IMG/VR virus record: IMGVR_UViG_3300029319_008466
Coordinates: 1 to 64,000 of that record
DNA length: 64,000 nt
Strand: one strand, 5' to 3'
Source: a virus
The notes under the pieces: model-generated
Databases searched by the model: none
What the model saw: the letters and a program-made list of their open reading frames with translations, nothing else
What the model was told of the DNA's origin: nothing
Shown: positions 1-64,000 of the stretch, one piece after another
How positions within the stretch are numbered: position 1 is the stretch's first letter
Layout: each line of letters opens with the position of its first letter
Translations under genes and position numbers: made by a program

Positions 1-125
1 CCAAAAAGATTAATAAAAAGAAAACATCTATCGGAAACGGTAAATTTACAAAACACAAAAACCCTGGTGCCAACGGCGGCAATAAAGGGTACAAAAAGAA
101 ATACCGAGGACAAGGAAAAGGATAG
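1..125 (+). CDS. C-terminal end of a lysine/glycine-rich phage protein (partial)
   Basis: An open frame enters from the left edge and stops at the TAG at 123-125, leaving about 40 residues. They are very rich in Lys, Gly and Asn and end in KKKYRGQGKG. No enzyme motif is visible. Short basic proteins with a terminal KKYRGQG-like tail occur in marine T4-like phages, so this is probably the end of a small nucleic-acid-binding-type protein; that role is inferred from composition only. The start lies outside the window. tRNA-Arg begins three bases after the stop, so the two are probably co-transcribed. Confidence 0.6.
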   Translation, partial: KKINKKKTSIGNGKFTKHKNPGANGGNKGYKKKYRGQGKG

Positions 126-128
126 TCT

Positions 129-205
129 GCACCCGTAGCTCAGTTGGATAGAGCAACAGCCTTCTAAGCTGTGGGTCATAGGTTCGAGTCCTATCGGGTG
201 TGCCA
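129..205 (+). tRNA. tRNA-Arg (anticodon TCT)
   Basis: A 77-base cloverleaf. The 7-bp acceptor GCACCCG pairs with CGGGTGT (one G-U), the D stem is GCTC/GAGC, and the anticodon stem ACAGC/GCTGT closes a CTTCTAA loop, giving TCT. The T arm is ATAGG/CCTAT around TTCGAGT. The discriminator is G and the CCA end is encoded. It reads AGA/AGG, codons used heavily in the AT-rich genes here, which fits the usual idea that phage tRNAs match phage codon use. Confidence 0.97.
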
Positions 206-211
206 TTTATT

Positions 212-310
212 ATGAAAAAAGAAATAGCAATTAAAATAATTATAATGAGTTTTAGCGTGACAGTATTAAGCATGTCAATAACTTTATTTTTATTAAGCAA
301 GTGTGGGTAA
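212..310 (+). CDS. Very small single-span membrane peptide
   Basis: A 32-residue ORF, ATG 212 to TAA 308-310, starting six bases after tRNA-Arg and ending immediately before the next ORF's GTG. After a basic N-terminus (MKKE) almost the whole peptide is hydrophobic (Ile, Val, Leu, Ser, Thr), consistent with one transmembrane helix, and it ends in KCG. The tight junction to the following secreted-type ORF suggests a cotranslated pair. No family is recognised. Pairs of small membrane proteins in phages can be lysis or superinfection-exclusion factors, but nothing here proves that. Its coding status rests only on position and composition. Confidence 0.4.
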   Translation: MKKEIAIKIIIMSFSVTVLSMSITLFLLSKCG

Positions 311-550
311 GTGGTAAAAATTATTTTAACATTGTTGTTGGCAAATAATACTGCTTATGCTGGCATCACTGTCAAGCCACGAACTTATATGTGGCACACA
401 CATCATGAATATTGTATTCACCGCCCCCCTCCTAATCCAAATGGTGCTTGGGAATGGGTACCCGGTAATTATATATTTATACAAACCCGATTTGGTTTTG
501 TGAGGCGTGTATGGAAAGATGGACATTGGAAACTTAATCCATTTACTTGA
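311..550 (+). CDS. Small putative exported protein with a WVPGxY motif
   Basis: A 79-residue ORF starting at GTG 311, directly after the preceding stop. Residues 1-18 look like a short signal peptide (MVK, then a hydrophobic stretch, then an AYAG cleavage-like site). The mature part is rich in Trp, Tyr, His and Pro and carries WEWVPGNY followed by VRRVWKDGHW, resembling the short W-V-P-G-x-Y repeats of small bacterial periplasmic proteins. It lies between tRNA-Arg and tRNA-Thr. A periplasmic or outer-membrane role is inferred from the signal-like start; no enzymatic function is visible. Confidence 0.55.
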   Translation: MVKIILTLLLANNTAYAGITVKPRTYMWHTHHEYCIHRPPPNPNGAWEWVPGNYIFIQTRFGFVRRVWKDGHWKLNPFT

Positions 551-555
551 ATAAT

Positions 556-630
556 GCCACCTTAGCTCAGTGGTAGAGCAGTTGCCTTGTAAGCATCAGG
601 TCGTCAGTTCGAGTCTGACAGGTGGCTCCA
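556..630 (+). tRNA. tRNA-Thr (anticodon TGT)
   Basis: A 75-base cloverleaf. The acceptor GCCACCT pairs with AGGTGGC, the D stem is GCTC/GAGC, the loop CTTGTAA gives anticodon TGT, and the T arm GTCAG/CTGAC surrounds TTCGAGT. The discriminator is T and CCA is encoded. The anticodon stem GTTGC/GCATC contains one T-T mismatch at its second pair; the other arms are intact. Confidence 0.95.
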
Positions 631-636
631 TTTTTT

Positions 637-825
637 ATGAATGATAATTTAAAAAAAGTTATAACATGGAGAGTTCTTTCATTTACTATAGGGAGTATAA
701 TTAGTTATTTATATCTTGGTGAATTTAAAAAGTCATTTGAATTAACCATTATATTAACGATAATAATGACCACAGTACATTATTTTTATGAACAAGCATG
801 GGAAAATAACAAAGCAAGAACCTAA
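637..825 (+). CDS. DUF2061-like small membrane protein
   Basis: A 62-residue protein starting at ATG 637, seven bases after tRNA-Thr; in-frame GTG further upstream falls inside the tRNA and is rejected. It has the DUF2061 pattern: a basic amphipathic start with K-x-x-x-W-R, a first hydrophobic span (about 14-30), a short loop, a second span (about 39-54), then HYFYEQAWE, matching the family's conserved H-x-x-x-E-x-x-W ending. Two helices with both ends probably cytoplasmic. DUF2061 proteins are predicted membrane proteins of unknown function found in marine bacteria and phages. Confidence 0.75.
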   Translation: MNDNLKKVITWRVLSFTIGSIISYLYLGEFKKSFELTIILTIIMTTVHYFYEQAWENNKART

Positions 826-847
826 TTATTTACACTAAGGTATCTTA

Positions 848-2173
848 ATGGCAAAAAGAAAATATGTTATAGATACGAGCGTTTACTTAACAGAGCACCA
901 ATCAATTCATAAATTTGGAATTCATGATATAATTGTTCCACTAAAAGTATTAGAAGAAATTGACGCTCATAAAAAAAGACAAGATGCGGTGGGCGCTAAT
1001 GCTCGCGGCATTATTCGTACATTTGATGGACTAAGGGAGAAAGGTAATTTACATAAAGGAATTCGTCTTGCGAAAGGTCGAGGAATTGTCAGTGTTAAGG
1101 GTCACGACCCGGACTATCTTCCTCCCGACTTAAATCCATCTCAGGCAGACCATATTATTATAGCGACTGCTCTGACAGAAAAAGCCAAGAATCCCAATAG
1201 AAAAGTAATTGTAGTTACTCGTGATATTAATATGAGAGTTATTTGCGATTCCTTGGGGCTTCTGTGTGAAGACTATAGTTTAACGCAACTTGTTGACAGC
1301 GCAGATAGTTTATATAGCGGATTTACAGAAATATTAGTAGATGACCATTTGGTAGAGGGGTTTTACAATAATGAACCTGTATACTTGGAAGACGAACAAT
1401 ATAAAAATTTATATCCAAACCAGTTTCTTATGTTGATTTCAAATGCAAATGAAAAAAAGACCGCCTTGTGTCTTTATAAAGACCAGGGTCAAAAGCTGCA
1501 CCATCTTGCAGAATATAAAAAAAGGGGCGTATGGGGCGTAAAATCTCGCAACAAAGAGCAATTATTCGCCTTAAACTTGTTAATGGATCCAAATATTCCG
1601 ATTGTTTCTTTAGTTGGAAAAGCTGGGAGTGGTAAGACTCTTTTAGCCACCGCAGCCGGATTACAACAAATAATGGAAAAAGATGAAAATCAAGTATATA
1701 AAAGACTAATTATATCACGACCCGTTCAGCCTTTAGGAAATGACATTGGGTTCCTACCAGGCACAATGCAAGAAAAAATGGCACCTTGGTTGATGCCTAT
1801 TCAAGATAATCTTCAATTTCTTATGGGTGATGATAAAGCTACTCTTGAGATGTATGTGGAGAAAGGTGTAATAGAGGTCGAGGCATTAACATATATTAGG
1901 GGTCGTTCAATATCTAATGCTTTTATTATTATTGATGAGGCACAAAATCTCACTACACACGAAATTAAAACAATTATTACAAGAGTCGGTGAAGGAACCA
2001 AAATAGTCTTCACTGGCGACATTGATCAAATTGATAATGTTTATGTTGACGCGACCACAAACGGATTGACATATACTATTGAAAAATTTAAAAAACACGA
2101 TATTTGTGGTCATGTTACTTTACAAAAAGGTGAAAGGAGTAAAGTCGCTACTCTCGGAGCAAAAATACTTTAA
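848..2173 (+). CDS. phoH: PIN-PhoH protein (PhoH2-type ATPase/RNase)
   Basis: A 441-residue two-domain protein. Residues 1-150 form a PIN nuclease domain with the expected acidic residues (D9 in VIDTS, E36/E37, D101 in SQADH, D126 in TRDIN). Residues about 235-440 form the PhoH ATPase with Walker A GKAGSGKT (257-264), Walker B FIIIDEAQN (359-367) and a GDIDQID sensor-like segment (390-396). PIN-PhoH fusions are described as ATP-dependent RNA helicase/RNases. PhoH-type genes are very common in marine phages, but their role there is unproved. The ATG follows a TAAGG at 836-840. The acidic gene follows after nine bases. Confidence 0.95.
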   Translation: MAKRKYVIDTSVYLTEHQSIHKFGIHDIIVPLKVLEEIDAHKKRQDAVGANARGIIRTFDGLREKGNLHKGIRLAKGRGIVSVKGHDPDYLPPDLNPSQADHIIIATALTEKAKNPNRKVIVVTRDINMRVICDSLGLLCEDYSLTQLVDSADSLYSGFTEILVDDHLVEGFYNNEPVYLEDEQYKNLYPNQFLMLISNANEKKTALCLYKDQGQKLHHLAEYKKRGVWGVKSRNKEQLFALNLLMDPNIPIVSLVGKAGSGKTLLATAAGLQQIMEKDENQVYKRLIISRPVQPLGNDIGFLPGTMQEKMAPWLMPIQDNLQFLMGDDKATLEMYVEKGVIEVEALTYIRGRSISNAFIIIDEAQNLTTHEIKTIITRVGEGTKIVFTGDIDQIDNVYVDATTNGLTYTIEKFKKHDICGHVTLQKGERSKVATLGAKIL

Positions 2174-2182
2174 AAGGAAAAA

Positions 2183-2461
2183 ATGGAAAATTTAGACACA
2201 ACAGAGATACTTAAAGAAGCTGTCGATAGCAACACTGCAATGAAAACATGGCTTGTTAATTATGTGGGAGAAAAACACGATCCACAAGATGATCAAGTCA
2301 CTGTTGAAATGATCGTGGAAACCATGGCAAAAGAATTCCCAGAATTTTTGATGGCTGTGGCTGAAGAAAACTGGGTGAGAGGATATCACCAAGCCTTACA
2401 TGATGTTGAGGTTGGCCAAAAAGCACACGAAGAAGAATTACAAAAAAATGGTGAAAAATAA
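2183..2461 (+). CDS. Conserved small acidic phage protein
   Basis: A 92-residue acidic protein preceded by AAGGAAAAA. The central stretch (about 43-75) alternates acidic and hydrophobic residues, passes through EEFPEFLMAV-like sequence (here KEFPEFLMAV) and ends in an E-N-W-V-R-G-Y-x-x-A-L helix. This pattern resembles a small uncharacterised protein found widely in T4-like marine phages. No catalytic motif is visible. Its 3' end overlaps the start of the metallopeptidase gene by 14 bases, so translation is probably coupled. Confidence 0.8.
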   Translation: MENLDTTEILKEAVDSNTAMKTWLVNYVGEKHDPQDDQVTVEMIVETMAKEFPEFLMAVAEENWVRGYHQALHDVEVGQKAHEEELQKNGEK

Positions 2462-3134
2462 TTTACTTATTTACATTCAGGAAAATTCAAAAAAAACTGG
2501 AATATATTACCTGAATAATGATATACCTGTGTGGTCTGATGATCCACTTCCTGAACATATTAATTTGTCGGCTGTTTTAGAAAAAATAGAAAAAACAATT
2601 CCATCTGCATATTTTAGATATGTCCATGCTGTAAAAATTGGAACATATCCCGAAATGATTGACCGTGAAATAAATGCCATGTATAGGGATAATGTTTTAT
2701 ACATATCCAACTTTCAATCTGATGAAGAGGATATGTATGATGATATTATACATGAAATAGCGCATGCTGTCGAGGCACACAATACCGAATTGATTTATGG
2801 GGATGAGAAATTGATGGTGGAGTTTCTTGGAAAAAGAAAAAGATTATTTAATATCTTGAAAAACAAGGGATATGATGTTAAACTAGAAGAGTTCTTAAAA
2901 GTGGGATACGATTACAATTTTGATATGTTTCTGTTTCAAGAAATCGGATATTCATTATTAAATAATCTAGTCATGGGACTTTTTCCTGGGGCATATTCTG
3001 TTACAACGCTAAATGAATATTTTGCCACTGGTTTTGAGAACTTTTACATGGGAGAATCTAATTACATAAAAAAGATTTGTCCTCAATTGGCACAAAAATT
3101 ACTTTATTTGGATAATATAGCAAATGAATATTAA
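2448..3134 (+). CDS. Putative zinc metallopeptidase (HExxH, anthrax-lethal-factor-like)
   Basis: 228 residues from ATG 2448; an in-frame start 48 bases upstream would sit deep in the previous gene. HEIAHAVE (102-109) is a zincin HExxH motif. About 85 residues later LNEYFATGFE (188-197) places a Glu in a NEYFA context, as in the ATLF-like gluzincins where this Glu is the third zinc ligand. No signal peptide is seen, so it should act in the infected cell's cytoplasm or be packaged. Substrates are unknown; host regulatory proteins or a phage structural precursor are possible. The family call rests on the motif pair, since the rest of the chain is not recognised. Confidence 0.75.
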   Translation: MVKNNLLIYIQENSKKTGIYYLNNDIPVWSDDPLPEHINLSAVLEKIEKTIPSAYFRYVHAVKIGTYPEMIDREINAMYRDNVLYISNFQSDEEDMYDDIIHEIAHAVEAHNTELIYGDEKLMVEFLGKRKRLFNILKNKGYDVKLEEFLKVGYDYNFDMFLFQEIGYSLLNNLVMGLFPGAYSVTTLNEYFATGFENFYMGESNYIKKICPQLAQKLLYLDNIANEY

Positions 3135-3420
3135 TGATTATATAGAAAAGCACTCAAAATTAGAACACACAAAGGAAAAAAACGTTTTCACATTTCACAT
3201 ATGTGTCCCTTTAAAGAAGGAAGGAGAAAAGCATTGGGTCATTAACACCCCTCATGTGCTTGAATATTTATCCTCTGTTAAAAAGATAAAGTCTTTGTCT
3301 ATTTTGCAGATTGGATCGACCATTATAAATGACCATCCAGACGGATTGGTTAGTAATTGGGTTTTTGTAGATGTCAGCAAAAAGCCAACAAAAAATAAAA
3401 AAACCAACAAAGAGGTGTGA
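3124..3420 (+). CDS. Hypothetical protein, 98 residues
   Basis: ATG at 3124 overlaps the metallopeptidase end by 11 bases, typical of this operon. The chain is mixed alpha/beta without a membrane segment or signal peptide, contains WVINTPHVLEYL and SNWVFVDV, and ends in a lysine-rich tail (KKPTKNKKTNK). No family is recognised. Its stop at 3418-3420 falls inside the ribosome-binding region of the nuclease gene, so the two are probably coupled. Confidence 0.7.
   Translation: MNINDYIEKHSKLEHTKEKNVFTFHICVPLKKEGEKHWVINTPHVLEYLSSVKKIKSLSILQIGSTIINDHPDGLVSNWVFVDVSKKPTKNKKTNKEV
3410..3416 (+). promoter_or_regulatory. Ribosome binding site deciding a TTG start
   Basis: AGAGGTG lies five bases before TTG 3422. 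The alternative ATG at 3371 has no purine-rich leader and would overlap the previous gene by 50 bases. This favours TTG 3422 as the nuclease start. Confidence 0.55.
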
Positions 3421-3421
3421 A

Positions 3422-4192
3422 TTGCCACACATTTCCTATTCGGAATTAAAAAATTGGTGTCATTGTCCCTATTATCATAAGTTAGTTAATATTGATAAAA
3501 TAAAACATTTTGAAGGGAATGAATATACTGCTTTTGGGACCGCTTTACACTCTTTCTGTGAACATCTTTTAACAAAACAGATTAGTGTAACTGACAAGGC
3601 TTTTTTTATAAAAGAGTTTAGACAAGAATTAAAAAGTCTTGATAAAGATTTAAATAAAAAACTTGTAGTTTCTATGTTTGAACAGGGTAAGAAAATTGTG
3701 CCTGAGTTAATACCAGCCTTAAGAAAGGTGTTTGGGGATTACGATGTTTTTACAACAGAAGAGAAGCTATACGAACCTCTTGGAGAAGTTGAAAACTATT
3801 TATTTAAAGGATATGTCGATTTAGTATTAAAAACTAAAGACGGAAAGTATCACATAATTGATTGGAAAACTTGTTCATGGGGATGGGATTCTAAAAAGCG
3901 CTCGGATAAAATGATCGCCTATCAGTTGGTGCTTTATAAACATTATTTTTGTAAAAAACACAATATTGACCCAAAGAATGTGGAAACTCACTTTGCACTT
4001 TTAAAAAGAACGGCGAAAAAAGATATAGTAGAGGTGTTTAGCGTGACAAGCGGCACGAAGCGAACAGAAAATGCTCTTGAATTACTACAAAGAGCGATTG
4101 AAACGATTAAGAGTGGAGTTCACATAAAAAATAAATTATCTTGTACTTCTGGATATGGTTGTGAATTTTACAAAACACAATATTGTAAATAG
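3422..4192 (+). CDS. PD-(D/E)XK nuclease of the RecB/Cas4 type
   Basis: 256 residues from TTG 3422 (an in-frame ATG at 3371 would add 17). From the TTG, motifs in order are YSELKNW with C13 and C15, GTALH (H43/H44 region), D133, IIDWKT (D147, K149), and Y167-Q168-x-x-x-Y172, the RecB-family Q-x-x-x-Y motif. A C-terminal cysteine group (C241, C247, C255) with C13/C15 recalls the 4Fe-4S cluster of Cas4 and AddB nucleases. It is probably a DNA exonuclease for recombination or host DNA breakdown. No CRISPR or cas1/cas2 is present. It is the last gene before the sugar island. Confidence 0.8.
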   Translation: MPHISYSELKNWCHCPYYHKLVNIDKIKHFEGNEYTAFGTALHSFCEHLLTKQISVTDKAFFIKEFRQELKSLDKDLNKKLVVSMFEQGKKIVPELIPALRKVFGDYDVFTTEEKLYEPLGEVENYLFKGYVDLVLKTKDGKYHIIDWKTCSWGWDSKKRSDKMIAYQLVLYKHYFCKKHNIDPKNVETHFALLKRTAKKDIVEVFSVTSGTKRTENALELLQRAIETIKSGVHIKNKLSCTSGYGCEFYKTQYCK

Positions 4193-4201
4193 GAAATTGA
4201 A

Positions 4202-5479
4202 ATGAGTGATACCTCAAGTGAAAAAAAGAAAATATTTGTATTAGCGGACCATCCGTTTACTCCATCTGGTGTTGGAACCCAGACCAGATATGTTATAGAA
4301 GCCCTATTGAGAACAGGGAGGTATAAGTTCGTATGTTTTGGCGGGGCAGTGAAACATCACGACTATAAACCCCAGAGAACTGAAGAGTGGGGTGATGATT
4401 TAATTATACACCCTGTTGATGGGTATGGAAATCAAGATATGGTTCGTTCTGTAATTAGGCATGAAAGACCCGATCTTTTATGGTTTATGACCGATCCGCG
4501 TTTTTGGGGGTGGCTCTGGACTATAGATAATGAAGTTCGCGCCCATATGCCAATGTTATACTATCATGTATGGGATAATAAACCATATCCTTATTTTAAT
4601 AAATATGCTTATTCTTCAAATGACTTTATTGCCACAATTTCAAAACTAACAGATGATATTGTTAAAACTGTTGCACCAGACGTTGAGTCGCTTTATTTAC
4701 CACATGCAGTTAACGCAGAAATATTTAAAAAATTACCAGCTAACGAAGTGCAGACTTTTAGAAAAAACACTTTTCCCTCTGAAGGTGATAATAAAAAATT
4801 TATATTTTTCTGGAACAATCGTAACGCCAGACGCAAGCAGAGTGGAACTTTAATTTTCTGGTATAAAGAATTTTTAGATAAAATCGGTCATGATAAGTCC
4901 ACTCTCATCATGCATACCGATCCAAAAGATCCGCATGGTCAAGAATTAAATCACATTATAGAGAGCCTGGGATTAACTGACGGTCAAGTGCTATTTTCGA
5001 CTCAAAAGATGGACCCCGCAGGTCTTTGTATGATGTATAATATGGCAGACTGTACTATTAATATTTCAGATGCTGAAGGTTTTGGTCTGGCCACACTAGA
5101 ATCTTTGTCATGTGGCACTCCGATTATTGTCAATATGACAGGGGGGCTACAAGAGCAAGTAACGGATGGAAAGGACTGGTTTGGTTTTGGATTAGAGCCA
5201 GCCTCCAAAGCCATTATTGGGTCTCAAGAGGTGCCGTATATTTATGAAGATAGATTAAATAAAGATCAGTTTGTAGACGCCTTGGTCAAAATGTATAATA
5301 TGAGCCAAGAAGAGCGAGATGAGCTTGGTAGAAAGGGGAGAGCCCATGTGGAAAAAAACTATAATTTTGATAATTTTTGTAGCACCTGGGTTGATGTAGT
5401 TGATACAGTAATAGAAAAACACGGCTCTTGGGAAAATAGAAAAATTTATAAACCATGGACATTTAGGGAGATTAAATAA
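4202..5479 (+). CDS. Glycosyltransferase, GT-B fold (GT4-like)
   Basis: A 425-residue two-Rossmann-domain transferase. The N-terminal domain starts with IFVLADHPF and a GVGTQTRY loop that normally faces the acceptor. The C-terminal domain holds the donor-site E-x7-E motif in AEGFGLATLE (E292, E300), then CGTPIIV. This is the pattern of retaining family-4 enzymes using nucleotide sugars in the cytoplasm or at the inner membrane face. First gene of the island, ten bases after the nuclease gene; the next glycosyltransferase begins on its last stop base. Donor and acceptor cannot be told from the sequence. Confidence 0.9.
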   Translation: MSDTSSEKKKIFVLADHPFTPSGVGTQTRYVIEALLRTGRYKFVCFGGAVKHHDYKPQRTEEWGDDLIIHPVDGYGNQDMVRSVIRHERPDLLWFMTDPRFWGWLWTIDNEVRAHMPMLYYHVWDNKPYPYFNKYAYSSNDFIATISKLTDDIVKTVAPDVESLYLPHAVNAEIFKKLPANEVQTFRKNTFPSEGDNKKFIFFWNNRNARRKQSGTLIFWYKEFLDKIGHDKSTLIMHTDPKDPHGQELNHIIESLGLTDGQVLFSTQKMDPAGLCMMYNMADCTINISDAEGFGLATLESLSCGTPIIVNMTGGLQEQVTDGKDWFGFGLEPASKAIIGSQEVPYIYEDRLNKDQFVDALVKMYNMSQEERDELGRKGRAHVEKNYNFDNFCSTWVDVVDTVIEKHGSWENRKIYKPWTFREIK

Positions 5480-6747
5480 TGAAAACAATATTAGTAAGAG
5501 GTCCGGCACTCTCTCGTTCTGGATATGGCGAGCAAACAAGATTTGCTTTGAGGGCACTAAGAACCCATGAAGATAGGTTTAATATTCTCGTGCAAAATAT
5601 TTCATGGGGTCAAACCGGCTGGATAACAGATGACACTGAAGAACGGCGCTGGATCGATAATATAATTGGCAAAACCCACCATCACCTAAATCAGCAATTG
5701 CCTATAGATATATCATTGCAAGTTACTATTCCAAATGAGTGGGAAAAGATTGCTCCTATAAATATTGGTTATACAGCAGGAATTGAGGCATCGAAAATAG
5801 CACCTGTATGGATAGAAAAATCATTTTTAATGGATAGGATTATAACAATTTCCAACCATTCAAAAAAAGTATTTGAATCAACAGTGTACGAGGCATTAAA
5901 CGAACAAACACAAGAAAAATTTCTATTTAAAACTGAAACGCCAATACATGTTGTACACTACCCAGTTAAGGATTTAACTGTTGAAAAGCTCGACATAGAA
6001 CTGGATTATGATTTCAACTTTTTAACAGTGGCTCAAATGGGTCCACGAAAAAATTTAGCCAACACGATTAAGTGGTTTATAGAAGAGTTTAAAGATGAAG
6101 AAGTGGGACTTGTGGTTAAAACAAATATTGCCAATTGTAGTACTTTTGATCAACATAGAACTGCTAATGACATTAGCCGACTAATAAATCAGGTTCCCGA
6201 ACGTAAGTGCAAAGTATATTTGTTACATGGAGATCTAACATTACAACAAATGAATTCTTTATACACAAATCCAAAAATTAAATGTTATGTAACACACACA
6301 CATGGAGAAGGATTTGGAATTCCTATATTTGAAGCAGCTTATTTTGGAGTCCCTGTGATAGCCCCTCAGTGGAGTGGGCAAAATGATTTCTTACATGCTC
6401 CAATTAAAGTAGGAAAGCAAAAGAAGGCAAAACTGCGACCATTGTTCTGTAGAACAGAATACACAATATCACAAATTCCACAAGAGGCTGTTTGGGATGG
6501 TGTTTTACAGGCAGATGCAATGTGGTGCATTCCGTCTGAAAAGGGAGCAAAAAACTCTTATAGAGAAATGTATAAAAATTATAAAAAATATGCTGCCATG
6601 GCTAAAAAACTAAAAAAATATATATTGCAAAACTTTACTGAACAAGAACAGCATGAAGAGTTTGTCAACTTTGTTCTGGGGGAAGAAGAACTAGAGTTAG
6701 AAAACTGGCTTTCTGAATTTTCAGAAGAATTGCAAGTTCATGAGTAA
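5479..6747 (+). CDS. Glycosyltransferase, GT-B fold (GT4-like)
   Basis: A 422-residue retaining-type transferase. The N-terminus has ILVRGPALSRSGYGEQTR, a loop equivalent to that of the preceding gene, so the two look like diverged paralogues. The donor site is GEGFGIPIFE (E277, E285), followed by FGVPVIAP. Stop and start overlap by one base with the gene before, and eight bases with the one after, indicating translational coupling and consecutive steps on one glycan. Sugar specificity is unknown. Confidence 0.9.
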   Translation: MKTILVRGPALSRSGYGEQTRFALRALRTHEDRFNILVQNISWGQTGWITDDTEERRWIDNIIGKTHHHLNQQLPIDISLQVTIPNEWEKIAPINIGYTAGIEASKIAPVWIEKSFLMDRIITISNHSKKVFESTVYEALNEQTQEKFLFKTETPIHVVHYPVKDLTVEKLDIELDYDFNFLTVAQMGPRKNLANTIKWFIEEFKDEEVGLVVKTNIANCSTFDQHRTANDISRLINQVPERKCKVYLLHGDLTLQQMNSLYTNPKIKCYVTHTHGEGFGIPIFEAAYFGVPVIAPQWSGQNDFLHAPIKVGKQKKAKLRPLFCRTEYTISQIPQEAVWDGVLQADAMWCIPSEKGAKNSYREMYKNYKKYAAMAKKLKKYILQNFTEQEQHEEFVNFVLGEEELELENWLSEFSEELQVHE

Positions 6748-7582
6748 AATAATAATTATAGCTGATTTTTTTGTTAACGAAATCATGGGCGGTGGCGAAA
6801 TAAACAATGATGAATTAATAAAAATATTGAGAAAGAAAAAATACGAGGTTGATGAAATTAAAAGCATCAACGTAACACCGAGGTATTTAAAAGAATTGCC
6901 TCTTGATACCAAGATTATCGTTTCTAATTTTATTCAACTATCGAAAGAAAGTAAACAAATAATACAAAATGAAAAATCATATTTAATTTATGAACACGAC
7001 CACAAATATGTCAAAACAAGAAATCCGGCAGATTATAAAAACTTCCTCGCACCCAAAGAGCATATAATAAACTACAATTTTTATAAAAATGCAAAATCTG
7101 TATTATGCCAAAGCACTTTTCACTCAGATATTGTTAAATCAAATTTACATTTTGATAATATTCTAAGCTTAAGTGGGAATCTTTGGTCGCCATCTTCTTT
7201 AGAGTTGATGGAAAAAATTTGTAAGATAGATAAAGGGCAAAAATATTCAATTATTAATTCTAATACATGGCACAAAAATACAAAAGGAACAGTGTATTTG
7301 TGCGAAACAAAAAAATGGGAGTATGATTTGATAAATCCTGGTTCATATAGCAAGTTTCTGTCCGATTTAGGAAAAAATGATAAGTTTATATTTTTACCAA
7401 AAACTCCCGAAACTTTGTCACGAATTGTTGTAGAAGCTAGAATGATGGGTATGTCTGTGATCACCAATAATTTAGTTGGCGCAACAAAAGAAGCTTGGTT
7501 TTCTCAAAAAGGGCCAGAACTAATTGAAACTGTTCTCAAGATGAGAAAATCCATACCAGAAAAAGTATTACAATCTTTTTAA
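6740..7582 (+). CDS. Glycosyltransferase-like protein, short GT-B type
   Basis: A 280-residue protein, shorter than its neighbours (about 420). The N-terminus is a Rossmann start (KIIIIADFF) with a GGGE loop as in GT4 acceptor domains. A C-terminal stretch, PETLSRIVVEARMMGMSVI, resembles the donor-site helix and following strand of GT-B enzymes, with Glu preserved in VVEAR. The middle is poorly recognisable. Probably an active or degenerate glycosyltransferase; an accessory role cannot be excluded. It overlaps the previous gene by eight bases. Confidence 0.65.
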   Translation: MSKIIIIADFFVNEIMGGGEINNDELIKILRKKKYEVDEIKSINVTPRYLKELPLDTKIIVSNFIQLSKESKQIIQNEKSYLIYEHDHKYVKTRNPADYKNFLAPKEHIINYNFYKNAKSVLCQSTFHSDIVKSNLHFDNILSLSGNLWSPSSLELMEKICKIDKGQKYSIINSNTWHKNTKGTVYLCETKKWEYDLINPGSYSKFLSDLGKNDKFIFLPKTPETLSRIVVEARMMGMSVITNNLVGATKEAWFSQKGPELIETVLKMRKSIPEKVLQSF

Positions 7583-7588
7583 AGTATT

Positions 7589-8320
7589 ATGAAAATTACA
7601 ATTATCATCCCTTGCTATAATGCAGAAGCCTGGATAGCCGAAAGCATTAAGTCTGCTCTCTTACAAACATATGAAAATACTGAAGTGATTTTTGTTGATA
7701 ATGAAAGTACAGATAATAGTCACGCAATTGCTTTAGAAATTCAAAAATTAAATCCAAAACTAAAAGTTTTTACAGCACCAAATTTATATAAATATTCTTG
7801 GGAAGAGCCTGTGGATAAAGCCCTGTCCGAAGCTACTGGTGAATATTTTACTATTTTGGGAGCAGACGATTATATTGACAAAGATTATATCAAGAACATA
7901 GTAAATGTAATTTCTGTCGCTCCAAACAAAATACAAATTATACAAACACCAATAAGGGGCGTTTTAAAAAATAAAGAAAAATACTTAGAAGAGATTAAGC
8001 ACACTTATAAAAGTTTAGAGGAATTTAAAACACTTTTGTTTAAAAGGTGCCCCGTTAATACACCAACTGTAGTATATAAAAAACAACTATATGATTCGGG
8101 TATAATTCGTTGGAATTCCAAAAAATATCTTGGTGCGGCAGACTATGATTTATATTTTAACATAGCCCATCATGACATTTTTATATATCCATATCCAAAA
8201 TGGTTAGGATATTTCTACAGATGGCATGACAAACAGGCTACTTGGGGAATGCACCAAGAAAATACTAACTATGATTCAATTATCCAAGCACACTGGAATG
8301 CTGTCTGGGACTGGGAATAA
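7589..8320 (+). CDS. Family 2 glycosyltransferase (GT-A fold)
   Basis: 243 residues. The classical GT2 start ITIIIPCYNAEAW (about 3-15) and VIFVDNESTDNS (about 33-44) build the nucleotide pocket, and ILGADDYI near residue 90 supplies the acidic metal-binding pair. The second half has the helical acceptor region, ending in WHDKQATWG. Inverting transferases of this family add one sugar from a UDP-, GDP- or dTDP-donor. No transmembrane helix is present, so it is soluble or peripheral. It is the fourth glycosyltransferase in a row. Confidence 0.9.
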   Translation: MKITIIIPCYNAEAWIAESIKSALLQTYENTEVIFVDNESTDNSHAIALEIQKLNPKLKVFTAPNLYKYSWEEPVDKALSEATGEYFTILGADDYIDKDYIKNIVNVISVAPNKIQIIQTPIRGVLKNKEKYLEEIKHTYKSLEEFKTLLFKRCPVNTPTVVYKKQLYDSGIIRWNSKKYLGAADYDLYFNIAHHDIFIYPYPKWLGYFYRWHDKQATWGMHQENTNYDSIIQAHWNAVWDWE

Positions 8321-8331
8321 AAGAGGTTAAT

Positions 8332-10125
8332 ATGGGTACTATTAGAGTAGCAGATTATATTTTTGATAGAATATCTGAGCTTGGTGCTAAACACATCTTT
8401 ATGTTGACAGGCGGCGGTGCAATGTTTTTAAACGATGCTGTCGCAAAGAATAAAAATTTATCTGCCATATGTGTTCATCACGAACAGGCCGCAGCCATGG
8501 GTGCTGTAGGTTACTCAAAATATGAAAACGATTATGGCGTAGTTTGTACGACTACTGGGTGTGGCTCTACAAACACAATAACCGGCTTATTGGAGGCGTG
8601 GCAGGATAATGTAAAGTGCATATTTATTTCGGGACAAGTAAACAAAGATCAGACTTCATATATGTCTGAAACACCCCTGCGTCAATTTGGTGTACAAGAA
8701 GCGGATATTGTAGAAATTGTAAAATCAATAACAAAATATGCAGTAATGATTACTGATCCTGAAATGGTTGCATATCATCTTGATAAAGCATTTCACCTAT
8801 GTTCTACTGGGCGTCCTGGTCCGGTTTGGATTGATGTGCCGTTGGACGTACAAGGTGCTTATGTTGATCCTCAAAAGCTCAAAAGATACATGCCTGCTGT
8901 AGAAAATAGCAAAGTTGATCTAAAAGATTTTTATACCTTGCTGGAAAATTCTAAAAGACCGATATTATTAGCTGGAAATGGTATAAAACTATCAGGCGCT
9001 ACCAGTGAATTTTTACAATTTGTTAAAAAACACAACATACCTGTTGTTTCAACCTATCTTGGAATAGATCTTTTATCACATCAAGACCCATTGATGATTG
9101 GGTGTGTGGGGGTAAAAGGAACAAGAGCGGGAAATTTTGCATTACAAAACTCCGATTTAGTAATAGCGATTGGTACCAGACTAAGTGTGCCAGTAATTGG
9201 ATATAAATATCATTTTTTTGCAAGAGAGGCTAAAATTGTAGTTGTAGATATTGATCCTGCCGAACATCAAAAAAAGACAATTAATATTAATACATTTATA
9301 CACGCTGATGCTAAAGACTTTTTTAATGCCTGTACGTTGGAAAATATAACAAAGCCTGTGCAGTCGCAAAAATGGGCTGATACTTGCTATAGTTGGAAAA
9401 ACAATTGGACAGTGTATCAAAAAGAGTATGAAAAAGACGACACAGGAATTAACCTATATTACTTTATTGAAAAACTGTCAGATTGTATGCATAGTGATTC
9501 CGTTGTAGTCTCTGATGCGGGATCAGCATATTACGTGACATCGCAAGGATTAAAAATAAAAGACAAACAAAAATATGTGACCTCTGGAGCCCAAGCCGAC
9601 ATGGGATTCACCATTCCAGCATCCGTGGGCGTTAGTTTTGCCAATAATAAAAAAGATGTTATTGGTATTACTGGAGACGGATCATTTCAGACTAACATAC
9701 AAGAATTGCAGACTATAGTGCATTATAATTTACCAATTAAATTATTTATATGGAACAATGATGGATATCTTTCAATTCAAAATACACAAAATAAATTTTT
9801 TGATGGAAGGCTTATAGGAGTCGATAAAGACTCGGGTGTATCGTTTCCCAAAATTGAAAAAATTGCAAAAGCCTATGGTATAAAATATTTTAAAGTAGAA
9901 AAAGCAAAAAATATTTCAAAAACAATATCAGAAGTGTTACAATGTACAGAACCAGTGATATGCGAAGTAATGTGTCAAAAACAACAACAAATACTTCCTA
10001 CATTGGCAAGCATGAAAACTGACGATGGTAAAATAATTTCTAAGCCTTTGGAAGACATGTATCCGTACATGGATAGAGAAGAGTTTTATGATAATATGAT
10101 TGTTAGTCCATTAGAAGAAAAATAA
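8332..10125 (+). CDS. Thiamine-diphosphate enzyme of the acetolactate synthase family
   Basis: A 597-residue three-domain TPP enzyme. The Pyr domain has TGGGAMFLN and the cofactor-activating Glu E51 in HHEQAAAMG. The C-terminal PP domain has GDG (448-450) and NN (475-476), the standard GDG-x25-NN metal/TPP motif. This branch is frequent in O-antigen clusters, and relatives such as YerE transfer an acetyl unit from pyruvate onto ketosugars. No other ilv gene is nearby, which argues against valine synthesis. It sits between a GT2 gene and panB. Substrate is inferred from context, not from active-site residues. Confidence 0.88.
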   Translation: MGTIRVADYIFDRISELGAKHIFMLTGGGAMFLNDAVAKNKNLSAICVHHEQAAAMGAVGYSKYENDYGVVCTTTGCGSTNTITGLLEAWQDNVKCIFISGQVNKDQTSYMSETPLRQFGVQEADIVEIVKSITKYAVMITDPEMVAYHLDKAFHLCSTGRPGPVWIDVPLDVQGAYVDPQKLKRYMPAVENSKVDLKDFYTLLENSKRPILLAGNGIKLSGATSEFLQFVKKHNIPVVSTYLGIDLLSHQDPLMIGCVGVKGTRAGNFALQNSDLVIAIGTRLSVPVIGYKYHFFAREAKIVVVDIDPAEHQKKTININTFIHADAKDFFNACTLENITKPVQSQKWADTCYSWKNNWTVYQKEYEKDDTGINLYYFIEKLSDCMHSDSVVVSDAGSAYYVTSQGLKIKDKQKYVTSGAQADMGFTIPASVGVSFANNKKDVIGITGDGSFQTNIQELQTIVHYNLPIKLFIWNNDGYLSIQNTQNKFFDGRLIGVDKDSGVSFPKIEKIAKAYGIKYFKVEKAKNISKTISEVLQCTEPVICEVMCQKQQQILPTLASMKTDDGKIISKPLEDMYPYMDREEFYDNMIVSPLEEK

Positions 10126-10135
10126 GGAGCTTACA

Positions 10136-11068
10136 ATGGCCGCAGATGACAGAAACAAAGTAACAATACTTAAACTACGAAGACAAAAAAAATTAGGAAA
10201 CAAGACAGTGCTTGTTACTGCTTATGATTATCCACAAGCAAGAATTGCTGATGGTGCAGACGTAGATTGCATTTTGGTTGGAGATTCATTGGGAATGACA
10301 ACCTTGGGATATAAAACAACTATTCCAGTAACCATGGATGATATGATAAGACACTCAGAAGCTGTTGCAAGAGGGGCAAAAAAGGCGTTTCTTATAGGAG
10401 ACATGCCATATATGTCTTATCAGGTATCGAACGAAGAGGCAGTGCATAATGCCGGTAGATTTGTTCGGGCGGGCATGGACTGCGTTAAAGTTGAGGGCGC
10501 AATGACAGAGAGAATTAGAGCAATTGCTGACTCTGGTATCATGGTGATGAGTCATTTGGGGCTAACTCCACATACTAGAGCCAAACTCGGCGGTTATCGC
10601 GTGCAGGGTAAAACAGCAAAGCAAGCCGAGATTATTTTAAAACAAGCACTCGACCTACAAGAAGCTGGCTGCACTTTTTTACTTTTAGAAGGTATGCCAA
10701 GAGAATCAGCAGAAATGATTGCTAACGAATTATCCATTCCAGTATATGGAATTGGAGCCGGTGATAAGGTGGACGGTCAATTGGTAATATTCCACGACCT
10801 TATGGGGTTGTTTTGGGAATTTAAATCCAAATTTGTTAAGCGATATTGCGAAGCGGGACAAATAATGCAAAATGCTCTTAGCAATTATACAGAAGAAGTT
10901 CGAAACGGACTGTTTCCTTCTGAAGAAAACTTTTATGCAATAAAAGAAGAAGAACTTGAAAGACTGCTGGGAGGAGGAAACTGGAAACATGATATAATTT
11001 ATGAAAACGATCAAGGTTTTCCAACGAATCATTCCGCCACTCCTAATACTGTTTTAAAAAAAAAGTAA
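10136..11068 (+). CDS. panB: Ketopantoate hydroxymethyltransferase (PanB) homologue
   Basis: 310 residues after a good AAGGAG. The TIM barrel keeps the residues expected for PanB: D50 in VGDSLGM, D89 in GDMPYMSY and E120 in KVEG for Mg2+, and E185 in LLLEGMP as catalytic Glu. PanB transfers a hydroxymethyl group from methylene-tetrahydrofolate to 2-ketoisovalerate in CoA synthesis. Intact motifs suggest activity, but no other pantothenate gene is present and all neighbours are sugar genes, so a modified role on a keto-sugar is possible. After the usual end (FPSEE, near 262) it carries a ~45-residue tail and stops within a possible frameshift site. Confidence 0.92.
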   Translation: MAADDRNKVTILKLRRQKKLGNKTVLVTAYDYPQARIADGADVDCILVGDSLGMTTLGYKTTIPVTMDDMIRHSEAVARGAKKAFLIGDMPYMSYQVSNEEAVHNAGRFVRAGMDCVKVEGAMTERIRAIADSGIMVMSHLGLTPHTRAKLGGYRVQGKTAKQAEIILKQALDLQEAGCTFLLLEGMPRESAEMIANELSIPVYGIGAGDKVDGQLVIFHDLMGLFWEFKSKFVKRYCEAGQIMQNALSNYTEEVRNGLFPSEENFYAIKEEELERLLGGGNWKHDIIYENDQGFPTNHSATPNTVLKKK

Positions 11069-11109
11069 AATCTTCAAAGTCCAATAGTGATGTGGAATAT
11101 TGGAAAGAT
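11059..11109 (+). promoter_or_regulatory. Possible -1 frameshift signal: slippery A-AAA-AAG plus stem-loop
   Basis: The last panB codons read AAA AAA AAG TAA, so A_AAA_AAG (11059-11065, the dnaX-type slippery heptamer) lies in the right phase directly before the stop. From 11070 a stem forms: ATCTT (11070-11074) with AAGAT (11105-11109), a five-base bulge, then TCCAATA (11080-11086) with TATTGGA (11098-11104). A -1 shift adds 24 residues ending at TGA 11137-11139, past the next gene's ATG. Function is inferred; the hairpin might instead be an mRNA-processing or stability element. Confidence 0.4.
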
Positions 11110-11123
11110 ATGTTTAAAAATCC

Positions 11124-11984
11124 ATGGACAATACAGTGAACAATATATTGATTACTGGAGGAAATGGCTTTTTAGCAAAAGAATTGACACTATATTTTTC
11201 CAATAATAGTGAGATAAATTTAATTTCTACAAACCGCAGCACTCTTGATATTGCAAACGCACAACAGGTTAATGACTTCTTTAATTTGAACAACATCGAT
11301 ATTGTGATACATACCGCAGTAAAAGGCGGCAAAAGAAATCAACAAGAGAGCATAGATGATTTTTTTTCTAATATATCCATGTTTAATAATTTGTTAAACT
11401 GTTCAAACAAATATAAGATGTTGTTTAATTTTGGTTCGGGCGCTGAGTTTGATAGATTTTTTAATATATCTCTTGCCAAAGAAGAATCGATTTTTAATCA
11501 CCGCCCAATTGACTATTATGGATTATCCAAAAATTTTATTAGTAGAAAAATTTCTGAACTAGATTCAAGATATTTTAATTTAAGGTTGTTTGGTTGTTTT
11601 GGTCATTTTGAAGAGCCTCAAAGACTCATAAGAGCTTCTTTTGATAATATACAAAATGGTAAACCAATTGCGATTAATCAAGATAAATTTATGGACTATT
11701 TTTATGCACAAGATGTTGGAAAAGTAATAGAACATATTATACAAAGCAATAAAGATGTCATACCTAGAGATATTAATTTATGTTACGAGAAAAAATATAA
11801 ACTAACAGATATATCAAACATGATTCTTGACTTGACTGGAAATGAAGAATCGGTTATAATAAAAAAAGAAACTCTTGGTAAACCATATACTGGTTGCGGC
11901 AAAAAACTTAAGGGGCTAAACATTGATTTACTTGGGATACATAAGGGTATTGAGATATGTCTGAAAAATTGGAAAAAATCCTAG
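11124..11984 (+). CDS. NAD-dependent sugar epimerase/reductase (extended SDR)
   Basis: 286 residues. The N-terminus has the GGNGFLA form of the SDR dinucleotide motif GxxGxxG (about 12-18). FGSGAEF provides the active-site Ser, and YYGLSK supplies Y-x-x-x-K. General order resembles GDP-fucose synthase or RmlD-type enzymes, which reduce or epimerise 4-keto sugars. The 3' end overlaps the RfbH-like gene by 28 bases. It could act on the keto-sugar from the dehydratases downstream; the precise substrate cannot be assigned. Confidence 0.75.
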   Translation: MDNTVNNILITGGNGFLAKELTLYFSNNSEINLISTNRSTLDIANAQQVNDFFNLNNIDIVIHTAVKGGKRNQQESIDDFFSNISMFNNLLNCSNKYKMLFNFGSGAEFDRFFNISLAKEESIFNHRPIDYYGLSKNFISRKISELDSRYFNLRLFGCFGHFEEPQRLIRASFDNIQNGKPIAINQDKFMDYFYAQDVGKVIEHIIQSNKDVIPRDINLCYEKKYKLTDISNMILDLTGNEESVIIKKETLGKPYTGCGKKLKGLNIDLLGIHKGIEICLKNWKKS

Positions 11985-13306
11985 ATTTAGTCAGCGAATA
12001 CATTGTAGATAAAAAGAAAAACGATAAATGGGACGCGGGCATTGATTGGCTATCTTATTCTGGTCCACATTATGATGAAAACGAGTATGTAGCCGCCGTC
12101 AAGAGTCTTTTAGATGAATGGCTTGTATTTGGTAAAGATTGCAGAGATTTTGAGATTGAGTTTCCAAAATTACTGGGGCTTCAAAGAGGTGTATTAACTA
12201 ACTCTGGTAGTTCGGCAAATCTATTGATGGTAAGTGCCCTCTCTTCGCCCACACCGGCTCTTAGAAAATACCACCTACCAAGAGGCAGTAAGTTTATAAC
12301 GCCGGTTGTATGCTTTCCTACAACGTTAAATCCTCTTTTGCAAAACGGATACGAGCCAGTTTTTGTCGATGTTACATTACCAGACTTAAATTTAGACTTA
12401 GATCAGGTAGAAAAACAACTTGAACAAGATCCCGATATCAGAGGTATAATTTTTGCACATGTGCTTGGAAACCCTCCTGACATGGATCGCTTAATGTCCT
12501 TGGTAGAAAAATATAATTTAATATTTTTGGAAGATTGCTGTGATGCCCTGGGTTCAACATACAAGGGTAAAAAACTTGGTTCTTTTGGGGTGATGTCTAC
12601 ATGCTCTTTTTACCCAGCGCATCATATGACAATGGCTGAAGGCGGTTTTATAGCAACAAACAGCTATGCTCTTTATAAAACACTGGCTAGTCTTCGAGAT
12701 TGGGGGCGCGGCTGTTATTGCAATGAAAAAAAGCCAGGCGATGTAACAACGGGTACCGCATGTGGAGACAGGTTTAAAAATTGGCTATGTGGCCGTAGTG
12801 ACGTTATTTATGATCATAGGTATGTTTATAATGAAGTGGGGTATAACCTCAAACCCATAGAGTTGCAAGGTGCTCTCGGCAAACAACAAATTAAAAAATT
12901 GCCAGAAATGGAAAATGCACGAAGACTTAATTTTCAAAAACTATATAATATCTTTAAGCCATATGAAAAATATTTCTGGTTAAATTCTGCAACTCCAGGT
13001 TCAGATCCTTGTTGGTTTGGATTTTTGTTTACCGTTAAACCAGACGCCCCTTTTAACAGGGAGCAATTTGTTAATTTTTTAGAAACTAACAAAATTCAGA
13101 CAAGACCATATTTTGCAGGCAACGTTTTATATCACCCGGCATACAAAAACTTGAGACAAGATGAAAATAACATAAGGGAAAAATATCCAATAGCAGATAT
13201 AGTAACTTTGGGCTCTGCATTTTTAGGTACATATATCGGATACACAGACGAGAAGATGAACTATATTAAGAAAAATGTAGATAAGTTTTTTCAGGAGTTA
13301 AAATGA
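11957..13306 (+). CDS. rfbH: CDP-4-keto-6-deoxyglucose-3-dehydrase-like (RfbH/E1 type)
   Basis: A 449-residue DegT/DnrJ/EryC1-family protein. In place of the PLP Lys it has His (H222 in FYPAHHMTMAEGG), the hallmark of the E1 3-dehydrases (AscC, DdhC, RfbH), which remove the C3 hydroxyl. It also carries E1-type iron-sulfur cysteines: C195-x57-C253-x-C255, then C269 and C278, with a longer last spacing than classical E1. E1 needs a ferredoxin-type reductase (E3), which was not found here. Family size is usual. Product: precursor of a 3,6-dideoxyhexose, most likely CDP-linked, though the nucleotide is inferred. Confidence 0.88.
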   Translation: MSEKLEKILDLVSEYIVDKKKNDKWDAGIDWLSYSGPHYDENEYVAAVKSLLDEWLVFGKDCRDFEIEFPKLLGLQRGVLTNSGSSANLLMVSALSSPTPALRKYHLPRGSKFITPVVCFPTTLNPLLQNGYEPVFVDVTLPDLNLDLDQVEKQLEQDPDIRGIIFAHVLGNPPDMDRLMSLVEKYNLIFLEDCCDALGSTYKGKKLGSFGVMSTCSFYPAHHMTMAEGGFIATNSYALYKTLASLRDWGRGCYCNEKKPGDVTTGTACGDRFKNWLCGRSDVIYDHRYVYNEVGYNLKPIELQGALGKQQIKKLPEMENARRLNFQKLYNIFKPYEKYFWLNSATPGSDPCWFGFLFTVKPDAPFNREQFVNFLETNKIQTRPYFAGNVLYHPAYKNLRQDENNIREKYPIADIVTLGSAFLGTYIGYTDEKMNYIKKNVDKFFQELK

Positions 13307-14253
13307 AAATTGTTTATATTACAGGCTGTCTTGGTTTTATAGGCTCCTATGTTACGAGAAAGTGTCTTCAAAAAGGCTGGATGGTCTATGGCGTAGATAA
13401 ATGCACATACGTTGCAAACACAGACTTGCTGCAAGAATTTAACCAATATCAAAATTTTACTTTTGAAAAAAAAGACATTAAAAAGCTTGCACATTTGTAT
13501 GATTGTGATTATATTATTAATATAGCCGCCGAGTCTCATGTTGGAAATAGCATTGTACAAAGCGATTCATTTATTGACAGCAATATTGTTGGGGTTAAAA
13601 ACCTATTGGACCTTTTAAGACACAAACCAAATAATGTTTCTAAAAGACCAATATTTCTACACTTCAGTACAGACGAAGTATATGGCGATATTGAAACCGG
13701 AGTACACACAGAAACGGATTTATTACAACCAAGCAATCCTTATTCGGCAGCCAAGGCAGCGGCGGATATGTTGGTAATGGCGTGGTCAAGAACATATAAT
13801 ATTGAGTATATTATTTTGCGACCAACAAATAACTATGGAATTGGACAATATCCTGAAAAACTTATACCGCTATCGGTAAAAAATCTTAATAGAAATAGAA
13901 AAATTAGACTTCATAATATGGGAACACCCATACGAAATTGGCTACATGCCGATGATACAGCCGAAGCAGTGATGACTATTATTGAATCGGGCGTAACAAA
14001 TCAAATATACAATATAGCTGGTGGGTTTGAACAAACAAATATAGAAACCGTTAAAAAGATTATTCACAGCTATTATTCGCCAGAATGTAATTGGGAACAA
14101 TATGTGGATTTGTCATATCATCGAGAAGGACAAGATGTTAGATATGCCCTTGATGATATTAAATTACGTGATTTGGGATGGCAGCCAAAAAAACAATTTG
14201 ACGAAGAACTTGATAATATAGTTGCGCATTACAAAAATAATTTTAAATGGTAA
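13303..14253 (+). CDS. Nucleotide-sugar 4,6-dehydratase (RmlB-like)
   Basis: A 316-residue extended SDR. Motifs in order: GCLGFIGS (8-15) for NAD, AAESHVGNS (75-83) typical of RmlB, STDEVYG (122-128) with the catalytic Asp-Glu pair D124/E125, and Y147-x-x-x-K151 in NPYSAAK. RPTNNYG and a C-terminal IRNWLHADD match dTDP-glucose 4,6-dehydratases. It converts an NDP-hexose to the 4-keto-6-deoxy form, which the adjoining RfbH-like enzyme could use. dTDP or CDP cannot be decided; no matching hexose-1-phosphate nucleotidyltransferase is visible. Overlaps the previous gene by four bases. Confidence 0.88.
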   Translation: MKIVYITGCLGFIGSYVTRKCLQKGWMVYGVDKCTYVANTDLLQEFNQYQNFTFEKKDIKKLAHLYDCDYIINIAAESHVGNSIVQSDSFIDSNIVGVKNLLDLLRHKPNNVSKRPIFLHFSTDEVYGDIETGVHTETDLLQPSNPYSAAKAAADMLVMAWSRTYNIEYIILRPTNNYGIGQYPEKLIPLSVKNLNRNRKIRLHNMGTPIRNWLHADDTAEAVMTIIESGVTNQIYNIAGGFEQTNIETVKKIIHSYYSPECNWEQYVDLSYHREGQDVRYALDDIKLRDLGWQPKKQFDEELDNIVAHYKNNFKW

Positions 14254-14260
14254 TAGAAAA

Positions 14261-15196
14261 ATGAGGTTAAAATACAGTGACATTATTGGAAAGCATAAAA
14301 ACATACCATGTGCAATCACACTTCACGGTCCAAGTTTAGATCCTTACAGAGATCGAATACAAGACTTACAAAGGCAAAATAAATTAATAAGATTTGACGT
14401 TAATGAATGGTATGATTATTTTGAAGAGAAACCCAACTATTGGGTTGTATCAAATACAGAATTTACAATTGATGCCTCAATAAGAAGAAATCGTATATGG
14501 GCTGAGAGAAAATACGAGCACAATGTGTTCAACAAATATAATGTACCTCTTTTATATAATGCAACAGCAGACTTGACAGATTTAGACTTTGTTGACAAGA
14601 ATTTACAATGCGATTACTTGCCTTATGACACCAAGCATTTTAAGGGACATAGGTGTGTTGAGATCTTAAAAAATTTTAAAACATATTATGAGCAAAATAG
14701 AAATTTAAATTTTAAATATTATGGAAACAACGAACAATTGTGGCAGCCGCCTAATATAAAGGGATTTGCACCATGGAAGCAAAAATTACACGGACGCATC
14801 GGCGGTGCCTGGAATGTATCGGGAAAGTGTTGCGCATTTATTGATCAGAGCACGTTGCAGGAAGAATTACAAAAACATTCTGGATATGAACAACATATGG
14901 GGCCGGGGCAGACTGTTGGGTTGTTTGCGGGCATGTTTGCAATATTAATGGGATGTAATCCGATATATATTGTCGGTCTTGATTTAGACTGTGAAGCAGG
15001 CTTTGCCGCAGGCAAGCAAACACTTGGTGTTTACAACGAGGGGCATGTTGGGCATTGGAAGGTAATTTATAGAGATTTTCTTCTTGATGACATGCGTATA
15101 TTAAAAGAAAGTGCAGAAAAACTTGGCATTGAGATTATCAATTTAAATAAACAATCTTGGCATGATGTATTTCAAAAAGGCGAATTAAATTTATAA
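14261..15196 (+). CDS. GT42/DUF115-like protein, candidate nonulosonic-acid transferase
   Basis: 311 residues from ATG 14261, seven bases after the previous stop; an earlier in-frame TTG lies inside that gene. ITLHGPSLD near the N-terminus matches the G-x-G-P-S-L motif opening sialyltransferase family GT42 and the related DUF115/Maf proteins. Near residue 220, GQTVGLFAGMFAILMG then YIVGLDLD matches their conserved helix-strand block. Both groups transfer sialic-acid-like sugars from CMP donors, and NeuB/NeuA follow just past tRNA-Asn. The function is inferred from this resemblance; specificity is unknown. No membrane segment is evident. Confidence 0.6.
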   Translation: MRLKYSDIIGKHKNIPCAITLHGPSLDPYRDRIQDLQRQNKLIRFDVNEWYDYFEEKPNYWVVSNTEFTIDASIRRNRIWAERKYEHNVFNKYNVPLLYNATADLTDLDFVDKNLQCDYLPYDTKHFKGHRCVEILKNFKTYYEQNRNLNFKYYGNNEQLWQPPNIKGFAPWKQKLHGRIGGAWNVSGKCCAFIDQSTLQEELQKHSGYEQHMGPGQTVGLFAGMFAILMGCNPIYIVGLDLDCEAGFAAGKQTLGVYNEGHVGHWKVIYRDFLLDDMRILKESAEKLGIEIINLNKQSWHDVFQKGELNL

Positions 15197-15202
15197 TAAT
15201 TA

Positions 15203-15211
15203 TGTTATAAT
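15203..15211 (+). promoter_or_regulatory. Extended -10 promoter for tRNA-Asn
   Basis: TGTTATAAT, a TGn plus perfect TATAAT, lies 12 bases before the tRNA's first base, so transcription would start within a few bases of the tRNA. No convincing -35 is visible, as expected for an extended -10. It could also drive the neuB-neuA genes. Confidence 0.5.
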
Positions 15212-15222
15212 AAAAACACTAC

Positions 15223-15299
15223 TGGGGTGAGGTTGTCCAGGTATCAACGCCTGACTGTTAATCAGGAGACTGCTGGTTCGAGTCCAGCCACCCCAGCCA
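15223..15299 (+). tRNA. tRNA-Asn (anticodon GTT)
   Basis: A 77-base cloverleaf. Acceptor TGGGGTG/CACCCCA has the U1-A72 pair usual for bacterial tRNA-Asn. The D stem is GTTG/CAAC, the anticodon stem CCTGA/TCAGG holds CTGTTAA (GTT), and the T arm is CTGG/CCAG around TTCGAGT. Discriminator G and encoded CCA are present. It lies inside the sugar island, far from the other two tRNAs. Confidence 0.97.
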
Positions 15300-15328
15300 A
15301 AATCACTAACAATATAAAAGGAAAAAAA

Positions 15329-16159
15329 ATGAAAAAAACTTTTGTTATCGCAGAAATCGGAATTAATCACAATGGTGATTTAAATTTGGCAAAAAAACTA
15401 ATTGATGGAGCCGTTACAGCGGGCTGTGACATGGTGAAGTTTCAAAAAAGAACAGTTGATTTGGTATATACTAAACAAGAACTTGATAAGACAAGAGAAA
15501 GTCCCTGGGGAACAACCAATCGTGAACAAAAAATGGGATTAGAGTTTGGTGAAAAAGAATATGATCAAATTGACAGATATTGTAAGAAAAAAGGAATTTA
15601 TTGGACTGCATCTGCATGGGATGTGCCAAGCCAATTATTTTTAAGAAAATATGATTTAAAATACAACAAAGTTGCATCTCCGATGCTAACACATGATGAT
15701 TTGTTACAAACGATTGCGGAAGAAAAAAAGTATACTTTTATTTCAACAGGTATGAGTACGGTTGAGCAAATCAGAAAAGCTGTTAACATTTTTAAGAAAG
15801 CAGGTTGCCCTTTTGAGCTAATGCACTGTAATAGTACCTATCCCCTTAATCCAGAAGATGCAAATTTGCGTGTAATAAACACATTGCGTAGTGATTTTGG
15901 TTGTGATGTGGGGTATAGCGGACACGAAGTAGGTGTTATCGTTAGTTGTGCAGCGGTCGCCCTGGGTGCAACTTCCATAGAAAGACACATTACTTTAGAT
16001 CGAGCTATGTATGGCTCGGATCAATCTGCTTCGTTAGAACTGGGAGGGTTAAATAAATTGGTGGCATATATTAGAGATATTGAAACATCTTTGGGATCCC
16101 CCGTAAAAAAATTGCATGCCTCGGAGGTACCTGCTATGAAAAAGCTTAGGAAATATTAA
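15329..16159 (+). CDS. neuB: N-acetylneuraminate synthase family protein (NeuB), SAF domain absent
   Basis: 276 residues from ATG 15329, behind AAAAGGAAA; the open frame upstream runs through tRNA-Asn and is not the start. The NeuB barrel is complete: AEIGINHNGD, MVKFQ, STGMST, HCNSTYPL, GYSGHE and ERHITLD. These enzymes condense phosphoenolpyruvate with an N-acylmannosamine-type sugar to give nonulosonic acids. Usual members are about 340 residues with a C-terminal SAF (antifreeze-like) domain; this one ends right after the barrel. The substrate may therefore differ from ManNAc. neuA follows with a one-base overlap. Confidence 0.88.
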   Translation: MKKTFVIAEIGINHNGDLNLAKKLIDGAVTAGCDMVKFQKRTVDLVYTKQELDKTRESPWGTTNREQKMGLEFGEKEYDQIDRYCKKKGIYWTASAWDVPSQLFLRKYDLKYNKVASPMLTHDDLLQTIAEEKKYTFISTGMSTVEQIRKAVNIFKKAGCPFELMHCNSTYPLNPEDANLRVINTLRSDFGCDVGYSGHEVGVIVSCAAVALGATSIERHITLDRAMYGSDQSASLELGGLNKLVAYIRDIETSLGSPVKKLHASEVPAMKKLRKY

Positions 16160-16878
16160 TGACACTGACCGCACTAATACCGGCACGAGGTGGTAGCAAG
16201 GGCGTACCAAGAAAAAATATTCATAATTTGGCTGGATATCCCCTTATTGCATATTCTATAATCGCGTGTAAGGCTTCTTCAAAAATAAGTAGAGTGGTAG
16301 TATCGACTGATGACGAAGAGATAGCTGATGTAGCAAGACAGTATGGCGCAGAAGTTCCGTTTATGAGACCTAAAGAATTTGCGGGCGATAAGTCAACTGA
16401 CTTAGAGGTTATTAAGCATTTCTATTCCATGGAAGGACCACAAGATTTAGCTTTTGTTAGACCAACAACTCCGATTAGGGAACCTGTTGTCATGGATGGT
16501 ATTGTTGATAAATTCATTAAAAATTATTCAAACATTACTGGACTAAGATCCGCACATGAGCTTTCAGAATCGCCTTATAAGTTTTTTAAAATTGTAGATG
16601 GAATATTCACTGGGTTTTTTGATCATTTTGATGGAATAAAAGATTATACAAATTTACCCAGACAAATGTTTCCAAAAGCGTATCATCCAAACGGATATCT
16701 TGATATTTTAAAAAAAGATACAGTTTTAGCAGGTAGTGATTTTGGTAGCAAAATTTTACCCGCAATTACTGAATTTACAGTTGAAGTTGATGATAAATAT
16801 CATTTTGAATTACTGGAAAGCCAAATTGCAATGGGCAAAGACAAAGTATATCAGGAGCTAAAAAATGGTGTATACTAA
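16159..16878 (+). CDS. neuA: Acylneuraminate cytidylyltransferase family (NeuA)
   Basis: 239 residues. The signature LIPARGGSKGVPRKN (6-20) binds CTP, and the RPTTPIR-like stretch (VRPTTPIREP) and VEVDDKYHFE near the C-terminus follow the family order. It joins CMP from CTP to a nonulosonic-type acid. Start overlaps the neuB stop by one base, and the aminotransferase ATG lies 14 bases inside its 3' end. The product is a CMP-activated acid sugar of unknown structure. Confidence 0.9.
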   Translation: MTLTALIPARGGSKGVPRKNIHNLAGYPLIAYSIIACKASSKISRVVVSTDDEEIADVARQYGAEVPFMRPKEFAGDKSTDLEVIKHFYSMEGPQDLAFVRPTTPIREPVVMDGIVDKFIKNYSNITGLRSAHELSESPYKFFKIVDGIFTGFFDHFDGIKDYTNLPRQMFPKAYHPNGYLDILKKDTVLAGSDFGSKILPAITEFTVEVDDKYHFELLESQIAMGKDKVYQELKNGVY

Positions 16879-18133
16879 GAACCGCTTTATAAAAGAAGAT
16901 TTTGAACTAAACTATGGTGACTTAACAGAAATTAGGCATAAGTATGAGCCATTGGCCCTCGGAGATCAGGTGCCGGTTGTGTGGCACAAAGCAAAAGATT
17001 TCAATGTTTATGATGAGAGTGGGAACAAGTGGATCGATATGACTGCTGGGATTTTTGCAGCCAACGCTGGACACTCGAACGAAGAAATAAAGAAAGCTAT
17101 AAAAAAACAATTGGATGACGATTTGCTTTTTGCATATCAATATGAGACACGTATAAGGTCGAAATTTGTTACCAAGTTTATTGATACAACTCCAGATTAT
17201 CTTAACAAGGTCGTGTTGTTAAATACAGGCTCTGAAGCAACAGATGCTTGCTATAAAATAATTAAACTTTGGGCAAAGAAAAATAATAAAAAATATATTG
17301 TTTGCTTTAATGGAAGTTATCACGGTAGAGTTCTGGGCTCGGCGCTGATGTGTGGTAGTAAGGACGCTACACAATGGTCGAATGTTGTAGACGATGATAT
17401 TGTGTTCATAGATTTTCCTTATGATGAAGATTCGCGCTTTGATCCATCGCTTCTACCACCCAGAGAACAAATAGCTGCTTTTTTCTTAGAAACGTATCAG
17501 GGGTGGGGAGCTTGCATGTATCCCCCTCAATATATAAAGGATTTATATACTTTTGCTAGAGAAAGCGGTGCTTTAGTCTGTTTTGATGAGGTTCAAGCAG
17601 GATTTTATAGAATGGGCAAGCTTTTTGGATTTATGACTTATGGTGATTTTATTGAACCAGATATGATTACTCTTGGTAAGGGTATCTCCTCTTCTCTTCC
17701 AATGTCTGCGGTGTTGGGCAGGGCGGAAATCATAGATGTAGACTTAGATGCTAATTTAAGCGGCACACATGCTGGAAATGCCCTTGGTTCTGCTGCATGT
17801 TTGGCTAATTTAGAGGTGTTAACTAGTAAAAAGTTTCAAACAGAACTTGAGAAAAAGATAGTCTATTTTGAAAAGAGGTGCGAAGAACTCTTAAGACTTA
17901 ATTCTGTAGTAAAAGTTAACTATCGAGGAATGGTCGCTGGCATAATCTTAGATAATACAAAAGTTGCGAATGATGCAGTCAATAGATGCATTCTAAATGG
18001 AGTGCTTCCTGTTTGCACATTTAGAGAGTCCATAAAGCTCGGGCCTCCTTTGACTATCAGCATTGAAGCAATAGGAGAAGCGTTTGATGTTATCGAAAAT
18101 GCAATAATTGAGGCATCAAATGTCAAAAAATAA
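16865..18133 (+). CDS. Class III PLP aminotransferase
   Basis: 422 residues. LLNTGSEATDA (about 117-127) and the catalytic Lys K272 in ITLGKGISSSLP are in their expected places, with FDEVQAGFYRMG before them for the cofactor Asp. Class III enzymes (acetylornithine, GABA and glutamate-semialdehyde types) transfer an amino group to a terminal aldehyde or ketone. Directly after NeuB/NeuA, it may aminate a keto- or aldehydo-sugar or build an amino-acid substituent. No membrane segment; length typical. Confidence 0.88.
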   Translation: MVYTKNRFIKEDFELNYGDLTEIRHKYEPLALGDQVPVVWHKAKDFNVYDESGNKWIDMTAGIFAANAGHSNEEIKKAIKKQLDDDLLFAYQYETRIRSKFVTKFIDTTPDYLNKVVLLNTGSEATDACYKIIKLWAKKNNKKYIVCFNGSYHGRVLGSALMCGSKDATQWSNVVDDDIVFIDFPYDEDSRFDPSLLPPREQIAAFFLETYQGWGACMYPPQYIKDLYTFARESGALVCFDEVQAGFYRMGKLFGFMTYGDFIEPDMITLGKGISSSLPMSAVLGRAEIIDVDLDANLSGTHAGNALGSAACLANLEVLTSKKFQTELEKKIVYFEKRCEELLRLNSVVKVNYRGMVAGIILDNTKVANDAVNRCILNGVLPVCTFRESIKLGPPLTISIEAIGEAFDVIENAIIEASNVKK

Positions 18134-18842
18134 AAAATCAATTATCAATGATGAAAAATATTTATCACACACATATTCAGATAATGCAGCACCCCCTAGT
18201 GAATATCCAGACTTACTTGCAAAATGGCTTTTGGAAAATGTTTTTCACGAACCTGGAAAAATAGCTGATTTTGGCTGTGGCCGCGGCGACTATCTTCGCG
18301 CATTTAAATTACTTAATTTTGAACCTTACGGGTTGGATATTTCGCCCAATATTAAAAAACTTTCGGACTTTAAGGTAAAACAAGTAGACTTTATCAACGA
18401 TGAGACACCATATGTCGAGGAAAAGTTTGATTTTATTTTTAGCAAATCAGTTATTGAACACCTTAGAGAGCCAACACCTTATTTTTCAGCAATACACGAG
18501 GGCTTAAAAAAGGGTGGAAAAGCAGTGGTCATGGTGCCAAGCTGGGCTCACACTTATTGGGGTCCATTTTATATTGATTACACCCATGTAACGCCGTTTA
18601 CTGCCAAATCCCTAAAGGATGCGCTGGAAATGGCCGGGTTTGAGAATGTGAATGTTAGATACTTTTATCAACTTCCCGTCGTATGGAAACACCCATGGCT
18701 TAAGCCTTTGATACAACTATTTTCTAAATTACCTTTACCCTACGCCCCGTATAATGAAGTACCGTGGGAAACCTCTAATAAATTTAATAAGCTAATACGT
18801 TTCTCGAAAGAAGTAATGTTAATGGCAATTGTGGAGAAATAA
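18120..18842 (+). CDS. SAM-dependent methyltransferase, class I
   Basis: 240 residues from ATG 18120, inside the end of the aminotransferase gene. Motif I is IADFGCGRGDYLRAF (about 47-61), then YGLDIS, and KFDFIFSKSVIEHL for motif II, the pattern of Methyltransf_11-type small-molecule methyltransferases. In a glycan cluster it would usually methylate a sugar hydroxyl, amine or carboxylate. The start codon is the first ATG giving a complete domain. Specificity is unknown. Confidence 0.82.
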   Translation: MSKNKKSIINDEKYLSHTYSDNAAPPSEYPDLLAKWLLENVFHEPGKIADFGCGRGDYLRAFKLLNFEPYGLDISPNIKKLSDFKVKQVDFINDETPYVEEKFDFIFSKSVIEHLREPTPYFSAIHEGLKKGGKAVVMVPSWAHTYWGPFYIDYTHVTPFTAKSLKDALEMAGFENVNVRYFYQLPVVWKHPWLKPLIQLFSKLPLPYAPYNEVPWETSNKFNKLIRFSKEVMLMAIVEK

Positions 18843-18843
18843 A

Positions 18844-19272
18844 ATGTTAAACATTAGACACACCGGTATTGTTACCAGTGATATTGAAAAATCAATCTTA
18901 TTTTATCAAAATTTTGGATTTAAAATACAAAAAGATATGTTGGAGTCTGGAGATTATATCGACAACTTTTCCGCTCTCAATGGTGTCATTGTCAGAACGG
19001 TGAAAATGTCGTTAGAAAACGGAGATATGATTGAGCTATTAAATTATAAATCACATCCAGAAAAGCCCGATATGAGCAGAAAAATAACACAAATTGGATG
19101 CTCTCATGTTGCCCTAACTGTTCCCGATTTGGATGAATTATATAATAACTTAAAACGACAGCACGTTGTCTTTAATAGTCCTCCGCAGTATTCTCCTGAT
19201 GGATATGCAAAGGTTACTTTCTGTAAAGATCCAGATGGGTCGCTTGTTGAATTAGTGGAGGTGCTGGTTTGA
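18844..19272 (+). CDS. VOC (glyoxalase/dioxygenase) superfamily protein
   Basis: 142 residues from ATG 18844. It starts with IRHTGIVTSDIEKSILFYQ and ends with VTFCKDPDGSLVELVE, the two half-site signatures of the vicinal-oxygen-chelate fold; metal positions include the His of RHTG, the His of SHVALTV and the final Glu. VOC proteins do isomerisation, epimerisation or dioxygenation. Here a sugar-epimerase or isomerase-like step is possible, but cannot be read from the sequence. The stop overlaps the next gene's TTG start. Confidence 0.8.
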   Translation: MLNIRHTGIVTSDIEKSILFYQNFGFKIQKDMLESGDYIDNFSALNGVIVRTVKMSLENGDMIELLNYKSHPEKPDMSRKITQIGCSHVALTVPDLDELYNNLKRQHVVFNSPPQYSPDGYAKVTFCKDPDGSLVELVEVLV

Positions 19273-20009
19273 GCTTTATAGAAAACTTGTTTTCGTTGCA
19301 GGGGAAAGTCGCAATTGTAACCGGCTCGGCTCGTGGCAATGGTAAAGCAATTGCAGAAGGTCTGCTTTCGGCTGGTGCTACGGTTGTTGCAGTTGATATA
19401 ATAGAACAAGAGATTGGTTGCAAAAAAGTTTTATGTGATATTACGGACACAAAACAATTAAACAATTTGGTACAAAACACGATAGAAGAGTATGGGAAAA
19501 TTGATATATTAGTAAACAATGCCGGAGTTAGTCTTGGAAGTGAGGATGAAGAGTACCCAGATCATCTTTGGGAAAAAACATTAGATGTCAATATTACGGC
19601 ACCATTTAGGCTGACAAAGCTTGTTTCCGAACACATGAAAGGTCAAAATAGCGGATCGATAATAAACATAACAAGCTTAAATGCCGAGCTTGCATTTCCA
19701 AACAACCCTGCTTATATGGCATCTAAGGGTGCGTTAAAACAATTTACAAAATCACTGGCATATGATTTGGGGTCTTACGGAATTCGTGCCAATAATGTTG
19801 GTCCCGGTTATATCAAAACTGATATGACTAAAAAAAGCTGGAAAGATCCAGAAATGAATAAAATAAGAAAAAATAGAACTTTATTAGGTAGATGGGGATA
19901 TCCAGAGGATTTGGTGGGAACAGTTGTATTTTTATCTTCTAATGCTTCGCGTTTTGTAACTGGTCAGGATTTATATGTGGATGGCGGCTGGCTCATGAAG
20001 GGATTATAA
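19269..20009 (+). CDS. Short-chain dehydrogenase/reductase (classical SDR)
   Basis: 246 residues. Start TTG 19269 is supported by GGAGG (19257-19261) and by overlap with the previous stop. The classical SDR order is clear: TGSARGNGKAIA, NNAGVS, INITSLNAE with the catalytic Ser, Y-x-x-x-K in YMASKGALK, and VTGQDLYVDGG at the end. Such NAD(P)H enzymes reduce ketones; in this setting probably a keto-sugar or a related acid. It closely resembles FabG/gluconate-reductase types, so substrate is open. Confidence 0.87.
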   Translation: MSFIENLFSLQGKVAIVTGSARGNGKAIAEGLLSAGATVVAVDIIEQEIGCKKVLCDITDTKQLNNLVQNTIEEYGKIDILVNNAGVSLGSEDEEYPDHLWEKTLDVNITAPFRLTKLVSEHMKGQNSGSIINITSLNAELAFPNNPAYMASKGALKQFTKSLAYDLGSYGIRANNVGPGYIKTDMTKKSWKDPEMNKIRKNRTLLGRWGYPEDLVGTVVFLSSNASRFVTGQDLYVDGGWLMKGL

Positions 20010-20010
20010 A

Positions 20011-20802
20011 ATGCACTATAATTTTACAGCTTTTGATGAATTTGAGATATTTTCTTCCAAGAGCAATATAGAGCAATATAGAGAGTTTAAGCTCAACGAA
20101 GTTCAGAAAAATGTTTCTTTTATAAAAAGGCATTTTAAAAACAAAATAGATGTTTTAGAGATTGGCTCTGGAAATTCAAAGTTCTTATATGCTTTGGAGC
20201 AACACAATCTTTTGAATTTTGGATATGGCGTAGATGTCAGCAAGAGCAGAGTGGACTTTGCTGACGAATGGAAGAGGGATTTAAGATTAAATAATATACA
20301 CAACATGCACAAAAATATATTAGATTCAGATATGAGTGAGTTCCCACAAGTTGATTTAATATATTGTGTCGATATGGCCTTTCAACTTTTCGATCCAGCG
20401 TCTCAAGGCAGTGATATAAAATTTTTAAATAGTTGCTATAAAAAACTAAAGAAGGGGGGTAAAATAATATTAGAACTGGACAACAATAGTAAAATATTAA
20501 AAAGCCTTGAAAACAACGAGGCCAAGTTATGGCAGGAGTTTGACAGCTCAGATCCCTGGAGGTATCTGTTGTGGGATTGCAACTATGAACCAAAAAGATC
20601 GTATTTACATATCAAAAAAACTTTTATAAAAAGAGATCTATCTGAAATTTCTAGAAATAACATATGTTTAAGAGTTTATACACACAACGACATAATTAAT
20701 ATACTAGACAAACTTTCTTTTAAAAAAATGCAAATATATAACCACTGGGATAAGAAAGGCGACATGTCTGATGATGAATTTATAATTATAGGAGAAAAAT
20801 AA
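20011..20802 (+). CDS. SAM-dependent methyltransferase, class I
   Basis: 263 residues. Motif I is VLEIGSGNSKFLYAL (about 48-62) and motif II is VDLIYCVDMAFQLF, followed by LKKGGKIILELD. It differs from the other methyltransferase in the island in sequence and in its long N-terminal helix, so the two are not recent duplicates. The stop and the radical SAM start overlap (TAATG). Likely target: a sugar or sugar-nucleotide; not provable here. Confidence 0.8.
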   Translation: MHYNFTAFDEFEIFSSKSNIEQYREFKLNEVQKNVSFIKRHFKNKIDVLEIGSGNSKFLYALEQHNLLNFGYGVDVSKSRVDFADEWKRDLRLNNIHNMHKNILDSDMSEFPQVDLIYCVDMAFQLFDPASQGSDIKFLNSCYKKLKKGGKIILELDNNSKILKSLENNEAKLWQEFDSSDPWRYLLWDCNYEPKRSYLHIKKTFIKRDLSEISRNNICLRVYTHNDIINILDKLSFKKMQIYNHWDKKGDMSDDEFIIIGEK

Positions 20803-22412
20803 TGGCAAAACAAGATAAGGTTCGTAAAACACCACAAATTAAGCCACCAGTTTTTTCGGCAAATGTGGATTTCAAACCAAAAAAAAATAAAGGATATCAA
20901 AACAGGGTACTTTTATTAAATCCTCCGACCGATAGAACTCAATTTGTGGGATCTGACAATTATTTCCCTCTTGGGCTCATAATGCTTGCAACAGTTCTTC
21001 GAGGAAATGATGATGTAGCAGAAATTATGGATATTAATAATGATTTCTTTCATCGTGATTTGGATGATGATCTTTTTATACAATATATGAATGAGGTTGT
21101 ACTACCATATGTTGAAGAATTCAAGCCCGATATGGTTGGCATTGGCGGCACTTTTTCTGGAGCATTTAAATATACGAAAATTATTGCAAGAATGGTGAAA
21201 AATAAGTTTCCAACCATCCCCACTATCGTAGGTGGAAATCATGCTAGCACATTTAAGGGAATGGTACTGGAAAGGTTTAGGTATATAGATTATGTTATGA
21301 TTGGGGAGGGAGAATATACTTTTCCTGAATTTTTACACTCAGTTATACACAAAAACAACGAAGGGCTTGAGCTTGTTGATGGCATATGTTATAGAAAAGG
21401 CGGACACAGAGCGGTGCCCTATGATGTATCACTTCAGGACGACCACACACCGGCAGCCGAAATTATTACACAACAAAAGAAATTTTATATTAATAATTTA
21501 GATGAATTGCCAAAACCGGATTTTGACATTGTTGGTGTTGATAAATATTATATGGATACATCAGATTGGTATAATCCTCACAATATAGAAGTTGGACAAC
21601 CATTTCCCATTATATCCAGTAGAAGTTGTCCCATGAGATGCACATTTTGTAATATGTGGCACGTCCATGGTCCAAAAATAAGATATAGAAGCGCAGAAGA
21701 TGTTGTTGACGAAATAGAATATTTATATCACACACACAATGCAAGATATTTCCAATTTATGGATGATAACTTTACATTTGATAAAAAACGTGTTATTAAA
21801 ATGATGACCGAGATTAAAAGAAGAGGATTGAAAATCTCATATGATACTCCGAACGGTATTGCAATTAATCGACTGGACGAGGATGTTATTCGAGCAATGG
21901 TAGAAGGTGGTTTGATTAGAATAAGCATTGCAATTGAGAGCGGTTCACAAAAAATAAGAGAGATTATGATGAAAGGCCTCAAACAAGACAAGATTTATGA
22001 AGCGGCGAATGAATTGGCAAAGTATCCACACGTATTTGTAAAAGCATTTTTTATTGTTGGAATGCCCGAGGAAACAGAAGAGACCTTAGAAGAAACAAGA
22101 AGTATGATTAAAACTCTTCCAATAGATAAATTCTCTATCAATTACGCTACGCCATTTCCTGGTACTGCATTGTTTAATCAATGTAAAGCAAAGGGAATGT
22201 TGCGCTATGAAGTAGAAGACTATGTTGAGATTGATGGTCATCAATTAAGATCAGATAGACCTCATTTTAAGCCATACGAATTAACCGAACAGCAATTGAT
22301 GGATTTTATTGAGTGGGGTGATGAGTATATTAAAACACTCCCAGATAAGACCGGAAAATATGACCCACGAGGTGCTGGCGACATTGCCTCCTATGGTAGT
22401 GTATTTAACTGA
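20802..22412 (+). CDS. B12-binding-type radical SAM enzyme
   Basis: 536 residues. An N-terminal cobalamin-binding-like Rossmann domain (about 35-180) includes GLIMLATVL and DMVGIGGTFSG. The radical SAM core has the cluster motif C276-x3-C280-x2-C283 in RSCPMRCTFC, then MDDNFTFD, SIAIESGSQ and FFIVGMPEET. This architecture (BchE-like) covers methylation at unreactive carbons, ring rearrangements and deoxygenations. The typical B12 DxHxxG motif is not obvious, so cobalamin use is uncertain. Between a methyltransferase and a cupin gene it probably modifies a sugar or its substituent. Confidence 0.87.
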   Translation: MAKQDKVRKTPQIKPPVFSANVDFKPKKNKGYQNRVLLLNPPTDRTQFVGSDNYFPLGLIMLATVLRGNDDVAEIMDINNDFFHRDLDDDLFIQYMNEVVLPYVEEFKPDMVGIGGTFSGAFKYTKIIARMVKNKFPTIPTIVGGNHASTFKGMVLERFRYIDYVMIGEGEYTFPEFLHSVIHKNNEGLELVDGICYRKGGHRAVPYDVSLQDDHTPAAEIITQQKKFYINNLDELPKPDFDIVGVDKYYMDTSDWYNPHNIEVGQPFPIISSRSCPMRCTFCNMWHVHGPKIRYRSAEDVVDEIEYLYHTHNARYFQFMDDNFTFDKKRVIKMMTEIKRRGLKISYDTPNGIAINRLDEDVIRAMVEGGLIRISIAIESGSQKIREIMMKGLKQDKIYEAANELAKYPHVFVKAFFIVGMPEETEETLEETRSMIKTLPIDKFSINYATPFPGTALFNQCKAKGMLRYEVEDYVEIDGHQLRSDRPHFKPYELTEQQLMDFIEWGDEYIKTLPDKTGKYDPRGAGDIASYGSVFN

Positions 22413-22423
22413 CAGAGGTGTAA

Positions 22424-22780
22424 GTGTCAAGTTTGAAAATGAATTATGTCCCTAAAGGGTGGGGATTTGAGAAGTGGATTGTAAATTGCGATGAATATTG
22501 TGGAAAATTACTTTATTTTGTTAAAGGCAAACGATGTTCTTGGCACTACCACGAACTAAAAGATGAAGTTTTCTATATTCAGTCTGGGAAAATGTTGGTA
22601 AAATATTCTGATGATGACGATATTGAAAATGCAAAAGAACTAATATTAGAAAAAGGCGATAACTTTCACGTTTATCGAGGGTTGCGCCATCAAATGATTG
22701 CTCTGCAAGATACAGAATTGTTTGAGTTTTCAACCCAACACTTTGATAGTGATAGCTATAGGATTCAAAAAGGTGATTGA
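22424..22780 (+). CDS. Cupin-domain protein
   Basis: 118 residues from GTG 22424 (an ATG at 22439 is the alternative; AGAGGTG at 22414-22420 is closer to the GTG). The first cupin motif SWHYHELKDEVFYIQSG gives His, His and Glu metal ligands, and GLRHQM the fourth. It resembles the C-terminal cupin of mannose-6-phosphate isomerase and small sugar isomerases. The stop overlaps the next ATG. Possible role: keto-sugar isomerisation or epimerisation. Confidence 0.78.
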   Translation: MSSLKMNYVPKGWGFEKWIVNCDEYCGKLLYFVKGKRCSWHYHELKDEVFYIQSGKMLVKYSDDDDIENAKELILEKGDNFHVYRGLRHQMIALQDTELFEFSTQHFDSDSYRIQKGD

Positions 22781-23085
22781 TGATTTATTACATCGATATA
22801 GATGAGACAATCTGCTATTATGACGGAGACAGACATTATCCAGATGCTCTGCCAAATCAGGAAAGGATAAGCAAGATTAACGCCCTATACGATGAAGGGC
22901 ATAAAGTTGTTTATTGGACTGCCCGAGGCGGAACCACCGGAATTGACTGGACAGACACAACACGCGAACAGTTAATCAAATGGGGTGCAAAACACGACGA
23001 ACTAAAAATGTGGAAGCCAGCATATGATGTTTTTATATGTGATAAGGCAATAAATTCAGAGAGGTTTTTCAATGAAGAAGGTTAA
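22780..23085 (+). CDS. Small HAD-superfamily phosphatase-like protein
   Basis: 101 residues from ATG 22780, which shares a base with the previous stop. The nucleophile motif D-x-D-E-T is at YIDIDETI (D6, D8), and VVYWTARGG gives the second motif Thr. The later Lys and Asp motifs are represented by KMWKPAYDVFICDKAI. Small HAD proteins of this length occur in capsule and O-antigen clusters as sugar-phosphate phosphatases. It could remove the phosphate from a heptose or nonulosonate precursor. Confidence 0.8.
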   Translation: MIYYIDIDETICYYDGDRHYPDALPNQERISKINALYDEGHKVVYWTARGGTTGIDWTDTTREQLIKWGAKHDELKMWKPAYDVFICDKAINSERFFNEEG

Positions 23086-23986
23086 GGTTAATTTATTTGA
23101 CAGCCTGGGTCCAGACAATTATTATGAGTATTGGCAAAGCCACAATTTTTCTAGTGAATTCGAGCCCAAGAAAGTTCAATGGGTTTATGAAAGCCGTGGT
23201 AAGGGGTATGAAAAATATGATGGTGTCACAGTTTTTACAGACAAAGATATACTGTCTCCGTGGGTTGATCGGGTTGATACAAAATATAAAATAGCATGGC
23301 TCGTAGAGTGCAAAGCGATTCATCCTTTTTCATATAAACAAGTTGTACAATTTGAAGATAAGTTTGATTATATTTTTACCTTCGACGAAGAGTTGTTAAA
23401 AAGGGGTGACAAGTATATTAAAAACCTTATAGGGACTTCCCGAGTTTCAAATGAAGATGCGGGTGTACACCCTAAAACAAAGCTTCTGTCACTAATCGCA
23501 TCAAAAAAACAATGGACAAAAGGGCACAAACTTAGACATATTGTAGCGGAATCTATCAAGGATAAATATCCTGTGGACCTCTGGGGCACTGCGTATAAGC
23601 CATTTGGACTAAACAATCAGGGTCTTTCCGCCGCTGCAATCCGAGAGGGTAAAAGCGAGCCATTAAGAGATTATAATTTTAGCATTACAATAATGAACTC
23701 GAAAGAAAATAATTATTTTACCGAAACTTTAGTCGATGTTTTCAGACATGGAACAATACCGATTTTTTGGGGTTGTGAAAACATTGGAGAATACTTTAAT
23801 GAAAAGGGAATTTTAAAATTTAATAGTGCCTCTGAATTAATAACGATACTTGACAACTTAACTCCAGAGTTGTATAATGAAAAAATAGAATACGTTAAAG
23901 AAAATTATGAATTAGCAAAAAAGTATGTTTCTATGGACGATACTTTTGCAACCAATTTAATTGAAAGGGTATTGAAAAATGAGTAG
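23072..23986 (+). CDS. Glycosyltransferase family 10-like (fucosyltransferase type)
   Basis: 304 residues. The C-terminal half has the GT10 block: YNFSITIMNSKENNYFTETL followed by VFRHGTIPIFWG, corresponding to the alpha-1,3-fucosyltransferase motif with F-S-I, E-N and T-E-x-L. The N-terminal half holds IAWLVEC and FDYIFTFDEELL. GT10 enzymes use GDP-fucose or similar GDP-6-deoxy sugars; GDP-mannose dehydratase, a ColD-like enzyme and a fucose-synthase-like SDR lie a few kb downstream, a matching set. No membrane anchor is seen. It overlaps the HAD gene by 14 bases. Confidence 0.8.
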   Translation: MKKVKVNLFDSLGPDNYYEYWQSHNFSSEFEPKKVQWVYESRGKGYEKYDGVTVFTDKDILSPWVDRVDTKYKIAWLVECKAIHPFSYKQVVQFEDKFDYIFTFDEELLKRGDKYIKNLIGTSRVSNEDAGVHPKTKLLSLIASKKQWTKGHKLRHIVAESIKDKYPVDLWGTAYKPFGLNNQGLSAAAIREGKSEPLRDYNFSITIMNSKENNYFTETLVDVFRHGTIPIFWGCENIGEYFNEKGILKFNSASELITILDNLTPELYNEKIEYVKENYELAKKYVSMDDTFATNLIERVLKNE

Positions 23987-24389
23987 TAGAAAATATTTAC
24001 CAACACTATCAGAACTGGTGGATAGGCTTTCAATTGTACAGTTAAAAGAAGTTTTTATTACAGAACACAAGGAAGAATATGCACAAGAGATATCTGATAT
24101 ATGTCACGATATTGAAATAATATTGGAAAATTCGGATAGTATTACTGCCGATACGGTGCGTGCAATTGTGGTTTTATCACAAATGAACTTGCATATTTGG
24201 CATAATGAATCAAACTATCGAAAGGGAATTAAAGATGGCAACAACCTTGAGCTTACCCATGGGTTAAATGGAATTCGCAATACGGCAAAAAACAAGATAC
24301 AAGAAATTGTTGGTGGTCGTAAAGATTACAAAATAGATTGTCTAGCGGCTGAGTTTAAGGATTGGGAAGTTAGTTGGAAAAATGATTAA
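23979..24389 (+). CDS. Hypothetical helical protein, 136 residues
   Basis: Mostly alpha-helical, without signal or membrane segment. It begins LPTLSELVDRLSIVQLKEVF and contains MNLHIWHNESNYRKG and GLNGIRNTAKNKI. Small proteins with a similar ELVDRLSI start occur beside LPS-type genes in marine phages; their function is unknown to me. It overlaps both neighbours by eight bases. Possibly a DUF4254-like or regulatory protein, but this is not supported by a clear motif. Confidence 0.6.
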   Translation: MSSRKYLPTLSELVDRLSIVQLKEVFITEHKEEYAQEISDICHDIEIILENSDSITADTVRAIVVLSQMNLHIWHNESNYRKGIKDGNNLELTHGLNGIRNTAKNKIQEIVGGRKDYKIDCLAAEFKDWEVSWKND

Positions 24390-24855
24390 GGATGTGAAGT
24401 ATTACGAGCCCGATGCTTATACAGATTATAGAGGTGATCTGTGGACTCTGTGGCAATCAGGAGATTGTGATTTAAGCTTTAATCATGATAAGGTTTCCAC
24501 TTCTCGTAAGAATGTGCTTCGCGGAATTCATGGCGATTTTAAATCTTGGAAATTAGTAACTTGTTTACATGGAGAACTGTACTTTGTAATGGTTGACAAT
24601 CGCAAAAATTCTGAAACCTATAAAATGTGGAATTGGACAATACTAAGCCCCCACAACAAGAAACAAGTTCTTTTACCACCTGGCGTCGGCAATGGTTTTT
24701 TGGTTTTAAGTGATCATTCTGTTTTTCATTATAAGTGGGCATATGAAGGAAAATACCCAGATGTACAAGATCAGTTTACTATTAAATGGAATGATTCGTC
24801 CATAAATATTGATTGGCCAATTACAAACCCTATTTTACAACCAAGAGATAAATAA
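24382..24855 (+). CDS. dTDP-4-keto-6-deoxyhexose 3,5-epimerase-like (RmlC family)
   Basis: 157 residues. The cupin core matches RmlC: YTDYRGDLWTLW, then the catalytic-His segment VLRGIHGD, then KLVTCLHGE, LLPPGVGNGFLVLSD and HYKWAYEGKY. RmlC-type enzymes epimerise C3 and C5 of NDP-4-keto-6-deoxy sugars made by 4,6-dehydratases. It is slightly shorter than the usual ~180 residues. Its stop shares one base with the next ATG. Natural substrate may be the product of the RmlB-like enzyme at 13303 or of GMD. Confidence 0.82.
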   Translation: MIKDVKYYEPDAYTDYRGDLWTLWQSGDCDLSFNHDKVSTSRKNVLRGIHGDFKSWKLVTCLHGELYFVMVDNRKNSETYKMWNWTILSPHNKKQVLLPPGVGNGFLVLSDHSVFHYKWAYEGKYPDVQDQFTIKWNDSSINIDWPITNPILQPRDK

Positions 24856-25487
24856 TGAATGTAAAAATACCACCTCATTTGCGGAAAGTGAGGGATGTAA
24901 GTTTAACTCCGCAAGAACTAATTGATTTTGAAGCAAAGGTCAGAGACTATTATGAAGCTGGTAAAATTAAAGGACCAATTCATTTAGCTAAAAACAATGA
25001 AAATGAACTAATACATATTTTTCAATATATCAGCAAAGATGATTGGGTTTTTGTGCCATGGAGAAATCATTATCAGGCGCTTTTGCACGGAGTGAATCCA
25101 GACAAACTATTAAATTGGATCATAGAGGGCAGGAGTATGGGCACTAATAATGTAAATCCAAATTTTTATGCATCATCTATTGTGGGAGGTATTATTCCTA
25201 TCGCTGTGGGTGCCGCTGTAGCCCTTAAGAGAAAAGAAACGACTCGTCGTGTGTGGTGTTTTGTGGGAGACATGACAATGGAAACTGGCGTGTTTCATGA
25301 GGCATATAAATATGTTAAGAACTTTGATCTACCATTACAGTGGGTTATAGAGGATAATAATATGAGCGTTCACACTCCTACCGAAATGGCGTGGAATAAT
25401 AAACAAAGAGTTCCTGAAGATGTAATCTATTATGAGTATGAAATGGGCTATCCTCATCACGGAACTGGCAAGTGGGTGAATTTTTAA
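24855..25487 (+). CDS. TPP enzyme, PP-domain subunit (E1-alpha/transketolase-N-like), short
   Basis: 210 residues. It has the TPP/Mg motif GD (G138-D139 in FVGDMTMETG) and the closing NN of VIEDNNMS, i.e. GD-x(~28)-NN. The N-terminal part has KGPIHLAKNNE and WVFVPWRNHYQAL, as in 2-oxoacid dehydrogenase E1-alpha subunits, though those are usually over 300 residues. The partner Pyr domain is the next gene. No E2 or E3 component was found, so it is probably not a dehydrogenase complex; a transketolase-like or decarboxylating step on a sugar or keto acid is inferred. Confidence 0.82.
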   Translation: MNVKIPPHLRKVRDVSLTPQELIDFEAKVRDYYEAGKIKGPIHLAKNNENELIHIFQYISKDDWVFVPWRNHYQALLHGVNPDKLLNWIIEGRSMGTNNVNPNFYASSIVGGIIPIAVGAAVALKRKETTRRVWCFVGDMTMETGVFHEAYKYVKNFDLPLQWVIEDNNMSVHTPTEMAWNNKQRVPEDVIYYEYEMGYPHHGTGKWVNF

Positions 25488-25488
25488 A

Positions 25489-26025
25489 ATGCGCTATAAA
25501 GAAGAAATTATTAGAGCAATGAATTGGCTTGCAGAGAAAGAAGATACCGTATTTTTGGGACAAGCTTGCAAGGTCAGTGGCCACGCTATATCAAGTACTA
25601 TTACAGACGTTCCACAAGAAAAACGTATTGAGCTTCCTGTATTTGAAGAAACACAACTCGGAATATCTACAGGCATGGCTTTAGAGGGTTATGTGCCCAT
25701 CACCATGTACCCCAGATTTGATTTTTTTATTTTAGCAATGAATCAGTTGGTCAATCATTTGGATAAAATGAGAGACATGTCAAAAAATGACATGAAACCA
25801 AAAGTAATTATCCGTGTCGCTGTTGGGGCAAAAACACCAATTGATGCCGGACCACAACACACTCAAAACCATACTGATGCGTTGAGGTTAATGCTTACTG
25901 ATGTCAATGTTGTCGAACTTACAGAGCCAGAGCAAGTATTTCCATCTTTCAAAGAGGCATATGAAAGAGAAGACGGGCGAGCAACCTTGTTGGTAGAACA
26001 TGGAGAGTTTTATGTCTCAAAATAA
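25489..26025 (+). CDS. TPP enzyme, Pyr-domain subunit (E1-beta/transketolase-C-like), short
   Basis: 178 residues, two bases after the alpha-like gene. IELPVFEETQLGISTGMALEG contains the Glu that activates the TPP aminopyrimidine, followed by PITMYPRFDFFILAMNQL and GPQHTQNHTDAL, as in E1-beta. Normal beta subunits are about 320 residues; this one stops after the Pyr domain and lacks the C-terminal transketolase domain. With the upstream gene it forms a minimal two-gene TPP enzyme. Its last bases overlap the ColD-like gene. Confidence 0.82.
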   Translation: MRYKEEIIRAMNWLAEKEDTVFLGQACKVSGHAISSTITDVPQEKRIELPVFEETQLGISTGMALEGYVPITMYPRFDFFILAMNQLVNHLDKMRDMSKNDMKPKVIIRVAVGAKTPIDAGPQHTQNHTDALRLMLTDVNVVELTEPEQVFPSFKEAYEREDGRATLLVEHGEFYVSK

Positions 26026-27193
26026 ATTTAACTGGTCGTTAATTAATGACAACATCACCATTGAAGATAAGCTGGCAATGGTTTCGTTTATATCTGCACC
26101 AAATGTGAGATTTACAAATGGAGCCAAGGTCAGAGAATTCGAATCAGCATGGTCGGAATGGGAGGGTGTTAAAAATACCACATTTGTAAACTCTGGAGCC
26201 AGCGCCAATTATATTATGATGTCTGTCGTTAAAGAGTTGAAAGGCGCAGGCGAGGTTGTTGTTCCCCCTCTCGGCTGGGTTTCTGATATCTCTCCTGTTG
26301 TTAATTTAGGAATGACCCCTGTGTTTGTTGACATTGACCCTAAAACACTTTGCATCAGTTATGAAAACATAGTACAAGCAGTTACTGAAGAAACAGTGGC
26401 TATTGTTATTGTGCATGCTTTGGGGTTTAATGGTATTGATCAACGAATTATTGATTTTGCAAAAGAAAGACAAATCATACTTATTGAGGATTGTTGTGAA
26501 GCCCACGGCGCGACATATAATGGACAAAGAGTAGGTAGCTTTGGAGATATGTCTAATTTTTCGTTTTATTTTGGACATCATATTACTACAATTGAGGGCG
26601 GCGTTGTTTGTACAAACAACGACACGCTTCATGAGTATGTGAGACTTTTTCGTTCGCATGGCATGACGAGAGAAACATCAGCACAATTTCAAAAAGAATA
26701 TCAAGAAAAGTATCCTAATTTAAATCCGTTATTCACTTTTGCCGTACCGGGATATAATATGAGAAATGCAGAAATTAATGCAGTTTTAGGTCTGCAACAA
26801 ATGAAAAGACTTGATTACAATATCCAAAGAAGAATTGATAATATGAAATTATGGAATTCGAGTTTGAATTCTGCAATTTATTATACTGATTTTATTTTGG
26901 AAGGTAATAGCAACTTTGCATTGCCGCTTGTTTTGAGGCAACCTAATAAAGAAAGATTTAATAATATTTGCTCCATTTTGGAACAAGAGAGGGTAGAATA
27001 TCGAACGGGCACAGCGGGTGGTGGTAATCAAACGTTGCAACCTTATTTGGTGGAAGGTAAGTACGATTATAGAGTAGTCGGCGATCTAGATTATGTAAAC
27101 CACATCCACCACTATTCTTTATATATTGGGAACCACCCAGAATTAAAAGATAAACAAATTATTGAATTATGTAATAGGATTAACAATGTTTAA
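26012..27193 (+). CDS. Sugar 3-dehydratase of the ColD type (His in place of PLP Lys)
   Basis: 393 residues from ATG 26012, preceded by GGAGAG; an ATG at 26000 lacks such a site. DegT/DnrJ/EryC1 fold with NSGASAN (60-66), IEDCCEAHGA and FYFGHHITTIEGG, where H189 occupies the PLP-Lys position. This fits ColD, the GDP-4-keto-6-deoxymannose 3-dehydratase of colitose synthesis, which uses His and glutamate without an Fe-S cluster. The E1-type C-x-C cysteine pair is absent, unlike the RfbH-like protein at 11957. GMD at 29826 would give its substrate. Confidence 0.83.
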   Translation: MSQNKFNWSLINDNITIEDKLAMVSFISAPNVRFTNGAKVREFESAWSEWEGVKNTTFVNSGASANYIMMSVVKELKGAGEVVVPPLGWVSDISPVVNLGMTPVFVDIDPKTLCISYENIVQAVTEETVAIVIVHALGFNGIDQRIIDFAKERQIILIEDCCEAHGATYNGQRVGSFGDMSNFSFYFGHHITTIEGGVVCTNNDTLHEYVRLFRSHGMTRETSAQFQKEYQEKYPNLNPLFTFAVPGYNMRNAEINAVLGLQQMKRLDYNIQRRIDNMKLWNSSLNSAIYYTDFILEGNSNFALPLVLRQPNKERFNNICSILEQERVEYRTGTAGGGNQTLQPYLVEGKYDYRVVGDLDYVNHIHHYSLYIGNHPELKDKQIIELCNRINNV

Positions 27194-28145
27194 AAATAAA
27201 AGAGTGCTTGTAACCGGCGGCCACGGCATGATTGGTCGTGAGTTGGTGAAATTGTTGGTTGACCTTGGCGCACTTGTAACAGTCGCAGATATTAGTGAAA
27301 ACACAAATCTTGAAGGAGTTGAATATAAACAAGTCGATTTATGCTTTTTTGACCAATGTATGGAAGTTTGTAAGGACCAGGAGATTGTTTTTAATTTAGC
27401 GGGCATTAAAGGTTCTCCAAAAATGTGCGCAGAACAACCCGCAGATTTTATGGTACCCATGCTTCAATTCAACACAAACATGATGGAAGCCGCCATGAAG
27501 CACGAAGTCGAGTGGTATTTATATACAAGCTCAGTCGGTGTATACAAGCCCGCAGAAGTCTTAAAAGAAGACGATGTTTGGTCCACGTTCCCATCGCCAA
27601 ATGACAGATTTGCCGGATGGGCAAAAAGAATTGGAGAATTGCAAGCTGAAGCATATGCGATCCAACATGGTAAAAGCAATATATCAATTGTTAGACCTGC
27701 AAATGTGTATGGAAATAATGACAACTTTAATCCAGCAAACGCCATGGTTATTCCTTCGTTAATTAGAAAGGCTCATGAAAATGATGTTCTTGAGGTATGG
27801 GGTGATGGAACGGCAATCCGTGATTTTATTCATGCCAAAGATGTTGCACTGGGAATGCTCCACGTTGTTGAAAACGGAATTACAAAGCCCGTTAACTTAG
27901 GTAGTGGAGATGGCGTTGCGATTAAAACTATTGCTGAAATTGTTGCAAAGAGATTTGGTAAGGAAATAAAGTGGCTAACTGACAAGCCCACAGGAGACGC
28001 CAGAAGAGTTTTTGATATGAGCAGGGCGTATGATTGTGGATTTAAACCAAGTGTTAGTGTTGAGAATGGCATTAATGATACAATTGATTGGTTTTTAGAA
28101 AATAAGGAAATAATCGACAAGAGATATAATGCCTTTACAAAATGA
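27186..28145 (+). CDS. Extended SDR sugar epimerase/reductase with altered active site
   Basis: 319 residues from ATG 27186, overlapping the previous stop by eight bases. GGHGMIGREL (11-20) binds NAD(P), YTSSVGVY (113-120) has the active-site Ser, and RPANVYG follows. The Tyr of Y-x-x-x-K is missing: the aligned segment is RFAGWAK, with A143 four before K147. Either a nearby residue replaces the Tyr or the chemistry does not need it. General type is UDP-glucose epimerase/GDP-fucose synthase-like; the substrate is unknown. Confidence 0.8.
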   Translation: MFKNKRVLVTGGHGMIGRELVKLLVDLGALVTVADISENTNLEGVEYKQVDLCFFDQCMEVCKDQEIVFNLAGIKGSPKMCAEQPADFMVPMLQFNTNMMEAAMKHEVEWYLYTSSVGVYKPAEVLKEDDVWSTFPSPNDRFAGWAKRIGELQAEAYAIQHGKSNISIVRPANVYGNNDNFNPANAMVIPSLIRKAHENDVLEVWGDGTAIRDFIHAKDVALGMLHVVENGITKPVNLGSGDGVAIKTIAEIVAKRFGKEIKWLTDKPTGDARRVFDMSRAYDCGFKPSVSVENGINDTIDWFLENKEIIDKRYNAFTK

Positions 28146-28869
28146 TAAAGTTTTAATCACCGGCACTAAAAGCGGACTCGGTAAGTATTTGTCAAAGCAG
28201 TTTACTGAGTGTTTTTGCCTCAACAGGGAAAACAAACAAGATGTTATAGATAAGGCGCTACAAGTACAATTAATTGTTCATTGTGCCTTTAACACAAAGC
28301 AAGACGCCAACACATATCAATTGTTAAAAGATAATATATTTTTAACAGAACAGTTGTGCAATTTAAGTTTAAGCCGCTTCTTTGACAACAAGTTTGTATA
28401 TATTTCTTCCGTTGATGTGCATAATAAGAAAAAAACAAATTATAACACCATGAAGCTTTATGCAGAGTCTATTGTTAAAAATCATTGTAATAATTATTTG
28501 ATCCTAAGATGTCCCGCACTGTTGGGTGCCGACATGAGAAAAAACAATTTTCTCAAAATTGTTGAAGATAAAAATCCTAAACTATCTTTGACAAAAGAAT
28601 CAAGCTTTAATTTTATAACACACCATGATATACTTAAAATCATAAGATATGCTTATAATAACAACATAAGCGGCACCTATGATGTTGTTTCGCATGGAGA
28701 TATTACTTTAGAACAAGTTGCCTCGATGTGTAAAAAATCTTGTTCATTTGGTGATTACACATACAATACACCAAACGTCACTAATCAAAAACTTCTTGCT
28801 GATTTTGATTTTATGAATAAAAGTTCTGTGCAAGTGGTACAAAAATTTATAAAGGAACACTATGGCTGA
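28129..28869 (+). CDS. SDR-type NAD(P)-dependent sugar reductase
   Basis: 246 residues. VLITGTKSGLGKYL is the dinucleotide motif, YISSVDVH has the Ser, and NYNTMKLYAE supplies Y-x-x-x-K. RCPALLG is the RmlD/epimerase 'RPxxVYG'-equivalent. It is shorter than the extended SDRs around it (about 320 residues) and close to RmlD-like reductases in layout. It overlaps neighbours by 17 and 8 bases. Probably a ketoreductase acting on a sugar nucleotide. Confidence 0.72.
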   Translation: MPLQNDKVLITGTKSGLGKYLSKQFTECFCLNRENKQDVIDKALQVQLIVHCAFNTKQDANTYQLLKDNIFLTEQLCNLSLSRFFDNKFVYISSVDVHNKKKTNYNTMKLYAESIVKNHCNNYLILRCPALLGADMRKNNFLKIVEDKNPKLSLTKESSFNFITHHDILKIIRYAYNNNISGTYDVVSHGDITLEQVASMCKKSCSFGDYTYNTPNVTNQKLLADFDFMNKSSVQVVQKFIKEHYG

Positions 28870-29833
28870 AAAACAAAAAATGTTAATCTGCGGTGCTACA
28901 GGGTTTATAGGGAGAAATTTACTTGAAAGGTATTGCTATGACGAAAAATATTCAGTTCGAGCAGTTTATAACATAAAACCAGCGCTGGAACAATACAATG
29001 TAGAGTGGGTTCATGCTGATTTAAACAATATTAAAGATGTAAGGCGCGTTTTGCAGGATATCGATATTGTGTTACAGTTTGCGGCAACAACATCTGGGGC
29101 GAACGATATTATTAATCGTCCGCACATACATGTTACAGATAATGCTGTCATGAATAGTTTGATTTTAAGAGAATGTTACGAACAGCATATAAAACACGTT
29201 GTTTTTCCAAGCTGTACGGTCATGTACCAACCAGCAGATTATGCTCAAAAAGAATCTGATTGGAATGCACAGGATGAAATATTTCACACCTATTTTGGAG
29301 TTGGAAATACAAAAGTATATATTGAGAAAATGTGTGATTTCTTTTCTAGATTAGGCAGGACTAAACACACAGTGATGAGACATTCAAACATGTATGGACC
29401 TTATGATAAATATGACTTGGAGCGCTCACATGTTTTTGGCGCAACAGTAACAAAGGTTATGACAAACACAAGTGGCATTCTTAATGTTTGGGGCACCGGG
29501 GAAGGCGCAAGAGACCTGTTGCATGTAGATGATTTAGTTAACTTTATTGATTGCGCTATAGAGAAGCAAGAATCTAATTATGAACTCTTTAATGTTGGGC
29601 TGGGCAAAGCTACAAAAATAATAGATTTAATCAAAAGCATTATTCATCATTCAGGAAAAAACCTGCAAATAGAATATGATTTATCTAAACCTACAATACC
29701 CACTTCTTTGTTTCTTGATTGTACAAAGGCAAAAGAACTTCTCGGGTGGGAGCCACAAATCTCTATAGATAAGGGAATTGTTAGAACATTACAGTGGTAT
29801 AAAAATAACATTATGGATAAAACAAATGAGTAA
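28862..29833 (+). CDS. Extended SDR, GDP-fucose-synthase-like
   Basis: 323 residues. CGATGFIG (10-17) binds NAD(P), FPSCTVMYQP (115-124) resembles the GFS/ColC active-site segment SSCIYP, and MYGPYDKYDLERSHV matches the GDP-fucose synthase stretch after the active site. The Y-x-x-x-K motif is not canonical: the Lys of GVGNTK (K151) has Val at the Tyr position, with Tyr at 144. ColC and GFS reduce and epimerise GDP-4-keto sugars, so this is the likely partner of the ColD-like and GMD enzymes. Confident family, uncertain substrate. Confidence 0.78.
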   Translation: MAEKQKMLICGATGFIGRNLLERYCYDEKYSVRAVYNIKPALEQYNVEWVHADLNNIKDVRRVLQDIDIVLQFAATTSGANDIINRPHIHVTDNAVMNSLILRECYEQHIKHVVFPSCTVMYQPADYAQKESDWNAQDEIFHTYFGVGNTKVYIEKMCDFFSRLGRTKHTVMRHSNMYGPYDKYDLERSHVFGATVTKVMTNTSGILNVWGTGEGARDLLHVDDLVNFIDCAIEKQESNYELFNVGLGKATKIIDLIKSIIHHSGKNLQIEYDLSKPTIPTSLFLDCTKAKELLGWEPQISIDKGIVRTLQWYKNNIMDKTNE

Positions 29834-30839
29834 AAAAGTTGCGCTAATTACTGGAATAACGGGAATGGTTGGTTCCCATCTGGTTGATTATTTGCTTGAC
29901 AATACCGATTGGCAAATCCATGGATTTCTAAGATGGAATGATAGGCTTGATAATATAGAACATTTAATTCCCTTAATCAACAAAGAAGAAAGAATAAAAT
30001 TATTTTATGGAGATCTTAACGATCTAAGTTCTTTGCTTACTTTGGTCCAGAGTTCTAATCCAGATTATGTTTTTCACTTGGCAGCGCAAAGTTACCCTCG
30101 AACAAGTTTTGATGCACCTTTAGAAACATTAGAAACAAACATCTTAGGTACGGCAAAGTTGTTAGACGCAATTAGAACCCTGGGTAAGAATCCGATAATT
30201 CACGTCTGTGCCTCATCCGAGGTTTTTGGGCGCGTACCAAAAGAGTTTTTGCCAATTCACGAAGATGTAACTTTCCACCCAGCTTCTCCTTACGCTATAT
30301 CTAAAGTTGGAACTGATTTAGTTGGAAGATTTTATGCCGAAGCTTATGATATGACAGTAATGACAACTCGCATGTTTACACATACCGGCCCACGCCGTGG
30401 GGATGTGTTTGCAGAATCAACTTTTGCGAAACAAATAGCCTTAATTGAAAGCGGACTGCTTCCCCCGGTCGTACAAGTTGGCAATTTAGATTCAATGAGA
30501 ACATGGGCTGATGTCAGAGATGCGGTTAGAGCTTATCATCTGCTTGTTACTAAAAATCCAATCCCAGGTGAATACTATAATATTGGCGGTACATTTTCTT
30601 GCACCATAGGCGATATGTTAAAGTACTTAATAAGCTTGTCCACCGTAGAGCATATAAGGATTAAAACAGACCCTAATCGACTTCGACCAATCGATGCAGA
30701 TCTGCAAATACCTGATACACAAAAATTTACAAACCACACTGGGTGGGTTCCTGAGATTTCTTTTCAAAAAACAATGGAAGACTTGTTAAACTACTGGAGA
30801 AAGCAGGTAAAAAGCGGGAGAGGGTTCCTTAAGCGATAA
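29826..30839 (+). CDS. gmd: GDP-mannose 4,6-dehydratase (GMD) or close relative
   Basis: 337 residues from ATG 29826, eight bases inside the previous gene. ALITGITGMVGSHL binds NADP, CASSEVFG has the Ser/Glu pair, Y-x-x-x-K is in SPYAISKVG, and RMFTHTGPRR is typical of GMD and of the related GDP-4-keto-6-deoxymannose reductase (Rmd). Either makes or uses GDP-4-keto-6-deoxymannose, the precursor of fucose, colitose, perosamine and rhamnose. The substrate choice between GMD and Rmd is not settled by the motifs. Confidence 0.83.
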   Translation: MSKKVALITGITGMVGSHLVDYLLDNTDWQIHGFLRWNDRLDNIEHLIPLINKEERIKLFYGDLNDLSSLLTLVQSSNPDYVFHLAAQSYPRTSFDAPLETLETNILGTAKLLDAIRTLGKNPIIHVCASSEVFGRVPKEFLPIHEDVTFHPASPYAISKVGTDLVGRFYAEAYDMTVMTTRMFTHTGPRRGDVFAESTFAKQIALIESGLLPPVVQVGNLDSMRTWADVRDAVRAYHLLVTKNPIPGEYYNIGGTFSCTIGDMLKYLISLSTVEHIRIKTDPNRLRPIDADLQIPDTQKFTNHTGWVPEISFQKTMEDLLNYWRKQVKSGRGFLKR

Positions 30840-31583
30840 ATGAAACAATCAAAGAAAATACTTGTAATTGGTGAAAGCTGTAGAGACATCTTTAACTACG
30901 GTACGTGCAAAAGACTATGCCCAGAGGCACCTGCTCCTATTTTTAATCCACAAAATACAATTGAAAATGGCGGCATGGCTCTAAATGTGTACAACAATGT
31001 GGCATCCCTATCAGTCGAAGTCGATATTCAGACTAACAAAAATTGGGCAGATATTACAAAAACTAGATTTATAGAAACATCATCAAATCATATGTTTATG
31101 AGGGTCGATGTTGGTGATCACACATACACTTTAAGTGATATAAAAAATATTAAATATGATGAATACCATGCAATTATTATTTCAGATTACAATAAGGGGT
31201 ATATCAGTGAAGAGCAAATACAAGAAATATCATTAAACCACAATCGTGTTTTCTTAGACACAAAAAAGATTTTAGGAGCTTGGTGTAAAGACGTACATTT
31301 TATTAAAATTAATGAACAAGAGTATTTAAAAAACAAATATTTCATAACAGAAAACCTTCTTGATAAAACAATAATCACCCTTGGGCCCAAAGGGGCAAGC
31401 TTTAAAAATATTGTGTATCCTGTTGCAAAAGTCGAAATTAGAGACGTTGCTGGCGCAGGAGATTCTTTTATTGCCGGTCTGGTTGTTAAATACATTCAAG
31501 ATGAAAATATAATAGATGCAATAAAATTTGCTAATTCTTGTGCAACCAGGGTGGTTCAAAAACGAGGCGTGAGCATTGTATGA
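30840..31583 (+). CDS. hldE1: Heptose-7-phosphate kinase-like protein (HldE N-domain, PfkB family)
   Basis: 247 residues starting directly after the GMD stop. The ribokinase fold shows ILVIGESCRDIF, NGGMALNV for substrate binding, ISDYNKGYI, and the catalytic D208 in VAGAGDSF. This pattern matches the kinase half of HldE/RfaE, which phosphorylates D-glycero-D-manno-heptose 7-phosphate at C1. It is shorter than the ~310-residue HldE kinase domain. The adenylyltransferase half is the next ORF, overlapping by four bases. Confidence 0.82.
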   Translation: MKQSKKILVIGESCRDIFNYGTCKRLCPEAPAPIFNPQNTIENGGMALNVYNNVASLSVEVDIQTNKNWADITKTRFIETSSNHMFMRVDVGDHTYTLSDIKNIKYDEYHAIIISDYNKGYISEEQIQEISLNHNRVFLDTKKILGAWCKDVHFIKINEQEYLKNKYFITENLLDKTIITLGPKGASFKNIVYPVAKVEIRDVAGAGDSFIAGLVVKYIQDENIIDAIKFANSCATRVVQKRGVSIV

Positions 31584-31990
31584 CAACAATATGGACAAAC
31601 GGCTGTTTTGATGTGTTACATAGGGGGCATATAGAACTATTTAAATATGCAAAATCTTTGGGAACCAAATTGGTCGTCGGTATCGATTCCGACGATAAAG
31701 TGGCAAAAGATAAAGGCAGCAATAGACCTATAAATTACGCTAAAGATAGAAAGTTTATTTTAGAATCTATAAAATATATTGATGAAGTATTGATCTTTAA
31801 ATCAGCCCATGAATTAGAAAATTTAATTAAAAACACAAAACCGGATATAATGATAGTGGGATCCGATTGGAAAAACAAGAACGTTGTGGGTGAGCAATTT
31901 GCTGGAAAACTGCTGTTCTTTGATCGAGTCGGAAATTATTCAACTACAAATATTCTAAAACAAAAAGGAAACAACAACAATGACAAATAA
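31580..31990 (+). CDS. hldE2: Heptose-1-phosphate nucleotidyltransferase-like (HldE C-domain)
   Basis: 136 residues from ATG 31580. The nucleotidyltransferase signature TNGCFDVLHRGHIELF (H14-R-G-H17) is followed by GIDSDDKV and a C-terminal YSTTNIL, which corresponds to the S-T-T motif of HldE and glycerol-3-phosphate cytidylyltransferases. Next to an HldE-like kinase the natural reading is ADP- (or GDP-) activation of heptose 1-phosphate. In E. coli both domains form one protein; here they are two overlapping ORFs. This is the last gene of the sugar island. Confidence 0.83.
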   Translation: MTTIWTNGCFDVLHRGHIELFKYAKSLGTKLVVGIDSDDKVAKDKGSNRPINYAKDRKFILESIKYIDEVLIFKSAHELENLIKNTKPDIMIVGSDWKNKNVVGEQFAGKLLFFDRVGNYSTTNILKQKGNNNNDK

Positions 31991-32261
31991 TACATTTAAA
32001 TTATCAGATCAAGCTTTGGGAGCAATTATGATGGCCCTCCAGCATTCTTTGATGAACCAGACAGATATTGTTCCAGTTTTAAAAGATTTTGATCTTGTAA
32101 ATACAGCAGACGGCTTGATTGTTCAAGCACCGCCTTCAGTAGTATTTAATGATCCAGACTGTGAAGTTCCAGGTCTTATAGGCGATGGCACAGAGGAGAG
32201 AAAATCAGGAGGCGAAGTGTTTGCAAACTATCTTAAAGAATTAGAAAAGAGTGGAGTGTAA
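31980..32261 (+). CDS. Conserved small phage protein
   Basis: 93 residues, overlapping the previous gene by 11 bases. FKLSDQALGAIMMALQHSLMNQTDIVPVLKDF at the N-terminus (read here in two parts: FKLSDQALGAIMMALQ and NQTDIVPVLKDF) resembles a short protein found beside late genes in marine T4-like phages. The rest is acidic and glycine-rich. No enzymatic motif or membrane segment. It marks the return from the sugar island to conserved phage core genes. Confidence 0.75.
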   Translation: MTNNTFKLSDQALGAIMMALQHSLMNQTDIVPVLKDFDLVNTADGLIVQAPPSVVFNDPDCEVPGLIGDGTEERKSGGEVFANYLKELEKSGV

Positions 32262-32271
32262 TTAAAAAAAG

Positions 32272-32547
32272 ATGCCAAAATACATATATAGATGTATTGA
32301 GTGCGATCAGGTATATGAGATCGTCCATGGCTTTAATGAGACTATTGAGTCATGTGGGCAAATCAATGATGAGAGCAAGTGCGATATCGAATCACCACTT
32401 GAAAGAATACCTCAGAATATAAACTATGCAAAGAAAATAGAACGAAAACCACAAGCAGGTCAAGTGGTTAATGAATTTATAAAGAATACAAAAAAAGATA
32501 TTCGAGAGTATAAGAAAGAAATGAAAGACTGGAAGCCCAAAAAATGA
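32272..32547 (+). CDS. FmdB-like zinc-ribbon protein
   Basis: 91 residues. YIYRCIECDQVYEIVHGF (4-21) is the FmdB-type first knuckle (C8-x-x-C11), and a second Cys pair, CGQINDESKC (28-37), completes a four-cysteine zinc site. The C-terminal half is highly charged and helical. FmdB-type ribbons are putative nucleic-acid-binding regulators. It overlaps the next gene's ATG by four bases. Confidence 0.78.
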   Translation: MPKYIYRCIECDQVYEIVHGFNETIESCGQINDESKCDIESPLERIPQNINYAKKIERKPQAGQVVNEFIKNTKKDIREYKKEMKDWKPKK

Positions 32548-32861
32548 ATTTTTTATTTTTTACAATTTTGATATTTTCAATAGTACTTAACGCTATGCTG
32601 ATTTGGTATACCAAGAAGTTACTACAAAAATTATCATTTGTATATGACAACATAGAGGCAATGAAAACTTTAAATACGCCTTTCTTAGAACATATTCAAG
32701 GTCTTAACGAAATGGAGATGTACTATGGAGATCCAACGCTACAAGGGTTATTGGATCATGCAAGTTATATAACAGAGCAATATAGCATATTTAGTGAAAT
32801 ATTTGATGAGTTGCAATTTGGGGTAGAAGAAATACAGCAGGAACAGGAAAAAGATGCCTAG
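32544..32861 (+). CDS. Small membrane-anchored phage protein
   Basis: 105 residues. Residues about 2-22 are a single hydrophobic helix followed by KKLLQK, so the acidic remainder (rich in Glu and Asp, ending EEIQQEQEKDA) should be cytoplasmic. A helical segment EHIQGLNEMEMYYGDPTLQGLL occupies the centre. Small membrane proteins next to gp55 are found in several marine T4-like phages; function unknown. It overlaps both neighbours by a few bases. Confidence 0.72.
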   Translation: MNFLFFTILIFSIVLNAMLIWYTKKLLQKLSFVYDNIEAMKTLNTPFLEHIQGLNEMEMYYGDPTLQGLLDHASYITEQYSIFSEIFDELQFGVEEIQQEQEKDA

Positions 32862-33543
32862 AAAAAAGAAGTCAGGTAGACACTATTTTACCAAAGACCA
32901 CGAAAATGCAATCATACAGTATGTTGCAACAGATGATCAGAAACTAAGAACACAACTTTATATTGACTACATTGGACCAGCATTTAATGAAATGGTTGAT
33001 AAGATAGTTTATACATACAAGTTTACCACCCTTCCAAACATAGATGCTCTTAAAGATGAGTGTAAAGTTTGGCTCACAACAATTTTGGACAAGTATGACC
33101 CAAGCAAGGGGTCTAAAGCATTTTCTTATTTTAGCGTGATTACAAAAAATTGGTTTATTCACAAAGTTAAGAAAAATGCCAAAAGAGCTAGAGTTGAGGT
33201 TCTGTATGACGAGCTACCAAAAGAGATAGAAAATGAGCACATTGTATCTAATAACAAATATCACGAAACCCGCGAGGAGCGAGAGTTTTGGAAGTTTCTT
33301 TGGGTAGAGATGGAAAGCTGGGACACTGGTAACTTAAAAGAAAATGAAAAAAAAGTATTAGAGGCTATTAAAATACTTCTTGACTCAATCGACGAAGAGG
33401 GGATGATTTATAATAAAAAAGCAATATATCTTTATCTACGAGAAATTACCGGTCTTAACACAAAACAGATTGTCAACAATCTTAATAAACTTCGTATAAA
33501 GTATCGTATATTTAAGAAAAATTGGGTTAATGGCAAAATATAA
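32854..33543 (+). CDS. T4 gp55-like sigma factor for late transcription
   Basis: 229 residues. KYDPSKGSKAFSYFSVITKNWFIHKVKK (about 83-110; key residues Y, D, S-K-G, F-S-Y-F, W) matches the sigma region-2 helix of gp55-type factors, which is the conserved part of that family. Downstream it is helical and basic (KNAKRARVE), ending in GLNTKQIVNNL, a possible helix-turn-helix. gp55 binds RNA polymerase and recognises late promoters with the sliding clamp. It sits between the sugar island and the virion genes it would be expected to activate. Confidence 0.82.
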   Translation: MPRKKKSGRHYFTKDHENAIIQYVATDDQKLRTQLYIDYIGPAFNEMVDKIVYTYKFTTLPNIDALKDECKVWLTTILDKYDPSKGSKAFSYFSVITKNWFIHKVKKNAKRARVEVLYDELPKEIENEHIVSNNKYHETREEREFWKFLWVEMESWDTGNLKENEKKVLEAIKILLDSIDEEGMIYNKKAIYLYLREITGLNTKQIVNNLNKLRIKYRIFKKNWVNGKI

Positions 33544-33580
33544 ACTTCGTCGCTTCTAATTATTATGGAGCACGAATATC

Positions 33581-33868
33581 ATGAAAAAAACAGACAACTA
33601 TCTTGATGAAGCTATTGAAAACATTCGCAAAGATCGCGAGATTACAAAAGAACTGTTAAACGATTTAATAATATATCTAAGCAAAGACGAAGCACGCCAC
33701 ACGGAAGTCGGCACCGTTGCTGCTAAATATGTTGAAACACTTCAACGATCCAATGAACAGCTTGTAAAAGTTGTTACACTGTTAGAGAAAAAAAAGAGTA
33801 CGTCCGTTGGTTTAACTGATGATGATAAGTCGGAAATATTCGACTTGCTAAACGGGGATGCAAACTAA
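33581..33868 (+). CDS. Hypothetical helical protein, 95 residues
   Basis: Starts 37 bases after gp55, behind ATGGAGCACG. Almost entirely helical: acidic/basic residues alternate with Leu/Ile and a conserved-looking KYVETLQRSNEQLVKVV segment. It ends in EIFDLLNGDAN, an acidic-hydrophobic tail that resembles the sliding-clamp-binding ends of T4 gp33 and gp55. It may be a gp33-like late co-activator, but the resemblance is short and weak. It could equally be a small structural or terminase-related protein. Confidence 0.6.
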   Translation: MKKTDNYLDEAIENIRKDREITKELLNDLIIYLSKDEARHTEVGTVAAKYVETLQRSNEQLVKVVTLLEKKKSTSVGLTDDDKSEIFDLLNGDAN

Positions 33869-35202
33869 TGGCAACGTGGCCGACAAAAGCTTTAATTTTT
33901 GAAGATATTATTGATACAATACTTTCGGAACTTGAGCACAATTCCCCACGAACTACATCAAGACATTATGGTTTTCAAGCCAACGAAAGCACAGCTTTGC
34001 GCGGCTTGGTTAATGAGGTTGAGAGAATAAAAATAAATTCCCGCGCGAGTACAGAATACACCGGAATTGTCTTAGAATATGTAAACAGAGGACCAGATGG
34101 ACCAACTCCCTCACGAAGTGCAACAAATTCATCGAAAAACAATCTAAGACCCACTGCTATTCCTTATCGTGTTGCAGCAAGTAATGAAGGAGACGACAGT
34201 TTGGTAGCTAATGCACTATTAAATACTCGTCCGAAATATCCTGAATTTAGAGTATATGTACCCTATTTTGATTTGAAGGTTTCCGGGGCTCCACCTCAAA
34301 TAAGAAACAATGTTCTTGTAAATTCTGCAAACTATCGAACATGTGTGATTTTAGATGAAAATTTAATTGGAAAAGCCCCGCCTGTTGGGTCTCTTGTTAA
34401 AGTAAAATATACAAATCCAACCGAACAACAAGGGTTATATCTTTCTTCAATAATTACATCAGACCAGCGTTTTGTGAAAGCAATAACAGCCCAAATGACA
34501 GTCGAAAACACTGCACAAGAAGCATTTGAATGTGAAGGCGCATGCGATGAAGTGCAGCATGCAACCGGTGATCCAATTGGCTCAGAAGCCGGGTATCCAG
34601 AAGAGTTTTATATTAATGGGCACCTTCTTTATCCATTTAGAGAAAACGAGCAAGTTAATTTAATAGTGTTTTATCATGGTATTGGCTATGGCAACCAAGC
34701 CTATGTTTTAAAAAAAATACAAGAAATTGAAGAAGCAAACCCCGACGTTTTTGCCAATAGTATGTTCTTGGTTCCAAATGGATATGCCACAAGCCTCAAA
34801 GTTGTTAATGGGGTAATTGATACGTTGTCCGAAACTCATAACGTAACAATAAACAATAAAAGCTTAGGGGGCTGGAGCGCCGGTTCGATTGGCTTTATGA
34901 CTGCGTATAGTGAAGATGGAAGCTTAGAGGGCACTTGGGATAGGACAATGTTAGCCGATCCATCTCCAGACATAGCTGCTTTTGGTGAAAATCAAGAGAT
35001 TATTCCAAAAAATGTATATATGCTCTATAATCCAGACAACTGGGGTGAGACTGAAAATATGCCCGATCTTTCAAATAGGCAAGAAAAACTAGCAGAAAAC
35101 ATTAAACAAGCCGGAGGTACAGCCGAGCTTTCGAATGACAGTCATGGCAAAATTTTAACAACTGTATTAAAACAAATTGGACCCACCACTTCATGGAATT
35201 AA
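33868..35202 (+). CDS. Baseplate/spike protein with an alpha/beta-hydrolase domain
   Basis: 444 residues; the ATG overlaps the previous stop. Residues about 125-200 look like the OB-type domain of gp5-like baseplate proteins (PPVGSLVKVKYTNPTEQQG), though this is a weak call. Residues about 240-440 look like an alpha/beta hydrolase: IVFYHGIG (oxyanion H-G at 270-271), nucleophile S337 in GGWSAGS, acidic D364/D368 in ADPSPD, and H426 in NDSHGK. No signal peptide. It may be an esterase or peptidase opening the host envelope during injection; substrate unknown. Confidence 0.7.
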   Translation: MATWPTKALIFEDIIDTILSELEHNSPRTTSRHYGFQANESTALRGLVNEVERIKINSRASTEYTGIVLEYVNRGPDGPTPSRSATNSSKNNLRPTAIPYRVAASNEGDDSLVANALLNTRPKYPEFRVYVPYFDLKVSGAPPQIRNNVLVNSANYRTCVILDENLIGKAPPVGSLVKVKYTNPTEQQGLYLSSIITSDQRFVKAITAQMTVENTAQEAFECEGACDEVQHATGDPIGSEAGYPEEFYINGHLLYPFRENEQVNLIVFYHGIGYGNQAYVLKKIQEIEEANPDVFANSMFLVPNGYATSLKVVNGVIDTLSETHNVTINNKSLGGWSAGSIGFMTAYSEDGSLEGTWDRTMLADPSPDIAAFGENQEIIPKNVYMLYNPDNWGETENMPDLSNRQEKLAENIKQAGGTAELSNDSHGKILTTVLKQIGPTTSWN

Positions 35203-35214
35203 AAGGAGAAAAAA

Positions 35215-36171
35215 ATGGGAAACGACCCTAGACCACTAAATCAGCAAGCAACTCCATTGGTGCAAAACTGTCAATCTGGCGAAACACCGGGACCACAAGC
35301 ACTGGGCCCTCAAGACGAGATGGCGGCGATGTCTCTGTCACCGGCAGAACATGGGCGCTGGGAGTTGTGGTACAACAAAAGACTAATTGGGCACACCAAT
35401 AGAATAATAACAGTCGATGAAAGCACCGGAGCGAAACTTCCTGAAGAAACAGCCGGATTTTTTGATGAAATGAGATTCGCCGCAGCGCAAGATGGTATCA
35501 CACTCGGGCTTAAAGATGGCTGGAGAACGATTGGGGCACAAAAATATTATTACAAGGGCTGGACAGCCAAACAAGCTGCCAAAGCAGACGGTAGTTTTCA
35601 ATCACGCCAAAACGAAATAATTTCGTATTTCGACCCAGAAGAAAATAGACACTATAGTGGCAAACTAAAGGGATTTAACCCCGCAGCATCTCCCGGCAGA
35701 TCAAATCATCATTGGGGCGGCGCAGTCGATATTAAAGCAGGTACGTGGAGAGATACAGGGGGGCATGTATACCAGTGGTTGGTATATAATGCTCATAAAT
35801 ATGGCTGGGTACGAACCGTGTGGAACGAAAGGTGGCACTGGGAATATTGGGGAAACTGGGCAGGAGAGCAGGCTAGACCTGAATGGGCAAAAGGATGGCA
35901 CACACCCGCTACGATGTTCCAATACGTCCCAGCCGATCACACGTTATATGACGGCGGAGGTAGTACCAAATCACCAATTACCACTGGAAGATGGGGTGAT
36001 CACAGCGACAACCCTTTGGGAGCTAATCACCCAGATAACGCATCCAAGGGAAAAACAAATACTTGGATTGGATATGATGGGAGAAATTTAGCTGAAGATG
36101 TTTTATCTCACCGTTCCGACATGGCGATCTGGGAAGATGGCAGAGTCTATGTTCCCTCGCCTTTTCAATAG
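35215..36171 (+). CDS. M15-family zinc peptidase (VanY/D,D-carboxypeptidase-like), tail-associated
   Basis: 318 residues behind AAAAGGAGAAAA. The M15 motif SxHxxGxAxD is SNHHWGGAVD (S163, H165, D172), and RWHWEYW supplies catalytic E205 and zinc ligand H208. LKDGWRTIGAQKYY precedes it, as in VanY. The enzyme cuts peptidoglycan stem peptides. No secretion signal and its place among baseplate genes point to a virion-borne cell-wall enzyme, analogous to T4 gp5 lysozyme but chemically different. The C-terminal ~100 residues (Trp, Gly, Asn rich) are unknown. Confidence 0.87.
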   Translation: MGNDPRPLNQQATPLVQNCQSGETPGPQALGPQDEMAAMSLSPAEHGRWELWYNKRLIGHTNRIITVDESTGAKLPEETAGFFDEMRFAAAQDGITLGLKDGWRTIGAQKYYYKGWTAKQAAKADGSFQSRQNEIISYFDPEENRHYSGKLKGFNPAASPGRSNHHWGGAVDIKAGTWRDTGGHVYQWLVYNAHKYGWVRTVWNERWHWEYWGNWAGEQARPEWAKGWHTPATMFQYVPADHTLYDGGGSTKSPITTGRWGDHSDNPLGANHPDNASKGKTNTWIGYDGRNLAEDVLSHRSDMAIWEDGRVYVPSPFQ

Positions 36172-36199
36172 ATAATCACATTAGCAACTATTTAAAGAT

Positions 36200-37159
36200 A
36201 TGGCAAATACTACAAAAAGTGTGTGTTTAGATGGCTTAGATGAAAGCACTATAAAGGCAGCGGAGCAAAACGAAGAATATCAAAGTGGCAACAGGGGAAG
36301 AGGTGTCAACGGCGACACTATACTTGAAGCAATTCCCGAACATGATCAAACACCTTGTGAAAAAGTATATAACCACCATAATTCATGGATTGTTCTTGGA
36401 AGAGATCGCAATGGTGGCAAAAGTAGTGGATATGGTGGAAAAGGGCATACACAAGCACACTCAATCGACATAGTAGTGGGCAAAGGTGGTCATTGCGGAG
36501 ATTTTGACGATGGTCAGTTACTTCCTCCAAATTTTGTTGCTGATACTGCTAGAATTTATATAAGCCAAAAGACAGATATTGATGAATACTTTGGAATCAA
36601 TGCTGGTCAAATGGGACAGTCTGTTGCCAAGTCCGGCATAGGAATTAAAGCAGATGCTGTTCGAATTGTCGGCACCGAGGGTATAAAACTTGTTACAAGA
36701 ACTGAATCTCAAAATTCAAAAAATGGATTTGCTCCATATAATGGAATAGAAATTATTGCGGGCAACGATGACTCTTCGTTACAGTCCATGGTTAAGGGCG
36801 ATGACTTGCTCGAATGTCTAAAGGAACTAGAACAAAGAATAAATGATATATCCGATTATCTTACGCAATTCGCAGATGCACAAATAGAATTTAATGCTAA
36901 AGTAAAAGATCACACTCATCCCTTAAACGGATCCGCAATAGACCCCCTTTCTGGGCTAATTCCTATCGATCCAACATCTACTGCAAAATCTTCTTTAAAT
37001 CTTAGAACGCCTGCCGCAATTGCGAACTCAAAAATAAACAATATGTCACTCGATCTATATAATGCTCATCGACCAAATTTAAACGTGTTTTGGCGCAACA
37101 AATATTTAAGCTCTGCCGGAGATAATTATATACTAAGCCGATACAATAAGGTGAATTAA
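36200..37159 (+). CDS. Baseplate hub/spike-like structural protein
   Basis: 319 residues, no signal peptide. Between about 60 and 190 there is repetitive Gly/Asp/Thr-rich sequence with short beta-strands (for example HSIDIVVGKGG, GIGIKADAVRIVG and GIEIIAGN), a pattern typical of beta-helical puncturing devices. Residues about 197-240 form a helical segment (KGDDLLECLKELEQRIND) ending in KDHTHPLNG, an H-x-H motif often seen in phage hub/spike proteins. It follows the M15 peptidase. Role as spike or hub is inferred from composition and order. Confidence 0.62.
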   Translation: MANTTKSVCLDGLDESTIKAAEQNEEYQSGNRGRGVNGDTILEAIPEHDQTPCEKVYNHHNSWIVLGRDRNGGKSSGYGGKGHTQAHSIDIVVGKGGHCGDFDDGQLLPPNFVADTARIYISQKTDIDEYFGINAGQMGQSVAKSGIGIKADAVRIVGTEGIKLVTRTESQNSKNGFAPYNGIEIIAGNDDSSLQSMVKGDDLLECLKELEQRINDISDYLTQFADAQIEFNAKVKDHTHPLNGSAIDPLSGLIPIDPTSTAKSSLNLRTPAAIANSKINNMSLDLYNAHRPNLNVFWRNKYLSSAGDNYILSRYNKVN

Positions 37160-37160
37160 G

Positions 37161-40100
37161 ATGTCAATTTGGGGTAACAAACCATCGTCTGAATCTTTTC
37201 CATTTATAGAGATTGATGATTGGCAATATAAAGATGAGTGTCATCCATACACCGATGGAGAAGGTTTTTTATATATTGTTGTGGAAAGTGAGTATTTGTC
37301 ACCCGGAAACGATAAAGAAAACCGATTAGCTGAAGCAAGAAGATATGGCGTAGAAAAATTACTTCAATTTTATGGAAAAATGCAAGACGAGGCGACAGTT
37401 GACCAACTTGATTCTGTTGCAGAAACTCCCGATTATCTTGTAAATTATAGACCATGCGGCAACATGATAGTTCTCGTAAGGGTACCAGTTGAAACTTTTG
37501 AAGCTATAGCTGATGATGACACTGAATGTGATGTAGCACAAAGACTGCCAAACCAAGTATCTGCTTTTTTATCCGTTGAAAATTATAGGCAACAAATTGA
37601 ATATGTTGTCAACGTAGTTGAATCTTTTATTCCTTTTATTGCGGCATCGGACCAATTTATTACAAATATTAATATAATCAAGGAAATGCGAAGACTGAGA
37701 AGAACCGCTGATGTTATAGAAAGATACTTTAATTTAAACAATATTTCTGCTTCAAACACAACAGAGTGCCCTCCGAACCTTGAAGATGTTTTAGAAATTG
37801 TTTATTCAGTGGAATACGACGTAATGTTTGCACTAATTGAAGGCAAGCAATACACAATTGGATATAACTGTTTTGTTGAAAACCCTTTATTAAATCACCT
37901 AACAACGGCTCATCTTTTGGCCAACTTAGGAGCAATGGAGGGTGAGCTTATATATGCATATAATGACTCTTTTAACATATTTGATTTTTTAGAAAAATAT
38001 CTTTTGCCAACTCCTATAATAATGCCAAAAGAAAAAGCAACAGATGGTCTTGCAAAATATGATGAAAACGGATTACCGCTTTCTCTGGCAGATATTGCAA
38101 AAATAATTACTTTAGATTTAGATGTTAACCTGTGCCCTACTGAAGAAGAGCGACTACAGCGTGAAAGAGTAATCTTGAGTCCCGTAACAAGAGCAAGCAT
38201 CGCTCGCGCAGCAACTCAAGCAGAAGAATTTGTTGGAGACAATAAGCTTTCCTCAAAAGGAGTGCAGGATCTTGTCGAACAAATGAGCGCCATAAAAGGT
38301 TCTTTTACTTCAAAACAGGGTGCCGAGGAAGCGCTTGATCAACTTTATAACAACACAATGGCAAAAATAAACATTGGTTGTGTGCTGAATGAAACACTTC
38401 AGTGTCTTTTGGAAAAATCTATAACGCTCTTGGGTGAAGAACTTTTTGATGACCCGGATCTAGAAAAAATTATTAATATCAGAAAAGGCACTTTGGGACA
38501 GTTTGTGGATGGTGAGTGCAATCTTAAAAAATGTGATGGAACTCCAATGATAAATGCAGATATTGGGTTTCCTGTATTCCAGGGAATCACAATACCTGAT
38601 AATTTTCCAACGCTTAATTTCCTTGGCTCAACTTTTGAGAATGCTTTAGAGCAGTTGTATCTTGAACTTATCAATGCTTTGTCATCGTTAGTTTTGGGCG
38701 TGTTACAAAATTCTTGCGAATTGTTGTACAAAACTGCAACAGAAGGGATTGATGTTTCCTATGGAATGTTGGAAGATAATCTTCAAGATTGGATATCTAA
38801 ATCAATAGGTGTAAACTATGAAGACTTAAACGATCCAGAAGCTTGGAGTGATGCTCTTCAAAAATCAGGCGGTACTGGTTTTTTGGGAACTGTGGGAAAT
38901 TACGTTTCCAGAATGGAGGACTCTTTTGAATCGGTAATTTCAGGTACCGGAATTAGTATGAATTTGCCAATACCCGATCCAAACAATGCATGGAATTTTA
39001 ATACTGAAGAAGTGTTTATTTCTCCGCAAGTGCTATCTCAATTTTTCTCTGATACAAAAGATGCCGCAGAAAATGTTCAATCAATATTATCTCCAGCGGA
39101 GTCGAGAGATGTATATAAGGGTATTGCGAATGATGAAACTCTCACATTGATGTACAAGTGTGTGAACAAAGCTAATCCTAGTTTTGGTGCCCTTTTTAAA
39201 AACAAACATGAAATGGGTGATTTGTTTTCTGGATTGGGAAAGCTTGTTGATAATGAATTTCTTGATAGCCCGCTTCCCCTTGCCACAACGGTACCCACGG
39301 ATCTTTGCAATATTACCAACTCTGATAGTGCCGCCACAATAAGAGAGATACTGCTTAGTGAAAAAGATGATGAATTAACGACAGAAGAGATTAATGAAAT
39401 ATTAGATAAAGAAAAAAAACGCACTAAACAGAAATTAATACAAACATTTGAAATTTTGGAATTATATCAAAACGGAAATATTATATCAGGTTTCCCAAAA
39501 CTTTACGGCGGAGAAGGCGCTTTAATACCCGAAGCCCCTCCAATTATTAGTAATATAATAAAAAATTCAGTAGATGGGCTATTTGGCAGCGCAATATCTG
39601 ATTTTTCAACAAATATTGCCAACTATCAAGATTATTGGTTTGAAGACCCCGAGTTGGGACTTCCAAAAATAAAATTTGTATCAGTCCAAACAACCCCCAC
39701 GACAGTGTATTACAATGAAGATGGAAAGTTATTGGGGTATGATTTCGCGGATGCGTATTTATCTAAAGATGGACCCATATACGAGATCATAAAATATGTA
39801 AAAGATACTCCGACACAAGAAGGCACCACCGCCTATGTTTATAGCTACCCTGCAAAGTTCAGAGTGAGTCCATTTAGAGCGCTTTATAAAAACACAATTA
39901 ATCCATTAACATCTGGGCAAAACTCAGAGCGAATATTGTTAGATGATCAATTGAAAAATATATCATTTTTTAGCAAAGCAGAATTGAATAAGCGCCCAAC
40001 GCAAACCAGTGAGTATGAGGAAAACGCAGTTAAATACGATACTACTGATTATGATATTGGAAACAAAACCAATACCTTGGGTCAGACTAGTTTCAGAAAC

Positions 40101-42491
40101 CAATATGAGTATAAAAAAGAGTATAATTTTGAAATTAACTATCCTTTTCGTTGGTTGTCGGAATACGGTCTTAATAGAGAGGAAATAGGAAATGCGGATA
40201 TTTTCAAACAAATAATAAGGAACTCTTTAAACAAATATTTCACCTACTCACAAGATGCTACGCACATTGATGCAATTGTAGATGCACTTGGTGTGTCCAC
40301 TATTAATGAAAACATGTGGCTTGGATCCTCTAATTATGCCAACTTATTACAAAATATATTAAAAAGGTCAATAGAGCACGTCGCGCCTCTTGGTGAATAT
40401 CGGGCCCCGTCCTCAAGAGGTACGCCAGAATGGTCCATCCAAAGAGATAATGCGACGGCATGGAATACAAAGCTTGGTGAAATAGACTTAACATACAACA
40501 GTTCAGATATTTTTGGCTATAATACTCTCAAACAACAATCTGCCGATTTTTTAAACAACATCCTTAATATTGATAAAGCTGTTTTTTGTGACCCCCTTAC
40601 ACCTTTGAATAGAACAGGTGTAACATATGCAATAAAGATGCTAATAAGATCTTTTTTCGTTGAGCAGTCATATACAACAGTCCAAGTTTTTAATGCATTC
40701 GATGTATCATCTTATGGCGAATCACAATTATTTATTGACTATTTGTATAGCAAAATGGAAATTTATTTAGACAAAGTTTACGCTAATTTTGAAACCCTTG
40801 ATGGTCGGTTGTGGCAAGCTTTATTAGACGAGTGTCAAAATATATATGATATTCGAATAGCACTCGGAGAAGAGTTGCCGACAGTTAACAGTTCCGAGGG
40901 CATTTTTAAATACTTTATTCAAGAAGAACTAATAGAGATTCATGCAAATATAGAAAATGCCATAGATACACTGTATCCAGATTATGAGACATTTAACCAT
41001 TTTATAATTGATAAATTGTTTCCAAGTTTGGCTGCCAGCACCAACGCTGTTGAACAAAAATACGAGGCTTCGATTCCATCGAAACAGTCAGGAACTTTTA
41101 CACAAAATGTAGTGGTAGGAACTCCTGATTTCCGCTCTGGAAAGATGCTTCCACCTGACGCTTCAGATGCTTGGTTTGAGGCATTGGCAAATACATCAGA
41201 TATAATAGAAAAACCAAAGTGGGAGGATGTGAACTTTAGTTTTCCAGCATATTTTGATGAATCTCACAAAGAACAGATGAAGCAAGATTTTGAAGAAATT
41301 ATAAATACATATTGGGATGCACTTCGCGAAGCCCGAGAAAGCGCCTCCAATAATACTGCCGACGACATCTACCCTGAAATACCTCAAGATTTAAGAGATC
41401 TCAACAGGAAAACCTTTGATAAAAACACATTAGAACAGGTCGTTATTGATGATTCCAAAGATATACAAGAAACAAAAATTTCTTCTTATCAGTTTGAAAA
41501 CGTAGGCTTTGGCGAGGAATCATACCAATACCCAAACGTTGCCACAGTAACTATTGGAATTAACTTTAATATAGACATTACTGCTGATGTACAAGTAGAA
41601 TATGACGCAACAAGTGAGTATTTAGCAGGACAAGAAGACTCTCCAATCTACAATTCATTCGAGATTTATAATCGAGTCAGCGATGATCCAGATTCTGTGG
41701 AGAAAGAAGGGACAATCGACATTCAAGACAGTGAAGTAGAAATAAACGTTGGCGGGCCTCTTATTGAATCTTATGTAGAGTACAAAAAGAAGGGTGGAGA
41801 CACCAACGTGATGGGAGTTAACGCTTTTGTAAGGGAGCAATTATCAAATGAAAAATTAGATGCAAAGTTTAAAGATGTGTATGAATATATAATATTTGGT
41901 AGAAGAGTGTGTCTTATCTCTGAGCCTTCTTTCTCAGACACAACCGCCAACTCAACCCCATCGCAACGGAAGACTGGAACAGTTAAAGACGAAGTTGGCA
42001 AATTAACAAACGTTACCTCGGTATCAGAAAAATATAAAGTGTTTGAAATGAAAAAACAAGAAAGAAGAATTAATGGACGACAAACAGCATATGATTATAT
42101 TTCAATACCCCTTGTCTCTGTTGAGTGCGAATACAGCCCATCTGATCTAACTTCAGATACGACGATTGAACAGGTGTTAAAAACATTCGAAGACGAATAT
42201 CACCAAAAAGTAAAAAATGATCTTAAAGCGCGATTGTTCGAAACAGATGAATTTAAGCTCTTGTTCGAACACTTGTTTCCTATGCGAGATATAGTGTCTT
42301 TGTTGTCCATATTCGAAGACGCTTATTTATCTGATTCTGATTTAAGACCAAAAACTGCGGCATCGCCGATTCAACAGATTATGGATGATACAAAATTATC
42401 AATATTACAAGTATTTGTAGCATCTTTATATGGAAATGGGAAAATATCTTACCCTGATCCATTTATTGAAAAAGCCGGTGGCTTCTTATAA
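37161..42491 (+). CDS. Very large virion structural protein, 1776 residues
   Basis: An open frame of 5.3 kb, starting two bases after the previous stop. No enzyme motif, signal peptide or clear repeat is visible. Several acidic helical stretches (for example TEEINEILDKEKK and LEDVLEIVYSVEYDV) alternate with beta-rich regions. Its size, orientation and place directly upstream of gp25 and gp6 argue for a baseplate component. The segment near 1170-1320 (SYGESQLFIDYLYSKMEIY and so on) is helical and may form a scaffold. Function beyond structural is unknown. Confidence 0.8.
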   Translation: MSIWGNKPSSESFPFIEIDDWQYKDECHPYTDGEGFLYIVVESEYLSPGNDKENRLAEARRYGVEKLLQFYGKMQDEATVDQLDSVAETPDYLVNYRPCGNMIVLVRVPVETFEAIADDDTECDVAQRLPNQVSAFLSVENYRQQIEYVVNVVESFIPFIAASDQFITNINIIKEMRRLRRTADVIERYFNLNNISASNTTECPPNLEDVLEIVYSVEYDVMFALIEGKQYTIGYNCFVENPLLNHLTTAHLLANLGAMEGELIYAYNDSFNIFDFLEKYLLPTPIIMPKEKATDGLAKYDENGLPLSLADIAKIITLDLDVNLCPTEEERLQRERVILSPVTRASIARAATQAEEFVGDNKLSSKGVQDLVEQMSAIKGSFTSKQGAEEALDQLYNNTMAKINIGCVLNETLQCLLEKSITLLGEELFDDPDLEKIINIRKGTLGQFVDGECNLKKCDGTPMINADIGFPVFQGITIPDNFPTLNFLGSTFENALEQLYLELINALSSLVLGVLQNSCELLYKTATEGIDVSYGMLEDNLQDWISKSIGVNYEDLNDPEAWSDALQKSGGTGFLGTVGNYVSRMEDSFESVISGTGISMNLPIPDPNNAWNFNTEEVFISPQVLSQFFSDTKDAAENVQSILSPAESRDVYKGIANDETLTLMYKCVNKANPSFGALFKNKHEMGDLFSGLGKLVDNEFLDSPLPLATTVPTDLCNITNSDSAATIREILLSEKDDELTTEEINEILDKEKKRTKQKLIQTFEILELYQNGNIISGFPKLYGGEGALIPEAPPIISNIIKNSVDGLFGSAISDFSTNIANYQDYWFEDPELGLPKIKFVSVQTTPTTVYYNEDGKLLGYDFADAYLSKDGPIYEIIKYVKDTPTQEGTTAYVYSYPAKFRVSPFRALYKNTINPLTSGQNSERILLDDQLKNISFFSKAELNKRPTQTSEYEENAVKYDTTDYDIGNKTNTLGQTSFRNQYEYKKEYNFEINYPFRWLSEYGLNREEIGNADIFKQIIRNSLNKYFTYSQDATHIDAIVDALGVSTINENMWLGSSNYANLLQNILKRSIEHVAPLGEYRAPSSRGTPEWSIQRDNATAWNTKLGEIDLTYNSSDIFGYNTLKQQSADFLNNILNIDKAVFCDPLTPLNRTGVTYAIKMLIRSFFVEQSYTTVQVFNAFDVSSYGESQLFIDYLYSKMEIYLDKVYANFETLDGRLWQALLDECQNIYDIRIALGEELPTVNSSEGIFKYFIQEELIEIHANIENAIDTLYPDYETFNHFIIDKLFPSLAASTNAVEQKYEASIPSKQSGTFTQNVVVGTPDFRSGKMLPPDASDAWFEALANTSDIIEKPKWEDVNFSFPAYFDESHKEQMKQDFEEIINTYWDALREARESASNNTADDIYPEIPQDLRDLNRKTFDKNTLEQVVIDDSKDIQETKISSYQFENVGFGEESYQYPNVATVTIGINFNIDITADVQVEYDATSEYLAGQEDSPIYNSFEIYNRVSDDPDSVEKEGTIDIQDSEVEINVGGPLIESYVEYKKKGGDTNVMGVNAFVREQLSNEKLDAKFKDVYEYIIFGRRVCLISEPSFSDTTANSTPSQRKTGTVKDEVGKLTNVTSVSEKYKVFEMKKQERRINGRQTAYDYISIPLVSVECEYSPSDLTSDTTIEQVLKTFEDEYHQKVKNDLKARLFETDEFKLLFEHLFPMRDIVSLLSIFEDAYLSDSDLRPKTAASPIQQIMDDTKLSILQVFVASLYGNGKISYPDPFIEKAGGFL

Positions 42492-42499
42492 GATAAAAC

Positions 42500-42523
42500 T
42501 ATTTACATAACAGAGGTGCGCTT
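42500..42523 (+). promoter_or_regulatory. TATTTAC leader with ribosome binding site before gp25
   Basis: TATTTAC (42500-42506) is followed by AGAGGTG at 42512-42518 and the gp25 ATG at 42524. The same layout precedes gp6 (42934-42940) and, without the AGAGG part, PhoH (827-833). It may be a phage late-promoter element plus RBS, but only three examples were noticed. Confidence 0.25.
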
Positions 42524-42925
42524 ATGCCTGGAATATCTCCAAAATTACCATTATCTTTAGATCCGGTTGACGGCTATAGATTAAACAAAAATCTTAAACA
42601 AGTAATACAGCAAAATTTAAAAATGTTAGTTTTAACTGCACCAGGAGAAAGAATTATGATTCCTGAATTTGGTGTCGGGTTAAGAAATTATTTATTTAGA
42701 AACGCAACCAATCACACATTCATGGAAATCGAAAATCGGATAATGCAACAAGCCAGTTACTATATGCCAGGAATCAATATTAACAAAGTTGAGTTTCGCA
42801 CGGAACGTCGCGACGAAGCATCAATGGTGATTGAAGGCACATCCCCCACAAACTACCTACAGATTAGAATAATATATGATGTGCCATCGCTGTTTATTTC
42901 TAATGCTTTGACAATTAATTTATGA
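42524..42925 (+). CDS. Baseplate wedge protein gp25 (GPW_gp25 family)
   Basis: 133 residues. The family core is present: NLKQVIQQNLKMLVLTAPGERIMIPEFGVGLRNYLF (key residues T-x-P-G-E-R, P-E-F-G-x-G-L), followed by a beta-rich second half. gp25 is a lysozyme-like wedge component that helps start sheath assembly in contractile tails. An AGAGGTG leader precedes it, and gp6 follows after 32 bases, the standard neighbourhood. Confidence 0.93.
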   Translation: MPGISPKLPLSLDPVDGYRLNKNLKQVIQQNLKMLVLTAPGERIMIPEFGVGLRNYLFRNATNHTFMEIENRIMQQASYYMPGININKVEFRTERRDEASMVIEGTSPTNYLQIRIIYDVPSLFISNALTINL

Positions 42926-42933
42926 GTTGTTGA

Positions 42934-42957
42934 TATTTACTATAAGAGGAATTTTTT
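42934..42957 (+). promoter_or_regulatory. TATTTAC leader with ribosome binding site before gp6
   Basis: TATTTAC (42934-42940) then AGAGGAA (42945-42951) and the gp6 GTG at 42958. The spacing from TATTTAC to the start codon (17 bases) equals that of gp25. The RBS supports the GTG start. Whether TATTTAC is a promoter element is not established. Confidence 0.3.
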
Positions 42958-44760
42958 GTGCCAAAAAGAAGAGAAAACATCGATATAAATTATCTTAGCA
43001 GAGACTTTCAATCAATAAAAGATGATTTGACCGAATATGCTAGAAGATATTATCCTGACACATTCAGAGATTTTAGCGATGCTGGCTTTGGCGCTCTAAT
43101 GCTTGATATGGTCTCATATGTTGGCGATGTTATGTCTTTTTACTTAGACTATCAAGCGAATGAAAGTTTTCTTTCAACTGCTGTCGAATATGAGAACGTT
43201 TTAAAACACGGTCAATCGATGGGGTATAAGCACCAAGGCGCTAATTCTACTTATGGTACCGTAACACTTTACATTACAGTTCCCTCGGCAGACAACGGAG
43301 TTGGGCCCAACGATGCTGCAATACCAATATTGAAAGCAGGAACACAGTTTATGTCTGAAAACAATTCTATTTTTACACTAATGGAAGATGTGAATTTTGC
43401 TGATTCTGTAAATGATATGGTAGTTGCCAACACAAGCACATCTACCGGAATGCCGTCTCAATATGCTATAAGAGCCACCGGACAAGTCGTGTCTGGAGAA
43501 AATAGATTTAAACGATTTACGGTCGGATCTTTTCAAAAATTTAGAGTTTTAAATCTTGGCGGCAATAATGTTACAGAAATCTTATCTGTTTATGATAGCA
43601 ACGGAAATAGCTATTATGAGGTAGAACACCTTTCCCAAGATACAATTTATTTGCCAATTACAAACACGGATACAACGACCAACGTGCAAACACCAACTAT
43701 AATCAAACCAGTTGTTGTGCCCAGGAGATTTATTGTTGGTAAAAATCGATTTTCGACAAACTTAATTTTTGGATATGGTTCTGATACAGAGCTAAATGCA
43801 TCATCTTTAGTAGATCCCGCTAGTATTGTCATGGACTTGCATGCAAAAAACTATGTTACCGACCGTGCGCTTGATCCTTCAAATCTTGTCAAAACTGATA
43901 AATTTGGCGTAGGTCCATCAAATACTGACATATTAGTTACTTACCGCACAAACACAAACGAAAATTCAAATGCATCATCCAACACAATAACAAGAGTTGT
44001 CAGCGCGGATATGCAATTTAAAGATCCGGTTATGCTTAATACAGGAATAATGAATTCTGTGCAATATAGTTTAGAGGTTAACAACGAAGAACCAATTCAA
44101 GGCGATGTATCGCCGCCAAACCTAATTGAACTAAGAGAATTAATCCAAGGATCATTCTCAGCACATAACAGGGCGGTTACGGCAGAAGATTATAAGGCAT
44201 TAATTTATACCATACCATCTCGTTTTGGAACTGTATATAGGTGTTCTGTTGTGCAAGATGTTGATTCAAATTTAAGAAATATTAATATTTATACAATTTG
44301 TCGCTCAAACAATGGGTACTTAGAAGTCACAAACAATGTTTTGAAAGAAAATATTAAGACATGGTTAAATACTAAAAGAATGATAAATGATTCAATTGAT
44401 ATTTTAGACGCAAAAATTGTAAATCTTGGAATAGAATTTGAATTATTATCAGAGCTTTCAGTAAATAAAACAGTTGTTCTAAACAATGCTATATCCGCAT
44501 TGAGTCGGTATCTTTTAGACCCTGGCGAAGTTGGAGAACATTTTGGAATTACGGATATATATTCTATCTTAAATGATGTTCCGGGTGTAGCAGACGCAAC
44601 TTATGTGAGTGTTTATCAAAAAAGAGGCACTGGATATTCCAGCGTTAGTATGGATGTTAAGAGTCAAATGACTGCTGATGGTAGATTTATAAAAGCTCCT
44701 AAAAATGTTATATTTGAGGTTAAATATCCAAGCTCTGATATTCAAGGGACAATCAAATAA
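42958..44760 (+). CDS. Baseplate wedge protein gp6-like (baseplate J family)
   Basis: 600 residues from GTG 42958, set by the AGAGGAA leader. The N-terminus INYLSRDFQSIKDDLTEYAR and the SDAGFGALMLDMVSYVGDVMSFYLDYQANESFL stretch (key residues F-x-x-I-x-x-x-L; D-M-V-S-Y-V-G-D; N-E-S-F-L) are the baseplate-J/gp6 signature. GVADATYVSVYQKRG near the C-terminus is also typical. gp6 links wedges into the inner baseplate ring of contractile tails. It ends on the first base of the next ATG. Confidence 0.92.
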   Translation: MPKRRENIDINYLSRDFQSIKDDLTEYARRYYPDTFRDFSDAGFGALMLDMVSYVGDVMSFYLDYQANESFLSTAVEYENVLKHGQSMGYKHQGANSTYGTVTLYITVPSADNGVGPNDAAIPILKAGTQFMSENNSIFTLMEDVNFADSVNDMVVANTSTSTGMPSQYAIRATGQVVSGENRFKRFTVGSFQKFRVLNLGGNNVTEILSVYDSNGNSYYEVEHLSQDTIYLPITNTDTTTNVQTPTIIKPVVVPRRFIVGKNRFSTNLIFGYGSDTELNASSLVDPASIVMDLHAKNYVTDRALDPSNLVKTDKFGVGPSNTDILVTYRTNTNENSNASSNTITRVVSADMQFKDPVMLNTGIMNSVQYSLEVNNEEPIQGDVSPPNLIELRELIQGSFSAHNRAVTAEDYKALIYTIPSRFGTVYRCSVVQDVDSNLRNINIYTICRSNNGYLEVTNNVLKENIKTWLNTKRMINDSIDILDAKIVNLGIEFELLSELSVNKTVVLNNAISALSRYLLDPGEVGEHFGITDIYSILNDVPGVADATYVSVYQKRGTGYSSVSMDVKSQMTADGRFIKAPKNVIFEVKYPSSDIQGTIK

Positions 44761-46331
44761 TGGGTATTAAAAGATATACGGCGACAGAAGATACAACAAT
44801 TACCAACGCTTATAAGCCAAACTTAACAAGTCGTGCCACAGGTTCAAATATGGGTTTGTCTGATTCGCTAGAGGTGTTTAGGATTTATGGTCAAGAATCT
44901 TCTGGCTCAAGCGAACTGTCAAGGATACTTGTTAAATTTCCTGTCACGGGAAGCAATTCAATTAAATCAGATCGTGCAGCAGGCACTATTCCAGAAAGTG
45001 GTAGTGTCAATTTTTACCTTCGCATGTTCAATGCTGAACACCCCTTTACATTGCCGCGAAATTTTAGTTTAACTGTAGCTGCTATTTCTCGTTCTTGGAA
45101 TGAAGGTACTGGAATGGACATGGATGCATATTCCGATTTGGGTGCGACCAACTGGCTATCCGCCTCCAGTGGTTCCGCTGGCGCTGTTTTATGGACTTCT
45201 CAAGGAGGCGATCTTCATGCCTCTCCAACGTACACAGTAGACTTTGATAAGGGCACTGAAGATATTGAACTGGATATTACCGCATTAGTTGAGCAGTGGA
45301 TATCTGGTTCGGCAGCAGGCGGTAGTGGAATGGGGCCAGGACCGGGAACCACAAAAGGAAAACAAAATTATGGTGCAGCTATATATTTAACAAACGAAAC
45401 GGCATATTCTTCTTCATATACAAAAAAGTTTTTTGCCAGAGGATCTGAGTATTTTTTCAAACGCCCAATAATTGAAGCAAGGTGGGATTCTGCAAGAAAA
45501 GATAACAGAGGCAATTTCTTTTACAGTAGCTCTTTGGCTCCAGCGGTTGATAACTTAAACACATTATACTTGTACAACTATGTTCGTGGAAGATTGGTGG
45601 ATATTCCTGGTCTTGGTAGCACCAACAAAATATATGTAAGCCTTTTTTCTGGCACAGCCGACAATACAACGACTTCCGGCTCTGCGCTTAATTTGTCAGC
45701 CGGTGGCGGGGTTGTCACAACTGGTCACATTAATGCCACAGGAAGTAAAATCGCTACAGGAATATATTCGTGCTCACTGGCGTTGACTGCTGCGAATCCT
45801 AATAATGTTGGTCACTACCCTGGTACAAATTTAACAAAAATATTTGACGTGTGGCACACAAAGAGCGACGGTGCATCTATTGGTAGCATTGTGTATCATA
45901 CTGGAAGTTTTAAGCCACAAGTGTTAGATTCCTCTGTTCCAAACCCTTATTCAAAATATGTTCTAAATATAACCAATTTAAGAGATGTATATTACACAGA
46001 CGAAACTGTGCAATTTAGGGTGTATACGCGGCAAAAAGACTGGAACCCTACAATTTGGACTAAGGCAAGTATAGATCCCGAGCTTGAAATTATAGAAAGT
46101 GGCGCTTATAAAGTTGTTAGAATTATTGATAATTTTGACGCCATTCCGTTTGGAACGGGCAGTGACTTGCAGACCCAAGTTTCATATGATGTAAGTGGAA
46201 GCTATTTTACGTTAGACATGAACATGTTAGAGACGGGATACGCATATGGAATTAAGTTTGCTTTTTATGATGGTGTAGCAGCAACATGGAATGAGTATCC
46301 TGACGTATTTAAATTTAGAGTAGAGGATTGA
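44760..46331 (+). CDS. Virion structural protein, DNRLRE-like N-domain
   Basis: 523 residues, TAATG overlap with gp6. IKRYTATEDTTITNAYKPN and ELSRILVKFPV at the start recall DNRLRE-type beta modules of surface proteins. The middle is Ser/Gly/Thr-rich (for example WISGSAAGGSGMGPGPG), and the last 150 residues are beta-rich with no enzymatic motif. Position between gp6 and the giant protein indicates a baseplate or fibre-network component. No signal peptide, cysteine pair or coiled coil was noticed. Confidence 0.75.
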   Translation: MGIKRYTATEDTTITNAYKPNLTSRATGSNMGLSDSLEVFRIYGQESSGSSELSRILVKFPVTGSNSIKSDRAAGTIPESGSVNFYLRMFNAEHPFTLPRNFSLTVAAISRSWNEGTGMDMDAYSDLGATNWLSASSGSAGAVLWTSQGGDLHASPTYTVDFDKGTEDIELDITALVEQWISGSAAGGSGMGPGPGTTKGKQNYGAAIYLTNETAYSSSYTKKFFARGSEYFFKRPIIEARWDSARKDNRGNFFYSSSLAPAVDNLNTLYLYNYVRGRLVDIPGLGSTNKIYVSLFSGTADNTTTSGSALNLSAGGGVVTTGHINATGSKIATGIYSCSLALTAANPNNVGHYPGTNLTKIFDVWHTKSDGASIGSIVYHTGSFKPQVLDSSVPNPYSKYVLNITNLRDVYYTDETVQFRVYTRQKDWNPTIWTKASIDPELEIIESGAYKVVRIIDNFDAIPFGTGSDLQTQVSYDVSGSYFTLDMNMLETGYAYGIKFAFYDGVAATWNEYPDVFKFRVED

Positions 46332-46332
46332 T

Positions 46333-49300
46333 ATGGCAATAAAAGATCTTTTTAATCAAAGAAGTTCTAACGTTGTCGTCTCCTCTAGTGCGTTAATTTT
46401 GGGAGAGGATGTAGAGTCATTAGGATATATCTCTGCTTTTGTTGAAGACGAGCAGCGGGTAGAACCACATGTTAATTTTACAAAGCCTGAAAATTTTGCC
46501 AAATATGGTTCCGCAGAACAGTATTATGACCAATCTATTAAATGGATCTATGGAGAATATCCGTATGATGGATCGTTAAAAGAAAAATATGAATGGCAAA
46601 ATAATTCTACATTATTAGATTTATACATTTATGATAATAGGTATCCAAAAACAACAGGATATGCTAACTTTTCAAGCGATGGTTGGGGCACACTAACTGC
46701 CTCTATGGTTATTGGCTATGGCGCACCAGCGACCACTAACTATGAATATATTAATTTTAAAGGCGGACCTAATTCGGAGTTTGGTTCGTCACTGGGTACT
46801 TCATCTTTAAAAGATGTTTTTGATTCAAAGTCAAATATTTGGGATAGTACTGTAACTGGGGCAGCCGGACCCATTACGGCAACAAGAGAATCAAATCTTA
46901 AAACTGATCTCGCCGAGGGCGTCACGGTTGAGTTCTGGCTAAAGACGGGCTCCCTGAGCAATGCACTAACAGAGAAACAAGTTGTTTTTGATCTTTGGAA
47001 TGGACAGGGTTCTTCGAGCGCTGATTATGGTCGTTTAAGAATTGAAATTGACCCTCTTTTAAGTGCATCATCACCTTTCAGGGTTACTGTATTATCTGGC
47101 GCTGTAGGACTTAGCACCTCGTCTTTGGAAATTGGCTCCAGTCTTGATTTAAATTCTTTTTCCGACTGGAATCATTATGCTTTTAGTTTTGTCAACAATG
47201 GCGACAACATTACAACCAAGCTGTATGTTAATGGAGATTTGGATGAAACCATAACTACCGGCTCCAGTATTGGTGAGGTTAGAAAAGATTTACAGGCCAA
47301 TATAGGCGCTCTTTTGACTGGTACGTTTAACATGAGGGCAACCCCTACTGGTCCGAATCTTGGCTGGGGTAAGCTCTCTGGGTCGATGGATGAGTTTAGG
47401 TTCTGGAAAACAAAAAGAAGCTCAAAAGATATTGGTCGATACTGGTTCACTAGCAACTTAGGAGGAGGCACTAACACTGACAATGCTAATTTAGATTTAG
47501 GTGTATATTATAAATTTAATGAGGGCATTGTAGACGATAGCGGAATAGACAGTATAGTTTTAGATTATTCAGGAAGAGTTACAAATGGTACATGGACTGG
47601 CTATCCAAGCTCAAATGCACGAAATACAGGATCCGCTATTGTCTCCGCTAGTGCAGGAGTTGAGGATTTAGATCCAATTATATACCCGACACACGCCGAC
47701 GTGAGCAGTCTTAGCACAGAATTGCTTGCTTCTGGAACGCTTTGGGATTATGAGAACAACTCATCTTTATATTATTCAATGCCAGCTTGGATTATTGAAG
47801 AAGATGAGGGAAATGGTGGAAGCACAGGAAATTTAAAAAAATTAACCCAAATAATGGGCACCTATTTAGATAATTTAGATCTTTTAATAGGAGAGCTTCC
47901 TAAGTTAAATGTTGCATCTTATCCAAGCAGCAGTGTGCGCGGAAAACTTAATAAACCATATCCATACATGCAAACCGCAGTCGGGTCACTTGGAATGCAT
48001 GCGCCTGAATTATTTTCAAATAGTGATCTTATTGAATATTTTGGAAACAGAAACGAAACGGTAGAATTTGAAGAAGAGATTCATGATGTAAAGAATTTAA
48101 TTTATAATAACATCTACAACAACTTGCCCGACATATACAAAGCCAAAGGAACCGACAAGGCTTTTAGAAACTTAATTCGTTGTTTCGGCGTCGGTGACGA
48201 CTTAATAAGACTAAACATATACTCAAATAACGATACTTATAAGTTTGAAACCAAAAGAAGGCAAGCATCTTACAAAACAAAAGCTGCAAATTTTAACAAT
48301 GTAGACAGATTTAATAGCACAGTTTATCAATATGCAGATTCCACTAATCCAAATAGTGTTTCTTATATCTCGGGTAGTTCGACAGACAGCAAAACATATG
48401 AAGATTCTTTTCCAATTACATTAGAGACGGAAATAATTTTCCCACAAAAAATACCAGCAACAGAAGACAATGCTGGATCTCAAGAATTTAGGCATATTAC
48501 GGCATCTCTTTTTGGAATGCACACAGCAATAGCATCTCAGTCTATGGCTGGAACAGAAACCGACACAACATGGCATACAACTGATAATGCCAACCTTCAA
48601 GTTTATGCAATAAGAAGTGGCACCCTTACTAAAAATGTCAAATTCATGTTGACATCTTCAGCCCCTGCACACATTCCAGAATTGACAAGCAATTTCTTTT
48701 TTAACGTCTATGAAAATCAAAAATGGAATTTTGCTGTCAGATTAAAGCCTCATGGATACCCACAAGCATTTGCTAGCGGAGCACTGGACAACAACTATAT
48801 AGTTGAATTTTATGGTGTAAGTTACATTGGTGATAGAAAAGTTGATGAATTTATCGTAAGCGGAACAGTTGCAAAAGATGCAGCAGAAACTTTTCTAACT
48901 TCTCCAAAAAGAATATACGCTGGCGCACACCGAACTAACTTTACAGGCGCTGTGTTGCAGCGAACAGATGTAAAAATAACATCTTGTAGATATTGGTTTG
49001 ATTATTTGAATAATGAAGCAATTCAAAATCACGCTATGGATCCAGGCAATTTTGGAAACCCAAATCCATCAAGAGATGCTTTTTTTCTGGAAACAGATTT
49101 ATCCAACGTCGAGGTGCCAGAAATTGAATCTCTGGCACTGTCTTGGAATTTCGAATCACTAACCGGATCTAATGCATCTGGTCAATTCACTGTTCAGGAT
49201 GTTTCGTCTGGGTCTGTGGCCGAAGTGGGTAGATACAATTGGTTAGGAAAAATTCTTAAGTATCAACACACTGGTCGAGGCGATTTATTTCCTGCAAATT

Positions 49301-52300
49301 CTACTGGATCAATTGAAACACAGTATTTGCACGCAGCCCGACAACAGTTACCAGAAACAGTATTTGGCGACGACAATATACGTGTTCTTTCTCAAGCTGA
49401 AACAGAAGTTTTTACGAAAGAAACAAGACCGTATAAAACATATTACGCTTTTGAAAAAAGTATGTATCAAGTAATTTCTGATGAAATAATACGATATTTT
49501 GGATCAATAGTTGACTTTAACAATTTAATTGGTGAGCCAGTTAATCGATATAGACCCGAATATAAAAGCTTAAAATATCTACGTCAGTTTTTCTTTGAAA
49601 GAATTGGCAACACTCCAGATTTAGATAAATTTGTAGAATATTATAAATGGATTGATTCAACACTTGAAGCCATGTTGATGGAGCTTGTGCCAGCTTCTGC
49701 ACAGACTAGTGATGGTATTGATAACATTGTTGAGAGTCACGTATTAGAAAGAAACAAGTATCAAAATAAATTTCCAACACTTGAGTTTGTTAGACCCGAC
49801 CCAGAGGGCGCAACTATTACAATCAATAAACTTCTTTATAGTTGGAAAACCAATCATCACCCATTAACCGGATCTGATAAAAATAAAGAACTTAATCCAA
49901 ATGTTGGACTACAAGCAACAAACTGTGGCTGGTGGAAAGGTAGAGCAGAGAGAGATGTAACCCCTCTTAATAGCGGAGATACGGGAATTGATTCGGATAG
50001 AAACAGGGTTTTAAGTGCATCACTTCAGGCTCTTGAAAGAAACTGGTCTACAGTACAGAGATATGTCGTTGAAAAAACAAAAGTTATTCATGGTGGGGTT
50101 AACTATTCTGACAACAAAAAACAACATTTTTATCGCGGTATTAATTTTCCACACGGTTCTGTGACAAGCATAGGTATACCACAAAACGTGTTAAAAGCCG
50201 ATCAAGTCGAGCTTATACCTTTAAAAGATTGTGATGATGTCGGATCTGTTTTTGGTTTTGGTAGCATTGCAGATGCGGCTCGCTCTGGTAGCGATGGAAG
50301 TTACGAAGTTTACCCCAAAAGAAAATATAGCTATGGCACCAGAATTGGTAGAAAAACATTTGATTCTGGTTCTTTTGATGGTATTAAAGCTGAAATCGCA
50401 ATGCCCTTTAATATTATGAGTGCGTCAACAGCCATGAAGGGATACAACAAGGGTATTCACGAGGGCTTTCACTCTGGAACTCAGCTCACCAACCTTCATA
50501 ATGATGGATATGGTCAACTAAATGAAGTTCCAATGCAAGGACCATTTACTGAAAAATATGTGGGAGGTCATCAAGCTCGACATGTTAGACTTAATTATTC
50601 TTCTTCAACACGGGTTGCGGGTGATAGAGCAGCAACTGTCAACAACTTGGATGGACAATATACACGACCAGAAGCATATCGTATTTTGCTCGGCGGCGGA
50701 GCCGGGAGTTCGGGTTCGATTGGAATTACCGGACCTGATTATGGTGGTCCATACCCCGACGTTGAAAGATACAGAGCGTGGTTTTTCCGAGAAGAAACAG
50801 CAAAGCGTCCCGTAAATATTAGAAACATTTTACAAACAACCGCATCAGTTGATACGGTTTTATCCGGTGTGCTTCAGCATGGTCCAATTGGCAACTACGA
50901 AAAAACTTATCAAGTTGTACAAACTTCTGGTCGCAGTACAAACAATTTTTGGTTTAATGATAATGGCGCTACACTTCCTACAATGTATATTTCCGACAAA
51001 CCAAAGACAACCAATGTTCATACGCTTGTAGGAGTGCGTATTAACGCAACACAGGTCGAACGCCGAGGTAACACTTTCATACCAGGAACTTACTACGAAG
51101 CGGGGGTTAGCGAATTTATTATGGGTCTTCATAAAAATTCAAACCTTTATGCTCCACAAGACGGCACGATTCCTGCTGCAAGAAGAGCCGACAGAACGGT
51201 TTATCAACTTCCAAGTAGAACCAAACAAGACGCTGTTATTGTTGAAAGATTTTCCGCTCCTGGTGGTCCAGAAATCAGCTCTCTTGGCTTCTTAGATATT
51301 ATGGCAGCCGAGAAGTCGGTATATAATGCGCTGCCCTTTAGAAACCTTACAGTGAGGGGTTCTGGATCTGGCGAACCTTCAATCTCTGGCACCATGAGGA
51401 TAGTTGATCACACCGGACACAGACGAGGTTTACGAACACTGCTTTCTCTCCACTGCGGACCCTTTGGTACAGATGGGACATTTGGTAAAATTAATCAATA
51501 TACATCTGAAGAGCGCCTTGCACAAGGTGATGCGGTTTCTGCCTCATTCCATAAAACTAATAGAAACGCACGACTTGTAATTAAAACCGATGTTAATACA
51601 AGTTTTGATTCTAAGTTTCAGTATGGCACTGGCTCTGTTTACGACAACTGGTATGTGCAGCACCCCATACCACAAAATGATTTTCAATATTCATGGATTA
51701 GTGGTTCTTTCTTGTCTGGAAATGCACCGTTTGCTCATGCCCCAAGATCAGGATTCGGCTCTGGATCTTCGGGATTTTTTAGTGCAATAACATTTATGTC
51801 ATCTAGTTTGCCCAACTATGCTGCGGGAGTATATTCGAATGGACAGGCTGCACCACGCTTAACACCTGTGGATTTTGTTGGATTAAATACTTTATTCTAT
51901 GAGGCATCGGACACTGATACAAGAATTTTTGGCGGCACTGAAGGGGCAGGCGGGACAATCACTCTCCAGTTGCAAGCCTCGGCATCGGAATATTTAAATA
52001 CAAGCATTGCCGCCTTGGACCACACTGCCTCAACGAACGGCATATTGAACAATAGAAATGGTCCATTCGGCTTCAATTCTTGGAAACAAGTTCGAGTTGG
52101 CAACAGTGCTATGGCGCGTGCCATGAGAAAAGACAACATAGTCAGCACTATTGATCCCGCAACGTTGTCCGAAAACCAACCAGGGTTACATTATTATAAT
52201 TGGTTGCCAAGTCCTTCAACTAATGCTCAAATTTTTGGACCACCGTTATCCGGTCCATCTAAAACCACTCCTGTTTCTAATGTACTTAAATCAGTTTTAC

Positions 52301-55300
52301 AGTATCATGAGCCAAACTTGTTGCAAAAATATTATCCCTTTTCTATAAACGCAACTTTAGATCCATCTTTTTGGCCAAGCAGTGGATTCAAAAAAGAAGT
52401 TAAAGTAGATGCATATGCAGCTTATGGAAATAAAAAACATCATTTTTCTAATTCTAAATTAAACAATGCGCTTTTAATATCCGATGATGTGCTAACCCCT
52501 GCCGATGAATTGTTTGATGAAGTTACAGACGATCTAAAAGGCACCCTCAATAGTGTTAAATATTCTGAAGCACTTTACCCCAAGGAGCTAAATGTTTATC
52601 GCCCACATATTCGCAAAAGAACAACATTTAAATCATTTTGGAGAAATGTGCGGCAAGATCGAACTGAAAAAGATGAAACTTCGCCACTCGCCAGTAGTGT
52701 AAAGAATTCGCAAGGCATACCAATGGCAACGCAAAGTATCTGGCCATTGGACGGAAGATTAAGTATTGATCCACAAGTTACAACTGATGCTTTTGTTAAT
52801 GTTGCCGCCAACGCCTTGACCAGAGGCGGCGGCGAAGGAGAACTTCAAAACTCAGTCAACACAGTTCACAGCCCTTATCACTCCGAAGGGTTTTCGTGTA
52901 GTGATGCTGGTGGCGACAGGGACATTACTGGATCTGCGACTTATAATAGGCGACACTTGAACATAACCGGGTCAAGCGCATGGTCTTATTCTAGCAATGC
53001 TGCCAACGCTATCACTTATAGAGGCGACTTAGTTCCTTTTTCGGGCGATGCTCCATGGGATGCGGCCGCTCAATCAGGCAAATATCCATTTTATGATTCA
53101 TATTCAGACTATGTTCACCAAATGAGGTTGATTGGAAAAGATTATTCAATTATTCCAGAATATAGAATGAGCGAAAGAATGGATGATGTTATAGAGGAGG
53201 GGATAGATCCTTTCAACGATGCATCGTTATTTTCTTTAACTGGTGCAGTCGCAACTGCTCGCTCAAGTGAACAGACAGAATTTTATAAAACGTATAGCCA
53301 TTCAGATTTTATGAAATATTTTGATGTTGTTCAAAATGATCTTTACACTTCAGAATGGTCATATTCAGCGGAAGAAGGAATTCCTGGTCCCACATCGCTC
53401 ACAGTTCGTTGTAAAGCATTGCTAAAATTGTTGCCGTATGAGGGTTTTTATCCTGCCCAGAGAACGTTACAATTAGCAAGTCTTTTTTCAAAATCGTATG
53501 GTGAATATGTTGATTTAACTGGATCTACGCCTGCGATTAGCTATAACCCCCGTGAATCCCGCTGGAGGGCTTTCTTGGCACCAATGTTTGCTCCGGGTAT
53601 TATGTTTAACACAATTAAATCGGGTATTGCTGTTGATTATCCTGTTATGACTGGCGGCTGTGTTTTGGATTTCGCCCCTTCTGCTGATAGGAAAAACTAT
53701 GCACTCGCGGAGCCAGTTTATTTTTCTTTCCGTGTGCCCTTTGAAGCGCTCGTCGAACCAGAAAATTATATCGCCAATCACGAAATTATAGATCTTGAAG
53801 TTCACCCTTCTGCTGCTATTAATGCAACCGCTTCATGGAATGGTGAGGGTGACAGTCGATATAAACTTGCCATGCACAACTTTTTAGCAGAGACGCCAGA
53901 TTTTTTCTTGGAAAATCAAACATTTACGTCTTTCTTTTCAAATCCCTCTTCTAAGTGGAAAAGTTTTGATCGCTCTAAAAGTTATAAAATGAGGGTAAAA
54001 ATTCGCAAGTCATATGCATCAAACTGGAGTGGCGACCCTTTGTTGGAGATGCCCGGTGGACCTCCTCAAATTGTTTCGGGCTCTGAAACCATAGTTATGT
54101 ATAGTCGCCCATCTGCTTTTGGTCCTCCCACTATGGGAAGCCCAACCGGCAGCAAACCAGAGCAACATGGCGCAGGCGGCGGATCTTTTGAGGGATACAA
54201 CGCTCCGTTTACGCCTCCCTATTATGACGGTTCAGCCTGGGTTGATTTAGAATATAATCCAAGCCTACATGCTGATCCCAACCCCTCTAGTGTTAATGAT
54301 TTGCTTACCAAAATTACTGCTTCTTATTTAAGATACGAAAACTGGGCAGGAGATGTCGAAGGCTTGGGAGGGCCCCAATATGGAGAATATATTAACCACA
54401 ATGCGGTGCAAATATCCTCATCAGTAAATCTTTTTGGCACCACTAATGGTCTCAAAGATTTACTCAAATATAGCGGAGTTGATGCATCAGGAGAAGAACA
54501 GTGGGTTATACAAACAAAGTTTGAAACTCCAATACTTAATTTTATCGGTGCCCGCGACACGGCAACTTCGATTGCATCGCTTTCTTTTGCTGCGGCGGCC
54601 TCATATTGCTCAGGAGGTGCGTACACAAGACCGATTGGAATGTGGCACCAGTATGGTAGATTACCCGAAGGATCCGAGGGAATTTATTTAGGCATACAAG
54701 ACTTTCCAAAACCCATACTGAGCCAACATAACTCCAGTGGATCATTAGCAGATGCTGTTGGTTTTAATAAAAAAGATGAAAAACTCGGAAAAGTCGCGGC
54801 ATCCAAAACAATTCGAGAAGCTGTTGTTGCTGTTCCGTTTGTTGAAAGAACAAATAACAGGAAATTCTTTGAAATTGATCGACATAAGATTGATACAATA
54901 TTACAAAATCCAACTGCCACGTCATACACACCAGATGATTCAATCAAACATATGGTTGATGCAATGCAAAGATATGTATTTCCACCAAGTATGGATTTTA
55001 TAAATTATCCAAACGAAGTCGGAGCATGTTTTTCAATGTATATTTTTGAATTCGAGCACCAATTGAACCAACAAGATCTTGTTGATATATGGCAAAACTT
55101 ACCACCTCGCATCGGAAGAGCATTTGATCCAGATGCACCATTGGACACGGATGAAATAATGCAGACCAAAGAGGTTACACACGTATTGAACAATAAAGAA
55201 TTATTAGAAGATGTAGACTCTAAGCTTCAGTGGATGGTGTTTAAAGTAAAACAACGTGCCCAAACAAATTATTGGAAAAAAACCGTAGCAAACAATCCCG

Positions 55301-55638
55301 ATCTTTCGTTACCTTCGGATGTTGCAAATGCATTTACAGAACTTGAATTGCAAGAATCCGCCTTTTCTACTGGACCCTCTTCACTTGGTTTGCAAGAACA
55401 AATTGCCAAAACAATAAACGAGCCAATAACTAAATACGCCGCAGGCGGCGCTGGACAAGGCGGAATACTCAAAATTGATAAACAAATAGTGAACTATAAT
55501 TGGCCATACGATTTCTTTTCTTTAGTTGAGCTTGTAAAGCTTGAACAGGATGTGATATTCGAACAACAAGAAATGGCAGGATCTGGTGGATCCCAGGTGC
55601 CCACCACTGGTGAAGAACAGCAAGAGGAGGACGCATAA
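46333..55638 (+). CDS. Giant virion protein, 3101 residues, with LamG-like domain
   Basis: A single 9.3-kb frame. Residues about 198-360 form a LamG/concanavalin-type domain (VEFWLKTGS, DWNHYAFSF, KLYVNGDL, GSMDEFRFW), a fold that binds sugars. Around 596-620 NLPDIYKAKGTDKAFRNLIRCFG matches the KGT-x-x-x-F-R block seen in other phage tail proteins. The remainder is Gly/Ser/Thr/Asn-rich beta sequence with many short loops, ending in an acidic tail (GEEQQEEDA). Probably a long baseplate-associated or host-contact protein; glycan binding is inferred from the LamG domain. Confidence 0.85.
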   Translation: MAIKDLFNQRSSNVVVSSSALILGEDVESLGYISAFVEDEQRVEPHVNFTKPENFAKYGSAEQYYDQSIKWIYGEYPYDGSLKEKYEWQNNSTLLDLYIYDNRYPKTTGYANFSSDGWGTLTASMVIGYGAPATTNYEYINFKGGPNSEFGSSLGTSSLKDVFDSKSNIWDSTVTGAAGPITATRESNLKTDLAEGVTVEFWLKTGSLSNALTEKQVVFDLWNGQGSSSADYGRLRIEIDPLLSASSPFRVTVLSGAVGLSTSSLEIGSSLDLNSFSDWNHYAFSFVNNGDNITTKLYVNGDLDETITTGSSIGEVRKDLQANIGALLTGTFNMRATPTGPNLGWGKLSGSMDEFRFWKTKRSSKDIGRYWFTSNLGGGTNTDNANLDLGVYYKFNEGIVDDSGIDSIVLDYSGRVTNGTWTGYPSSNARNTGSAIVSASAGVEDLDPIIYPTHADVSSLSTELLASGTLWDYENNSSLYYSMPAWIIEEDEGNGGSTGNLKKLTQIMGTYLDNLDLLIGELPKLNVASYPSSSVRGKLNKPYPYMQTAVGSLGMHAPELFSNSDLIEYFGNRNETVEFEEEIHDVKNLIYNNIYNNLPDIYKAKGTDKAFRNLIRCFGVGDDLIRLNIYSNNDTYKFETKRRQASYKTKAANFNNVDRFNSTVYQYADSTNPNSVSYISGSSTDSKTYEDSFPITLETEIIFPQKIPATEDNAGSQEFRHITASLFGMHTAIASQSMAGTETDTTWHTTDNANLQVYAIRSGTLTKNVKFMLTSSAPAHIPELTSNFFFNVYENQKWNFAVRLKPHGYPQAFASGALDNNYIVEFYGVSYIGDRKVDEFIVSGTVAKDAAETFLTSPKRIYAGAHRTNFTGAVLQRTDVKITSCRYWFDYLNNEAIQNHAMDPGNFGNPNPSRDAFFLETDLSNVEVPEIESLALSWNFESLTGSNASGQFTVQDVSSGSVAEVGRYNWLGKILKYQHTGRGDLFPANSTGSIETQYLHAARQQLPETVFGDDNIRVLSQAETEVFTKETRPYKTYYAFEKSMYQVISDEIIRYFGSIVDFNNLIGEPVNRYRPEYKSLKYLRQFFFERIGNTPDLDKFVEYYKWIDSTLEAMLMELVPASAQTSDGIDNIVESHVLERNKYQNKFPTLEFVRPDPEGATITINKLLYSWKTNHHPLTGSDKNKELNPNVGLQATNCGWWKGRAERDVTPLNSGDTGIDSDRNRVLSASLQALERNWSTVQRYVVEKTKVIHGGVNYSDNKKQHFYRGINFPHGSVTSIGIPQNVLKADQVELIPLKDCDDVGSVFGFGSIADAARSGSDGSYEVYPKRKYSYGTRIGRKTFDSGSFDGIKAEIAMPFNIMSASTAMKGYNKGIHEGFHSGTQLTNLHNDGYGQLNEVPMQGPFTEKYVGGHQARHVRLNYSSSTRVAGDRAATVNNLDGQYTRPEAYRILLGGGAGSSGSIGITGPDYGGPYPDVERYRAWFFREETAKRPVNIRNILQTTASVDTVLSGVLQHGPIGNYEKTYQVVQTSGRSTNNFWFNDNGATLPTMYISDKPKTTNVHTLVGVRINATQVERRGNTFIPGTYYEAGVSEFIMGLHKNSNLYAPQDGTIPAARRADRTVYQLPSRTKQDAVIVERFSAPGGPEISSLGFLDIMAAEKSVYNALPFRNLTVRGSGSGEPSISGTMRIVDHTGHRRGLRTLLSLHCGPFGTDGTFGKINQYTSEERLAQGDAVSASFHKTNRNARLVIKTDVNTSFDSKFQYGTGSVYDNWYVQHPIPQNDFQYSWISGSFLSGNAPFAHAPRSGFGSGSSGFFSAITFMSSSLPNYAAGVYSNGQAAPRLTPVDFVGLNTLFYEASDTDTRIFGGTEGAGGTITLQLQASASEYLNTSIAALDHTASTNGILNNRNGPFGFNSWKQVRVGNSAMARAMRKDNIVSTIDPATLSENQPGLHYYNWLPSPSTNAQIFGPPLSGPSKTTPVSNVLKSVLQYHEPNLLQKYYPFSINATLDPSFWPSSGFKKEVKVDAYAAYGNKKHHFSNSKLNNALLISDDVLTPADELFDEVTDDLKGTLNSVKYSEALYPKELNVYRPHIRKRTTFKSFWRNVRQDRTEKDETSPLASSVKNSQGIPMATQSIWPLDGRLSIDPQVTTDAFVNVAANALTRGGGEGELQNSVNTVHSPYHSEGFSCSDAGGDRDITGSATYNRRHLNITGSSAWSYSSNAANAITYRGDLVPFSGDAPWDAAAQSGKYPFYDSYSDYVHQMRLIGKDYSIIPEYRMSERMDDVIEEGIDPFNDASLFSLTGAVATARSSEQTEFYKTYSHSDFMKYFDVVQNDLYTSEWSYSAEEGIPGPTSLTVRCKALLKLLPYEGFYPAQRTLQLASLFSKSYGEYVDLTGSTPAISYNPRESRWRAFLAPMFAPGIMFNTIKSGIAVDYPVMTGGCVLDFAPSADRKNYALAEPVYFSFRVPFEALVEPENYIANHEIIDLEVHPSAAINATASWNGEGDSRYKLAMHNFLAETPDFFLENQTFTSFFSNPSSKWKSFDRSKSYKMRVKIRKSYASNWSGDPLLEMPGGPPQIVSGSETIVMYSRPSAFGPPTMGSPTGSKPEQHGAGGGSFEGYNAPFTPPYYDGSAWVDLEYNPSLHADPNPSSVNDLLTKITASYLRYENWAGDVEGLGGPQYGEYINHNAVQISSSVNLFGTTNGLKDLLKYSGVDASGEEQWVIQTKFETPILNFIGARDTATSIASLSFAAAASYCSGGAYTRPIGMWHQYGRLPEGSEGIYLGIQDFPKPILSQHNSSGSLADAVGFNKKDEKLGKVAASKTIREAVVAVPFVERTNNRKFFEIDRHKIDTILQNPTATSYTPDDSIKHMVDAMQRYVFPPSMDFINYPNEVGACFSMYIFEFEHQLNQQDLVDIWQNLPPRIGRAFDPDAPLDTDEIMQTKEVTHVLNNKELLEDVDSKLQWMVFKVKQRAQTNYWKKTVANNPDLSLPSDVANAFTELELQESAFSTGPSSLGLQEQIAKTINEPITKYAAGGAGQGGILKIDKQIVNYNWPYDFFSLVELVKLEQDVIFEQQEMAGSGGSQVPTTGEEQQEEDA

Positions 55639-55724
55639 TGCTTGATGTCCCAATCGAAATAGAAAGAGAGGAATCAGGTGGCGGCATGTCAATGCAAACT
55701 ACTTCTGGTGAAGAAGACAGCTAA
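55638..55724 (+). CDS. Tiny acidic peptide, 28 residues
   Basis: ATG 55638 overlaps the giant protein's stop (TAATG) and has a strong GAGGAGG six bases upstream of the stop. The peptide is acidic and ends in SGGGMSMQTTSGEEDS, which resembles the end of the giant protein (SGGSQVPTTGEEQQEED). It could be a small virion or assembly peptide, or a decayed copy of that tail. Only the RBS and position support coding. Confidence 0.45.
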   Translation: MLDVPIEIEREESGGGMSMQTTSGEEDS

Positions 55725-55741
55725 CGCCTAATTAATAGTAT

Positions 55742-56857
55742 ATGGAGTTTTTTAATAAAAAAGAAGAAGTAATTGATCTAAAACTTACACAATATGGTAG
55801 ATACCTTTTGTCACTGGGTCAGTTTAAGCCCACTTATTACGCATTTTATGATGAAGAGATATTATATGACTCCAATTACGGCGGAATTTCGGAGGATCAA
55901 AATAGTTCAGAACCAAGGATTCAAGAAAACACTCCAAGTTTAAAATTGCAACATCTTTATCACAGCATTGATGATGAAATGTTGAGAGCCTCACAGGTTC
56001 AAGAACTGGGCTATGAAAAAGTTGCTGCAAAAATAATTCAACCAACTCCAGAAAAAACACAAACTTTGCAAAAACCTTTAGGGCACTCACGCTTAGGTTC
56101 AAATAAAGTTCCCGCTTGGCAGATAACCGCGCTTGGTGGAAAAATTTTAACAGCAAGCACTGAAGCAACTTTAACACTTAGTGGCTCCGAGACTATTTTG
56201 GAAATTCCACAAATTGAGGCAGAAATAAAATATACTGTATCAATTGAACAACATCAGCTTGATTTAATCGAGTCAATAAATGAAGGAATTTTGTCTGGAG
56301 AATTGGACGATGAAAATCATAGCATGATGCGCGATCTTATAGAGCAATCTGGTGGCGAAAATTTTGATGAATTGTCGTATGAGATTAAAGTATACGAAGA
56401 TGGAAGTTACTTCGCAATTGATGCAGACCAGTTAATATTGGAAATAGTCGAAGAACATGCCCCAATGGGCAACAAGAATTTCGAAATAGAAGTTTTTGAA
56501 AGAGAAGATAAAAAAACAAACAAAACAGCAAACACAACAACCGTTACAAAATTAAATCAACTTAGTTTTATTTCAAAACCCGAACTTGTTGTTAATGATA
56601 TATTGTTAGATGAAGATGAATCATACACTGGTGAAGAACCAGCAATTGATACAAGTTGTGTTGATTATTACTTTGATGTTGAAGTGGATGGTGAAATTGA
56701 TCCATTAATAATTTGTAACAAGCTACAGAACGCAGATCTAGATGAGTACAAGTTCGCATTTAAAGATTTTAGATGTGAAGATTTCACACAATCAGCTTAT
56801 AAATTTCTTAGCCCTTATGCGGAAAAAGATGATGAAACAGGGTGTGGGGAGACGTAA
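55742..56857 (+). CDS. Virion structural protein with 'LTxxGRxxL' N-terminal module
   Basis: 371 residues. The first ~45 (LTQYGRYLLSLGQFKPTYYAF then YDEEILYD) match the N-terminal module of the protein at 62598 (LTDTGRMRLAKGDGSF, FALGDDEINYELYD). The remainder is acidic with helix-rich stretches and ends near a C-terminal cysteine. This N-terminal type is common in uncultured marine phage structural proteins. It probably attaches the protein to a common baseplate or fibre site, an inference. Confidence 0.75.
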   Translation: MEFFNKKEEVIDLKLTQYGRYLLSLGQFKPTYYAFYDEEILYDSNYGGISEDQNSSEPRIQENTPSLKLQHLYHSIDDEMLRASQVQELGYEKVAAKIIQPTPEKTQTLQKPLGHSRLGSNKVPAWQITALGGKILTASTEATLTLSGSETILEIPQIEAEIKYTVSIEQHQLDLIESINEGILSGELDDENHSMMRDLIEQSGGENFDELSYEIKVYEDGSYFAIDADQLILEIVEEHAPMGNKNFEIEVFEREDKKTNKTANTTTVTKLNQLSFISKPELVVNDILLDEDESYTGEEPAIDTSCVDYYFDVEVDGEIDPLIICNKLQNADLDEYKFAFKDFRCEDFTQSAYKFLSPYAEKDDETGCGET

Positions 56858-56862
56858 TCTAA

Positions 56863-59757
56863 ATGGCTGAAAAATGTGAAATATTCGGAGATCTTGTTCC
56901 CAATGTATACATTGATAAAATATTTTTGCAAGAAGATCGTGTTAATGTGACATTAAAATTGGTGGACCGCCCTCAAGACGGAGGATTGACCGCTATTTTG
57001 GGACAAGTAGATTTAAACAAATACCTTAAGATACATTGTATATTAGCAACTGGTGCTGGTGCAGGTTCAGACGCAGAAGCCGTCGAAAACGGACTAGATA
57101 ACAAAGACCACATATCTCAAGGGCCCCACACACTTCCTGGGCTTTGGCGTCAGCGAGGGCTAGACACATTTAGTTCTTATGTGATCGACCAACAAGGCAA
57201 TATAAATTTGGTAAAAGATTTTGAATTTTTCGCCCCTTACACTTCAAATACCGATTTTGAAAATCTTTCTGTTTTTGCATTTGCCCAACTTGACACGAAA
57301 CAACTGGAATCCGATTTAAATACCTCGGCTAAAATTCCTGTGGTTTTGCCAGAAAGTTTGATTAATCTATCTAGCCCCTATATTCATGAAATTGTAATTA
57401 AAGATTTTAAAATTGTGTCACTAATGAAGGCTTACGAGATACAAGGTACCACTTCAATTTATGTGCCGAAGACCGGATTGGGACAACATGATCACACTTA
57501 TCAAATCGACTCATCTGGAAACGGATATACAGAATATGCAGTCTCCCCCGCAGATCCCCAAATTAGACACAGGCATCGTGTTATAGCGGGTATTGTACAG
57601 GAAGCACAAAGTGCAGGCGTAGGATCTCACATTCATGAGTTAGTAGAGACATTTATTAATGTTTACAATGTTCACGATTTTAGAATCAGAAATACAATAA
57701 ATGCACTTATTGCCGAATTCGATGAAATAATTGATCTTGCAACGACTAACTTTCCAGAACAAACAAAAATTTTAAATAGCGCAATTTCACAAGATTCATA
57801 TTTTACACAATTTTATGTAACCAAAGATGCAACAAAAACAGCAAGATTTTTGTTTGCATTTGATAGAGCCCGATACATTTTTGAAAACTCAGCATATTCT
57901 AAATTGATTAAAGCTATGAGTGATAATATGAAACAAAAAATATTGTCAGAATCAAAAATAACACAGTTTAAACTTGTGCGACAACAAGTAAAAGAAAACA
58001 TCTCCCACAATCGATTGGGCACACCTCTTAGAGATTATAGATTTTTTGGAAATGGAACGTTTGATAAGATAGTCGTAGATTCATTAAACAATTCTAATAT
58101 AACAGAAATAGACGTATTGTTACCTGATCAAGTGGACACATCGAATTCTGATATTAGATTTTATACTGGCGAGGATATATCTATAAAATCCGAAACTGAT
58201 GGAAAATTTCGTTACGCCTTGGACATGGAAATAAATGATGCATTTATATCAATTGTAAAAGAACAGCTACAGCTATTATCAAACGCAGCAGGCACTTATG
58301 CAGAATATACAACAAAGGCTCAGATACCCAATTATTACGATCATATGACAAGAACATTTTTAGTAACTAATTTTTTTGACATACCTGCTTCTTTCAGCTT
58401 TAATAAAGCGACACTGTTCGTTCCAGAGCTAACAAGGTTGACTGAAATTGTTGATGCCTACTTAAATACTTTGGGGCTTTTTGTTAATATCTCTTCGAGA
58501 CAATCAGATTTTCAACTCGCTATATTAAACTTTATACGTTCAGACATAGGCACAATTGATGGTGTATTGTTGTTCAGTGATATGCTTAATGATTTAATCG
58601 CAGAAGTTAACAAAATTTTAAAAATCTCACACTCAGTGGGAAGCGTTGAGAGCGCATCTGCTGTAGAAAAGACAAATAAAATATTTGCGTTTGGAGGCAA
58701 AACACATACTCCCGCAATGTACCACAGACATGTATTCAAAAACGTTGTAGATGCCAGGTATTATAACGAAAAATGGGTCGATAATATTAGTAAAGAATTC
58801 GTGTCCACAGCAGCAGGTCCATTTGGTGCAATTCCCACACCAAGGTTTGCGGCTTTTGGCAGATTGAATATTTATACGGAGGATGATCTTATAGCAGCCA
58901 CTTCGACGTATTCAAAAACCGCTGAAACTACAGAGGAGCAAGCATATTACGTTTCTCCAAAATACAAGACAACACAATCGTTAAAAAAACTGTCTGAGAT
59001 TATTGCAGAATCGCCAGGCTTTTCTGAAAACCTGTTGATAGACGAGTTAAGTGCAGCAGATTTAAGTGATAAAAAGTTTGATGAAACAATATTATCAAGC
59101 GTTATTCCTCCGGTTGATGAGCCACCTAGTTTTGAAGTTTTGACCAATTTTCTTGTTCCAACCGTAAGCACTCCGATCCCCTGGCCAGGTCCATTCTCAC
59201 CAAGTTTCAGTATATCTATGAACAAAATTTTATTAAGAGACGCCACGTTTATAGATTATGAAAAAGTTAATTTAGAACGAATGCAAACCACTGGTCAATA
59301 CTTTTTTTGTCGGCAAAGAAAGCGCTCAGACATGGAAGTCTTTGATAGCTATTTTTTATTAACGCCCTCAAGCCCTGTACCATTTGAACAAATGGAGCCA
59401 GAAGATCCGTCAACAATGGGCGAAGAAAAGCCAAGCGAGACTAAAGCAGGTCCGGTTGCTCAAGTAGCTGTACCGGGACTGGGCCCCGATATAACGGTTT
59501 TTGAAGATCAACAAAACAGTCAATCATATTACATTGGACCAAGAGAGTCAAAATTTCAAATTGAGCGCGATGTGCAATTGACCATCGAAGAGGAAGAAAA
59601 TCCTCAAATTTACATTGGGTCGCGAGGCGGAGGCGTAGATCTCGTCGATGCTGCTGCAACAATTACTACGCTAACAAAAGAACAGAATAAAACAAAAGAA
59701 AAGAAGACAGTAAGAAAAGATGTTGTCGATGTGATCAAAGGTGGGGGGTATAACTAA
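56863..59757 (+). CDS. Virion structural protein, 964 residues, with H-x-H sites
   Basis: Starts five bases after the previous stop. No enzyme motif is seen. Four H-x-H pairs occur: H209-D-H211, H236-R-H238, H256-I-H258 and H621-R-H623. Such pairs bind iron or zinc in several phage tail and fibre proteins, so a metal-stabilised fibre or hub is possible. Other regions are helical (for example FVTKDATKTARFLFAFDRARYIF). The last ~100 residues are acidic/basic and low complexity. The stop directly abuts the next ATG. Confidence 0.72.
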   Translation: MAEKCEIFGDLVPNVYIDKIFLQEDRVNVTLKLVDRPQDGGLTAILGQVDLNKYLKIHCILATGAGAGSDAEAVENGLDNKDHISQGPHTLPGLWRQRGLDTFSSYVIDQQGNINLVKDFEFFAPYTSNTDFENLSVFAFAQLDTKQLESDLNTSAKIPVVLPESLINLSSPYIHEIVIKDFKIVSLMKAYEIQGTTSIYVPKTGLGQHDHTYQIDSSGNGYTEYAVSPADPQIRHRHRVIAGIVQEAQSAGVGSHIHELVETFINVYNVHDFRIRNTINALIAEFDEIIDLATTNFPEQTKILNSAISQDSYFTQFYVTKDATKTARFLFAFDRARYIFENSAYSKLIKAMSDNMKQKILSESKITQFKLVRQQVKENISHNRLGTPLRDYRFFGNGTFDKIVVDSLNNSNITEIDVLLPDQVDTSNSDIRFYTGEDISIKSETDGKFRYALDMEINDAFISIVKEQLQLLSNAAGTYAEYTTKAQIPNYYDHMTRTFLVTNFFDIPASFSFNKATLFVPELTRLTEIVDAYLNTLGLFVNISSRQSDFQLAILNFIRSDIGTIDGVLLFSDMLNDLIAEVNKILKISHSVGSVESASAVEKTNKIFAFGGKTHTPAMYHRHVFKNVVDARYYNEKWVDNISKEFVSTAAGPFGAIPTPRFAAFGRLNIYTEDDLIAATSTYSKTAETTEEQAYYVSPKYKTTQSLKKLSEIIAESPGFSENLLIDELSAADLSDKKFDETILSSVIPPVDEPPSFEVLTNFLVPTVSTPIPWPGPFSPSFSISMNKILLRDATFIDYEKVNLERMQTTGQYFFCRQRKRSDMEVFDSYFLLTPSSPVPFEQMEPEDPSTMGEEKPSETKAGPVAQVAVPGLGPDITVFEDQQNSQSYYIGPRESKFQIERDVQLTIEEEENPQIYIGSRGGGVDLVDAAATITTLTKEQNKTKEKKTVRKDVVDVIKGGGYN

Positions 59758-62517
59758 ATGGCTGTAAAAAAATGCGAAGACTTGGAAGTCTTTGCCGTAG
59801 AAGGAACCCGAGAAGGAGAAAACGGTAGCGGACAAGGAAAGGCTCCAAAGAAAAAGAAAAAAGTGCTTTTACCTTCTGCTCTTGGAAAAACATTTCAAGC
59901 AGTTGAGAATGCAAATTTTAGTAATCCCGCTGATTCAAAACCTGCGGTGTTACAGGCAACAAAATACAATAAATTTATATTTTTCGACCCAAGTGGAGTT
60001 TTAGATCGATTTAGAGGACAGCATGGAAAATTCTGGACTTTTAATGAGGGGTTGGTTTATGTTAATCCAACTTTAGAAGCGCTTTATACACCACCGGAAA
60101 ACGCAGCGGGAAATTATGGCAGCAAGATTGGCATTTTTTCTATAGATCTCAGCCAACCGATTACCGAAATACCTCCTTCAAAATCTTCGTTGATAAGCAC
60201 ATATCAACAGAACATGGTAATACAAATTGCACCAGAAGTTGTTGACTCTATGGTAGATGACAACGGCAATCAAGGCACTTATAACCACGTAGCTGCCGTC
60301 TGGAACACATTCGTCAACGGTGGTACCTATAACGATTATACAGCAAAACCTTTGTTTGACGTGGACACACAGTTTACAGATCATTATTTTACTTTAAATT
60401 TGCCATTTTCTAAAAATGAATTGGAAAGATATGTAAATCTTTTAAATCACCCCGCACAAGTTTCGGTTGAACCAGATTATGATTTTTATATAAATTATTA
60501 TGAAAACTTAATTAAAAGAAAAACAATCAAAGAAACAATGTTGCCAAACATGTATTCTCAAATTACGAGAACAAAAAACTATGAACAAAACTTGCACGAC
60601 CAGGGTGTGTTGATTACTCCAAACACTTACAGAAGAGATTATTTTAATAGGTGGGCAAAAAGAGTCCTTAACAATCCGAAACAAGCACTTGCCAGCGGAA
60701 ACAAATATAAGAACATTGCAATTGGCAGTGGTGAAATTGATGTTATTTTGGGATACAAAGAGCAAGAAAATTTATACCCCATGAACATTAATATCAATCT
60801 CCAAACTGAGCGAACTGGACATATGCTTATCGCCTGTGACGAAGCGGGCATGACCAATGACGTTATGAAGTTTGCAATGAATGAAATCATGGAAGGTGTA
60901 TCCCCAGCCGCTGGGCCTCCCAGATATGTGAACTTGTCCACGAATATAAACTTTGCACAGTCTAAACAAAAAATCGTTGTTACAGATATAGAAGACTTTA
61001 CTAAAAGTAAATGGTGGATGATGCCATCAACTACAATTGAGTCTACTTCTAAAATGCAGGCAACATTAGAACAGTCTGATGTTCAGGTTATGGATTTGGG
61101 CACTTGGTTGACAATTAATTTAGATGCAGAATCAGAAGGGACAGAATACCTTAAGAAAACCAATTTTGATCGCGATCATATTTTCTTAGGCATTAGTACA
61201 GATAAGTCTCAACAACCAAACGAGTGCAACAGTTTTGAGCAAGCATTAAAATCAATAATATTAACTGGAAAGATAAATTCAATACTGCAAGATAAATTTA
61301 GAACATTTGAAGAACTGCTGGCTGGCGAAGAGGCATATAATGAAACTCTCATTTATGAAATTGTACAATATTCTGCAAACGATACAACAACACCACTCCA
61401 AAGAATATTTGTACCAAATACGGAAAAGCTATCCCTTTTAACTTATATCGACACACAAGTCAAATACGATAAGCAATATACATATGAAATATATGCACAC
61501 CAATTTATTGTTGGTACAAAATATCAATATAGTGATCTTAAAATGCAAAGCCAATCGCAGTCCAATTCCAGCGCTGCCTCGATGTCAACGCAATCTTATG
61601 TCACAGATCCAGATGTTTTTTCATATGATAACCGTGTAGGTATCAAAGTTAACTTTGAGCCATCCCTTGCAATTGCTAGAGTACAAATTTATAAACAAAA
61701 TGTTAGAGTGTTAGATGATGCACCTATTGCTCCGAATGTAGATATTGTGCCATACAAAGGTGTCAATAATAATATCTTAGTCAATCTTAGCGGAAATTCA
61801 GGGAGATATATGTTGCGACCAATAATCATCAATGCAAGGGACGCAAAGTTTGTACGAAAATATAAACAATCAAGACATATTTTGCCTCACGAAAGAATAC
61901 AATTTAGTTCAGATGATCCGGTAGGCAGGTTTGAAGCTTATAGGGTTGATGAACCACCAAAGAATTATAAATCTTTTGCTGGAAAAATATTAACAATTGT
62001 TGGCAACAACAAGGCTAGTTCTGCATCTTTTGTAGACACAATGCAACCAAACAAAAAATATTATTATACGTTTAGGGGGATTGACATTCATGGAAATCGT
62101 TCTAATCCTACACCAGTTTACCAAGTTGAGCTAGTTGATCAAAACGGCGTAATTTTCTTTAATACCAGTATTTATGAGTTTCCAACTGAATCGGGTCGAA
62201 AAACGCCAACAAAAATTGGCAGAAGATATCTAAAAATAAATCCAAATTTAGTGCAATCACTAATTAACTATGATATATTTCTTTCTAATTTGTCATCTGC
62301 TTATGATGCAAACAATGTAATGTTGGGGCATGCCAATAAGCCTGTTTGGAAAAAAAGGTTTAAAATTAGGGTAACGTCAAAACATTCTGGAAAGAAATTC
62401 GATATTAACTTAACCTGTAAAGTTCAATTTGATAAAAAAGACAAGAATAAAAAAACAGCATCCCAAGCTAACAGCACAAAGGGAGGCGGAATGTCCCCTT
62501 GGTGGAACACTTCTTAA
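59758..62517 (+). CDS. Virion structural protein, 919 residues, FnIII-like segments
   Basis: Begins immediately after the preceding stop. A basic stretch KAPKKKKKVLLP follows an acidic start. Two segments look like fibronectin-type-III strands: VKYDKQYTYEIYAHQF (about 567-583) and KKYYYTFRGIDIHGNRSNPTP (about 765-785, key residues Y-x-F-R-x-x-D-x-x-G-N-x-S-x-P). Others are beta-rich without a family match. No signal peptide. A fibre or baseplate-associated protein is the most likely role. Confidence 0.72.
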   Translation: MAVKKCEDLEVFAVEGTREGENGSGQGKAPKKKKKVLLPSALGKTFQAVENANFSNPADSKPAVLQATKYNKFIFFDPSGVLDRFRGQHGKFWTFNEGLVYVNPTLEALYTPPENAAGNYGSKIGIFSIDLSQPITEIPPSKSSLISTYQQNMVIQIAPEVVDSMVDDNGNQGTYNHVAAVWNTFVNGGTYNDYTAKPLFDVDTQFTDHYFTLNLPFSKNELERYVNLLNHPAQVSVEPDYDFYINYYENLIKRKTIKETMLPNMYSQITRTKNYEQNLHDQGVLITPNTYRRDYFNRWAKRVLNNPKQALASGNKYKNIAIGSGEIDVILGYKEQENLYPMNININLQTERTGHMLIACDEAGMTNDVMKFAMNEIMEGVSPAAGPPRYVNLSTNINFAQSKQKIVVTDIEDFTKSKWWMMPSTTIESTSKMQATLEQSDVQVMDLGTWLTINLDAESEGTEYLKKTNFDRDHIFLGISTDKSQQPNECNSFEQALKSIILTGKINSILQDKFRTFEELLAGEEAYNETLIYEIVQYSANDTTTPLQRIFVPNTEKLSLLTYIDTQVKYDKQYTYEIYAHQFIVGTKYQYSDLKMQSQSQSNSSAASMSTQSYVTDPDVFSYDNRVGIKVNFEPSLAIARVQIYKQNVRVLDDAPIAPNVDIVPYKGVNNNILVNLSGNSGRYMLRPIIINARDAKFVRKYKQSRHILPHERIQFSSDDPVGRFEAYRVDEPPKNYKSFAGKILTIVGNNKASSASFVDTMQPNKKYYYTFRGIDIHGNRSNPTPVYQVELVDQNGVIFFNTSIYEFPTESGRKTPTKIGRRYLKINPNLVQSLINYDIFLSNLSSAYDANNVMLGHANKPVWKKRFKIRVTSKHSGKKFDINLTCKVQFDKKDKNKKTASQANSTKGGGMSPWWNTS

Positions 62518-62597
62518 ACATGTGAGCTTTTAAACGCCTTAAATTTTTGGCAGTTTAATATAATCTAATACTAATTAATAATACGGAGAATACATAA
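62518..62597 (+). promoter_or_regulatory. 80-base intergenic leader with TATAAT
   Basis: The longest gap in the virion region. TATAAT at 62559-62564 is a perfect -10 hexamer, but no acceptable -35 lies 16-18 bases upstream and no TGn precedes it. TTAAA (62539-62543) and TTTAA (62554-62558) form only a 5-bp hairpin. ACGGAGAA (62582-62589) is the RBS of the next gene. A promoter is plausible, not shown. Confidence 0.3.
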
Positions 62598-63500
62598 ATG
62601 GCATTTCTTGACAACTCGGGAGACATTATACTCGATGCAGTCCTAACAGATACGGGAAGAATGAGACTAGCAAAGGGTGATGGCTCTTTTAATATTGTGA
62701 AATTCGCTTTAGGCGATGATGAAATCAACTACGAACTTTACGATAAAAATCACACAAGTGGTTCCGCATATTATGATGTGGAGATTTTACAAACACCCGT
62801 GTTGGAAGCGTTTACAAACAATGCCTCATCGATGAAGTCGAAGTTAATGACAATTTCGAGAACTAATCTTCTTTATTTGCCAGTTATGCTTAGAAATACA
62901 ACTGCTGGACTTGGAAATGCTAACACAATTAATGTGCTTTCTGTTGTTGTCGATGCTGCTACTTCTGGTGACACTGGAGATAATGACATAATTAATTATT
63001 TGGGGGCCGGTCAGTATATTGATGGATACACATTGACCAACAATACTACACCAGTTGTAATTGATCAAGGTATTCAATCTACCGATATTGGACCTGCTGC
63101 TTCCCAGACCATAGATCCAGATTTAAAAGAGACACAGTTTATTATTGAAATGGATAATCGTTTGGGCATACTGATTGATCAAAACGGAACTGACGCAACT
63201 CCATCATTTATTGACGATGATAATATTGCTTCTTATTATCTTACAGATACAACTAATACAACTTTCTTCGATGCTCCTAATTTCTCCACAGAGCAAATTA
63301 AAGGACCGCAAGGAAATAGACTTAAATTCCTTGTCCGTCCGACCGGAGATTTGCAGGCAAGCACCTATTTGTTTACTCAAATTGGATCAACTGACACATA
63401 TACAGATGCTGTCTATATAATTGATACAACTATTAGAATTTCCGGCGCAACAACAGGATATTATGTGGATATCCCAATTAGATATATCAAGAAGCAATAA
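62598..63500 (+). CDS. Virion structural protein with 'LTDTGRMRL' N-terminal module
   Basis: 300 residues behind a clear ACGGAGAA. The first ~60 residues (ILDAVLTDTGRMRLAKGDGSF, FALGDDEINYELYD) share the module of the protein at 55742. Then a Thr/Asn/Asp-rich beta region follows, typical of trimeric tail-fibre or collar proteins, ending in IPIRYIKKQ. No catalytic motif. Small proteins with this N-terminus are frequent in uncultured marine phages. Confidence 0.78.
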   Translation: MAFLDNSGDIILDAVLTDTGRMRLAKGDGSFNIVKFALGDDEINYELYDKNHTSGSAYYDVEILQTPVLEAFTNNASSMKSKLMTISRTNLLYLPVMLRNTTAGLGNANTINVLSVVVDAATSGDTGDNDIINYLGAGQYIDGYTLTNNTTPVVIDQGIQSTDIGPAASQTIDPDLKETQFIIEMDNRLGILIDQNGTDATPSFIDDDNIASYYLTDTTNTTFFDAPNFSTEQIKGPQGNRLKFLVRPTGDLQASTYLFTQIGSTDTYTDAVYIIDTTIRISGATTGYYVDIPIRYIKKQ

Positions 63501-63512
63501 CAGGATTTAAAT

Positions 63513-64000
63513 ATGGCTACAACATTTAAGACATTAACCGCAAACGACATTACAAATACAAGAACTTTGCTTCACGAGGCCATTCCCTTGACCGGAACAA
63601 TCTCTTCTGGTACTTATAATGCGGAGGGATCTGATGAAAACATTAAAACGTTTTCTCATGGAATGTTTGAGTCCGTATTTGACTATCCTTATTTAAGCTC
63701 CTCTGCTAATCATATTTACGATATTAGTTACGGAATTTCAACTGGTTCCGTTTTTTCTGCGTCTACAACAATCCAAGGCGCAAAGAAGGTAAATATTTAT
63801 AATCAAATGGCATCTGTGCTTGTTGGACATGATTCTGTCGGCAAAATCCAACGATTTGATCAAGATGGTGATTTAGCCGGTGGCGGCTTCAAGATCAATG
63901 ACGCTGTGTTTTTCAATTTCTCAAGACTTTTAGTAAAAGATGAGATTAAAAAAGGCAGCTTCTCTCTGCAATTTTTAACAGGTGCAACTCCACTTCCTCT
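63513..64000 (+). CDS. Virion structural protein, N-terminal part (runs off the window)
   Basis: ATG 63513, after CAGGATTT, opens a frame that continues to the right edge (162 residues visible). It begins TTFKTLTANDITNTRTLLHEA, is rich in Ser/Thr/Gly and contains alternating beta-type patterns (for example YDISYGISTGSVFSA). No family motif was recognised. Position and composition fit another structural protein of the same block. Confidence 0.72.
   Translation, partial: MATTFKTLTANDITNTRTLLHEAIPLTGTISSGTYNAEGSDENIKTFSHGMFESVFDYPYLSSSANHIYDISYGISTGSVFSASTTIQGAKKVNIYNQMASVLVGHDSVGKIQRFDQDGDLAGGGFKINDAVFFNFSRLLVKDEIKKGSFSLQFLTGATPLP

Follow-up and report, generated by a model that had tools for sequence, protein, structure and literature searches.

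A PanB homologue paired with a YerE-like ThDP enzyme in phages: a probable module for synthesis of a C-branched 3,6-dideoxyhexose

Introduction

PanB is a textbook vitamin-B5 enzyme. What, then, is a gene for a PanB homologue doing on a marine phage genome, directly behind a gene annotated as acetolactate-synthase-like and amid a long series of sugar genes? The window analysed here, a stretch of 64,000 nucleotides, comprises positions 1 to 64,000 of IMG/VR record IMGVR_UViG_3300029319_008466, whose 82,990 bp include baseplate and PhoH genes that mark its phage origin. The initial annotation placed the pair in a sugar pathway, with the PanB homologue adding a second branch to the sugar ring, and named CoA supply as the alternative. 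We argue that the two genes probably constitute one module of a phage-borne pathway to a C-branched 3,6-dideoxyhexose, with PanB acting outside pantothenate and CoA synthesis.

The gene cassette

The genes for the ThDP-dependent carboligase (8332-10125; 597 aa; PF02775, PF00205 and PF02776) and for the PanB homologue (10136-11068; 310 aa; PF02548, TIGR00222) are both intact and lie on the same (+) strand, separated by 10 nt. Three further genes follow on that strand. The first (11124-11984; PF01370) encodes an SDR of the epimerase/reductase family, which is found 3' of the PanB or TPP gene in many related loci and which, by analogy with YerF, may reduce the keto group of the new branch. The second (11957-13306) encodes an RfbH/E1-type NDP-4-keto-6-deoxyhexose 3-dehydratase (NF011936 RfbH, 446.8 bits; cut-off 423) with the motif HHMTMAEGG at the PLP site, where His replaces the usual Lys, and with several Cys residues retained; no reductase or electron-donor partner for it was identified. 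The third (13303-14253) encodes an NDP-hexose 4,6-dehydratase of the dTDP-glucose type, which scores below the TIGR01181 equivalog cut-off (293.9 bits; cut-off 365) and to which genes in many PanB-TPP loci are 61-76% identical. On the upstream side, also on the + strand, an ORF called at 7589-8320 encodes a family-2-like glycosyltransferase; it is separated from the TPP gene by 11 nt and is likely to belong to the same operon, and 12 of the loci retrieved carry a homologue of it. The genetic grouping of the ThDP gene with the deoxy-keto-sugar genes at 11957-14253 recurs in many relatives, and the placement of the pair in a sugar pathway is borne out.

The 4,6-dehydratase, 3-dehydratase and SDR thus surround the pair as a cassette of the yersiniose type. 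The yersiniose A cassette of Yersinia has the same makeup: 4,6-dehydratase, RfbH-type 3-dehydratase, ThDP enzyme (YerE) and reductase. YerE uses pyruvate directly, and we know of no PanB in the yersiniose A pathway.

Other features of the neighbourhood may be recorded here. Within the sugar cluster, a tRNA-Asn(gtt) gene (15223-15299) separates a NeuB-like gene from an MptE/Maf-like ORF (14261-15196). A block at 15326-18133, which encodes a short NeuB-like protein (277 aa), a PseF-like cytidylyltransferase and a class III aminotransferase, is kept in several related phages and is likely to serve a separate nonulosonate-type sugar. A second sugar cluster (24382-31990), its gene names read from the sequence, holds a split transketolase-like pair (24855-25487 and 25489-26025), four SDRs, a PfkB-like kinase, a cytidylyltransferase and a DegT-family enzyme with the motif GHHITTIEGG, again with His for the usual PLP Lys.

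The ThDP enzyme is JanthE-like

The window's ThDP enzyme has three Pfam TPP domains, together with the E51, GDG and NN that had been noted at the outset. Its best match in the PDB, and its closest solved relative (37-38% identity), is 8rph, the JanthE enzyme of Janthinobacterium sp. HH01, whose natural substrates are unknown (445 bits; the next match scores 252); JanthE is also the best PDB match for all three of the PanB-paired ThDP lineages. The predicted structure (mean pLDDT 83) points the same way: the top six Foldseek matches are JanthE chains, at TM 0.88-0.89 versus ~0.82 for AHAS. The enzyme misses the AHAS equivalog TIGR00118 (389.7, below 538.35). The Arg that handles the acceptor carboxylate in AHAS (R377 in Arabidopsis) is replaced by Pro, as it is in JanthE (P293), and W574 (Arabidopsis) is replaced in both enzymes by Thr; JanthE differs from the window enzyme in having CDG for GDG. 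In our tree all PanB-paired ThDP enzymes cluster with JanthE, away from AHAS (support 98), and the AHAS small subunit (PF10369) was found in none of 30 phage records, all of them fragments (the window's own and 29 related ones). JanthE is a YerE-like enzyme that couples 2-oxo acids to ketones (PMC12188165). Judged by its residues and modelled fold, the window enzyme is JanthE/YerE-like and no acetolactate synthase, a class assignment made by comparison with JanthE; the YerE-type label of the initial annotation stands. By analogy, it may use a ketone as acceptor and form a tertiary alcohol.

The acceptor need not be the same throughout the group. The AHAS acceptor Arg is absent throughout ThDP lineage A, lineages B and C mostly retain an AHAS-type Arg, and lineage C loci mostly lack an RfbH-type gene, so that in these lineages the acceptor may differ.

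Two relatives deserve separate mention. TGA occurs in frame four times in the JanthE-like gene of one phage contig (L217, 5989-7803), and at least two of these codons fall on positions of Trp conserved in relatives; this phage probably reads TGA as Trp. In an Omnitrophota MAG (G033, locus L241) the ThDP enzyme of an aminotransferase-ThDP-SDR-RfbH cluster shares 51% identity with the phage enzyme, and the cluster is possibly a cellular relative of the phage cassette.

The PanB homologue is a separate paralogue

The window's PanB scores far above the cut-offs of its families (PF02548, 333.7 bits, cut-off 28.7; TIGR00222, 286.7, cut-off 207.55). Thirty phage PanBs share without exception D50, S51, D89, K118, E120, H140 and E185, a set that includes the residues listed as intact in the initial annotation (D50, D89, E120, E185). 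In E. coli numbering, the Mg, substrate and catalytic residues D45, S46, D84, K112, E114, H136 and E181 are found in every sequence of all the groups compared. The first structural matches of the predicted structure (mean pLDDT 74.5) are solved PanB structures, and fold, Mg and substrate ligands and catalytic Glu are common to the phage protein and ketopantoate hydroxymethyltransferase (TIGR00222; 1m3u, 1o66).

What sets the phage PanB apart from the pantothenate enzyme, besides its ThDP partner and its lack of panC/panE context, is its place in the trees and two substitutions. ThDP-adjacent PanBs have Ile at E. coli position 214 (V214I), where 42 of 45 canonical PanBs have Val, and mostly Tyr at position 200 (I200Y). 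Shared substitutions at these positions, with catalytic residues and 2-oxo-acid ligands kept, suggest an altered side-chain pocket; since position 214 is, we take it, close to the side chain of the substrate, a change of substrate appears likely. That the protein still scores as a true PanB, with the family signature entirely retained, means that 2-ketoisovalerate could nevertheless be its substrate. PanB would then convert host 2-ketoisovalerate and the ThDP enzyme would use the resulting ketopantoate to make a gem-dimethyl branch. The exchange of Val for Ile at position 214 speaks against this scheme, which we regard as quite improbable.

The phage PanBs form one clade (support 99-100). A second phage clade, two ThDP-adjacent PanBs from Omnitrophota, one Spirochaetes PanB and two PanBs of Gemmatimonadota join them, and this wider group stands apart from the other sampled PanBs, among which are the E. 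coli enzyme and the further PanB that these same Omnitrophota genomes encode (support 95, in quick trees); a single clade is neither rejected nor demonstrated by the one-clade test (p-AU 0.308). The nesting within host panB that would have spoken for a housekeeping role was not seen in these trees. The wider group is not purely TPP-linked: two Gemmatimonadota PanBs near the TPP-adjacent ones (L110, L114) have no TPP neighbour, and a PanB from a Spirochaetes MAG (L085) clusters with the second phage clade although none of the surrounding ORFs inspected is a TPP gene. As judged from its sequence, the phage PanB is a specialised paralogue, separate from ordinary PanBs.

PanB and ThDP genes are paired across genomes

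When loci were fetched from IMG/VR by PanB alone, a ThDP enzyme adjoined PanB in 79 of 80, and the sole exception is truncated by a contig edge. Further scans, one based on divergent PanBs and one on a profile of ordinary bacterial PanBs, brought the viral-collection set to 98 distinct PanBs: 93 are ThDP-adjacent and three more share their locus with a ThDP gene, while the remaining two lie at a contig edge and in a bacterial panB-panC-panD operon (the latter read from sequence starts). The pairing is well beyond chance. The PanBs are 71-90% identical, their ThDP partners are 33-64% identical to that of the window, and both gene orders occur; little variation in PanB beside partners so divergent is what one expects if one PanB product serves several acceptors.

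In the reverse direction, PanB is present in 56 of 80 JanthE-like loci, several of the others being truncated by contig ends. (In the TPP search of viral contigs a single-protein pattern gave no match and an alignment query did.) More distant ThDP enzymes (38-46%) are mostly without PanB, yet RfbH-type and 4,6-dehydratase or SDR genes are retained beside them.

The pair is also cellular. Two Omnitrophota genomes contain it together with a separate canonical PanB, thus two PanBs each, against one each in three other Omnitrophota genomes checked. Upstream of one of these pairs are glucose-1-phosphate cytidylyltransferase-like and O-antigen ABC-transporter-like genes (identified by eye from sequence starts), which fits a surface polysaccharide. 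Of the best 80 matches listed in a scan of bacterial PanBs, none has a gene related to the window's TPP gene beside it, and the matches in plasmid searches were annotated panB or acetolactate synthase genes. The panB of Microcystis phage MaAM05 (MW495066; L162) was excluded: it lies near the record end with panC, suf genes and pxpA, and looks bacterial.

A role in CoA supply is disfavoured

Might the phage simply be raising its host's pantothenate? PanB would do so directly, the ThDP enzyme would increase flux through the valine pathway, and host enzymes would supply the steps between. The names under which the genes are annotated suggest as much, and PanB could act alone with host enzymes. 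That PanB almost always stands beside a YerE-like enzyme in a sugar cluster is hard to reconcile with this scheme, as is a ThDP enzyme with neither the AHAS acceptor residues nor the AHAS small subunit. IlvC, IlvD, PanC and the PanE C-terminal domain are each found in 0 of the same 30 phage records, in keeping with the absence of ilvC, ilvD and pantothenate genes remarked on initially. The phage PanB thus has neither a panC/panE link nor a place in the housekeeping panB clade, and the bacteria that have the pair retain a second PanB. We consider participation of the phage PanB in pantothenate or CoA synthesis unlikely, and the full CoA-supply scheme highly improbable. A marine survey has read an abundant viral 'pantoate transferase' as a boost to CoA (PMC8940887); that reading is undercut by the finding that nearly every PanB from the IMG/VR scans adjoins a sugar-branching ThDP enzyme.

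The gene beside the ThDP enzyme where PanB is absent

In phage loci without PanB the slot beside the ThDP gene is filled by an HpcH/HpaI aldolase (6 loci), an HMGL-like aldolase (1) or a class I/II aminotransferase (2); in 7 more (L189, L221-L225, L236) it holds a set encoding a DJ-1/PfpI protein, a cupin and a small HAD-like protein. The immediate neighbours in 49 JanthE-like loci from the two bacterial phyla surveyed, Omnitrophota and Spirochaetota, given as raw counts without a statistical background, include HMGL-like aldolases (14), HpcH/HpaI aldolases (7), aminotransferases (4), DJ-1 proteins (4), NeuB-like proteins (3), PanB (2) and an acetylating acetaldehyde dehydrogenase (1). One HMGL-like slot protein clears the 4-hydroxy-2-oxovalerate aldolase equivalog cut-off (337.8; cut-off 286). 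In established enzymology most of these slot-filling enzymes yield 2-oxo acids or their precursors, and enzymes of these types are few per genome. The DJ-1/cupin/HAD module is not an obvious 2-oxo-acid maker; three of the four Omnitrophota DJ-1 loci (L257, L258, L261, L262) have an altronate/galactarate-type dehydratase across the ThDP gene.

That other 2-oxo-acid makers often occupy the PanB slot suggests that PanB itself most likely forms a hydroxymethylated 2-oxo acid. Taken with the retention of PanB's 2-oxo-acid and Mg residues, it makes one longer hydroxylated branch more likely than the second ring branch proposed in the initial annotation. The same final branch would arise if the order were reversed, the ThDP enzyme placing a pyruvate-derived acetyl unit on C4 and PanB then hydroxymethylating the methyl group of that branch. 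This order, with PanB working on the sugar, comes closest to the idea of the initial annotation. The conserved pairing is compatible with either sequence of action, and a tertiary hydroxyketone could conceivably chelate Mg in the manner of a 2-oxo acid. The reversed order is nonetheless unlikely: the ligands D50, S51, D89, K118 and E120 are invariant, the alternative slot genes yield free 2-oxo acids, and very different ThDP enzymes partner one PanB clade.

A possible pathway

In the pathway that we favour, PanB would act first on the donor and the ThDP enzyme afterwards on the sugar. The gene identities, catalytic residues, pairing and slot exchange are read from sequence; from these we infer substrates, step order and product. 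The 4,6-dehydratase (13303-14253) would make an NDP-4-keto-6-deoxyhexose, from which the RfbH-type enzyme (11957-13306) would strip the 3-OH with the help of an electron donor. PanB (10136-11068) would use 5,10-methylene-THF to hydroxymethylate a 2-oxo acid, and the product would be a 4-hydroxy-2-oxo acid; the simplest guess is pyruvate, giving 4-hydroxy-2-oxobutanoate. The ThDP enzyme (8332-10125) would decarboxylate this donor and place the acyl unit on C4 of the keto-sugar, creating a tertiary alcohol, and the SDR (11124-11984) would reduce the ketone remaining in the branch. The predicted product is a 4-C-(hydroxypropanoyl/dihydroxypropyl)-3,6-dideoxyhexose; we know of no such sugar from the literature.

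Donors of this class have precedent. ErwE of Pectobacterium atrosepticum, a YerE-like enzyme, transfers a hydroxylated 2-oxo-acid-derived unit to CDP-4-keto-3,6-dideoxyglucose in erwiniose synthesis, much as proposed here, and it prefers 4-hydroxy-2-oxo acids, 4-hydroxy-2-oxobutanoate among them (PMC12247030). PanB chemistry yields the same class of compound, which fits a donor-making role. JanthE accepts 4-hydroxy-2-oxovalerate (PMC12188165). The passages of the erwiniose report consulted mention no PanB (PMC12247030), whereas in the window PanB occupies the likely donor-making slot, and does so on a phage. A search that combined PanB with 4-hydroxy-2-oxobutanoate brought up no paper in the literature collection consulted.

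Implications

A wider proposition can be put forward tentatively, and we would not be surprised to see it fail: that in phages and some bacteria a dedicated PanB channels a folate one-carbon unit (with pyruvate, as 4-hydroxy-2-oxobutanoate) into a C4-branched deoxysugar, and that YerE-type pathways in general place next to the ThDP gene a donor-making gene that can be exchanged. If that is true, the neighbouring gene would predict the branch. For PanB it would mean a new role that can be tested, and for this group of phages the data speak against the notion that a virus-borne 'pantoate transferase' raises host pantothenate and CoA.
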